In this document: piece after piece, positions 1 to 64,000 of the stretch
Layout: every line of letters begins with the position of its first letter
Numbering within the stretch: the stretch's first letter is position 1
Assembly: GCA_964019415.1 (NCBI GenBank)
Contig: OZ025869.1
Span: forward strand, 13,783,955 to 13,847,954
Direction: 5' to 3'
DNA: 64,000 nucleotides
Origin: Ianthella basta
Lineage: Eukaryota; Porifera; Demospongiae; Verongiida; Ianthellidae
Program-made: the position numbers and the translations under genes
The notes under the pieces: generated by a model
Told to the model about the DNA's origin: nothing
The model's input: only the letters and a program-made list of their open reading frames with translations
The model's database searches: none

Positions 1-138
1 CCAGCTCAAATGTCGTCAGACCTACCTAGCCACTCAGGACTGTTCAAATGTTCAAACATAATTTTTTTATGACAAGTTTATGTCTAAATACTATTAGACC
101 ATGATGCAACAAATTGCTGTAATCTGATTGGTCCAACG

Positions 139-575
139 GAGGTGTTCTAAATCACGTATACCACCTCGGATTCACTTATACCACCTCCGGTAGCTTCTGG
201 TGCTTGAAGACAAACTTTCGACAACGTAGCTGCGACAAGCTTGGAGCGAAATTAACTTTAGCAGCGTTCCGAGGTACTTCACAGCAGCTGGGCTTCGCAG
301 GGTTGTTTCCGCGCAGTTTACGCTGCCGTTTGACTACTCGGCTACATTTTTGTCGCCATTTCTCGGTAGAACTGGCCAGCGCGGTCCTTCCCCGTATTGA
401 CGCTGGTTGCTATCATAGTATAAACACCTTATACTGAGCTCCGTCGGTGTCTACTGGATTTAGAACACCTAGGAAACCAGTATAGAGGCCCTTGCACTTC
501 GCGCGCAGGCCTCTATAGTAATCGGTTTCCCACGGTGTTCTAAATCCCGTAGACACCTCGGATCTCGGTATAACC
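139..575. mobile_element. Fold-back (MITE-like) element in the 5' intron of NAF1
   Basis: The segment GGTGTTCTAAATC with a following ACCTCGG occurs near 147 and 534 in the same orientation and as a reverse complement near 458-475. The stretch 431-571 folds on itself: the left arm (GTGTCTACTGGATTTAGAAC) pairs with the right arm (GTTCTAAATCCCGTAGACAC), and GAGGCC arms meet at a GC-rich centre near 500-513. I see no coding capacity. It lies in the intron upstream of the first visible NAF1 exon. Outer boundaries are approximate. Confidence 0.6.
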
Positions 576-726
576 TATATTTATTAGGCTACGTATGTTT
601 TGTATGCCAGTCTTTTATCATGTATTTATGTATCTAGTTCTGATGAGGCATTGCTTTTTACTTTAGAATTACTTTAGAATTTATACTGGCTCAAATGTTG
701 CCAAGATATTTCTGTTTCTTCTGCAG

Positions 727-18078
<17,352 letters not shown>

Positions 18079-19587
18079 AGAGAAGGTAATTTCAGACATG
18101 TGTCGCCTACTAGAGGTTGCTTTGTACATGGGAACCTTGCCATGGTAATTTGCTGTGGCCCCTCTCCCTAGAGTGTGAAATTAGCTGTGACCCCTCCCCT
18201 AGAGTGTTAAATTTGCTGTGACCCCTCTCCCTAGAGTGTTCTAGATGCCATTGCTCAGTGTCTACCTCTCCCCAACGGAATGTGGCAGTTTGCCCATAAG
18301 GTTCTTCGAGTTTTGTACTTTCAGTGAAACCTGGCTAATTGACTGGCTGCTACATTGTGCTGCATTATACAGTGACCACTATAGACAGGTTCCACTGTAC
18401 ATCAAATGTCTGGACCAGGGGAGGCTGGCTGCTTTAGACAGGTGGCTGCATTATACAGTGACCACTATAGACAGGTTCCACTGTACATCAAATGTTTGGA
18501 CCGAGGGAGGCTGGCTGCTTTAGACAGGTTATGCAGTGACCACTATAGCCAGGTTCTACTGTCTTCTAGTCATGTCAGTTTTTCTTGTCTCTTCCGTAGA
18601 CCTGGCTAGCTGATCTTGTGAAGCAGCACCCTTTGAACATAATTATCCACCTTGAACTGTTCCATTTTGATTGCTCTGTACTCCATTCAGATCTCTGATA
18701 TTCATAACATTCATTGGTTCAGTGATGGTTCACAGCGAATTTGATTTACTTGCATTGCATGTGGCAAAAGTGCATAATTTCACGTACACAGAGTGTTCTT
18801 GCTACCTAAAGACGTTCAAGGTAAGAAGCTGCTTCTGTCTTCAGTTTGTGTGCAATTAATGCCATATAACCAAGTAGGTCATGATTAGGGTATGTGCTGC
18901 TTATAAATTAGCTATGCTGTAATCCCAAGATGTCGTCATAATATAGGAGCACTGTTATATGGCATGTTATAATAATATTATTATTTATGTGACCATAATA
19001 ATTCTAATTTGAATTCATATTTTAAGATACAAGAATAGAAACCTGTGTACAGCTTTTCCTATAATTTACTGAATAATCTCAATAGCTTAATTAAGTTGCG
19101 TGATTTTCCTGACATTGTGCTATTATTATTATTTATATTCTGTGACTACAATGTAATAGGACTGCATAATATATGTTACGTAGGTAATCTATTTAGACAT
19201 TACAGCCATTCTGTCCACTCAATGTCTACAAGTATAATAACAGTTCATCAAACATTTGAGCTTAATAATGCAATTAACAGGAATTTCAAAGTACAAACCA
19301 CTCATTTAATAATGGACTATGGATATGCGTATAAACACAATAACATTATGTTCCTAAGCAGGGTAGTCTGCATGTACACACTTGGTGCTATATATATTTT
19401 ACTGCAGTGTACGTTGCTAAGTGTCAGCCGGGCCCTATTCACACACACACGCATGCCCACATGCACAGACACCCGCACATGCACGTTAGCCTAAGATCCT
19501 AAGAGCGTCTGGTGAGAGCTAAGTAGGTTAGTGGTCGTACATTTTAAGAAAACACTACATTTTGCCTTCCTTGGATGCATGCCTGTA
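18079..19587. other. Intergenic stretch between NAF1 and the inhibitor cluster
   Basis: Contains three tandem degenerate copies of CCCTCTCCCTAGAGTGT (about 18160-18240) just after the NAF1 stop, then the second 86-bp minisatellite. From 18600 to 19587 I see no gene. A copy of TTTTCCTGACATTGTGCTATT at about 19103 belongs to a motif repeated around the inhibitor genes. Confidence 0.55.
18360..18560. repeat. Second array of the 86-bp minisatellite
   Basis: Two and a half units of the sequence found at 6210-6830 (CAGTGACCACTATAGACAGG, TTCCACTGTACATCAAATG). It lies downstream of NAF1, about 12 kb from the first array. Confidence 0.85.
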
Positions 19588-20686
19588 TCATACGGGATCC
19601 CGGCACACATTTAATAAACAAGGAGTAGAACCTTTGCAGCACTTCTTCCTTCCACTGCAACGGCGGTCAGAGGAACAACCCTGGTGTGGACGACATGCGT
19701 ACCTCCAACGAAATATTGATATCGATGTGCCTTTTCGAACTGGAGGGCAGGACCCAGCTGTACGATTGGAAGCAAACACAGTAAATGAATAAGGTGGGGT
19801 ATATAGTATAGAGTTACATGTACAGTAAATAGCTGAATGTAAAGAAATTTTGCACGCTCTTACGTTTATTGGGTGGACACAAAAGGACAGGAACACATCT
19901 GTTACGCCTTGTGTCAATCACTTGTCCTCCAGGGCACTGGCACCCTGGTCTGCACCGAAGTGCACAAAACCTTCCAAGATTGTTACAGGTCTTTCTACAT
20001 GGACTGGCACAAGCAGAGTACACCTGGCCTTTCACTGAGCATCTCCCTGTTGGAAACAATCAGTCAAAAAAATGTATAAAGCTAAATCTGCAGCAGCAAT
20101 CTTAGCTTGTCACATAGTATAGTGCATTTTGACCAAACGATAACACTAAAGTTACGTACCAGTTACAGTACTGCGCATGCACTTCTGCTGACACTGGGAC
20201 AGGGTGTTGAAGTTGTTGCCGTTCCCACCACATCCTCCATATATGAACATTGTACACTGCTTGGTATTCAAGTTCTAGTAATACTGCTGGATGAATCTCC
20301 TGCACCTTCCACGTTCAGGCTGCAGGGAGCACACGTCTGAGAAGATGGGTAAGGCAGAAAGTAAAAGCAATGGGAACTAACACTTAATTACGTACCCGAA
20401 ATTTGTTAATATTATTCAATTTTCATTTAATGAGACTCAGGCATGGTGATAATACATTCTTGTGAACAGAGTATTATAAAGTGCACTGAGTCACACAGAT
20501 GCTATGAAAAATGTTGTATTTCATCTGTATTGTAATCATACCTTTATATAGCTAACTTACTTTAATTTGCTGCTTGCATTTTGGGCAAACTCTTGTCGTT
20601 CTTCTCCACACTCGATAACGCCAGCCATCACAGAGTGGAGGCAATGTGGCCAGAATGACCACAACTAGTAGCAGATCTTTCAACAT
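19588..20686 (-). pseudogene. Kunitz-TIL-WAP triple inhibitor, copy A (nonsense in Kunitz)
   Basis: Four-exon layout: signal exon from ATG at 20686 (MLKDLLLVVVILATLPPLCD), Kunitz 20160-20336, TIL 19864-20046, WAP 19588-19757. TIL (10 Cys, CSVKGQVYSACASPCRKTC) and WAP (8 Cys, GRKKCC) are intact. In the Kunitz exon the third tyrosine codon of the YYY run is TAG, where copies B, C, D and F have TAC, so translation would stop soon after the P1 arginine loop. The strong signal-exon donor GTAAGT would leave phase 0 while the next exon needs phase 1; only a weaker overlapping GTTAGC (exon end 20557) keeps frame. Both points suggest a decayed copy. A TATA-like stretch lies at about 20733-20752. Allelic variation or sequence error remains possible. 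Confidence 0.75.
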
Positions 20687-20820
20687 CACTTAGCTCTGCA
20701 AGGCCCCGCTACTGCAGACTTGCATGGGCTTCAACTGTATTTTATACGTATATACCTAGCTGTTAGTGTATGTACGTAGTACATGCACCACAGTAGCAAT
20801 AGCAATCACATGACATTGTA

Positions 20821-20960
20821 CACACTCACCCTAGGCCTGCAATTGCAGCTATTGCATCAGTTGATTATCCTGACATTGTGCTTATAGTGTCTGTGACGTC
20901 AATTTAATAACACGTGCATGTTAGGTCATCCATTGAGTGTCCCATTGCAGAATTATTATA
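20821..20960. repeat. Duplicated upstream flank, unit 1
   Basis: CACTCACCCTAGGCCTGCAA through GGTCATCCATTGAGTGTCCC occurs nearly unchanged here and at 24958-25095 and 28006-28130, each time upstream of a triple-inhibitor gene. The genes therefore duplicated together with their 5' flanks. Confidence 0.85.
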
Positions 20961-21841
20961 CTAATTATTATTATAATTGATACACTTTCATGCAAGCTTG
21001 TATCCTGTAGTATTTTTATTATACTCACTGTGGTATCGATATCCTGCATGTGTGTTAACTCAATACTTTTGTACAATAAGATTCTGCCTACATTTCTCAC
21101 CAAATGGGCAATATGCTATACAATGGCATGATATTGTATAAGTATAGGAATTAGAGCTTTCCATGCATACATCATATATTCTATATATCACCGTGATTTG
21201 GATCTATGTATATTCTATGTATTGAAATGGACAGCTTGTGCAGAAGGAACACCATTTCACAGATGTCGCCACTAGAGACCTGTGTACTGTTTTTCCTACA
21301 ATTCCTAATAATCCCACAAATGGACTTTCCTGACATTGTGTTATTACGCTCTATACAACCACAATGTTATGAGACAGTCGGCCATCTATTGAACTTTCCT
21401 TCACACATTACAATGCTATTCACATGAATTCATTAGTGCACGTATATGTGTCCTCTTAGCTCATAGCCATGCTGTGTACCATACATGCACTCATTATGCC
21501 AGATACATTCTACAAGCAGTTCATGAACAAGAAAGCTGTCACAGTGACTATGTACGTAATATAACCAGTGCAAATGCCAAGCACTCACTAAATATCTCAT
21601 TCGACTATGTGTTCCTGTGCAGGGTAGCCTGCGTACACACACTATATATAGCTAGGTAGTAATACTGCAGTATATGCAATGTTGGTACCAGCCCATCTCA
21701 CACACTCCCACAAGCATGCCCATGCACACACACACAAGCACACGCATGCATACACGCATTTAATCTTAATTGGGTCTGGTGGAATGTTAATTAGTAAGGT
21801 ATACTATGGTTCTTTCACTATGGTTGGTTTGCCTTCCATGA

Positions 21842-23035
21842 TCAAGCGGGATTCTGGCAGGTCATTGAACCACACACGGTCTTACAGCACTTCTTCCTGC
21901 CACTGCACTGGGAGTCATTCCTACACAGTATACGCGGGGGTAGACAACTCAACTGTGCTTTAACCACGCTTTGAGTCCTCCAGCGCCGTCGCCAGAATGG
22001 CCAGTGATAGGAAGGGCAGGATCCAGCTGAGCAATTAGAAGTAAACACAAACTATTGGTTCATATTACTAACAATTATCATAGATTAAGGCACAGAACAG
22101 TACATAAACTTATTAATGAACATAATCTTACGTTTCTTCTTGGATGGACAAGATTTGATAGGAACACATCTATTGCGCCTTGTGTCAATGACTTGTCCTC
22201 CAGGACATTTACACCCAGGTCTGCACGCTGTCCCACAAAACACTCCAAGATTGTTACAAGTCCTTCTACATGAACTGGCACAAGTGGAGTACACCTGACC
22301 TTTCACTGAGCATTTCCCTAAGGGGATTAAATGAAGGTTAATATAAAACTAATCTTTGAGGTGGGAATGATATACACCGCCATAATCATATGCAGCCTTT
22401 ATCTTGCATGCTTTGAAGGTATACTGAAAAATATTGTACTAACTTACTATTGGTAGTACCAGTGCTGCGCTTGCACTTCCGCTGACACTGGGACAGGGTT
22501 TTAAAGTTGTTGCCATTGCCACCACATCCACCATATACGAACATTTCACACTTCTTTCTGTTTACGTTGTAGTAATACCTTGGAATGTAAGCCTTGCACG
22601 TTCCATGTACAGGCTGCAAAGAGCACATGTCTGATAAAAGAAACAAGACAGGCAGGTGATGGATGTATGCAGGATGATGAGCTGTGAGCATATAACTAAC
22701 CCTACAGCTTGGACCATAACGTTGCAAGGAAATAATCATACTGTTTTACTTAGAATTGTAACAATCCTTGATTATGCTGCAGGATTCTGGTGACAACTGT
22801 AATCGGTATATTTATTGCAGGGAATCACACTGGGGTAATGTAATCCATGTGTGCTAAGTTAAGCTATTATTATATCACAATTCATTATGCCATGGAATAA
22901 CCCACTTTGTTGATTGCACTTTGGAATGGCAATTGGATGGTAGATTGGCCTTATGACCGGTCTAAGTGACAGGCCATCAGATAGATGACCCGAGATAGCC
23001 ACAAGGACCACCGCTAGCAGAAGACTCTTCCACAT
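21842..23035 (-). CDS. Secreted Kunitz-TIL-WAP triple protease inhibitor, copy B
   Basis: Exons: 22906-23035 (signal), 22448-22630 (Kunitz), 22132-22317 (TIL), 21842-22026 (WAP); every join is phase 1. The signal peptide is MWKSLLLAVVLVAISG; the adjacent in-frame upstream Met is less likely because MWK aligns with copy C. The Kunitz domain has all six Cys, [13 protein letters not shown] and Lys at P1 (GTCKAY), predicting trypsin-like serine proteases as targets. The TIL domain has 10 Cys. The WAP domain has 8 Cys with a long Trp/Arg-rich stretch (WPFWRRRWRTQ) between Cys1 and Cys2. Product is about 227 residues, secreted. It lies in a same-strand tandem cluster. A housekeeping, defence or matrix-protection role cannot be told from sequence. 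Confidence 0.85.
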
Positions 23036-23705
23036 GATTAGCGTCTTACTCCTCTGCAACAGCATTAGGCCATTGAGACTAAGCACTAAAGACACAGTGA
23101 TTTGTTTTTAACAGTTTATGAACAGAGAGCCTTGTTTACAGGTTTTCCTACATTCATGCAGGTGGTTCCAACAATTTGCTTTCCGGCTATTGACACATTG
23201 TGACCACGTTTCAAAGGGCTGCCAGGTTGTTCAATAGTTTCCAACACACATTATTGCTATTCACGTGCATTCACTAGTGTGTCCATATAGAGCTCAAGCG
23301 TCCATATGCAGAACACTACATTTCAAATCATGACTATATATATGCATACAAGCTCATGCACTTTACACATGGCTGTGCAACCATTTTGTCAGCTACTCAA
23401 CATGCATGCAGTTCATCAATTGAACAGTTTTAAGATTTGCGAAAATTTTAATGTTTACATAAACTTATTGCAAAATGACTCACTCAATTGCTAATGATTA
23501 TCATCCTATTTACGCAATTGCAAGTAGAACAGCCTGTGAGTACAAACCAAGAATATATATACTTCAGTATATAATGGTGTTGCTAGGTCCACCAGCCAAA
23601 TTCACACATACACACATATAATCCTATGAGGGTCTGGTTGAAGATTAGTAAGACACATTACACGCTTTCACTGCTGTTTGCTTTCCATGGTCATATCCTT
23701 TTGCA

Positions 23706-24813
23706 TTAGATGGGATTCTGGCAGGTCCTTGAGGAACAAAGAGCGCTGCAGCACTTCTTTTTTCCACTACAGTTGGAGTCATCATTGCACAGTAGGCGTC
23801 GACGACATCTCCACTGCACTGTAGCAAGTCTTCTCCATCCACCAGATCGAATTCTTCTTCTTGTCCAGCTGGGTGATTTGACTGGGGGGCAGGATCCCGC
23901 TATTCAGTATAGAATTAGAAGCAAGCATAAATTAATTGATTGTGTTGACTAAGAGGTGGAGTCATGCATGAAAGAAGCAACTTCAGCCATGAATATGTGC
24001 TTGTCCTTACGTTTAGTCTTTGAAGGACACAATTTGACAGGAACACATCTGTTACGCCTTGTGTCAATCACTTGCCCTCTAGGGCACTGGCACCCACGTC
24101 TGCACACTTTCTGCACACACACCCTTCCAAGATTGTCACAGGTCTTTCTTCTACATGAATTGGCACAAGTGGAGTACACCTGGCCTATCACTGAGCAGCT
24201 TTCTGTTGGAAGCAATCAATCATTGAAAGTTAATTATCATATTAAATTTGTATACAAATTATATTGAAGTGCATTGATTTAATATTTCAAGCACTGCACT
24301 TCAACTTACGTATACTGCGCCTGCACTTCTGATTGCACTGGAAGATAGATTTGAAGTTGTTGCCGTTCCCACCACATCCACCATATACAAATATGTCACA
24401 CTTCTTTTTGTTCAAGTTGTAGTAATACCGTGGGACGTAAGCCTTGCACCTTCCACGCTCAGGCTGCAAGTAGCACGATCCTGAGAATATGGGTGAAGCA
24501 GAGAGAGTAGAAGCAATGGGAACTAGTAATGCATAAATTTGTCAATTCTTTATTCGATACTCGCCTCATGTGATTTAGGCTCTGTGATTGGTACATATTT
24601 AGAAACATAATATTGTGCATGGAACCACACTGACTGTATCTATTTACAGGAATTTGTTTCACCTCAGGCTGTTATAACTGTAATGACAGTTCTTAACTCA
24701 CTGGACTGCACTGGCCATGCTTTTCTTGGTATTGATTTTACAAAATGCCAACCATCAGAAAGGTGAAGCAAGGTGGCCAGAATGACCACAACTAGTAGAA
24801 GACCTTTCCACAT
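23706..24813 (-). CDS. Secreted Kunitz-TIL-WAP triple protease inhibitor, copy C
   Basis: Exons: 24702-24813 (signal, MWKGLLLVVVILATLLHLSD), 24310-24480 (Kunitz), 24011-24202 (TIL), 23706-23899 (WAP), all phase 1. Kunitz: six Cys, Lys at P1 (GRCKAYVPRYYYN), [16 protein letters not shown]: ten Cys with an extra residue pair (CRRKTC). WAP: eight Cys, ending QNPI; its Cys1-Cys2 segment is long and strongly basic (WTRRRIRSGGWRR). The start is supported by alignment with copies A, B and D and by TATATAAA about 50 bases upstream (24864-24871). The duplicated 5' flank lies just upstream. Product is about 222 residues. The WAP frame does not appear as a long simple ORF, so it is easy to miss. Confidence 0.85.
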
Positions 24814-24957
24814 TACTTAGCTCCGGCCCTGCTACTGCACACCTGAGCTTCAACAGCACTGTGTTTATATACCTAGCTGTTGCATGCATTTATAGTACAC
24901 TACAATAGTATACCTACGTAGGTGTTAGTGTGTGTACTGTACACTACAGTAGCATCC

Positions 24958-25095
24958 ACACACTCACCCTAGGCCTGCAATTGCTGTTATTACATCAGTT
25001 AATTATCCTGACATTGTGCTATTAGTGTCTGTGACCACAATTTAATAACACGTGTTAGATCATCCATTGAGTGTCCCATTGCAGAATTATTATAC
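24958..25095. repeat. Duplicated upstream flank, unit 2
   Basis: Second copy of the CACTCACCCTAGGCCTGCAA block, upstream of copy C. The following 0.7 kb also resembles the region upstream of copy A (CCTGACATTGTGTTATTAC and ACCACAATGCTATGAGAC at about 25777-25822). Confidence 0.8.
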
Positions 25096-26237
25096 AAAAT
25101 ATTATTGTAGTTGATACACTTCCATGCAAACTTGTATAAATCCTGTATTATTGTTACTCCACTAAATTGCATATTGTGGTATCCTGCATGTGTGTTGACT
25201 CATTATTTCTTGTGTAATATAAATATTATCCTGCCTACACTTCTTCTTACCAGCTGCAGATGGGCAATTATGCTGGCATGCATGATATAATTATTACAGA
25301 ATTAAAGCTAGCCATACATGCATCTAATTCTATATACAGTGATTGGGAATAACGAAAACTTATGCTGAGCTAACAACATAGCTACCTTCTTTGCAGCAGT
25401 TTTGTTGTGAATTTTACAAAGCATTAGTAGTAATGGCTATATGCTATATACTGACATACTGAATCAGATCAGAACACAGAAGACAAAAGTTGAATGGCAA
25501 TTCTTAGACACATCATTACATCAAACATCCTGCCTTCGGTGACCAATTGCAAGTGCATCGGTAGTTGCTGCTAATACATTACAGCAGATTCTACTGTTTA
25601 TGTATATTCACATGCATACTAGAGAAATATTGGGCTTGGATCTATGTATATTCTATGTATTGAAATGAACAGTATGCACTGAGGGAACACCATTTCGTAG
25701 ATTTCACCAATAGAGACATGTGTACTGCTTTTCCTACAACTCCTAATATAATAGTAATCCCACAAATTGATTTTCCTGACATTGTGTTATTACACTCCAT
25801 ACAACCACAATGCTATGAGACTGTTGGCTTTTCCTTCTCACATAAAAATTTTATTCATTAGTACATGTGTGTCCCCTTAATTCATAGCCATGCTCTGCAC
25901 TATACACACATTATACCAATATGTCAGATATATTCTACAAGCAGCTCATGAAACAAGTATGCTGTTACAATGACTATGTTATAATTATAATCAAGTACAA
26001 AGATTAGAACAAATCCAGATGCAATCACTATGTTGCATAATGTTCCTGTGCAGGGCAACCTGCATAGGTAAGCGCACTGCCACAAATTGTACTTTATGCT
26101 ATACTACTGTGTGGCTGACTATAAGTACAGTATATACCAGCCCCATTCACACATGCATGTACAGACACACACACAAACACACACAGACACCTAATCCTAT
26201 TGGGGCCTGGTAATATGTTAGTAAGATATATCCGTGT

Positions 26238-27575
26238 TCAGTGACGTCTACGCCATACAGGACGTTTGCAGTACTTTGAGAAACAACCTCGACTTATCAT
26301 TGAAGAGCAGCACTTATTTCTGCCACTGCACTGAGAGTCATCTGTACACGAATTGACTCGATGGCATGTCTTCCTAATGATGTATGACCATCGAATTGGA
26401 GGGCAGGACCCTGCTATACAAAAGATGGTAGAGTACAGGTTAATGGATGCAATATTATGTTGAGCCCAAGTAGGGCTAGAAAGAAGCACAATCAGGGAAT
26501 TATAACTTGTTCTTACATTTCGTCTTGGACGGACACAATTTGACAGGAACACATCTGTTGCGCCTTGTGTCAATCACTTGTCCTCCAGGCCATGTACACC
26601 CTGGTCTGCACACAGTTGTACAAGACACCCTTCCATGATTGTTACAGGTCTTTCTACATGGACTAGCACAAGTGGAGTACACCTAGCCTTTCACTGAGCA
26701 TCTTTCTGTTGGAAACAATCAGTCAAAACATATAAATCTAATTTTGCATAGCAACAATCTTAGCTTGTCACACAGTATAGTGCATATTGACCAAACAATC
26801 ACACTGAAGTTACTTACTAGTTACAGTAGTGCGCATACACTTCTGCTGGCACTGGGAAAGGGTGTTGAAGTTGTTACCATTCCCACCACATCCTCCATAT
26901 ACGAACATGTCACATTTCTTGCTTTTCAAGTTGTAGTAATACCGTGGAACATAAGCCCTGCACCTTCCACGTTCAGGCTGCAGGGAGCACACGTCTGAGA
27001 TAGGTAAGGCAGAGAGTGGAAGCAATGGAAACTAGTAATGCTTATATATCAAAATTTGTCGATGATTTATTCGATGCTTACATCATGTGATTCAGGCACT
27101 GTAATGATACATATTAAATTTACTGTAATAATAATTCAATCCTAAAGGTTCTGCAATGAAATAGCACTGCAGCTATTACTATGTAATGAAAATTTCAAAC
27201 TTCTTACACAGACAACCTGTACATAGCGAAAGTATCTTCCTTTGCTGTGCAATTAATGCCCAAAATAGCTTGACAATGTGAATCACAAGTTGTTACTAAT
27301 CATCACAGAGGCACTTTTACATTATCTTTTTTCCTCAAATACAAAAATGAAAGCTTTAGGATTGGAGCACTGTATAAACATAATATTGTGCACTGAATCG
27401 CACAGACGGTACATATAATTATATATAGAGAGAAAATTTGTTTCATCTGTTATAATGGTAATTACTGCTTTAACTCACTAGACCGTACTGGTCTTCTTGG
27501 TACATAACGCCAACTATCAGAAAGGTGAAGCAAGGTGGCCAGAATGACCACAACTAGTAGAAGGCCTTTCAACAT
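26238..27575 (-). pseudogene. Kunitz-TIL-WAP triple inhibitor, copy D (nonsense in TIL; Kunitz intact)
   Basis: Exons: 27479-27575 (signal MLKGLLLVVVILATLLHLSD), 26818-26994 (Kunitz), 26517-26705 (TIL), 26238-26413 (WAP), all joined in phase 1. The Kunitz domain is complete with Arg at P1 (GRCRAYVPRYYYN). Seven codons into the TIL exon, where other copies read GQVYS, the Gln codon is TAG (in CCTAGCC on the + strand). The rest of TIL and an eight-Cys WAP are intact downstream. Either this is a young pseudogene or it now makes only a 98-residue secreted single-Kunitz inhibitor. The intact splice sites and open frames after the stop argue that the change is recent. Confidence 0.75.
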
Positions 27576-29547
27576 CACTTAGCTCCGGCCCTGCTACTTA
27601 ATTGGGCTTCAAAAGTACTGTGTTTATATTATATTATGTAGCTGTTGGTGTATACCTTTCCTTCCTTCCTTCCTTCCTTCCTTCCTTCCTTCCAACTACC
27701 GCTGATGCGGTTACACGACCCCCAGTAATGGGGGGAACAAGTTATTGTCAAAATCTCACTGAACATTCTGGTACTCAGTTGTTATCTTGTCTGCATCTGT
27801 AGACAGCAAGTCCACATTTGTGCCTTTTCTTGTCCCCTTCTCGTCTAAAACCTCTATTGCATTCTTGGCGTACAGCATGGGATGATGTGCATAGCTGCTC
27901 TAGCTCCTTCCCATATACACCTTACTTGTACCTATATACTTCTTGTATACTGCTTGTATACTTCTTGTATACTTCTTGTATACCCTACATACAGTAAAAA
28001 TTACACACACTCACCCTAGGCCTACAATTGCTGTTATTACATCAGTTGATTATCCTGACATTGTGCTTTTAGTGTCTGTGACAACAATTTAATAACCCAT
28101 GTTAGGTCATCCATTGAGTGTCCCATTGCAAAGCTATTTTACATAGTTATAATTATAGTTTATACATTTCCATGCAATTAAGCTTGTACCCTGTATTATT
28201 GTTACTCCATGCACTAAATTGCATATTTTGGTATCTTGTGTGTAAATTCAATACTATTTGTGCAGTAATAAGATCCTGCCTACACTTCTATTATTGTATA
28301 ATTGTTATATTGCCAAATGGGCAGTATAATATACAATGGCAAAATATCATCTAAAAATATAGGAAGTAAGGCTGACCATGCATACAAATTATTCTACATA
28401 GTTATTACTGTGATCGGGAATAATGTATATATTTTATGCTGAGCTAACAACATGTACAGCTACCTTCAAGCAATTGTATTGTGAATTTACAGAGCAGTAT
28501 AATCATTAGCTATCATGCATAGAGTAAAAAATAATTTCTTCATTGATTTGGTGGTCTTATGCATGCAATTGGTCTCTGTGGTTCATTTGGTTTATAGAAC
28601 ATCACATCTTTATACAAGTAGCTGTGGGTAGTTACAAACAGTCATTTATATCAGTCATGATGATCATGAACTGGAACAAAATTACATACTGAATATGAAG
28701 ACAGACTTAAGACATAACTTCTGTAGCAATTCTCAGCCACCTCATTGCATCAAACGCCTTCAGTGACCAAACATCTAGGCAGCTATTGCTAATATATACA
28801 TTACAGCAGATTCTGCTGTTTATGTATACATGTACATGCATATATAGGAAACTACATATCATTATAATTATGTATACATAGTAGTTTCTATATGTAGAAT
28901 AATATTATGTATTGAAATAAACCGCGCAGACAGTAGGAACACTATTTCACAGATTTTCATGAATAGAGACCTGTGTACTGCTTTCTGAGTCAAAGTACAG
29001 AGGACAGCTAATTGCAGTCTGAAGAGCTCATGAATGGAGAGAGTGGCATACAGCTTTCCTACAAGTTCATACAATCCCACTGCTCGTTTTCCTGACATTG
29101 TGCTATTTATAGACACTGTGCCCTCGATGTATATAACACAATAGCCGGGGTCATTTATTCAGTTTCCCGTTACATAACAATGCTATGCAGATGCATTCAT
29201 TAGTGTGAATGTCAGCCAATTCAGTAAGCACGTGGCAGTGTGCAGATCACTGCATTTCAGATCACACACACACACACAGTCCATGTACTGTACACATTAC
29301 AGCTGTTCTGTCAGCTACTCCACAGATGGTTCATCAAACACATGATTCGTAGTAAAATGCAATGTTAATGTTTTACAAACTAAGCTTGTACAAAGCAGTA
29401 AGCACTCACTCAATTGCTATGTGTTCCTATGCAGGTATATAGCTATTTCCTGCGTATACACACTTACTTATACCAGCCCTTTTCATACACACACACACAA
29501 GTAAATTCCTAAGCTGGTCTGGTAAGAAGTTAATCTTATACACACCA
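27576..29547. other. Intergenic DNA upstream of copy D
   Basis: Holds a (CTTC)n run at 27656-27692, tandem TATACTTCTTG units at about 27937-27982, the duplicated flank at 28006-28130, and copies of CCTGACATTGTGCTATT near 28052 and 29090. A WW-rich TTTATATT (27623-27630) is the likely core promoter of copy D. No further gene is seen. Confidence 0.55.
28006..28130. repeat. Duplicated upstream flank, unit 3
   Basis: Third copy of the CACTCACCCTAGGCCT block, upstream of copy D, again ending in GGTCATCCATTGAGTGTCCC. Confidence 0.85.
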
Positions 29548-29762
29548 TCACTTTGCTGTCCATGGCTTTGGCTGTCTGTTTGGTACAGGATTCAGGCAGA
29601 GCTTTGAAGAAGAATGAACACTACAGCATTTCTTTGTGCCAATACACTGGGCATCTTTGTGACAATGCCTGTGCAGGTGATGCCTCCACTGCGGCTTAAC
29701 CCGCCTTCTCCATCGTCCCCTCGATGATGAGCTGTACCTTCGAACTGGAGGACAGAATCCAC
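29548..29762 (-). other. Terminal WAP exon lacking Cys2 and Cys7
   Basis: Aligned with the WAP domains of copies A, B, C, D and F, the second Cys is His (QWRH where copy C has QWRC) and the seventh is Ser. The other six remain. Between Cys1 and the next Cys is a basic run (RGRWRRRVKPQWRHHLHRH). The tail after the domain ends NRQPKPWTAK. Confidence 0.8.
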
Positions 29763-32700
29763 CTATACGGGTATATTGAAATGAGCATAGATGATTATTG
29801 AACATATGATGGGGCAGGGTATTAAGAAGAATTCATTTTACAAGTTAAGCTCTTACGTTTGGGAGGACACTGCCATTTGGGTACACATTTGTTGTGCCTT
29901 GCATCTATGACTTGTCCCGTAGGGCAGCAACACCCAGGCCTGCACTTAGCCATACACTTGAAATTTCGGTTGTCACATGTGTCCTTGCAAGGTTTGGCAC
30001 AAGCGGAGAATATCTGACCTTTCACTGGGCACCTTCGAATTCCTAGGATGAAAGCCAGTAAAATTAAACTTAAAACAAAACTTATACATTCCAATACAAC
30101 AAACACCTTTTCACTATAGTTTTATGCAGTATAATATCGTTTCATTGTACAGTACTGTGTACAGCATATCAACTCAGTACACTATACCATTCCAAGCCAA
30201 CTTACTGTGCATGCACTTTCGTTGACACTGTGACAAGGTGCTGAAAGTGTAGCGAAGGCTGCCACATCCGTGCAGTATGATCCTTTTACACTGCTTGCTC
30301 CTCCTGCTGCAATAATAGCGTGGCAAGTAACTCTTGCAGTGTCCACCTCCAGGCGGCTTGGTGAGCTTGTCTGAAGAGATATACACAATGCAAGCAATTA
30401 AAGTATATATTATTGTGTAAAGGTTGCATAAACTCTTTATGGGACTAGCCCTATAGTTAGGACAAAATAGTGTAGGTGGAATCTTGAATACAGTGAAGCC
30501 TGTCTAAAACAGCCACCTGCGGGCCAGTTCTAACTGACTCTGGCTACTCTATATACAGAGGTGGATTGCAACGATTTAGTGCTATTTGTGTCCAGGGGAT
30601 GCTGGCTGGTTCAGAGAGGTAGCTGCCTAATACAGGGACCATTTAAACAGGTTCCAGTGTATTTGTACACTATACCATTCCAAGCCACCATACTGTGCAT
30701 GCACTTCCGTTGGCAGTGTGACAGAGTGCTGAAGGTGTAGCGATGACCAACACATCCATGCAATAGGATCTTTTTACACTGCTTGCTCCTCCTGCTGCAG
30801 TAATAACGTGGCAAGTAACTCTTGCAGTGCCCACCTCCAGGCAGCTTGGTGAGCTTGTCTGAACAGAAACACACAATGCAAGCAAGGTACGTTACAGTGC
30901 ATATAGGTTGCATGAGCTCTATGTAGGACTACCCCTATAGTTAGGACAAGTGAAACATAGTGTATATAAGTTGAACCCTGAATACAGTGAATGAAACCTG
31001 TCTAAAACAGACACCTGTGGGCCAGTTCAAACTGACGCTAGCTACTCTAAAGAGGTATGCAGATTGCAATGTTTTAGTGCTATTTGGGTCTGGGGAAGCT
31101 GGCTGTTTTAGAGAGGTGGATGCCAAATAAAGCGACCCTATTAGACAGGTTTCAGTGTATTTGGAATAGCATAAAATCTCAACGCAGCTTGCATGCACTT
31201 TACCTGGCCCATAACGCCAATGATAACCAACCAATTTGTTTTGTATACTGAAACTTACTTTCACAACTAGCCCCACTGTATCCCTTAGCACAGTGACATG
31301 TACAGGACCTTGAGTTAAGTCTCCCTCCATTATGACATCTCAGTGGACAGGCTACACAATAGCCAAGAAAGAGTAGAAGTTAAGACCAAAGACACGCTGT
31401 TGTGCTGTCAATGTAGCTGATAGTGACATATTCTTCCAGAACGTGTGGTAAATACAGTAAAACAATAACTATCCCAGTACAGTAGAATTCTAATGAGAAG
31501 GTCTATGCATGATTTGCACCACACAGATAATGTACTCACTTTCACAGTTAGACCCAGTGAAGCCACCTGCACACGTACAGCTACAGGAGGCTGAATTCAG
31601 TGTCCCTCCATTTTGACACTTTCGACTACAAGCTGAAATACAAGTATGAAGAGTGACGTATGAATGGGTCACTAATTTTGAATGACATTTTACAGTGCAC
31701 ATGTTAGCTAAAACTTTGTATATAAAGTATTGCTTGCAATCATTCTATATCCCATTTATATAGTATGGTGATTGCGCAACTATAGAGATTTAAGAATTAG
31801 CAGGTGGTCCTATATATGTGATATAGACCTGAAAAGAGGTCTGATATCACAATATCAGGGCTCTGATTGCGCAAGAGGTCTGATATCAAGAAGGAATATA
31901 ATGAAACCAGAGCCAAATGTGTGTACTGTCAGGCGAAGCAGCCTTACCATTTCACTGTGGCCGTGACAATCAGTGCTGCAAAGGATCTTGACGCTCCAAG
32001 AAAAACGCGACCGCTAAAAAACGTCGCACGAAGGTAAGTCGGTTAGACAAGATACCAATACATGCGTAAAGGGACGTATTCTAGGAACCGAGCACTGAGT
32101 CCGGCTCTGTTGCGCGAAACTGTGGCGTGGAAGATGCGCAGACACGGTCCGTTGAGCGACTTCTTCGATGACGAAAACAAAGTCCAGCTGGATATGGTCG
32201 AAAGCTGTCAAAAAGTGATTAAAATTGCCCTCTCTAGTTCCGAGTCCGCAGCGAAGTCGGTGTTCTGCCAGAAAAGAAGCGTTTTCAAGACTCTCCGTGC
32301 AGCACCCAGTCACGGCCACAACAAAAACTGCTGACTGTGCATTATTTTGAATTCGGTTCCCTGTAATCTCATTGGTCAGCGTGCTGCCGAAAGGCGCGCA
32401 GTATTCTCATTGGTCAGCCCTGAAGCCTGTTGTGACGTCACGGAAGCGTCTCTTGAATGCAACGGTGCCGTAGCCCGTTCCCGGAAGGAGCAATGACGTA
32501 ATGCATTCGCTTATCGAATACAAATGGCGTCGTCTCCGGAGAGGTCTGGCCTCGATATTGCTGAGAAGGTTCTTCCTGTTGCGCACTCACCATACTATAT
32601 AAGACATATAGTACGGTAGGTCGGTCTATAGCCTCTATATAGGACCTCGGCGCTCATATTTACCTCGGCGCTTCGCGCCTCGGTAAATATGTAAGCGCCT

Positions 32701-35700
32701 CGGTCCTATATATCGGCTATAGACCTCCCTACCGTACTATATGTATTACGTATACCACCCTCACCACACACATATTCAACTTCTATTCTGGCAAACGAAC
32801 CACTTGCAGATAATACAGCTGAAAGTAATGAACAGTTTGTAACTAGCGAAAATGTTGCTCACTTCCACAACTAGCCCCAATGTAGCCCTTGGCACAGTCA
32901 CATGTACAGGAACTTGTGTTAAGTCTCCCTCTATTCCGACATCTCAGTGAACAGCCTACATAACAGCAAAGTAAGAAAGGAAATAGAGACTATAGGGACA
33001 CACTGTTGTGCTGTCCAGTTAGCATACACAATCTATATTCAATGATACATGTGCGGAATAATAAACCCACGTATACAGTGTCCCAGGCAGTACATTAGAG
33101 TGCTATATACTAGTAAACATCCATGATCTACTCCTATGATGTTAATGTACTCACTTTCACAGTTAGACCCTGTGAAACCCCCTGCACAGGAACACCTACA
33201 GGCGGCTGAATTCAGTGTCCCTCCATTCTGACACTTCCGACTACAAGCTGAAACATTAGAAAGGAAGAGTGTTGGTAGAATGAGTCACTTAGGATGTTAA
33301 GGAAGGAATATTGTTTAGCATTGCTCGCGTTCACTCAGCACCCCCCCCCCCCCCCCCCCACAGACTGTACACATAGAGCCACATGCAACATATAATACAT
33401 ATATACATACATACATACATACATACATACACATATTCAACTTCTGTTCTGACAAGTGAACCATTTGTAGATGATACAGTTAAAAGTAAGCTGGGCAGTT
33501 CGTAACTGGTGAATTTGTTACTCACTTCCACAATTAGACCCACTGTAGCCAGCAGCACAGCCACATGTACAGGAACGTGCCTTGAGTCTCCCTCCATTCT
33601 GACATCTCAGTCGGCAGGCTATTCATAGCATGGCATCAGCACAGGAAATAAAGGTGTGATTACTATAACATAAAGAATGCTTTGCTTTTTTCAAACTAGC
33701 TGACATTCCACTGACTCCAGAATGTGCAGTTCAAAACAATGGTACACTAATGGAGGATGTCCGTGATTGATACCTGCACCACACACAGTGCACTCACTTT
33801 CACAGGTAGTCCCAGTGAATCCACCTGCACAGGAGCACCTACAGGAGACTGAGCTCAGTGTCCCTCCATTCTGACACTTCCGACTACAAGCTGTAATCAT
33901 ATATAGAAGGAAAATGCAAGTCCACTGTGGCCAATGTACATTCTGCATCACGTGCTCTGCACCACACAACCATTCAAGGTAGTTACTAAAGGTTTGACTA
34001 CAGGAAAACAAAGAATGACTTGTCCGCAATCCTGATGATGGACTAATTTGTAATTCACTTTCACAACTAGCTCCACTGTAGCCATCAGCACAGTCACATG
34101 TACAGGAACTTTTGTTGAGTCTTCCTCCATTCTGACAACTCCGCGAACAGGCTAGAGAATTCAAGGAAGAAATAAGACAATAGCTATACCACTATGTCAA
34201 TTAAGAGTTTTACAGACACCATTTAACAGACAAACCACAAGGTTCACGTACATAACTCCATAACCATCCCATCACACAATAGACATGTAATCCAGCTGGA
34301 GCATGCATGCCTCAATCACACGCAATGCACTCACTTTCACAGTTGGATCCACTGAAACCACCTGCACAGGAACACCTACAGGAAGCTGAATTCAGTGTCC
34401 CTCCATTCTGACACTTCCGACTACAAGCTGAAATAGGGGCAGAATGGAAAGAGAGATGCCAACTTATGTAGCTATAATTGTAAAGGCAAGCCAGCAATTA
34501 GACATCATGCATAAACCATGCTTCTAACAGCCACACATTCATGGTATACCTTCATTGTGGCTATTACATAGTCTAAATAGTGGGCTGTAGCCATGGTGAC
34601 TGTCCTTTCACAACTTACTTCCACAGGTACTCCCACTGTGGCCATCAGCACAGTTACATGTACAAGAACTGGTGTTGAGTGTCCCTCCATTCTGGCATTT
34701 CAGACCACAAGCTACATAGAAGCAAAATAGGAAGCAATACAAATGACAACTTAGGCCAAGCTATAATTGATGTTGATGGAAGATAACTACAGACTACACG
34801 TAACTATTCTGTACAGTCCATTACAAATAAAACTACCAAAGAAAATCCGTGACCTGCACCACTTAGATAATGTACTCACTTTCACAGTTAGTCCCATTGA
34901 ATCCACCTGCACAGGTACAGCTACAAGAGGCTGAGTTCAGTGTCCCTCCATTTTGACACTTCCGAATACAACCTGAAATTATGGAGGAAAATGCAAGAGG
35001 ATATAGCAGTAGTCTACCTGTAACATACAGTATCTGAGTTTCTTGCTGCTAAAGTGTTACAAAAATTAGCAACAAAGACAGTTGATAAGCAAATCAGTAT
35101 TACTGTACGTATAATATTGTTATGGCCAATGAACATCATACATAATTACGACACTTACACAATACTATACAATGAAGTAACACATGTATACACATGTACA
35201 CCCATTCAAGCTCCTACAAGTCTGAATACAAGCTAACACAGAACAAGGAAGACATTTGAAGGTCAGTTTCTCAAGACACGACAAATTACATGTAACTCAC
35301 TTCCACAGCTTGCCCCACTGTGGCCATCAGCACAGTCACATGTACAGGAAGTTGTGTTGAGTGTCCCACCATTCTGACATCTCAGAGAACAGGCTAAAGA
35401 GGACCAAAAGTGAGCAGAGAATTGAGACAATAATTTTACAGGCATGCCCCCGTGTGCATAGATGTAGAGTCTCAATATGCACCATGTCACAGTAGACATG
35501 AAACAGAATGTTTGTGTCCTTAATTACATACACCCAATGCACTCACTTTCACATTTGGATCCACTGAAACCACCCACACAAGTACACCGACAGGATGTGA
35601 AATTGAGGGTCCCTCCATTCTCACACTTCCGACTACAAACTGAAATAGAGTACAAAAGTAAGTGCCATTTACTTGGATTACAGGAAGAACCATCTTACAG

Positions 35701-38700
35701 TAGCAACTATGCATGTAGCAACCTTGCACAACCTTGTACTGTCTTGAAGCACAACCTTGCATGTAATTCAATTCTTGATACAACAGATTTAGCAACCACA
35801 AATAGGCGAATGAGATGATCTCTTAAGGGTATAAGGCATATAGTTGACAGGCTACAAATATATATACGTATTATTATTCTTACACCATGCACATGCAGTC
35901 CTATTCTAACGTCTACACATCTGGAGTACCTCAAAGTGACTAGTCTAACTACAGATTGATGCGCTGTGAAAGAAACTGGGCTGTAACAGTGAAAATTATA
36001 CTTTTTTGGCTTACATCCACAGGTCTTCCCACTGTAGCCATCAGCACAGTCACATGTACAGGAACTTGTATCAACTGTCCCTCCATTCTGACATTTCAGT
36101 GGGCAGGCTATATTAAAGAGAAAACAATGTCGTGTTGACAATATTTTTTGACAATTATCTGATTCAAGGATGTACTCACTTTCACAGTTAGTCCCCGTGA
36201 AGCCACCTGCACAGGTACAGCTACATGAGACTGAGTTCAGTGTCCCTCCATTCTGACACTTCCGACTACAAGCTGTAATGGCAGAGGGAATATGCAAGTA
36301 GGATACTGTAGCAGCTATCAACCTTCATTACAGGGGTGTAAACTAGAGAGCCATGGCAGGTACATACGTATAGCGAAGAGTGTCCAACATATAGTGATGC
36401 ACATTTAAGGTATACCTCATATATATATACTGTATACAAGTTTGAACAGGCTGACATGCACAAAGAAAGGAAAATTTAACCATGATCAGCTTGTCACTGA
36501 TCCTGATGATGGACAAATTTGTTACTCACTTTCACAACTAGCCCCACTGTAGCCATCAGCACAGTCACATGTACAGGAACCTGTGTTGAGTGTCCCTCCA
36601 TTCTGACAACTCCGTGAACAGGCTTGAAGATTCACACAAGCACCAAGGAAATGAGACAATATCCATATCACTGTGTCAAGAAGCCTAGAACTGTTCATGC
36701 GCCACAATAATAGATGTAGAACAGAACGTGCATGCTTTAGATCACACACAATGCACTCACCTTCACAGTTGGATCCACTGAAACCACCCGCACAGGTACA
36801 ATTACAAGAAGCTGAATTCAGTGTCCCTCCATTCTGACACTGTCGATTACAAGCTGAAGTAGAAGATGAATGCAATGGGTTAATAAAAGTATGACTAACT
36901 CCATATTAGTCTCTCCAGTTATGCAGATAGCACACAAAGGGATGGATAAGTTGCTATCCAATGTATAATCCTGCTCCAACATCTACACATTCAGGGTCCA
37001 CCATTATGATTATAGTCTATCTGCAGACTGATGCAGGGTGAAGGAAAATGTGGTGTAATACCGAGGATTGTCCATTTTACAGCTTACTTTCACAGGTATT
37101 CCCACTGTAGCCATCAGCACAGTCACATGTACAGGAACTTGTGTTGAGTGTCCCTCCATTCTGACACTTCAGTGGGCAGGCTTAGCAATAGCAAGAGTGG
37201 AGGAAAGAAAGAATTATTGTTTGAAGACTACAGGCAAAACCTTGTGGCAACATGTATATGATTTAGTGATGTGCACTAGCTGCAATCTGTAACTGATCCG
37301 CACCACAAACCCACAATGTACTCACTTTCACAGTTAGACCCTGCGAAGCCACTTGCACAGGTACAGCTACAGGAGACTGAGTTCAGTGTCCCTCCATTCT
37401 GACACTTCCGACTACAAGCTGTATTATTACAGAAAGAATTGGTCAATGAGCACATATGCCACCGCAACACATTCCCATTCAAGCTAGTTCCTACAAGTCT
37501 GAATACAGTTGCTGCTATATATGCATAAATAATTATAGCAAAATGAGGTCAGCTTGTCGGTGATCCTGAATACTGCCCTACCATTTGCAACTCACCTCCA
37601 CAAGTACTCCCACTGTAGCCATCAGCACAGTCACATGTACAGGAACTTGTATCGAGTGTCCCTCCATTCTGACATCTCAGAGGACAGGCTATATTAAAAA
37701 GGAAGAAATCATGGGAGAATACAGGCACACTATGCACTGTTCTAGACTGCATCTAGAAACTATGGTCTCAAAGTGCACTGCAGGGTATAACTGTCCATCT
37801 GGCCATCGCAATTGACATGTAGCCATACAGAAGATCCAAGCCCTCAATCGCACCCAATGCACTCACTTGCACAATTGGATCCACTGAAACCACCCGGACA
37901 AGTACACTGGCAGGATGTGGAATTGAGCGTCCCTCCATTCTCACACATCCGAATACAAGCTGAAAGAGCAGAAGAATGCAAAGAAGTGCTCTACCCAAAT
38001 TACTAGGATTGTGCTGTATATAGTGATACACAGATTAGTAGGCAAAATTTGAGGCAAATATTAAATTCAGAGTTCCTAACTTCAGTGTAGCTCCAGTCTG
38101 ACAATTATGTCTCACTGCAGGCTGACACAAGTGGCTAGAAATGACAGTCTACAGCTCCGATTACTGTCCAGTCCACAACTTACTTTCACAGGTTTTCCCA
38201 CTGTAGCCATCAGCACAGTTACATGTACAGGAACTTGTGTTGAGTGTCCCTCCATTCTGACATCTCAGTGGACAGGCTACACAAATATTGCAGCATATGA
38301 AGGAAGCAAAGAAATGAGGACTAAAGACACTATGCAGTTGCTGCTTTAACAATCTAGCTGACATTCAAAGCATTCTTCAAGGATATGCACTACTATCAAA
38401 GACTTCATCCCGAGTTTAGCTATAGGAATTTCCTAGAGAAGGTCCATGATCTTCATCACACACTATGCACTCACTTTCACAATTATTCCCAGTGAAGCCA
38501 CCTGCGCAGGAACACATACAGGAGACTGAATTCAGTGTCCCTCCATTCTGACACTTTCGACTACAAGCTGAAATTAGAATGCAAAGAGACAACAGCAGCA
38601 GTTCAACTGCAGCACTAGCTAAGATCTTACTGCATGCAAAGCATACGCAGGTATAGCTTAGCAAACATGGACAAGCATGTCAATGATGTAGACATTCCCC

Positions 38701-41700
38701 CTGAGCATCTTACATTAACACAACACCCTGGCATTTGAGGAGATGGACAGAGTGGGCTGTTTGACCCCATGATGATTGTCCATTTTGCAACTTACTTCCA
38801 CAGGTACTCCCACTGTAGCCAGCAGCACAGTCACATGTACAGGAACTTGTGTTGAGTGTCCCTCCATTCTGACATCTCAGTGGGCAGGCTATATATAAGA
38901 ATAAGATGGAAAGGGTGAAGACCAAGGACAAACTTCAGTGCTCGCTCGCACTCTAGTAGACATACAACTAATACATGAACAAGGATTAATGTGCACCATG
39001 AACTGTCACAATCACATGCATCAAATTAGAAAACTAATGGTGAATGTCTGTGATCCGCTCTCCCTCCCCCTCCCCCCCCATGCGATACAAAGCACCATTG
39101 CATGCACTCACTTTCACAGTTGGACCCACTGAAGCCACCTGCACACGTACAGCTACAGGAGACTGAATTCAGTGTCCCTCCATTTTGACACTTACGGCTA
39201 CAATCTGAAATAGAGGGAAGGGGAGGGCATATAGGAGTGTTCTACTGCAAATGAGTCATTAAGACGGTGTATCTGCATAGAATTACAAATAGCTCCCACG
39301 TCAAGGAGGAAATTACATTTGGTGCCCATTGCTAATGTCCCATTGTATGTAACACAAAGAATTCAAAAATTCAGCATCCATACATTCTGACAATTGGACT
39401 GTGACCTTGCATGACAATTACCTTAGCAATTTGTAACTCACTTCCACAAGTTTTCCCACTGTAGCCATCAGCACAGTCACATGTACAAGAACTGGTGTTG
39501 AGTGTCCCTCCATTCTGACATTTCAGAGGACAACCTAGATGAAGCAAATAAGCAAGACAAAGAGATGACAACATTGCCATAATGACAACTGTAGCTATAG
39601 ATTTTATTCAACTATTGTTCTCTACATAGCTTCTGCATACAGTAAGTATACTACATGCACTAACTGTCCTATGGTACTAGTATATTAGTGGCATGGATTG
39701 GCCGGATGCAAGAGACCTAAGTCTCTTTGGCCAGCATTAATACATGCAAAGAGATGAGTGATTGACAACCCCTAGCTTGGTGCACCTATACCTTTGCAGT
39801 GATTCATAAATACATAATATCAAACTCAGAACGTGTATCTTGTACACCTCACATAATGCACTCACTTTCACAGTTAGGCCCACTGAAACCTCCTGCACAG
39901 GTACACTTGCAATTTCCTGCACTCAGCATCCCCCCATTCTCACACTTCCGGCTACATGCTGCAGTAGTCGAAGAAAGATTGAACAACAAGTCACATGTAA
40001 GCTAGCACTCTAGATCTATCTGCCAGAGGTATGTACTAGGGTCATGTCTCCAACTAATGTGATGCGCACATTATGATACATTTACTGGAAGGACAGTGAA
40101 GTCTGTATAGGTTATAAAGACATTTTACACGGTTATTACTATTGTAGTATACATCCCATTTCAACATACCAACACATTCAGCTTCCTGATGTGACAAGTT
40201 AGACTACACGTACACATGTACATTATACCCAATACATTATTTGTACAAAAGGGCCAGTTATATGGCTAGTTATCTGTGCACCTGATGACTGCCAAATTTT
40301 CAACTTACTTCCACAACTAAACCCACTGTAGCCATCAGCACAGTCACATGTACAGGAACTTGTGTTGAGTGTCCCTCCATTCTGGCATTTCAGAAAACAG
40401 GCTACATAAGAAATATGACCACGTAAGCTGTTGATTTTGCAAGTTTAGAGGGATATTCAAACTTCACTACATGATTAACTGATTGATCCATCACAGTAAA
40501 CGGCCACTGTGGGCCTTCCATGCACGATCAGCACCATGGCCTTAAGCAATGCCCTCGAATGCCCTCACTTTCACAGTTTGGCCCACTGAAACCTCTTCTG
40601 CAGGTACACTTGCAAATTTCTTTATTCAGTGTCCCTCCATTCTCACACTTCCGACTACAAGCTGTAGTAGAAGTGGAAAGAGGAATGAGGTATAAGTACT
40701 CTAGCATGCTGATCAAGTCCATTGCAGCTGGGTCCTGTTTAATTTGTGTGACCTGTGTGTAATTCATACGTTAATTCAAAGGTTGACAAGCAAGCTAGTC
40801 CCATTTGGAGCCCACTACTCTCCTCACACATACACAATCAGCTTCCATGTATTCTGACAAGTTTGACCATAGATGTAATGATTCAGACAATATCAAATTA
40901 AGGACCGGAGTTTGTCTGCACCCCACATTCCATTTAATACCTCACTCCGGCCCACCCCTCCAAACACATTTTAGGTTGCCATGTATTCTGATAAGTTTGA
41001 CTACAAGTAAATAATTCAGTGGAAAGCAAAGTGGGAAAATATCTGGCCATTTTGCATAATATTTTCATTAATCTAACTTACTTCCACAGGACTTCCCACT
41101 GTAGCCATCAGCACAGTCACATGTACAGGAGGATGTGTTGAGTGTCCCTCCATTCTGACATCTCAGAGAACAGGCTATAAAATTTATTACGGTAAATAAC
41201 AACCACGCTTTGATTTGTCATAACTTATCAGTTCCATCACATAAAACAGTTAATTAATACAGACCATCTGTGATCTGCAGCATGGCCTTAAGAATTGCTC
41301 ACTTTCACAATTAGACCCGCTGAAACCTCCTGTGCAGGTACACTTGCAATTCAGTGTATTCAGTGCCCCTCCATTCTCACACCTCCGACTACAAGCTATA
41401 GTAGAAGAGGAAAGAGGAAGGAACCTTTCAGGGCTCTACCGGAGTCACCTGCAGCTGGCTGTTGTTTGCATTACATTCAGTGGTTCACAAGCTAACCAAC
41501 AAATAGGAACGATGTAAAATTAGATCACTAACAGGCATTGTCTGTGAGCATCCTTCCGTGTACATATCCCACTGTTTACCCCCCACCCATACTGTACACA
41601 TTCAGCTTCAATTGTGACAAATTTTAAATTGACAACATTGGGTTAGGCTACAGAGCAAGGCAAATTGGGGATTCTAACTGTGATCCCAATAACTGGTCCA

Positions 41701-44700
41701 TTTGTGTAATTTTATGCAACTCACTTCCACATGTATTCCCACTGTAGCCATCAGCACAGTGACATGTACAGGAATTTGTGTTGAGTGTCCCTCCATTCTG
41801 ACATCTCAGTGGGCAGCCTAAATAAAAGGACACACTGTCGTGGTGACAATCGGGCATTCAGCTCATTCAGGGATGTGTGCCAGTGAACTACGTATAAGCA
41901 ATCCAGTCTATTTGAGATCTATAGAATTAAGTTATAGGTCTGCACCACACATGTACTCACTTTCACAGTTAGTCCCATTGAAGCCACCTGCACAGGAACA
42001 GCTACAGTATACTGAATTCAGTGTCCCTCCATTCTGACACTTCCGAACACAAGCTGAATTCATAGAGGGAAAATGCAAGTAGGATACTGTAGCAGCTGTC
42101 CACCTTCATTACAAGGGTGTGAACTAGAGAGCCATGACAGGTATGTACAGTGAAGAGTGTCCTACATATGGTGATGCACATGTAAGGTACTACATATGGT
42201 GATGCACATGTAAGGTACTACATATGGTGATGAACAATCACTATATGTACTGTACACAAGTTTTGAATATAGGCTGACACAGGGAAAGGAAAAGGTGACG
42301 ATGACCAGCTTTCTGTGATCATGATGATAGACAGATTTGTAACTCACTTTCACAACTAGCCCCACTGTATCCATTGGCACAGTCACATGTACAGGAACTT
42401 GTGTTGAGTCTCCCTCCATTCTGACATCTCAGGGGACAGCCTAAATGTGGTAAAATATAACCATGCAATCTGTTGATTTAGCAAGTTTAGAGGGATACTC
42501 AAAGTTCACTACATGATTAACTGATCCATCACTTCATAATTAAACGGCCACTGTAGACTTTTCATGTATTATCCACTGCCTTACACAATGCACTCACTTT
42601 CACAGTTTGGCCCTCTGAAACCTCCAGTGCAGGTACACTTGCAATTCAGTGTATTCAGTGCCCCTCCATTCACACACTTCCGACTACAAGCTATAGTAGA
42701 AGAGGAAAGAGGAAAGATGCTTTATTGCATAATATGTTGTACCTGAGTAACCTGCATGCAACGTGTTCTTGTCTGTACAGTGATTCTCAGGTTAAAAACA
42801 GATAATATAGGGAGCTATATAGGATATGGTCAATGAGTCTCCTACATCCCATTAATAACCCACTCCTCCCATGCACCAATTCAGTGTCCCTCCATTCTGA
42901 CACTTGACTATGAGCTGAAATTTTGGAGGGATAATGCAAATAGGATACTGTAGCAGCTGTCCACCTGCATTACAGGGGTGTGAACTAGAGAGCCATGACA
43001 GGTATGTACAGTGAAGAGAGTCCTACATATGGGGATGAACATTCACTACAGTGGAACCCCATTAAACAATCACCTCTATAAAACGACCACCTTAGAAATA
43101 AGACCGCTTTGGTTTAGTCCCAAATGCATGTGCACATGTAGATTATGTTCTCAGAATTAAGACCACCTCGAAAATAAGACCACTTTGCTTAGCCCAGATG
43201 GTGGTCTTATTTCTGAGGTTCCACTGTATATGTATACAAGTTAGAATATAGGCTGACACAGGGAAAGGAAAAGTAACAATGACCAGTTTGTCTGTGATCC
43301 TGATGACAGAGAGATATGTAACTCACTTCCACAACTAGCTCCACTGTAGCCATCAGCGCAGTCACATGTACAGGAACTTGTGTTGAGTGTCCCTCCATTC
43401 TGACATCTCAGACGACAGGCTTAATAAATAAAATTAAGGAAGCACAAATGAAGGTTAAGGTATACTAGTGCTGTTGAGTCATGTAATCGACATTTAAGAG
43501 TAGTTCAAAATTCACCATATTGTATTACATAGCATATAAAGAAGATTATGGCCTTTGATTCCAGAAAATAATCTAGTATTACAAAATAAGTTTCAGCAAC
43601 TATTATATTATTCTAGACAAGCATACCGAACCATTCAGTTGTACACATAAGTGCATGTATGCTCCAAACATATATCTACTGTGCACTCACTTTCACAGCT
43701 GTCTCCTTGGAAGCCACCTGCACAGTTACAATTACAGGAGCTTGCATTCAGTGTCCCTCCATTCTGGCAGGTCCGACTACAAGCTGACAATGTGGAGGAG
43801 AATGGAAAGCAGTGCCTAGCTGCTTACTTCCAGTGACTAGAAAGGTACATGCACACCTAGTGGACTCAAATAATACTTAGACCAAATGTACATTTTCCCT
43901 CTCAATACAGTCGATTTCAGAATCAAAAGTACTATATAGTCCCACTAAAGTCATCTGCAATAGTCATGTGCGTGTGCAAGTTCCTGTATTTAGAGTCCCC
44001 ACGTACCACCTGATGGAATGCATGAAAAACTGTGGATGACCAATGGCAAACCACATTAGTCCAAGACGCAGGCAACTTATAGGCTAACCATTTCTCTTTC
44101 TCCCCTTTGGATTTCAAGCTGACAGTAACCTACCAAACCTTTCACACTCTTGCTTTAGAGGAATGGTATCGATGGCATGTTCAGCAATGCATGCATGGAC
44201 CCAAATGAAACATTGCATGACTGAGCTCCAGTGCAAACTCTAGGATTCAGCACACAATGCCATGCATTCTACTGGCCATGGACCTACCCATAGAATATGC
44301 ATACAATCAACACCTTGAGAATACTCTATAATCTACTCAACAGGGTTTCATATACTCACTTTCACAACTAGCCCCACTGTAGCTCTTAGTGCAGTCACAT
44401 GTACAGGAGCTTGTACTGAGCGTCCCACCATTCTGACATCTCAGTGGACAGGCTAAGCAAAATGACACACTGTCATGCTAACAATCTGACATTCAACTGA
44501 TTCAAGGATGTGAGCTATATGGAGAACTATAACTAACCCAGTCTATTTGAGATCTATAGAATTAGTATGTAAGCATGTAGGTCCAAGGTCTCTGCCACAC
44601 ACACACGCAATGTACTCACTTTCACAGTTAGACCCGGTGAATCCACCTGCACAGGTACAGCTACAAGAGGCTGAATTCAGTGTCCCTCCATTCTGACACT

Positions 44701-47700
44701 TCCGAACACAAGCTGAATTTATAGAGGAAAATGCAAGAGGATACTGTAGCAGCTGTCCACCTGCATTACAGTGGTGTGAACTAGAGAGCCATGGCAGGTT
44801 CATGTATAGTGAAGAGAGTCCAACATATAGTGATGCACATTTATGGTACCTCCAATAATTATAGAAAAAAGATAGATTACAGGGTGACACAGAGAAGGAA
44901 AAGACGAGATGACCAACTTGTTGCTGATCATGATGATAGACAGATTTGTAACATACTTTCACAACTTGCCCCACTGTAGCCATCAGCACAGTCACATGTA
45001 CAGGAACTTGTGTTGAGTCTTCCTCCATTCTGACATTTCAGTGGGCAGGCTATATAATTTATTAAGGTAAACAATAACCACACTTAATTTGACTTGCTAT
45101 AACATATACTTATCTGTTCCATCATGTTTAACATAGAACATCTGTGATCTGCAGCATGGCTTTAAGCATTGCTTACTTTCACAATTAGACCCGCTGAAAC
45201 CTCCTGTGCAGGTACACTTGCAATTCTCTGTATTCAGTGTCCCTCCATTCTCACACTTCCGACTACAAGCTATAGTAGAAGAGGAAGAGGAAGAGGAACT
45301 TTCAGGGCTCTACCAGAGTCGCCAGCAGCTGGCTGTAATTAGTATTACGTACAGTGGTTCACAGGCTAACCAACAAATAGGGAGGATAATTAAATCATTA
45401 ACAGGCATTGTCTGTGAGCATCCTTCTGTGTACATATCCCACTGCTTATAATTACTGTTCACCCACCCCACCCCCACCCCCCCACACACATATATTATAC
45501 AGCTTCCATTTTGTCAATTTTAACAAGTGAACATAGAAAAAGCAAATTGGGGATTTTAACTGTCATCCTGACAACTGGCCCATTTGTGCAATTTTTTTTG
45601 CAACTTACTTCCACATGTACTCCCACTGTAGCCATCAGCACAGTGACATGTACAGGGACTTGCACTGAGTGTCCCTCCATTTTCACACCTCCGACTACAA
45701 GCTGTAGTAGAATAGTAGAAAGAGGATGGAACCTTTCAGGGCTCCACCAGTCACCAGCAGCTGGCTGTTGTTTGTATTACATACAGTCGTTCACAGGCTA
45801 ACCAACAAATAGGGAGGATAATTACATCACTAACAGGCATGGTCAGTGAGCATGCATCCATCTACGTATGTACATTCCATTGTTCACTCCTCACCCACTC
45901 CACCCATACACACACATATTCAGTTTCCATTGTGACAAATTTGACAACATATAGAAATGTTACAGAACATGCATGGCAAATTAGGGAATATATCAGATTG
46001 ATTCTGTGATCCCGACAACTGGCCAATTTTGTGTAATTTCATTTAACTCACTTTCACAACTAGTCCCACTGTAGCCATCAGCACAGTCACATGTACAGGA
46101 ACCTGTGTTGAGTGTCCCTCCATTCTGACATCTCAGTGGACAAGCTTAACAAAAGGACACACTGTCGTGTTGACAATCTAACATTCAACTGATTCAAGGA
46201 TGTGAGCTATATAGAGAACTATAACTAACCCAGTCTATTTGAGATCTATAGAATTAAGTACGTGCGTAGGACAGGTCCACGATCTGCATGTGCCACACAC
46301 ACAATGTACTCACCTTCACAGTTAGCCCCCGTGAAACCACCTGCGCAGATACAGCTACAGGAGACTGAGTTCAGTGTCCCTCCATTTTGACACTTACGGC
46401 TACAAGCTGAAATTATAGAGGGAAAATGCAAGAGCTGTCCACCTGCATCACAGGTGTGTGAACTAGAGAGCCATGACAGGTATGTACAGTGAAGAGCGTC
46501 CTACATAAATTATGGTGAACAGATGCACACCCATTCAAGATACCCCCTATATGTATATATGCAAGTTTGTATTCAGGCTGACACAGAGAAGGGAAAGATG
46601 ACGATGACCAGCTTGTCACTTATTCTGATGATGGACAAATTTGTTACTCACTTTCACAACTAGCCCCACTGTAGCCATCAGCACAGTAACATGTACAGGA
46701 ACTTGTATTGAATGCCCCTCCATTCTGACATTTCAGAGAACAGGCTGAAGAAGAGGAAAGAGCGAAACCCAATTTGGACACACAAATGCTGAATGATTGA
46801 ATAGGAATTGGTCTGAATGGTAGGCTCAATAGATTGTTATATACAATTGCACATTGTGTTAAGGTGCTTGCTTGTACAACACATGCTTGTATAGGTTTGT
46901 GTGGTCTGGTGTAAGGGACCTCTCATGCTCCATGCATGCATGCACTTGACATTCAAACAAATGCATGGACTTCCACTCATGCCTTTACAGGCAGTTTAAT
47001 GGTTGTAAACAAACAACTTCACTCACAGTGTGTCATAATAATATAACTGTGGGATGTGGTAACAAGTAAAGATGTACACAAACACTGACAGCAGTCAGCA
47101 AGTGTTAATGGCACAGACAAATATTGTGGTAAATATTTACACTAATGGAAGTGTTAAGTTACATGACCGAAGGAAGAGATGACTACACACTGAATACAGT
47201 GGCTGGATGGGGGGGGGGGGGGGATAAGACAGATTGAAAATAACCAGTTTGAATGGAAGACTGCACATGCATGGATGGAACATGTATCTGTATAGGGTTT
47301 TAATGATAGCTTTACGACGAGTATACGTACATACGTGCACATGTGCAGATGACTAGGTGTAACATAGACTGTACGTAAAACTACGTATACATGCAGGTAA
47401 TGATATCTGTAGAACTATGTGTAACTTGATAGCTTTGTGTCTGAAACCTGATAGCTCAGTAACTGTAGGTGGTAGCCATGTGTTAACCAAGTGTTTAGTA
47501 CTAACAGTTTGGGGCCCTGCACTGCCACCTTATAGCCTTTGTTCTTTGTTTGTACCACTACTGTATTGTGGAGTTGCTGAATGATGCTGAAACAGTGACA
47601 AGTGTACGTATAATGCTTGACCGTCACCTCCACCGAGAGACGTACGCTACATATGTGTGAGGTAGTGTGCCTCATCAGGGATATTAATATACACTACCCT

Positions 47701-48510
47701 ATATTGTATGTTAAGTTGTGTCTTTAGCCTGGCTATATATAGCAGAAATACAGCTACACTGAATGGTAATGCATAAGGGGTCGCTTGCCTGTGAGCAAAC
47801 AAGAAGACTAAAAAGGACATCATCATGGACACTATAACTCTGCACACTGACACTGCATGGCCCTATATATGTTTAGATATAGCTCACTATTGCATGTTGC
47901 TCCACCCCAGTTTCCATTACATGCACATGAGAAGGTAGACGGACCAGTACGATTGCAAGTGCCACCATTAGCACATGGGGCTGCAGCACAGGGGTCATTC
48001 ACTGCATGGGAGGAAGGAGATGAGAAAGGGTAACAACGCCACAGTGCACGATCACCCTACTCGCTCCCTCAAGCAAAACGTACGTTTGCAGTAAGTTGGA
48101 GATGTCTTGCTGTCCTGGCAGTTTTGGCAACCCTCTCTGGTCATGTTCTCGGTAAAGTGTTTGCCTTCTTTGACGGAGGTAACGTCTGCTTCGGAGAATC
48201 TGAACGCGTTGAAAAGACACACGGAGAAGGTGACCTGCGCAGACTGGTTCGTCGCAGTGTCGTAGGAGTACAACACGGATATTCGCACTTGATCATATCG
48301 TTTGCTATTGGTGGTAGAGCGGACGAAACAGAGATAGGTGCGGTCCTGCACGCTGAACTTGGACTGATCGGTTTCCCGTAAAATTCCAGCTAGATTCAGC
48401 GCTGATAGCAGTTGTGAATCGGGCACGTCTAGGGTACATTGAGCATAGCAGAAAGGGAACGAGAGTTCGAAGAGAAGGAGAAACAAGGTGAGCAGGACAC
48501 GCGCCCCCAT
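29548..48510 (-). CDS. Giant secreted EGF-repeat protein with Kunitz, Kunitz, TIL and WAP C-terminus
   Basis: Proposed single gene, about 1,787 residues. Exon order: 48084-48510 (signal MGARVLLTLFLLLF, then an unrecognised domain of about 120 residues with six Cys), 47888-48001 (canonical EGF, CANGGTC...CACNGNWGG), 44 EGF-like exons between 46744 and 31259, Kunitz-like 30694-30858 and 30206-30370, TIL 29857-30042, WAP 29548-29762 (TGA at 29548). Every one of the 50 exons has consensus GT-AG ends, and all internal ones are phase 1-1, so any order stays in frame. No signal exon lies between the EGF array and the Kunitz exons, unlike in the neighbouring small genes. That is why I join them. An alternative start five codons upstream (48525) exists. 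No membrane segment is seen, so it is predicted to be extracellular. Splitting into two genes cannot be excluded without a transcript. Confidence 0.72.
29857..30042 (-). other. TIL exon of the giant gene
   Basis: A trypsin-inhibitor-like domain (RRCPVKGQIFSAC...CVPKWQC) with the ten standard Cys plus one more, because the usual GCQC is GCCC. It is phase 1-1, 62 codons, and clearly homologous to the TIL exons of the small inhibitor genes. Confidence 0.85.
30206..30858 (-). other. Two Kunitz-like exons with relocated cysteine
   Basis: Exons 30206-30370 and 30694-30858 are 165 bp each and very similar, so they are a recent pair. Both keep Lys at the P1 position (GHCKSYLPRYY) and five of the six Kunitz Cys. 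Both have lost Cys1 (DKLTK replaces DVCSLQ) and gained a Cys where other copies have the third Tyr of YYY. The FVYGGCGGN motif is degraded (ILHGCGSLRY, LLHGCVGHRY). The intron between them carries a CAGTG-ended MITE. Confidence 0.8.
30491..30659. mobile_element. MITE in the intron between the two Kunitz-like exons
   Basis: CAGTGAAGCCTGTCTAAAAC at the left is mirrored by TTTAAACAGGTTCCAGTG at the right. The interior (CAGCCACCTGCGGGCCAG) matches the CAGTGGAACC family. No coding capacity. Confidence 0.65.
30984..31157. mobile_element. Second related MITE near the Kunitz-like exons
   Basis: Left end CAGTGAATGAAACCTGTC, right end TTAGACAGGTTTCAGTG, with an interior similar to the element at 30491. 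The two probably spread by the local duplication that doubled the Kunitz exon. Confidence 0.6.
31760..32770. mobile_element. Insertion with inverted-repeat segments inside an EGF intron
   Basis: The intron between EGF exons 43 and 42 is far longer than its neighbours. It contains repeated AGAGGTCTGATATCA phrases (about 31833-31888) and a GC-richer middle with an open frame at 32062-32334 (ENKVQLDMVESCQKVIK) that I do not recognise. There is also a palindrome at about 32590-32752 (CTATATAGGACCTCGGCGCT mirrored by AGCGCCTCGGTCCTATATAT). Borders are approximate. Confidence 0.55.
42877..42917 (-). pseudogene. Truncated relic of a type B EGF exon
   Basis: AATTCAGTGTCCCTCCATTC followed by TGACACTTGACTATGAGCTG matches the 5' half of a type B exon (on the - strand) with small deletions. 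The other half is missing. It lies in the intron between exons at 43327 and 42598. Confidence 0.75.
43049..43226. mobile_element. MITE with CAGTGGAACCCC ends in an EGF intron
   Basis: CAGTGGAACCCCATTAAACA at the left is mirrored by TTTCTGAGGTTCCACTG at the right, with TA beside both ends. The interior has paired AAGACCACC and GGTGGTCTTATTTCTGAGG phrases. Confidence 0.75.
45609..45701 (-). other. Chimeric type B / type A EGF exon
   Basis: The N-terminal half is type B (CSRRCENGGTLSASP) and the C-terminal half is type A (CTCHCADGYSGSTCG). The upstream intron matches that beside B exon 45177 (GGCTAACCAACAAATAGGGA). The downstream intron matches that beside A exon 41725 (GCAAATTGGGGATT). The recombinant exon is still exactly 93 bp. 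Confidence 0.85.
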
Positions 48511-48525
48511 TGTCGTCACAAGCAA

Positions 48526-50426
48526 ACCAACTTCCTACAGTTTTGCCGTAAGACCGCTTCCTCATATTACCTATTTTTGGTGAGCATTAGCTACTTGGAT
48601 TATGCCCAGTCTAGTCCTTGGTCTATAGTCTGGCGAGCCAGCCCCTTCCCCATTGCGCAATAGGAGGTAGATCAAGACCTATACTAAGTATACAGTTGCG
48701 CCTAACATAATTGTATAATGTTTGTAACTATGTTATTTCATCAGTCTTGCTGTGTACTGTGCATACCTCAGGGTAGAGAATGTATCGTGCCTTGCTGTAT
48801 GCTTCTGAGTCTTCCCTGCTTCAAGCAGAATAGGTAGCTACCCTTAAGCATTATGTGAGGTTAATTGATAATCTGTACAATTTATAATTGGCAGAGATTA
48901 TTTGTAACATTTAGCAGCAGCATAGAACCTTTCACAGTCAAGGCACAACAACAACAGAAGCAGTAACTTGTAAGTAATTTAATACAATGCTAATGCTACG
49001 CACACCAACAGACATACTTAATTTGAATAGTTGTCAGTTTCTGTTTCTGTTGTTGTTGTGCCAAATACGCTGTTATCATCAGTCGGTAGTGCAACCAAGT
49101 CTACTGGCTGACTGGCAAACTTGTTTTACATGACTTTCTGGCCATAGCTACTCCAATTTGGGAACTCAAACTCTTCAGCTAACTGGCCCTTTCCGCAATC
49201 AGTATGCATGTGCATGGTGTACGTATGAGCATCGCTTGGTAGTTCGAAGTAGTTACAATACCATTAATTTAATTGTTGCGCACCTATCTCAGCATACACA
49301 TGCAGAGCCACTATAATGACTTCAATCAGGGGTGGTGCAGGGGGGGGGGGGGGGCAAGGGGGGTGATGGCCCCCACAATGTTAAAAGTGGAGAGACCTTG
49401 CCCCCCCCCTCAATGGCTTTCCATCATGTGCAGCATATTGTGTTATATATTGATGATAATTTGGTATGCATGCAATTAATAAATATCAACATGTACAGTA
49501 GTATTACCATAGTTCACATGAAATGATGGCCAAGCTGCCCCCCCCCCCCCCCCAAAAAAAATCTAAAACCCATGGAGCCTGTCTTGCACTGCACTTTGTG
49601 ACCATATCTGACTATTGACTACTAGGAGGTGTAGTGCCATTTTATGATGATGTCAGCTTCTATATATAGCACACAGAAACTAATTGAGCAAGTTTATACT
49701 ACACATTGTACATAGCTCGTTTCTTAACACGCTTCCTAAGGTTTCCTATTCCTTAATGCGATGATTAAGATGCTCCATGCCCGAAGGCACTAGGATCATA
49801 ATTGATTGTGATCCAATCTAGCACCAACACATGTGTAAGTGTATACTTAAGAAGGGATAAAAGCAAAAAATATGAATGCCAATAATAAGTGAGACCATGT
49901 TCATATTCATTACAATGCCTCAGTTCAATCTTGCATGCTCCATATATATAAGAGATCACAGACAAAATGTTATAGTTTCTACAAGCAAAGGATGATATGA
50001 AAGCAGCTAAGTTGTCATGATCTGCTTCCCTTTTATATTATGGTGAGTTATAATAGCTGTGTAGAATGGACCCTTACCACAGGTATAGGGCACTGAAACC
50101 TTCCTTCTTCCCTCTTTTTCGCATCTCCTCCATACACTTTCTGAAGGCGCTCTTTCAGATGACAGAGCTGCTTAACAGATTTGTAGCACACCTGGCAATG
50201 GTGGGGTCTTAGGACTTTGGCCTGCAACTTGCATGCATGCATGCTTTGTAGCCCGCCACCAAAACCAGGAGTGCATTCATTGTTGTGTACAGCTATAGGC
50301 ATACTCTGCACATCACTGAGTGTGATATTAGGCATGCATATGCATGCACATATCATGAATATATATCAATATGTATTCATAGATTATTCATAGCTCAGCA
50401 ATGAATAGTAATGATCTGTTTCTCAG
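48526..50426. other. Intergenic region upstream of the giant gene
   Basis: No clear TATA box upstream of the start at 48510; the 48526-48700 region is the likely promoter. Further right there are G and C homopolymer runs (49340-49353, 49540-49553) and AT-rich DNA. A short - strand frame at 50048-50356 contains a CQVCYK...H-type phrase but lacks a second convincing zinc-finger ligand pair, so I do not call it a gene. Confidence 0.45.
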
Positions 50427-50560
50427 TGAATATCAGTCTATCAAGCTAGACCTCCTTCGCATTATTGCATAACCGGAAGTAGGCAGTGAAAGGTGTGCAA
50501 TCCATTTCTGGTTACGCAAAATGCGAAAGATGTCTAGCTCGATAGACTATAGCTAAGGGT
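50427..50560. mobile_element. Short fold-back element (TCTATCGAGCTAGAC family)
   Basis: CAGTCTATCAAGCTAGACCT is mirrored by GATGTCTAGCTCGATAGACT, with an inner pair TTGCATAACCGGAAGT / ATTTCTGGTTACGCAAAA. Single-arm relatives occur near 6070 (TCTATCGAGCTAGACTTC) and 54560-54616 (GGTTTAGCTCGATAGATTAG). Confidence 0.7.
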
Positions 50561-50716
50561 GGAGACATCAATGGGAGATGATCATGTGTACTTGTGTCAG
50601 CATTTCACTGCTGGGTTGCTGGTACAAGTTGTGACAAATAATAGACTTTCCAAACACATTGTACACACAGACGTGCCTCTGGTGCCTTTAGAGCATGGTT
50701 CCAAAAATTAAAGTGA

Positions 50717-51170
50717 CCTGTCATGCCGAATTTGGACCCCCCATAATTAGGCCCCCCGCGGAACTGAAACGGCAACCGAAATGGTTCCCCCTCTGCTAAA
50801 TTACCAACGCCAGCGCGGATTGACGGGCAGATTCGTCGTGTACTTGTACCCTGACATCTTTCCCTAGGCTGGGACGCTTTCTCAATCCAAGATAACATGT
50901 TTCGTTCCATGAAAAGGCGATTTCGTTCATTAGATGGGCGCTTTGGTTCAATTTATAGGCGATTTCGTTCGATGAGTGGACGATTTTGTTCAATGAATAG
51001 ACGATTTCAGCTGACATGTCTTCGCTGCGCGCTCAAGATCCACCACAACAAAGAATATTGGGAGACGAAAGGGACTTTGTCACTACGGCGGAACCATTAC
51101 GGCAGCCATTTTCTGCCGTTTTTGGCCCGGCGGAACTATTTCGGCGGGGGAACTTTTACGGCATGACAGG
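50717..51170. mobile_element. 454-bp MITE with CCTGTCATGCCG terminal repeats
   Basis: CCTGTCATGCCG at 50717 is mirrored exactly by CGGCATGACAGG ending at 51170. Inside are phrases of alternating similar units (CGATTTCGTTCATTAGATGG, CGATTTTGTTCAATGAATAG). The open frames over it are not protein-like. Confidence 0.75.
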
Positions 51171-51312
51171 CCCGGGAAGAGTTTGAAATGATTGTTGCTG
51201 ATCTCAATGGATAGCTTCACCTTTGAAACCTTAGTGAAAATTTCATGAACACTATTTGTCCGATGACCAATCCACCAGTGAATTGTGCAAAGAGATTGAG
51301 CCTCCTTAAGTA

Positions 51313-52470
51313 TATACTGGGTTGAACACATTAGTAGAATGGTGTAATGAATGGTCAGTTGAAGTGAATGTGGAAAAATGCGGGGTAATGCATGTGAGAA
51401 GGACAGGTATGAAAAGGACGGAGGAGAAGTTTGATGTTGGAGGTGAAGAGATTGCAGTGGTGCAGGAGTACAAGTATCTTGGGTGTGTGATTGATGAGCA
51501 CCTGCAAGGTACGAGAATGGTGGAGGAGAGAGGAAAGGCGGGAGCAAGAGCACTAAGTGACTGGCTCAGAAGGTGCAGGGCCACTGTGGGGGAAGTGAGA
51601 GGAGCTACCTTTGTGAGGCTGATGGAATCTCTCGTTGAGTCTGTGCTATTGTATGGGGCAGAGGTATGGGGTTGTGGAGCACAACTCGGGCCAGTTGAAA
51701 ATGTGCAGATGCGGGCGGCAAGAATCTTTTTAGGGGTGGGGAGACTACACCCTTTGGTCTCCCTGCAATTTGAGATGAACATGCTACCAATGAAATGGGT
51801 GGCAATGAAGAGAAGTATTGAGTTCTGGGTACAGGTAATGAGGATGACTGATGGCAGGTTATTGAAAGTTGTGATGCTTGAAGCCTTGGAAGTAGGGTGT
51901 AAAGTACGGTGGGTGAAAGAGCTACAACAAAGTTTGGTGAGGTTCAAATGGAAGGGGTTAGATGCTGAGGCCGTGAGTGGGTTGACATTGAAAGAAGTAA
52001 AGCAGGTGTTGAAGGACATAGCATGGAGGGAAGTGAGAGAAGTATGGAGGGAAGCAGCTAGGGAACGGCCAAAGCTGGAAGTGATTGGGAGTTTAATGGA
52101 TGCTGAATGCAAGGCGCGGTGTGTGGAGATAGAGTGTAAGATGCAAAGGAGGATGATGGTGAAACTACGAGGGGGAACAGCAGAATTAAGGGTAGAAACT
52201 GGCAGATGGTGTGGGTTAAGTAGGGGCGAACGACTTTGTAAGAACTGTGACAGTGGTGAAGTGGAAGATGTCAAGCACTTTGTGTGCCGGTGTGTATTTG
52301 TGGCAGAAGAGAGGAGAGAAATGGCAAGGCTGATGAATGAGATAGTGGTGGGATGGGAGAGCATGAAGGATGATGACAGGGTGATATGGGTACTGGAGGA
52401 GGCATGCAAAGATGGAAGAGTGCGGAAGGCGCTGCAGAGGATGTGGCAGAAAAGGACAAGCTGCCCTTAA
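51313..52470 (+). mobile_element. 5'-truncated LINE: C-terminal part of a reverse transcriptase ORF
   Basis: About 385 residues open to a stop at 52470, entered from a non-coding left flank (stop at 51307), so the 5' end was lost at insertion. Visible landmarks: LVEWCNEWSVEVNVEKCGVM (RT palm/thumb region), YKYLGCVIDE, VESVLLYGAEVWGCGA, and a terminal zinc-binding cluster (LCKNCDSGEVEDVKHFVCRC). These are standard for the end of non-LTR RT proteins. The catalytic YADD box and the endonuclease are absent, so it is dead. The frame is still fully open over more than 1.1 kb, implying a recent insertion. The clade is uncertain. Confidence 0.88.
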
Positions 52471-52610
52471 AGAACTATGCCCATTGTGATTCTTTTGACA
52501 CTGTTACATTTAATTATATTATAGTGCTGCATGGGGCTGACACCCTAGTGTTTGTATTATACAACACGGTGCACTTAAATAATAATATATCATATCATAT
52601 ACTGTGTATA

Positions 52611-53185
52611 CAGTGGAACCCCGCCTTGCGGACACCCTTGAAAAGGGGGCACCTCGATTATGCGGACACTTTCTAAAGTCCCAACGATTGGCCCTATTCT
52701 ACCTGTATAAACTTCCTATTGAAATGCGGACACCCCGTTATTCTGTATTGCGGACAGCACCCTGTGCACCACCCTATACAACTCTGTATAAACCCCACCT
52801 GATAATCCGGACATTTCGATCAGCTGCCAGAAAATGACCGCTCCCTGGTTTGCACCGCTACCTCTGACAAGTGACAGGAACAGCACAGAAGTTGACGAGT
52901 GCCGCAAATCGTCTATACTAAGGGTTTTAAAAGTGTCTTTAACATGGGAAAGTTCAGCGCGAACAGCTACCCTTCAGAATCGTCTTCAGAAATGGTGCGT
53001 GAGTCGAATACTCGAGCGAACCACCTCTACCTTTGCAAATTCGTCTTATTTTGATACTTTTCATGCATACTAGATGATGGTTTTAACGTATGGGCATATA
53101 AGCTGTACCTCTGAAATGCGGACACCCCTGTAATCAGGACATTTTTCTTGTTCCGAAGGGTGTCCGCATTATAGGGGTTCCACTG
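52611..53185. mobile_element. 575-bp MITE with CAGTGGAACCCC ends
   Basis: CAGTGGAACCCCGCCTTGCG at the left and CGCATTATAGGGGTTCCACT(G) at the right, with TA on both sides. The interior repeats GCGGACACCC-type phrases at both ends. It is likely pogo/Tigger-related. It sits beyond the LINE stop, with similar TACGGTGCACTTAAATA/CACGGTGCACTTAAATAA sequence on both sides (52568 and 53290). Confidence 0.8.
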
Positions 53186-53244
53186 TATATGTGTATATAT
53201 GTGTATATGTGCCACTTACTATTATTATCCCTATCCTGTTTAAT

Positions 53245-53335
53245 TTGTGCAGTGCTGCATTGGACCACGTGGTGTCCTATTACCTATGGGTACGGTGCAC
53301 TTAAATATTTATTGATATTGATATTGATATACTGT
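53245..53335 (+). mobile_element. Second LINE-like 3' tail
   Basis: GCAGTGCTGCATTGG...ACGGTGCACTTAAATATTTA ends in an (ATTGAT)n run and resembles the sequence that follows the LINE ORF at 52523-52590 (GTGCTGCATGGGGCTG...). It may be the true tail of the LINE or another truncated copy. Confidence 0.4.
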
Positions 53336-54020
53336 GTGGGTGGCTGGAAGAACAATGCATGAGCCAATGTGGTCCCCATGGACCCCATGATATGGACCTT
53401 CATTGGTGTGTTGCGATCACCAAACTAGCTACAGTAGCTACTTCAACCACTATGTAGCTGCACACCATGCGCAAAGTGTAGCTTGAAATGTGCCTATTCA
53501 TTCTGTGTGCACATCAGTAAATACACTAGTGCTACAAGGACAATATGCACAGTGCAAGTTGCTGAGGGCATGTGCACTAACCACCATGAGTGCTATTATA
53601 GTAGAGTGTCTAATAAGCTAGGTGGCTGTCTATTATGCATTGGCTTTCATACAGATACTTCAGTGGCTGGAGAATGTGCTAGTACTTTATCATTGAATGC
53701 TGAGCTGGATCACTCCCTATTAGCCTGCCTGTTTCTTTGCCTTTTCCACAGACAACACTTCCAGAGGTGGCATGAACCTGTGTGCCATAGTCATGAATAG
53801 TTATTGGACAGGTAGCTACTATACTTTTGGGTATATAGATTTGTTGTTCCTGCTGGCTAGGACACCCACCTAGCCTGTCTGTCTCCTAGCTCTCATGAAT
53901 ATCACAGCACAGCCATCAGCTGCAGCCTATAGCTAATAATTAGGAGGAGCTATAGGCCCCCCAGCAACAGGATGCTGACTAATCTACTGACTGGACCACA
54001 CCCATGTAACCTCCCTCTTG

Positions 54021-54531
54021 CCACAACTAAGTGTATTCATTGGGTAATGAATTTATTTCCACCATTCTTGGAACTGATCCCAATTCCCACAGCACAACAA
54101 ACACGCAAGGTCAGGTGACCTGTTGGTTGAGGCATTTGTTATGGTAATCCAGCTCATGCATGCACATCCATATAAAGCACTGGCACTATAGCATACAAAG
54201 ACAACACAAGTAGAATATCCTTACTGCAAAGACATTGGGAGAATGCATGGTTGTGCAAGCTTGTGTCAGCATACCACTGTTGGGGTTGCCATTATTATAT
54301 GCAAAGTACACAGCAACCAGTTTGTGCATGCAGGTACAATATTATTGCAATCCAGAGCAACAAGTTAATGTTTGCAAAGGTGCATACCTAACCCTTCCCA
54401 GTTGTGTATGGGGGGGGGAGGTGAGTAGAGGGGTCAAGCAACCCTGTTTTGTTTGTTGTGCTGTGGGAATTGGGACAGTTCCAAGATGGCTGTAATGAAT
54501 ATTATTACCCAATGAATATACTTAGTTGTGG
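54021..54531. mobile_element. Fold-back element with about 90-bp arms
   Basis: CCACAACTAAGTGTATTCAT with GGGTAATGAATT at the left is mirrored by ATTACCCAATGAATATACTT with AGTTGTGG at the right. The arms continue through AATTCCCACAGCACAACAAA / TTTGTTGTGCTGTGGGAATT. The spacer of about 330 bp is not protein-like. Confidence 0.8.
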
Positions 54532-54638
54532 CCCTTGAAGACATCAAAGATAGCCAGACATGCATCGATCCATTTCCGGTTATCTACGCGAAAGAGGTTT
54601 AGCTCGATAGATTAGATGAATATAAATTATAATGGCAG

Positions 54639-54792
54639 TAGTCTCGTTCCCAGTCCCCCTAGTCTGGGGACCATCCCCTCCACCTCGCGGAAGGAGGGTC
54701 TAGCTTCACTTGGAGGGGCTGACCCTCAGACTATCACCCCCTACTTCCGCGGCCATTTTGTTAGCGGAAGTGGGGGGCAGGGAACGAGACTA
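54639..54792. mobile_element. Palindromic MITE with TAGTCTCGTTCCC ends
   Basis: TAGTCTCGTTCCC is mirrored by GGGAACGAGACTA over 154 bp, with further internal pairing (GGAGGGTCTAGC, ACTTCCGCGGCCATTTTGTT). It ends about 150 bp before the ATG at 54941 and so may supply promoter sequence to that gene. Confidence 0.75.
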
Positions 54793-54940
54793 TATAATTA
54801 TAAGTCAGCTGGATTAGAAAAGAAAGGGGGTTATTCGAGCTAGACTTACTCTCGGAAATAGAGTCTCGGTCCAGTCAGGCCAGGCGTATCGGAGCGAGTT
54901 TCCTATCTGACCACAGCGCACGTGAACGCACCCTGGCAAA

Positions 54941-57345
54941 ATGGATCGACGAAAGGACAGAAAAATGACGACTCCTTTGACAGAAGTCAAAGAGAATGTC
55001 GATAGTATTTCAAACTTTCTGAAGCTGGGAGGAGAATTCATCGCCGCCATGCAAGAATTCGGTGAAGTAGTGGCAACAGCCGTAAAAGCAGTCCAAAAGG
55101 TTCTTGAAGAGATCAACGATGAAGCTATCAAGCGCTTATACCAGGTGAAGACGGCTAAGGATGACCTCGTGATGGTTACAGAGAAGGCTTTTGAGTTCCT
55201 GGCGCTAGCGGATGACGTAGTCTGTTTCTGCAAGGGCGAGGACATGACAGCGGCTATGGAAGACCTGCGGTATTTTGTCAACCTCCAGCACGCGGGAGGG
55301 TTATGGTAAGTGCCAGTGATAGACCATGTAGCTACCGTATAGCTGGAAATGTTTACGGTGATCATTATTCACGATTTGTTGGAGGTTGCACTGCACCAAA
55401 AGGAGTAGTTTCTTAGCCTGTTGAACACCCTGTTGTTGTAAAATAGCATGTAGTTAACAGCCTTTGTTACTGCACAGCTATAAATCCTGTTAAGTCACAG
55501 AAACTTACAGTTGTTAAACAGGTTGTTTAACAGTGCATGAGTTTGCAGGTGTTGTGTAAACTATGAATATTCTTATACAAACAGTGAATATCATTATTGC
55601 TGTTGCTGTGTGCACAGGATTTATATTGTAGCATGCTCTAACCTTCATTTGTAGTCTATATACATACCATTTATACAGCTATTTAGGAAGTGTAACCATT
55701 CACAAAGGGTACAGTTCAATTAGGATCACAGTTACTGTAAAAATTAAGAGTACAAAAAGCAACACAGAAGGAGTCATCAAGTTAAGCTTCACTCAGTGTT
55801 TTCTTGTCCATTGGGCAACACCAAGTGGAGGGCCACTCTTTGATGGCAATGCAATTGTCCTGCTCTTGAGGGATGATAATGGCTTCCAGTTGTGACATCG
55901 GTTGTCTAAAGTGGAGATCAAGTCATCCAGTTCTATGAAGGAAGGGGAAATATGCATGTGAAGCAGTACCAAGACAGTTTATGCTAGATTCTCTAACACT
56001 TCATTATTCAGCACTTTGGTACCTTGTGACCTCCAAGTGACTTTGTGCACCTTGAATGCATGAGAATCCTCATCTGCAGAGGATTCCTCTGACATAAAGC
56101 ATTCGTCAATGTCACCCCACCTTTCTCGCTCCAGCGATCTAATGTACTTGCTTCTTGTTATGAATAGCTAATCAAAGGGGAAATACAGTAAGTATTGAAC
56201 AAAAAAACATTTGCTACCTGCGTACCCTTTTTGTCTTGCTGATTATCGCCTCTTCCGCTCATCAGCCCTTGCTTTTGCTTGGCTTTCTTGCCTCCATTAA
56301 TGCTTGAGGCATTCAAAGCGGAACCACTGCTCCTACATAAAGGGATAAAACACATTTTACAGTACAATAAGAAACCTGATAGGTCTGCCATGACAAGCAG
56401 TTTCTCACATTGTATGAGGCTTGGATCATATGATTGCTGCGTTGCTGAAATTGCTGCTGAAGTGTTGCCTTCACTTGCCTAACCAAAATATACAGTATTA
56501 CACTCACTGATGAACAGGTAAAGCTAGGAATAGACGATATAGAAGCCTTTCAAGGAGCATTAACACAAGTAAATATGTCAGAACTGCTAATGCCGATCCT
56601 CAAGTTTATGTAGCCAATACATCGACAACTTACTTGCTGGCATGGACATAGTGGGTGCGTTGTGTCCCCTTGCACAGGAAAAGAAAGAACTTGGTCTGAT
56701 GCTCATCCTGCTGAACAACGTCGCAAATGTGATGGAACCGCCAAAACGCCCACAAAGGCACTGCACATGCGGAACAGATTACCGTAGCTATAAATAGCTA
56801 CGCATGACCTTGCTGTGCATGTGGTGATGTCCCAATATGCCCTTTTAAATATTCATAAGCATACTTTGTGGTTTATGAATATGATTATCATATTCATGGC
56901 GTTGTTTAACATTGCTTATCAGTGAGTTTGCAGATCTTCTGTTAAACTGTGGATACTAGCAAGGTATTGTAAGTTACCAAATCTTGTGGAACAGCTATAA
57001 ACTACATGGTTTGGTGCAGTGTTGCGGATTTAGTGTTTGCGGTTCCTGAACAGATCATTCATAGATATAGAAAGCTTCAGTCACCTGAATCAAAATGCTA
57101 ATCAGAATGTATGGTTATATTTATGAGCTGGTGTATGTCAAAAGTACTGCAGAGAGTAATAGCAATTGTTACAGTGGTTTCATGATTTCTGGTACTGATT
57201 GACATTTGCACTTCGAAGCAAATTCTGTAGCTTTGCAAAGAGGCTGTTTTACAAAAAATGCTCATCTTAATTCAATGTTTCGCAGCGATGAGGCGATCCG
57301 TAGATCTTAATGTCTGATTCATTACTGTATGGAAAAACCGAAACG

Positions 57346-57381
<36 letters not shown>

Positions 57382-60300
57382 ACACCCAACTACTGTAACC
57401 CTAGCTACGGCACATGTGCTGAGGGTTAATTAGAGTGTTGACATAACTATGGCAATTACTGTTGCTTAAACCTCCCTGGAAGGTAATCAACTCACTCCAA
57501 TTGCAAGGCAGCTCTGTTCAGCCATCTCGATCCGCTGTGAGGCTATCCTGCCGACTACGCCAATGTAATTGTGGGCCAATGATCGACGGCTAGGGGTCAC
57601 TGTGAGTGAGTGTGCATGCAACAGTCGCGGTACAATGGGCAACTGCACTGAGCACTAAAGCAATCACAAACTGAGTACAGGCACTTATATAGGGTACAAG
57701 ACAACATAACAAAGAAAGACGAAGTGGTGTTCATGGCCTGTGCTACTGAAAATGCATTTGTAGTAATACACGACATAGAATCAACACAGTCATACAAAGA
57801 CAAGTGACACAGACATATGAAGCCACACTCAGTTTCAGTCTGGCTTGCTAGACTACACTCAGCTCTGATACAGTTCTACTGTCCAACAGCTTTAATTGTA
57901 CCAACAATGCCGACCTTTCTGAAACCACTGATGACAATTTCAGTCTTTGAGAAAGGGAGTCCAGTGCTCCAATGAGCCAGTTAGCACTCTTAGACTTAAG
58001 TATGGATGTACGTACATGTGTCAATTTGACATCTGGAGTGGCAGTTCCACTATCTCCTGAACCTCCTCTGCATACCAGGCTTGGAAGCGTTGCTTCATTT
58101 CATCCTTAAGAGGCTTGTTAACTGACAGATCTAGGGGTTGCAGCTTGTCAGTGCAATTAGCAGGCACATTAACACGGTTCACTAATGTGTTCTCCTTAGG
58201 AAGCTCATGAAATGCAGGTGTTTGCTGGCCCCTGAAGACATCAAAAAATGCAAGACTCTGTTGCATAAAGTTTCATTAGACCAGTGGTTTTCTGCATGTC
58301 ACACATCCCACTCAGGTGGAAACTTAATTGCTGAATGACAACTGTCTGTTTTGCCCTGGTACAGAATCTTAGGTGGTATAGATATTTTCCAGCAAGTGTC
58401 ACTGCTAGAATCACAGTGATCTCTCTTTTGTCATCAAAGCCAGCAATGGGGATTGACTGCTCCCCTTGTTTACTCATAGTCCATGCACTCACTGGAACAA
58501 GATGAATGGCAGTCTCATCCCAATTGATTACTAGGGATGGAGGGATGTCCTTCATTATGACTTTAGCACAAATGTCCAATAGGTACTGCATGCTCCTTTC
58601 GCTTTTCAAACTCGGGAACAGGTACTTTAGCAGAGGTGGAATCCTTCATCAGATTCTCTAGAGAGACTCGCGACTCTCTTGTTGGCTTCGTGGAGAGCTT
58701 TTAGCATCAGTGATGGTGCAGACTCCAAAGAGGCAATTTTGACATTGGAGCAAATTAGCGTAACAGAGACATGGTTGACACTTCATGACTATGACGCGCG
58801 CCAAACTTTTAGCTGATATAATGTTTATGAATTTCTGCCAAACCGCAAACCGCAAAACTTAATGCCTCACAAATATTTCCAGCTATATGGTATATATGTG
58901 TGAGCGTTGCTTCACAGTCCATGGCCAGTGTGAGAGTGGAATTCAGAATTTCGTAGCTATTCCAAGCATTAATACTGACTAGAGAACCACTCTGCAGTCC
59001 CTGACTCCCCAGGGAATGATGAATCAGGAAGTCTAGTACCCAACCCTGTCCGCCGGCCGAATAAAATGACGACCGGCAGACAGGGTTGGGTATGAGACTA
59101 GTACTGTATATTATGGTGCCCACATTGGGGCTACACAATGGGACATAGCTAGCTACTACAGAAATGTGGACTACAAAATGTGGGAATAGCATTCACTCAC
59201 TAGGGAATATTAATGTTGTATAGGGAGATATATAGAGCTTTGTGGGTACCAAATACTCTGTGACACTGATAAGGGTTGATCTTGGCATGAGCACAACATT
59301 TGTGTGCAAGTTGATTTGAAACCCTTCAAGTGGCACCTTATAACCCAAATCAATTAGCATTATCAATTTCATAATGGAAATGCAAAGGTGCAGTTTGAGT
59401 TACACTTGCCTTCCTACATAAGACTTTGACCCGCTTTGAGTTAGATATCTAACATTCAAATTTGTTAATTTTGCATAAGCACATCCCATGATGTGGCTTC
59501 TTTGTCTGTTAACGCATAGTGGAAGGGCTACTTTCTTAACAAAATGTATACATTGTTTTGATGCCGCAGGCAGCCCCTATATTGTTTTTGCTTTGACATT
59601 TTGTTGTATAGCTTTGTCTTACACTTCTGGTGGTATGTCCGTATGTGTGTATGTATGTATGCTTATATAATATGTAAACTGCAGTAGTATAACTGTGTTA
59701 GCATTTGTATAATAATGTATCAACGGAAATTTTGAAGCTAGAGAATTTGTATTGGCGGCCATTTTGTTTGACTTTCTGACGCCGGAAGAACCGAGGGAAG
59801 GACTGTGAAACAAGCTTCCAAACGTTGCTCTGCAAGGAGCATAGGCGTCTTCTGCCTTCAAAAGTTGTAGAACAGGCAACCACATCACCTCTGGTCTGAA
59901 GAAAGCAGTGAGATAGCATCCAACAGTTTGGCAACTTGGTTCACATGACGTTTTCATTCATGGCCGCCCTGTTGAAGGACTTCAGTTCCCTGTCTCAGAG
60001 AAGTGACAGGAGCTACGTAGAACTTGGTGAGTCCCACAAATTCTGTACGCAAACTTTTGCTAACGGTCTATAGCATTTAAAGCTTAAGTGCGCACAGTTA
60101 CCCTTCTAAATTTCCTCGAGATGGTGCGTGTAGTGTGGTCGAGTGAATTGCCTTCTGCCACGACAGAACCCTAGCCGCTGCAATGACTGCGGGTGTGCTG
60201 TAAGGCACTTGCAGATATCAGTGTGACCTCCATCCATGTCCTTCTCCTCTCATCTATGTCTTTTAGAGTTCATGTATGTATGTTTGTATATGTGTGTTTA

Positions 60301-61278
60301 GCTACATGCATGTATCTGTGTGTTTTGTGTGTGTGTGCACGTGTGTAAAGTACTATTGACTCGATTCGTGTCCGCTTTAATCATTTGTGTTCATTCTTGC
60401 CTGTAAAGTGCGCTCACAAGTGTGTTGATAAATTACACAAAACTAGTTACAATAGCTACTACATATTGATAGCACAGCAGCAACTGGGGGGAGCAAGTAT
60501 TTCGAGTTAGGGCGTTAACAAATTAAGAATTTAATTTCAATCATATGCCATATGCAGGGGAGCCATTTGGAGAGGATATTATTCCGTTATTTACACATTG
60601 ACACGCACTCCGGATCTTTATCAACTGCGTCGTTTGCTCAACTTATTGGGGCATTTCTTGGCAAAGTCTGAAGAAAGCTACTTGGCATTCAGGGATGCCT
60701 GTGACACAGCTATTCGGAGCTGTACTGAAGCAGCAGAAATTTGTGCTCGCAAGGCCAAAGAGGCCCGTAACAAGAAGAATGCTACTCGTATTGTTGGCGG
60801 TACAACATCTGGACTGGCTTTGGGAACAGGAGTAGCGTTGCTAGCTAGCACTGTGGCTACTGTGGCTACCGGTGGACTTGCTGCCATTCCTGCAGTTACT
60901 ACCGCTGCTGCAGGTGCTGTTGTTGCTGGTGGTGTTGGAACAGCAGCAGCAGCAACTACTCACCAGATTGCAAGTGACTTCGCAAAGACCGAGGCTTCAT
61001 TCCGAAGAATCCAACGGGATTTTGATCGTCTTCTGCACTTTGCTTATACTCTTAAGCAGGGCGTGGCTCAAGTTCATACCAACTTAGAGAATATCTCAAC
61101 AAAGGCTGATACCATTGCTCATTGTGCCAAGAATGGAAATGACTGTTCTGTTGTCCAAGAAGCTCTGAAGCACTTGCATGAGGTTTGCAGGGAGTCCCAT
61201 GACACTACTTCAAAGTGCAGAAACCGCATGATGGACAAAGTACTAGAACTCAAGTTCAGTGCAGGGTACAGTCCATGA
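54941..61278 (+). CDS. Two-exon protein with hydrophobic Gly/Ala hairpin, apolipoprotein-L-like layout
   Basis: Exon 1 is 54941-55305 and exon 2 is 60558-61278. The join restores a Trp codon (TG + G) and keeps one frame of 361 residues. Residues 1-120 are mainly amphipathic helix (TEVKENVDSISNFLKLGGEF). Residues about 190-255 form a long Gly/Ala-rich hydrophobic stretch (GLALGTGVALLASTVATVAT and AAAGAVVAGGVGTAAAATT) that could insert as a membrane hairpin. More helix follows (FRRIQRDFDRLLHFAYTLKQ) with a few Cys. A helical domain, a hydrophobic hairpin and a C-terminal helix recall apolipoprotein L, but I infer this from layout only. There is no signal peptide. The intron of 5.2 kb holds an opposite-strand coding region and a dead transposase. 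A second in-frame Met at codon 9 is possible. Confidence 0.72.
55793..56760 (-). CDS. Unrecognised multi-exon coding region (3' part), nested in the intron
   Basis: Open, protein-like exons with consensus junctions: 56218-56478 (QQSYDPSLIQCEKLLVMADL...GKKAKQKQGLMSGRG), 56023-56167 (TRSKYIRSLERERWGDIDEC...EESSADEDSHAFKVHKVTWR), 55793-55932 (ELDDLISTLDNRCHNWKPLS...GVAQWTRKH, TGA at 55793). These three join in phase. A further exon at 56634-56760 (WRFHHICDVVQQDEHQTKFF, then LFLCKGTQRTHYVHAS) looks coding but its donor phase does not match the next exon in the frame I prefer, so an exon is missing, the gene is damaged, or the frame at 56478 is wrong. I do not recognise the family; a transposon-derived or lineage-specific nuclear protein is possible. 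Confidence 0.5.
57349..57380. repeat. (AC)n microsatellite
   Basis: A pure AC run of about 32 bp in the intron of the 54.9-61.3 kb gene. Confidence 0.9.
58021..58855 (-). pseudogene. Broken pogo/Tigger-type DDE transposase
   Basis: Two overlapping frames carry the DDE_1 transposase core. One has PPSLVINWDETAIHLVP (first catalytic Asp in NWDET). The other has FFDVFRGQQTPAF (second Asp) and VPANCTDKLQPLDLSVNKPL (QPLD region). Between them the HAENHWSNE-type motif lies in a third frame next to a stop, and roughly 35 residues expected before FDVFRGQ are missing. Upstream, 58658-58855 holds a decayed N-terminal part. It is thus inactivated by frameshift, stop and deletion. MITEs with CAGTGGAACC ends and TA duplications in this window could have been mobilised by a relative of it. 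Confidence 0.82.
59032..59101. mobile_element. 70-bp fold-back element (CTAGTACCCAACCCTGTC)
   Basis: CTAGTACCCAACCCTGTCCG is mirrored by CAGACAGGGTTGGGTATGAG with ACTAG at the end, and inner CCGGC/GCCGG pairing. It has no coding potential. Confidence 0.7.
59756..60026 (+). promoter_or_regulatory. Possible promoter and first coding exon of an unknown + strand transcript
   Basis: GGCGGCCATTTTG at 59755-59767 is a good match to a YY1 promoter element, in a locally GC-richer patch. At 59945 an ATG opens a frame (MTFSFMAALLKDFSSLSQRS...) that runs to a consensus donor GTGAGT after 60026, ending in phase 1. It cannot splice in frame to 60558 (which needs phase 2), so it is either a non-coding alternative 5' exon of the 54.9-61.3 kb gene or the start of a separate gene. 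Confidence 0.3.
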
Positions 61279-62820
61279 AACAACAAGGCACCAATATGAG
61301 TACATAAGTTAATGATTATTCTGATTGTCATACTAATATAATTACCCAATGAGTGCAGAACTGATGTGCCTGCATAATATAGGCACTATAGGTAACTGTT
61401 GTTATAAAATTATTATGTTGATAGCACAGTGTATGATTTTGCTGCTTATGTTGCATGTGCATATGTGGGCAACAGCTTAGCCGTGCATTGATATGCATGT
61501 CTTGTATATGTATATACCCTGACTTCAGTCAGACAAAGAAAGTTTAACACTGAAATAGACTCTCATTGCATACTAAGAGTTCATGGTGCAGCCACATGCA
61601 GGGAACAGTCAGAAAGGACTTATTACTGCAAGCCACAGTTTGTGCTAGAAGACAATAAGTAAATTCAAATTCCAAACTTTAGCAATAGAGAAAAGGGTCA
61701 AATGTTGCCTATAATAATTATGTGCTGTAACAGTTACCAATAGCCTTCCATTACATTGCTCCAATAGAGCACTCATGCACAGTCGATAGTTTGGTTCATG
61801 CAACACCTGACTATGTAGGTTGATGCTTGTTCAGCTACAGAGAGAATTGTCAGAGAGAACGTCAACATGTTGTGGCAATTTCCTTCTGTGTAGTACTTTG
61901 AAACAGTTCACTAATTTTTACTTCAAAGAGCTGAATGGAGAATTGTGTACGGGTTTTCCGAGGTGTTATTGCTAGTTACTTTTCCTGTCAATGTAATCCT
62001 GTAACTATGCATGATAATTGGGTTGTCGGAATGCTCATTCACACATTTTCCAATGCACACACAACAATGCTATTCAGTTTTAATCATAAGTGCACAAATG
62101 TCATGCGCACACTGTTGTGTGTGGTTGTGTTTTCACTTGCTATCAACATTTTGCATTGGTGCATGAATGCTTGCCAACCCATGCATGTACTGTACACCCA
62201 TCGTAAAATTGTGGCCATTTTGTACATTTGAACTTATAGCAGTAGAGAGATGAAGTGTATATAGTGTTGACTATGTATCACTGGCTGGTGGAAATCCCAA
62301 ATTAAGCTTTAATTTTGCTGATCTTTATGTAGCTGTACATCCAAATAATTATTATATAGAACTGATCTAGAATATCTGTCAGAATGCCACGCACTTAGTA
62401 GAATAGCACAATGTGCTAATCATGCACCTAATTCGGAAGTGGATGTGTGCACTGTCCATGTACAAGTCCTGCATACGTACACATGCCCGACAGCCATGTC
62501 ATAGTACTTCATCAAACCACATGCAAACACCTAGCTATAGGCCTGTAAGCTATGGCTATATTTTGTACAGAATGTAATTATACAATATTTGTATATAAAT
62601 CACACACAGTCAATAACTTTTACATTAATGCAGGGTGGCCTGCTCATAATACACACATGGTCTTAAACTGCAGTGTTTCTGTACCAGCCCTTTCCACACC
62701 CACACCAACTACAGTATCTATAGCAACACACACACACCTAATCCTACACCTGCCTACTCTGTACATGTACACACACACCTAATCCTAAAAGGGGCTGATA
62801 AGAAGTTAGTAAGCTAATGC
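61279..62820. other. Intergenic, no gene seen
   Basis: AT-rich DNA after the stop at 61278. A frame at 61935-62231 is not protein-like. Short CA-rich patches lie at about 62690-62790, just beyond the 3' end of inhibitor copy F, as at the 3' ends of copies A, B and D. Confidence 0.5.
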
Positions 62821-63591
62821 CTAAACTACAGTTGCATTTCCACTGCCACCAGTAGTCTTCCTGAAGTATACGCGGCGTCTTCTATAACGGACAGGATTCT
62901 GGCAGCTCCTCCCACCACAGCTATTGCGGCAGCACTTCTTTCTGCCTCTACAATGGGAGTCAGTCTTGCAGCGTGATCTCGAGGCACAGTGCCACTTCCG
63001 TCTGCCCCGACCTCTCCAGATTCGGACATATGGACACCTGCCAGCTGCAAAAGCAATTAATCACAATTAAAGATAAAATTGGAGCAGATTAGAATTGTAC
63101 TGTTTCTCTTACGTTTGGCTGGGCACCATTTAGTGGGAACACATCTGTTGCGCCTCGTGTCAATCACTTGTCCTCTAGGGCATGTACACCCTGGTCTGCA
63201 CCGACGTGCACAAACCCTTCCAAGATTGTTACAAGTCTTTCTGCATGGACTGGCACAAGTGGAGTACACCTGACCTTTCACTGAGCATTTCCCTAAGTGA
63301 AAAAGAACTCAAAATAATAAAACTGCAATAACAGCAATAGTGTATAATTACAGTACAGTAAGATTATTAATGTATTATGATTGTACAATATTATCTGAAG
63401 GACACACTGATGTAAATTCAACTTACTTGGCATGCACTTCCGCTTGCACTGGGAAAGGGACCTAAAGTTGTTCCCATTGCCCCCACATCCACCGTAATAG
63501 AACCTCTGACACTGTCCTGTCCTTGGATTGTAGTAATAACGCAGAATGCGAGCTCTGCAGTGTCCAACTTGAGGACTCAGGGAGCACACAT
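62821..63591 (-). CDS. Kunitz-TIL-WAP triple protease inhibitor, copy F (5' exon outside the window)
   Basis: Exons: Kunitz 63427-63591 (six Cys, Arg at P1 in [26 protein letters not shown]), TIL 63113-63292 (ten Cys), WAP 62821-63044 (eight Cys, GRKKCC, ending in a basic RYRRRRVYFRK tail and TAG at 62821). All joins are phase 1. The WAP frame differs from the longest simple ORF over the same bases. No signal exon is visible in 63592-64000, so it should lie to the right. It is the cleanest intact relative of copies A-D on the far side of the giant gene, so the whole cluster probably extends beyond this window. Confidence 0.85.
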
Positions 63592-64000
63592 CTGCAGAAA
63601 GACAGGAAGGCAGCAATTAGTGTATGCATGGGATGCTGCTGTGGTCCTATAGAATGAGCTGGAACATGCTCTCAATTGAATCATAATGTATGTACATAAA
63701 GTCTACAAAAACTAATAACTGGGATAATAAGTGTGTAATTCAGCTTCCTTTTCCAGTCACTCAGCTAAACACCATGGGCATAAGAATATGTACGTAGCTG
63801 CACATTAAACACTGTTGCGATCAAATCATACGTCATGCAGTGTGTATGCCTCTGCTTTGAGTTCACATTGGTGTAGCTATAGATGTACATATAATACAAT
63901 GTATTCAAGTGCATGTGTTACCAGTGCATGCACTTGTCATTGATGGATGATCATGACAATTAAGGACTGGCAATTCTTACGATATTCGACGATCTAAGAC
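63592..64000. other. Intron or upstream region of copy F
   Basis: No coding exon is seen on the - strand in these last 400 bases. In the other copies the signal exon lies 0.2-0.5 kb before the Kunitz exon, so here the intron is longer. Confidence 0.5.

Follow-up and report, generated by a model that had tools for sequence, protein, structure and literature searches.

An Ianthella basta gene with an EGF-type array and a Kunitz-Kunitz-TIL-WAP inhibitor tail: a probable fusion between two gene families

Sponge adhesion GPCRs that carry both HRM and EGF domains are described in PMC4302439, and one of the loci examined below, which combines an N-terminal domain (NTD) with EGF-type modules, likewise has an HRM exon downstream. 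The gene reported here differs from these receptors in that no HRM match is among those listed for it and no membrane segment was found. Insect lacunin-like, papilin-like and Dumpy-like proteins are matrix proteins that mix inhibitor domains with other modules including EGF, but in the portion of PMC3278429 covered here they show other domain orders, and none has a long series of EGF modules that closes with Kunitz-Kunitz-TIL-WAP. A narrow search of the open-access literature, including parts of PMC4302439, PMC12549020, PMC3927616 and PMC3278429, found no protein with the same layout. According to the class 1-1 rule of module shuffling, as given in an excerpt of PMC3927616, phase-1 introns flank the joined modules on both sides, and in the gene reported here all 49 exon junctions are in phase 1.

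Gene model and inhibitor tail

The window is a 64,000-nucleotide stretch of the Ianthella basta genome (contig OZ025869.1, positions 13,783,955 to 13,847,954). The gene lies on its minus strand from 48510 to 29548 and consists of 50 exons that form one frame of 1,787 amino acids (CDS of 5,364 bp) with the sole stop codon at its end. All 49 introns are GT-AG. The predicted protein of about 185 kDa contains 306 cysteines, and its domain order is a signal peptide and the NTD, a canonical EGF domain, 44 EGF-type modules of 93 bp and the Kunitz-Kunitz-TIL-WAP tail. The 50-exon, single-frame model thus confirms two claims of a first-pass annotation, namely that 45 EGF-type modules and the inhibitor tail share one predicted gene and that 50 exons with consensus splice sites and phase 1-1 borders run from a signal peptide to one stop codon. 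The term giant, also used there, suits the exon number but is generous for a protein of 185 kDa.

Exon 1 (48084..48510) encodes the signal peptide and the NTD. Exon 2 (47888..48001; 114 bp, phase 1-1) encodes the canonical EGF domain, which scores 24.8 bits against a Pfam cut-off of 21.5. Exons 3 to 46 (31259..46744) are the 44 modules, each of exactly 93 bp and phase 1-1. A pattern scan found 41 of them, from which a profile was built that recovered all 44; the weakest scores 52.6 bits and the next-best stretch in the window, a dead EGF fragment at 42905, only 16.7 bits. On the minus strand, modules 1 to 11 begin at 46744, 46406, 46144, 45701, 45269, 45049, 44712, 44452, 43783, 43419 and 42690; modules 12 to 22 at 42440, 42053, 41817, 41395, 41174, 40661, 40401, 39958, 39534, 39204 and 38888; modules 23 to 33 at 38567, 38276, 37959, 37688, 37418, 37180, 36853, 36622, 36272, 36107 and 35639; and modules 34 to 44 at 35393, 34972, 34711, 34427, 34151, 33890, 33618, 33247, 32955, 31632 and 31351. 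Module types A and B alternate along the array with one fault, at 45701. The one module tested against Pfam reached no cut-off (best 15.9 bits), and the best PDB match of a two-module query is Notch-1 (E 1.6e-6).

Intron 46 (30859..31258) joins the array to the tail, which is formed by Kunitz 1 (exon 47, 30694..30858), Kunitz 2 (exon 48, 30206..30370), TIL (exon 49, 29857..30042) and WAP with the stop codon (exon 50, 29548..29762). The two Kunitz domains score 38.6 and 37.3 bits against PF00014 (cut-off 21), the TIL domain 38.0 bits against PF01826 (cut-off 24.5) and the WAP domain 26.4 bits against PF00095 (cut-off 20.8). Domain alignments bear out the earlier claim that the four terminal exons are homologous to the small inhibitor genes on both sides. 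The small Kunitz-TIL-WAP genes of this cluster share the domain order and exon borders of the tail, with identities of 35-45% for Kunitz, 55-60% for TIL and 35-47% for WAP, but they have their own signal exon and full cysteine sets, whereas the tail lacks this exon and has altered cysteines. Both Kunitz copies have lost the first of the six canonical cysteines and have gained one in the sequence RYYC; the P1 position, as aligned to BPTI, keeps Lys, and the YGGC motif reads LHGC. In the TIL domain all ten cysteines are aligned and an eleventh is present, compared with ten cysteines in the five neighbours aligned. The WAP domain retains six of its eight cysteines and lacks exactly the second and the seventh. 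These two are disulfide partners in known WAP folds, and a presumed disulfide pair would have been lost together in the putatively captured domain.

Kunitz 2 is a tandem duplicate of Kunitz 1, and the duplication takes in part of the upstream intron (31163-30665 versus 30665-30177). The two copies differ by 19 changes, 12 synonymous and 7 non-synonymous (binomial p 6e-5; dN 0.056 and dS 0.50 by NG86). These mostly synonymous differences, together with the paired loss of the WAP cysteines, make the tail look as if it is under constraint.

The NTD family and its membrane anchors

The NTD has 36-63% identity to 10 aligned paralogues, and none of the 11 aligned members matches Pfam at E 1; no match to PDB sequences was found at E 1 either. 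Elsewhere in the genome the NTD occurs at 11 full or near-full loci and as one fragment, on contigs C18, C15, C11, C8 and C1 and none on C2. A similar canonical EGF lies 3' of the NTD at 10 of these 11 loci, and 93-bp EGF-type modules are present at six in the DNA fetched around them, with 14 modules at the C11 locus. The window gene has the features of this family, a canonical EGF after the NTD exon and alternating 93-bp modules, and it shares the phase 1-1 borders of its relatives. In those, no more than 27 modules precede the anchor, compared with 44 modules here.

The 3' ends differ. Among the relatives, where an end was found it is a membrane-anchor exon in seven cases and an HRM exon in one, and it does not consist of inhibitor domains. 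The anchors are strongly hydrophobic ORFs that share the strand of a nearby NTD and are followed by basic residues; they were assigned to 7 of the 11 other NTD loci by strand and proximity alone. A strict scan of 15 loci (148,512 bases) gave seven rows on the gene strand (at six different places, because of an overlap between two loci) and none on the other strand, CVCV-repeat rows being dropped and the anchors at C18 4,053,998 and 3,943,667 left out of the tally; in view of this strand bias, we rejected the idea that the anchors are hydrophobic by chance. The HRM exon (32.3 bits) lies near an eighth locus, at C1 11.36 Mb. Since the NTD there is split over two matches, with no hydrophobic ORF downstream and no 7tm_2 domain among the matches listed there, a full receptor at this locus is only putative. 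At the remaining three loci (C11 3.20, C8 2.01 and C1 11.26 Mb) end candidates are weak or none, and so other anchorless family members may exist.

The window gene has neither an anchor exon nor an HRM exon downstream, as judged from a minus-strand scan of 49000-10000, which an intron-split anchor would escape, and from the domain matches listed. An overlooked anchor exon was rejected as an explanation, none of the nine scan hits being a fitting anchor: seven, at 17.3 kb or lower, are CV repeats or an M/V-rich stretch, and the other two are intron read-throughs, one before an EGF exon and one before the TIL exon. The window copy is also the only NTD locus found beside inhibitor genes. All 45 listed Kunitz matches fall on C2, C14 and C18 (5.79-5.80 Mb), and none of them is at the other NTD loci.

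The join between array and tail

We infer from the sequence a single transcript across the join, and one transcribed gene, composed of a receptor-type NTD-EGF-array copy and the adjacent Kunitz-TIL-WAP inhibitor gene, is the probable explanation of the locus. The earlier statement that no signal exon precedes the tail holds for a spliced exon of the neighbours' kind, none of which was detected in intron 46 in a comparison resting on three correct neighbour signal exons, the fourth (g23) having been taken from a wrong ATG. It does not hold for unspliced starts, since from an ATG at 30913 an open frame runs into Kunitz 1 as MQPICTVTYLACIVCFCS-DKLTK... with a weak signal-like stretch, and a separate tail gene beginning there is therefore conceivable, with the EGF gene ending elsewhere or by retention of intron 46, which would add 19 residues and a stop. 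We consider such a pair of genes unlikely. The stretch reaches a hydrophobicity of 2.32 over 12 residues, and a TATATAC lies 55 bp upstream, at 30968, but read-through ATGs are common (14 of 49 acceptors), one other reaching 2.22, and three neighbours have spliced signal peptides with higher values (2.89-3.42) in the same scan, which missed the fourth at 20686 and gave a false hit of 2.59 at 22717. Moreover, the equivalent ATG before Kunitz 2 (30429) is out of frame, no promoter like those of the four neighbours compared was detected before the tail (a weak comparison, as g23 is itself unlike the others, with scores of 14-17), and the EGF array would be left without an identified end. The first AATAAA/ATTAAA on the sense strand 3' of the last EGF exon lies beyond the WAP stop, at 29154..29159. 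Such signals are absent from the sense strand between 39600 and 29170, a stretch that was picked post hoc and for which 2 of 200 shuffles were that low; from the last EGF exon to 29170 alone, their absence is unremarkable, with 33 of 200 shuffles as low, and the count over the whole gene is as expected (9 versus 9.4).

It is also imaginable that the locus makes two products, the EGF promoter driving the whole fusion and the internal start giving a short inhibitor. Both starts are open, but the internal signal peptide is weak, and this sequence-based reading seems improbable. A decayed or misassembled locus, in which the tail or the array is not expressed, would agree with the dead EGF fragment and with the assembly of the four downstream inhibitor genes, two of which contain an in-frame TAG, but the window contains no N, all 50 exons are open with correct borders, and the Kunitz copies appear constrained; this reading is very improbable.

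Proposed origin and its meaning

The single fused gene thus remains our preferred reading. The capture proposed by the first-pass annotation, in which an EGF-array gene acquired an inhibitor gene as its 3' end, is still the best account, to which a source in a receptor-type family can now be added. Its further proposal that the inhibitor gene lost its first exon agrees with the content of intron 46, where neither a signal exon nor a promoter of the neighbours' kind was detected, but no relic can be demonstrated. A match of 11 bases, TTGGCGTTATG, between 31220 and 27513 was rejected as such a relic; its alignment score was reached by 92 of 500 shuffles, and two other introns score higher.

Since the window copy is the only one found in an inhibitor cluster and lacks an anchor exon, a receptor-type gene was probably joined to an inhibitor gene through phase-1 introns. 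In the proposed course of events, a copy of an NTD-EGF-array gene would have come to adjoin a Kunitz-TIL-WAP gene, and the phase-1 introns would have let the two sets of exons join in frame. The product would be a secreted hybrid, a rod with the family NTD at one end and a diverged putative inhibitor head at the other. Such a rod may be the soluble equivalent of its membrane relatives, working as a decoy or else as a tether by which the inhibitor head would be brought to whatever the NTD or the EGF array binds. More tentatively, and with a good deal of doubt as to the whole, the receptor-type gene may have moved into the inhibitor cluster, swapped its anchor for an inhibitor gene and become a secreted targeted inhibitor, or a decoy that catches the ligands of the membrane relatives; the disulfide set of its Kunitz and WAP domains would have been remodelled.

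The gene looks like a product of ordinary module shuffling and not like a new kind of system, and its mode of origin, phase-1 module joining, is textbook. Both putative source families persist in the genome, the receptor-type relatives on other contigs and the inhibitor relatives as direct neighbours. If the proposed origin is true, the gene would be a well-delimited case of a membrane receptor family yielding a secreted member by exchange of its 3' end.

Structure of the predicted 50-exon gene

A pattern scan for phase-1 exons has identified 41 EGF-type exons on the minus strand, and a profile built from these 41 raises their number to 44. Exon 1, which encodes the N-terminal domain (NTD), the canonical EGF exon and a tail of four exons (Kunitz–Kunitz–TIL–WAP) bring the predicted gene to 50 exons, extending from 48510 to 29548. 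All 49 introns are GT–AG and all 49 junctions are in phase 1. The exons together read as one frame of 1,787 residues (~185 kDa, 306 Cys) with a single, terminal stop, so this exon reconstruction bears out the exon number, splice sites, phase and single stop reported in the first-pass annotation. The canonical EGF, both Kunitz domains, TIL and WAP score above the Pfam cut-off, and the one 93-bp EGF-type module tested falls below every cut-off; the nearest solved relatives of this module are Notch EGFs.

The 93-bp modules are of type A (n = 21) and type B (n = 23), which alternate along the array with one exception, a fault at 45701. With module pairs outside the dS range of 0.05–3 left out, the median dN/dS is 0.26 for A pairs (208 of the 210 possible) and 0.50 for B pairs (247 of 253). 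Intron 12 contains a dead EGF exon fragment (42905–42879, minus strand), and intron 44 contains an insertion-like element (31756–32748) that carries 60-nt and 25-nt inverted repeats. Elsewhere in the window there are two collagen triple-helix reading frames on the minus strand (2531–3229, 118 bits; 9198–9881, 86 bits) and two open frames on the plus strand. One of the latter, of 386 residues (51310–52467), has a weak reverse-transcriptase match below the cut-off and is perhaps a retroelement piece; the other, of 247 residues (60535–61275), has an Ala/Gly-rich middle and no Pfam match above the cut-off.

The NTD–EGF family

A search of the 209-Mb assembly that includes the window has revealed 11 further full or near-full NTD loci and one fragment on contigs C1, C8, C11, C15 and C18, and the window copy is the sole NTD found on its own contig, C2. 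The window copy is 36–63% identical to ten of these loci, the eleventh (C1 11.36 Mb) being left out of the alignment as it is split over two matches. Cysteines are conserved between the NTD and its paralogues, for which sequence comparison with Pfam and the PDB gave no match. Ten of the 11 other loci have a window-like canonical EGF after the NTD, the exception being C18 4.068 Mb. Within the DNA fetched per locus, 93-bp modules follow at six, namely C18 4.020 Mb (7 modules), 4.029 Mb (27) and 4.076 Mb (3), C11 3.20 Mb (14), C15 2.86 Mb (4) and C1 11.36 Mb (2), and at none of the remaining five. By homology, the 5' half of the window gene is a member of this NTD–EGF family.

Near 7 of the 11 other loci, the strand of the NTD gene encodes, further downstream, a strongly hydrophobic stretch with basic residues after it (C15 2,899,662 and 2,868,793; C18 3,943,667, 4,028,155, 4,053,998, 4,071,768 and 4,084,060), the assignment of end exons to NTD loci, here and below, being by strand and proximity. 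A strict scan of 15 loci, with hydrophobicity of at least 3, three basic residues after the stretch and CVCV repeats dropped, gives seven rows on the gene strand and none on the opposite strand; because two loci overlap, the seven rows are six distinct places. A further hydrophobic stretch (C18 4,064,937) lies after a second array, which has 20 modules and where no NTD was found. End candidates are weak or absent at C11 3.20 Mb, C8 2.01 Mb and C1 11.26 Mb. At C1 11.36 Mb, where the NTD is split across two frames, an HRM domain lies downstream, with no hydrophobic stretch after it within the 13 kb scanned and no 7tm_2 match among the matches listed. Many 7tm_2 and HRM matches, at least those listed, occur at C12 4.78–5.04 Mb, C8 1.77–3.49 Mb, C10 and C18 1.66–2.12 Mb, and on C18 and C13 window-type EGF modules lie immediately upstream of HRM and 7tm_2 matches.

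The inhibitor tail and its proposed join to the array

Kunitz exons flank the gene on both sides on the same strand, and in the neighbouring inhibitor genes a signal exon precedes one or two Kunitz exons, which are followed by TIL and WAP. Of the four genes downstream, three have exons that join in frame with identical phases, and the fourth (g20) does not join with the borders used; two of the four contain an in-frame TAG, one in TIL and one in a Kunitz exon (26521–26718 and 20176–20334, minus strand). Alignment groups every tail domain with these genes, in support of the earlier proposal that the tail is homologous to the small inhibitor genes on either side, and no Kunitz domain is present near other NTD loci among the matches listed. 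The 3' half of the gene is thus placed by alignment in the local inhibitor cluster.

The array and the tail would be joined across intron 46 (31258–30859, 400 bp), the last 305 bp of which show a 77% match to the intron preceding Kunitz 2, and the unit 31163–30665 is, on this similarity, duplicated in tandem. A short dispersed repeat is present on the minus strand in introns 46 and 47 (31159–31083 and 30661–30592), at 18485–18415 and in several copies near 6.2–6.7 kb (~6719–6222). The first-pass annotation had stated that no signal exon precedes the tail. This holds in that nothing in intron 46 resembles the signal exons or 5' flanks of the neighbours above shuffled sequence, the flank comparison being weak because one neighbour (g23) likewise differs from the other three; a candidate relic in the intron was tested and rejected. 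The statement is qualified by an ATG at 30913 that reads into Kunitz 1, which keeps alive the alternative of two genes, the tail having its own start in intron 46. However, read-through ATGs occur at 14 of the 49 acceptors of the gene, one other being nearly equal in hydrophobicity, and the counterpart of this ATG in the Kunitz 2 copy is out of frame, so the ATG may be a chance occurrence.

On the sense strand, AATAAA/ATTAAA is absent between 39600 and 29170, a stretch picked after the data were seen; a count this low is reached in 2 of 200 shuffles. For the part downstream of the last EGF, the corresponding figure is 33 of 200, and the whole gene has 9 such signals against 9.4 expected. Past the last EGF, the first such signal lies at 29159, beyond the WAP stop. 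Between the two tail Kunitz exons, 19 of 165 sites have changed; 12 of these changes are synonymous, where 20% would be expected (p = 6e-5), and both exons appear to be under constraint. Since the duplicated unit lies within introns 46–48, the duplication may predate or postdate the proposed fusion, so this constraint alone is no proof of expression as a fusion.

Predicted product and its domain order

Both tail Kunitz domains lack the first Kunitz Cys, have a new Cys and carry LHGC in place of YGGC. The tail TIL has one additional Cys, and the second and seventh Cys, which pair with each other in known WAP proteins, are missing from the tail WAP. A Lys occupies Kunitz P1, which would favour trypsin-like targets, should the tail inhibit at all; because Cys is lost and the loop is changed, loss of inhibition is equally likely. 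Phase-1 module shuffling is described as a route to new animal proteins (PMC3927616), and the combination of inhibitors and EGF modules in matrix proteins has precedents (PMC3278429). The domain order of this gene was not found in the literature searched. The product would be a secreted rod combining the family NTD with a diverged inhibitor head.
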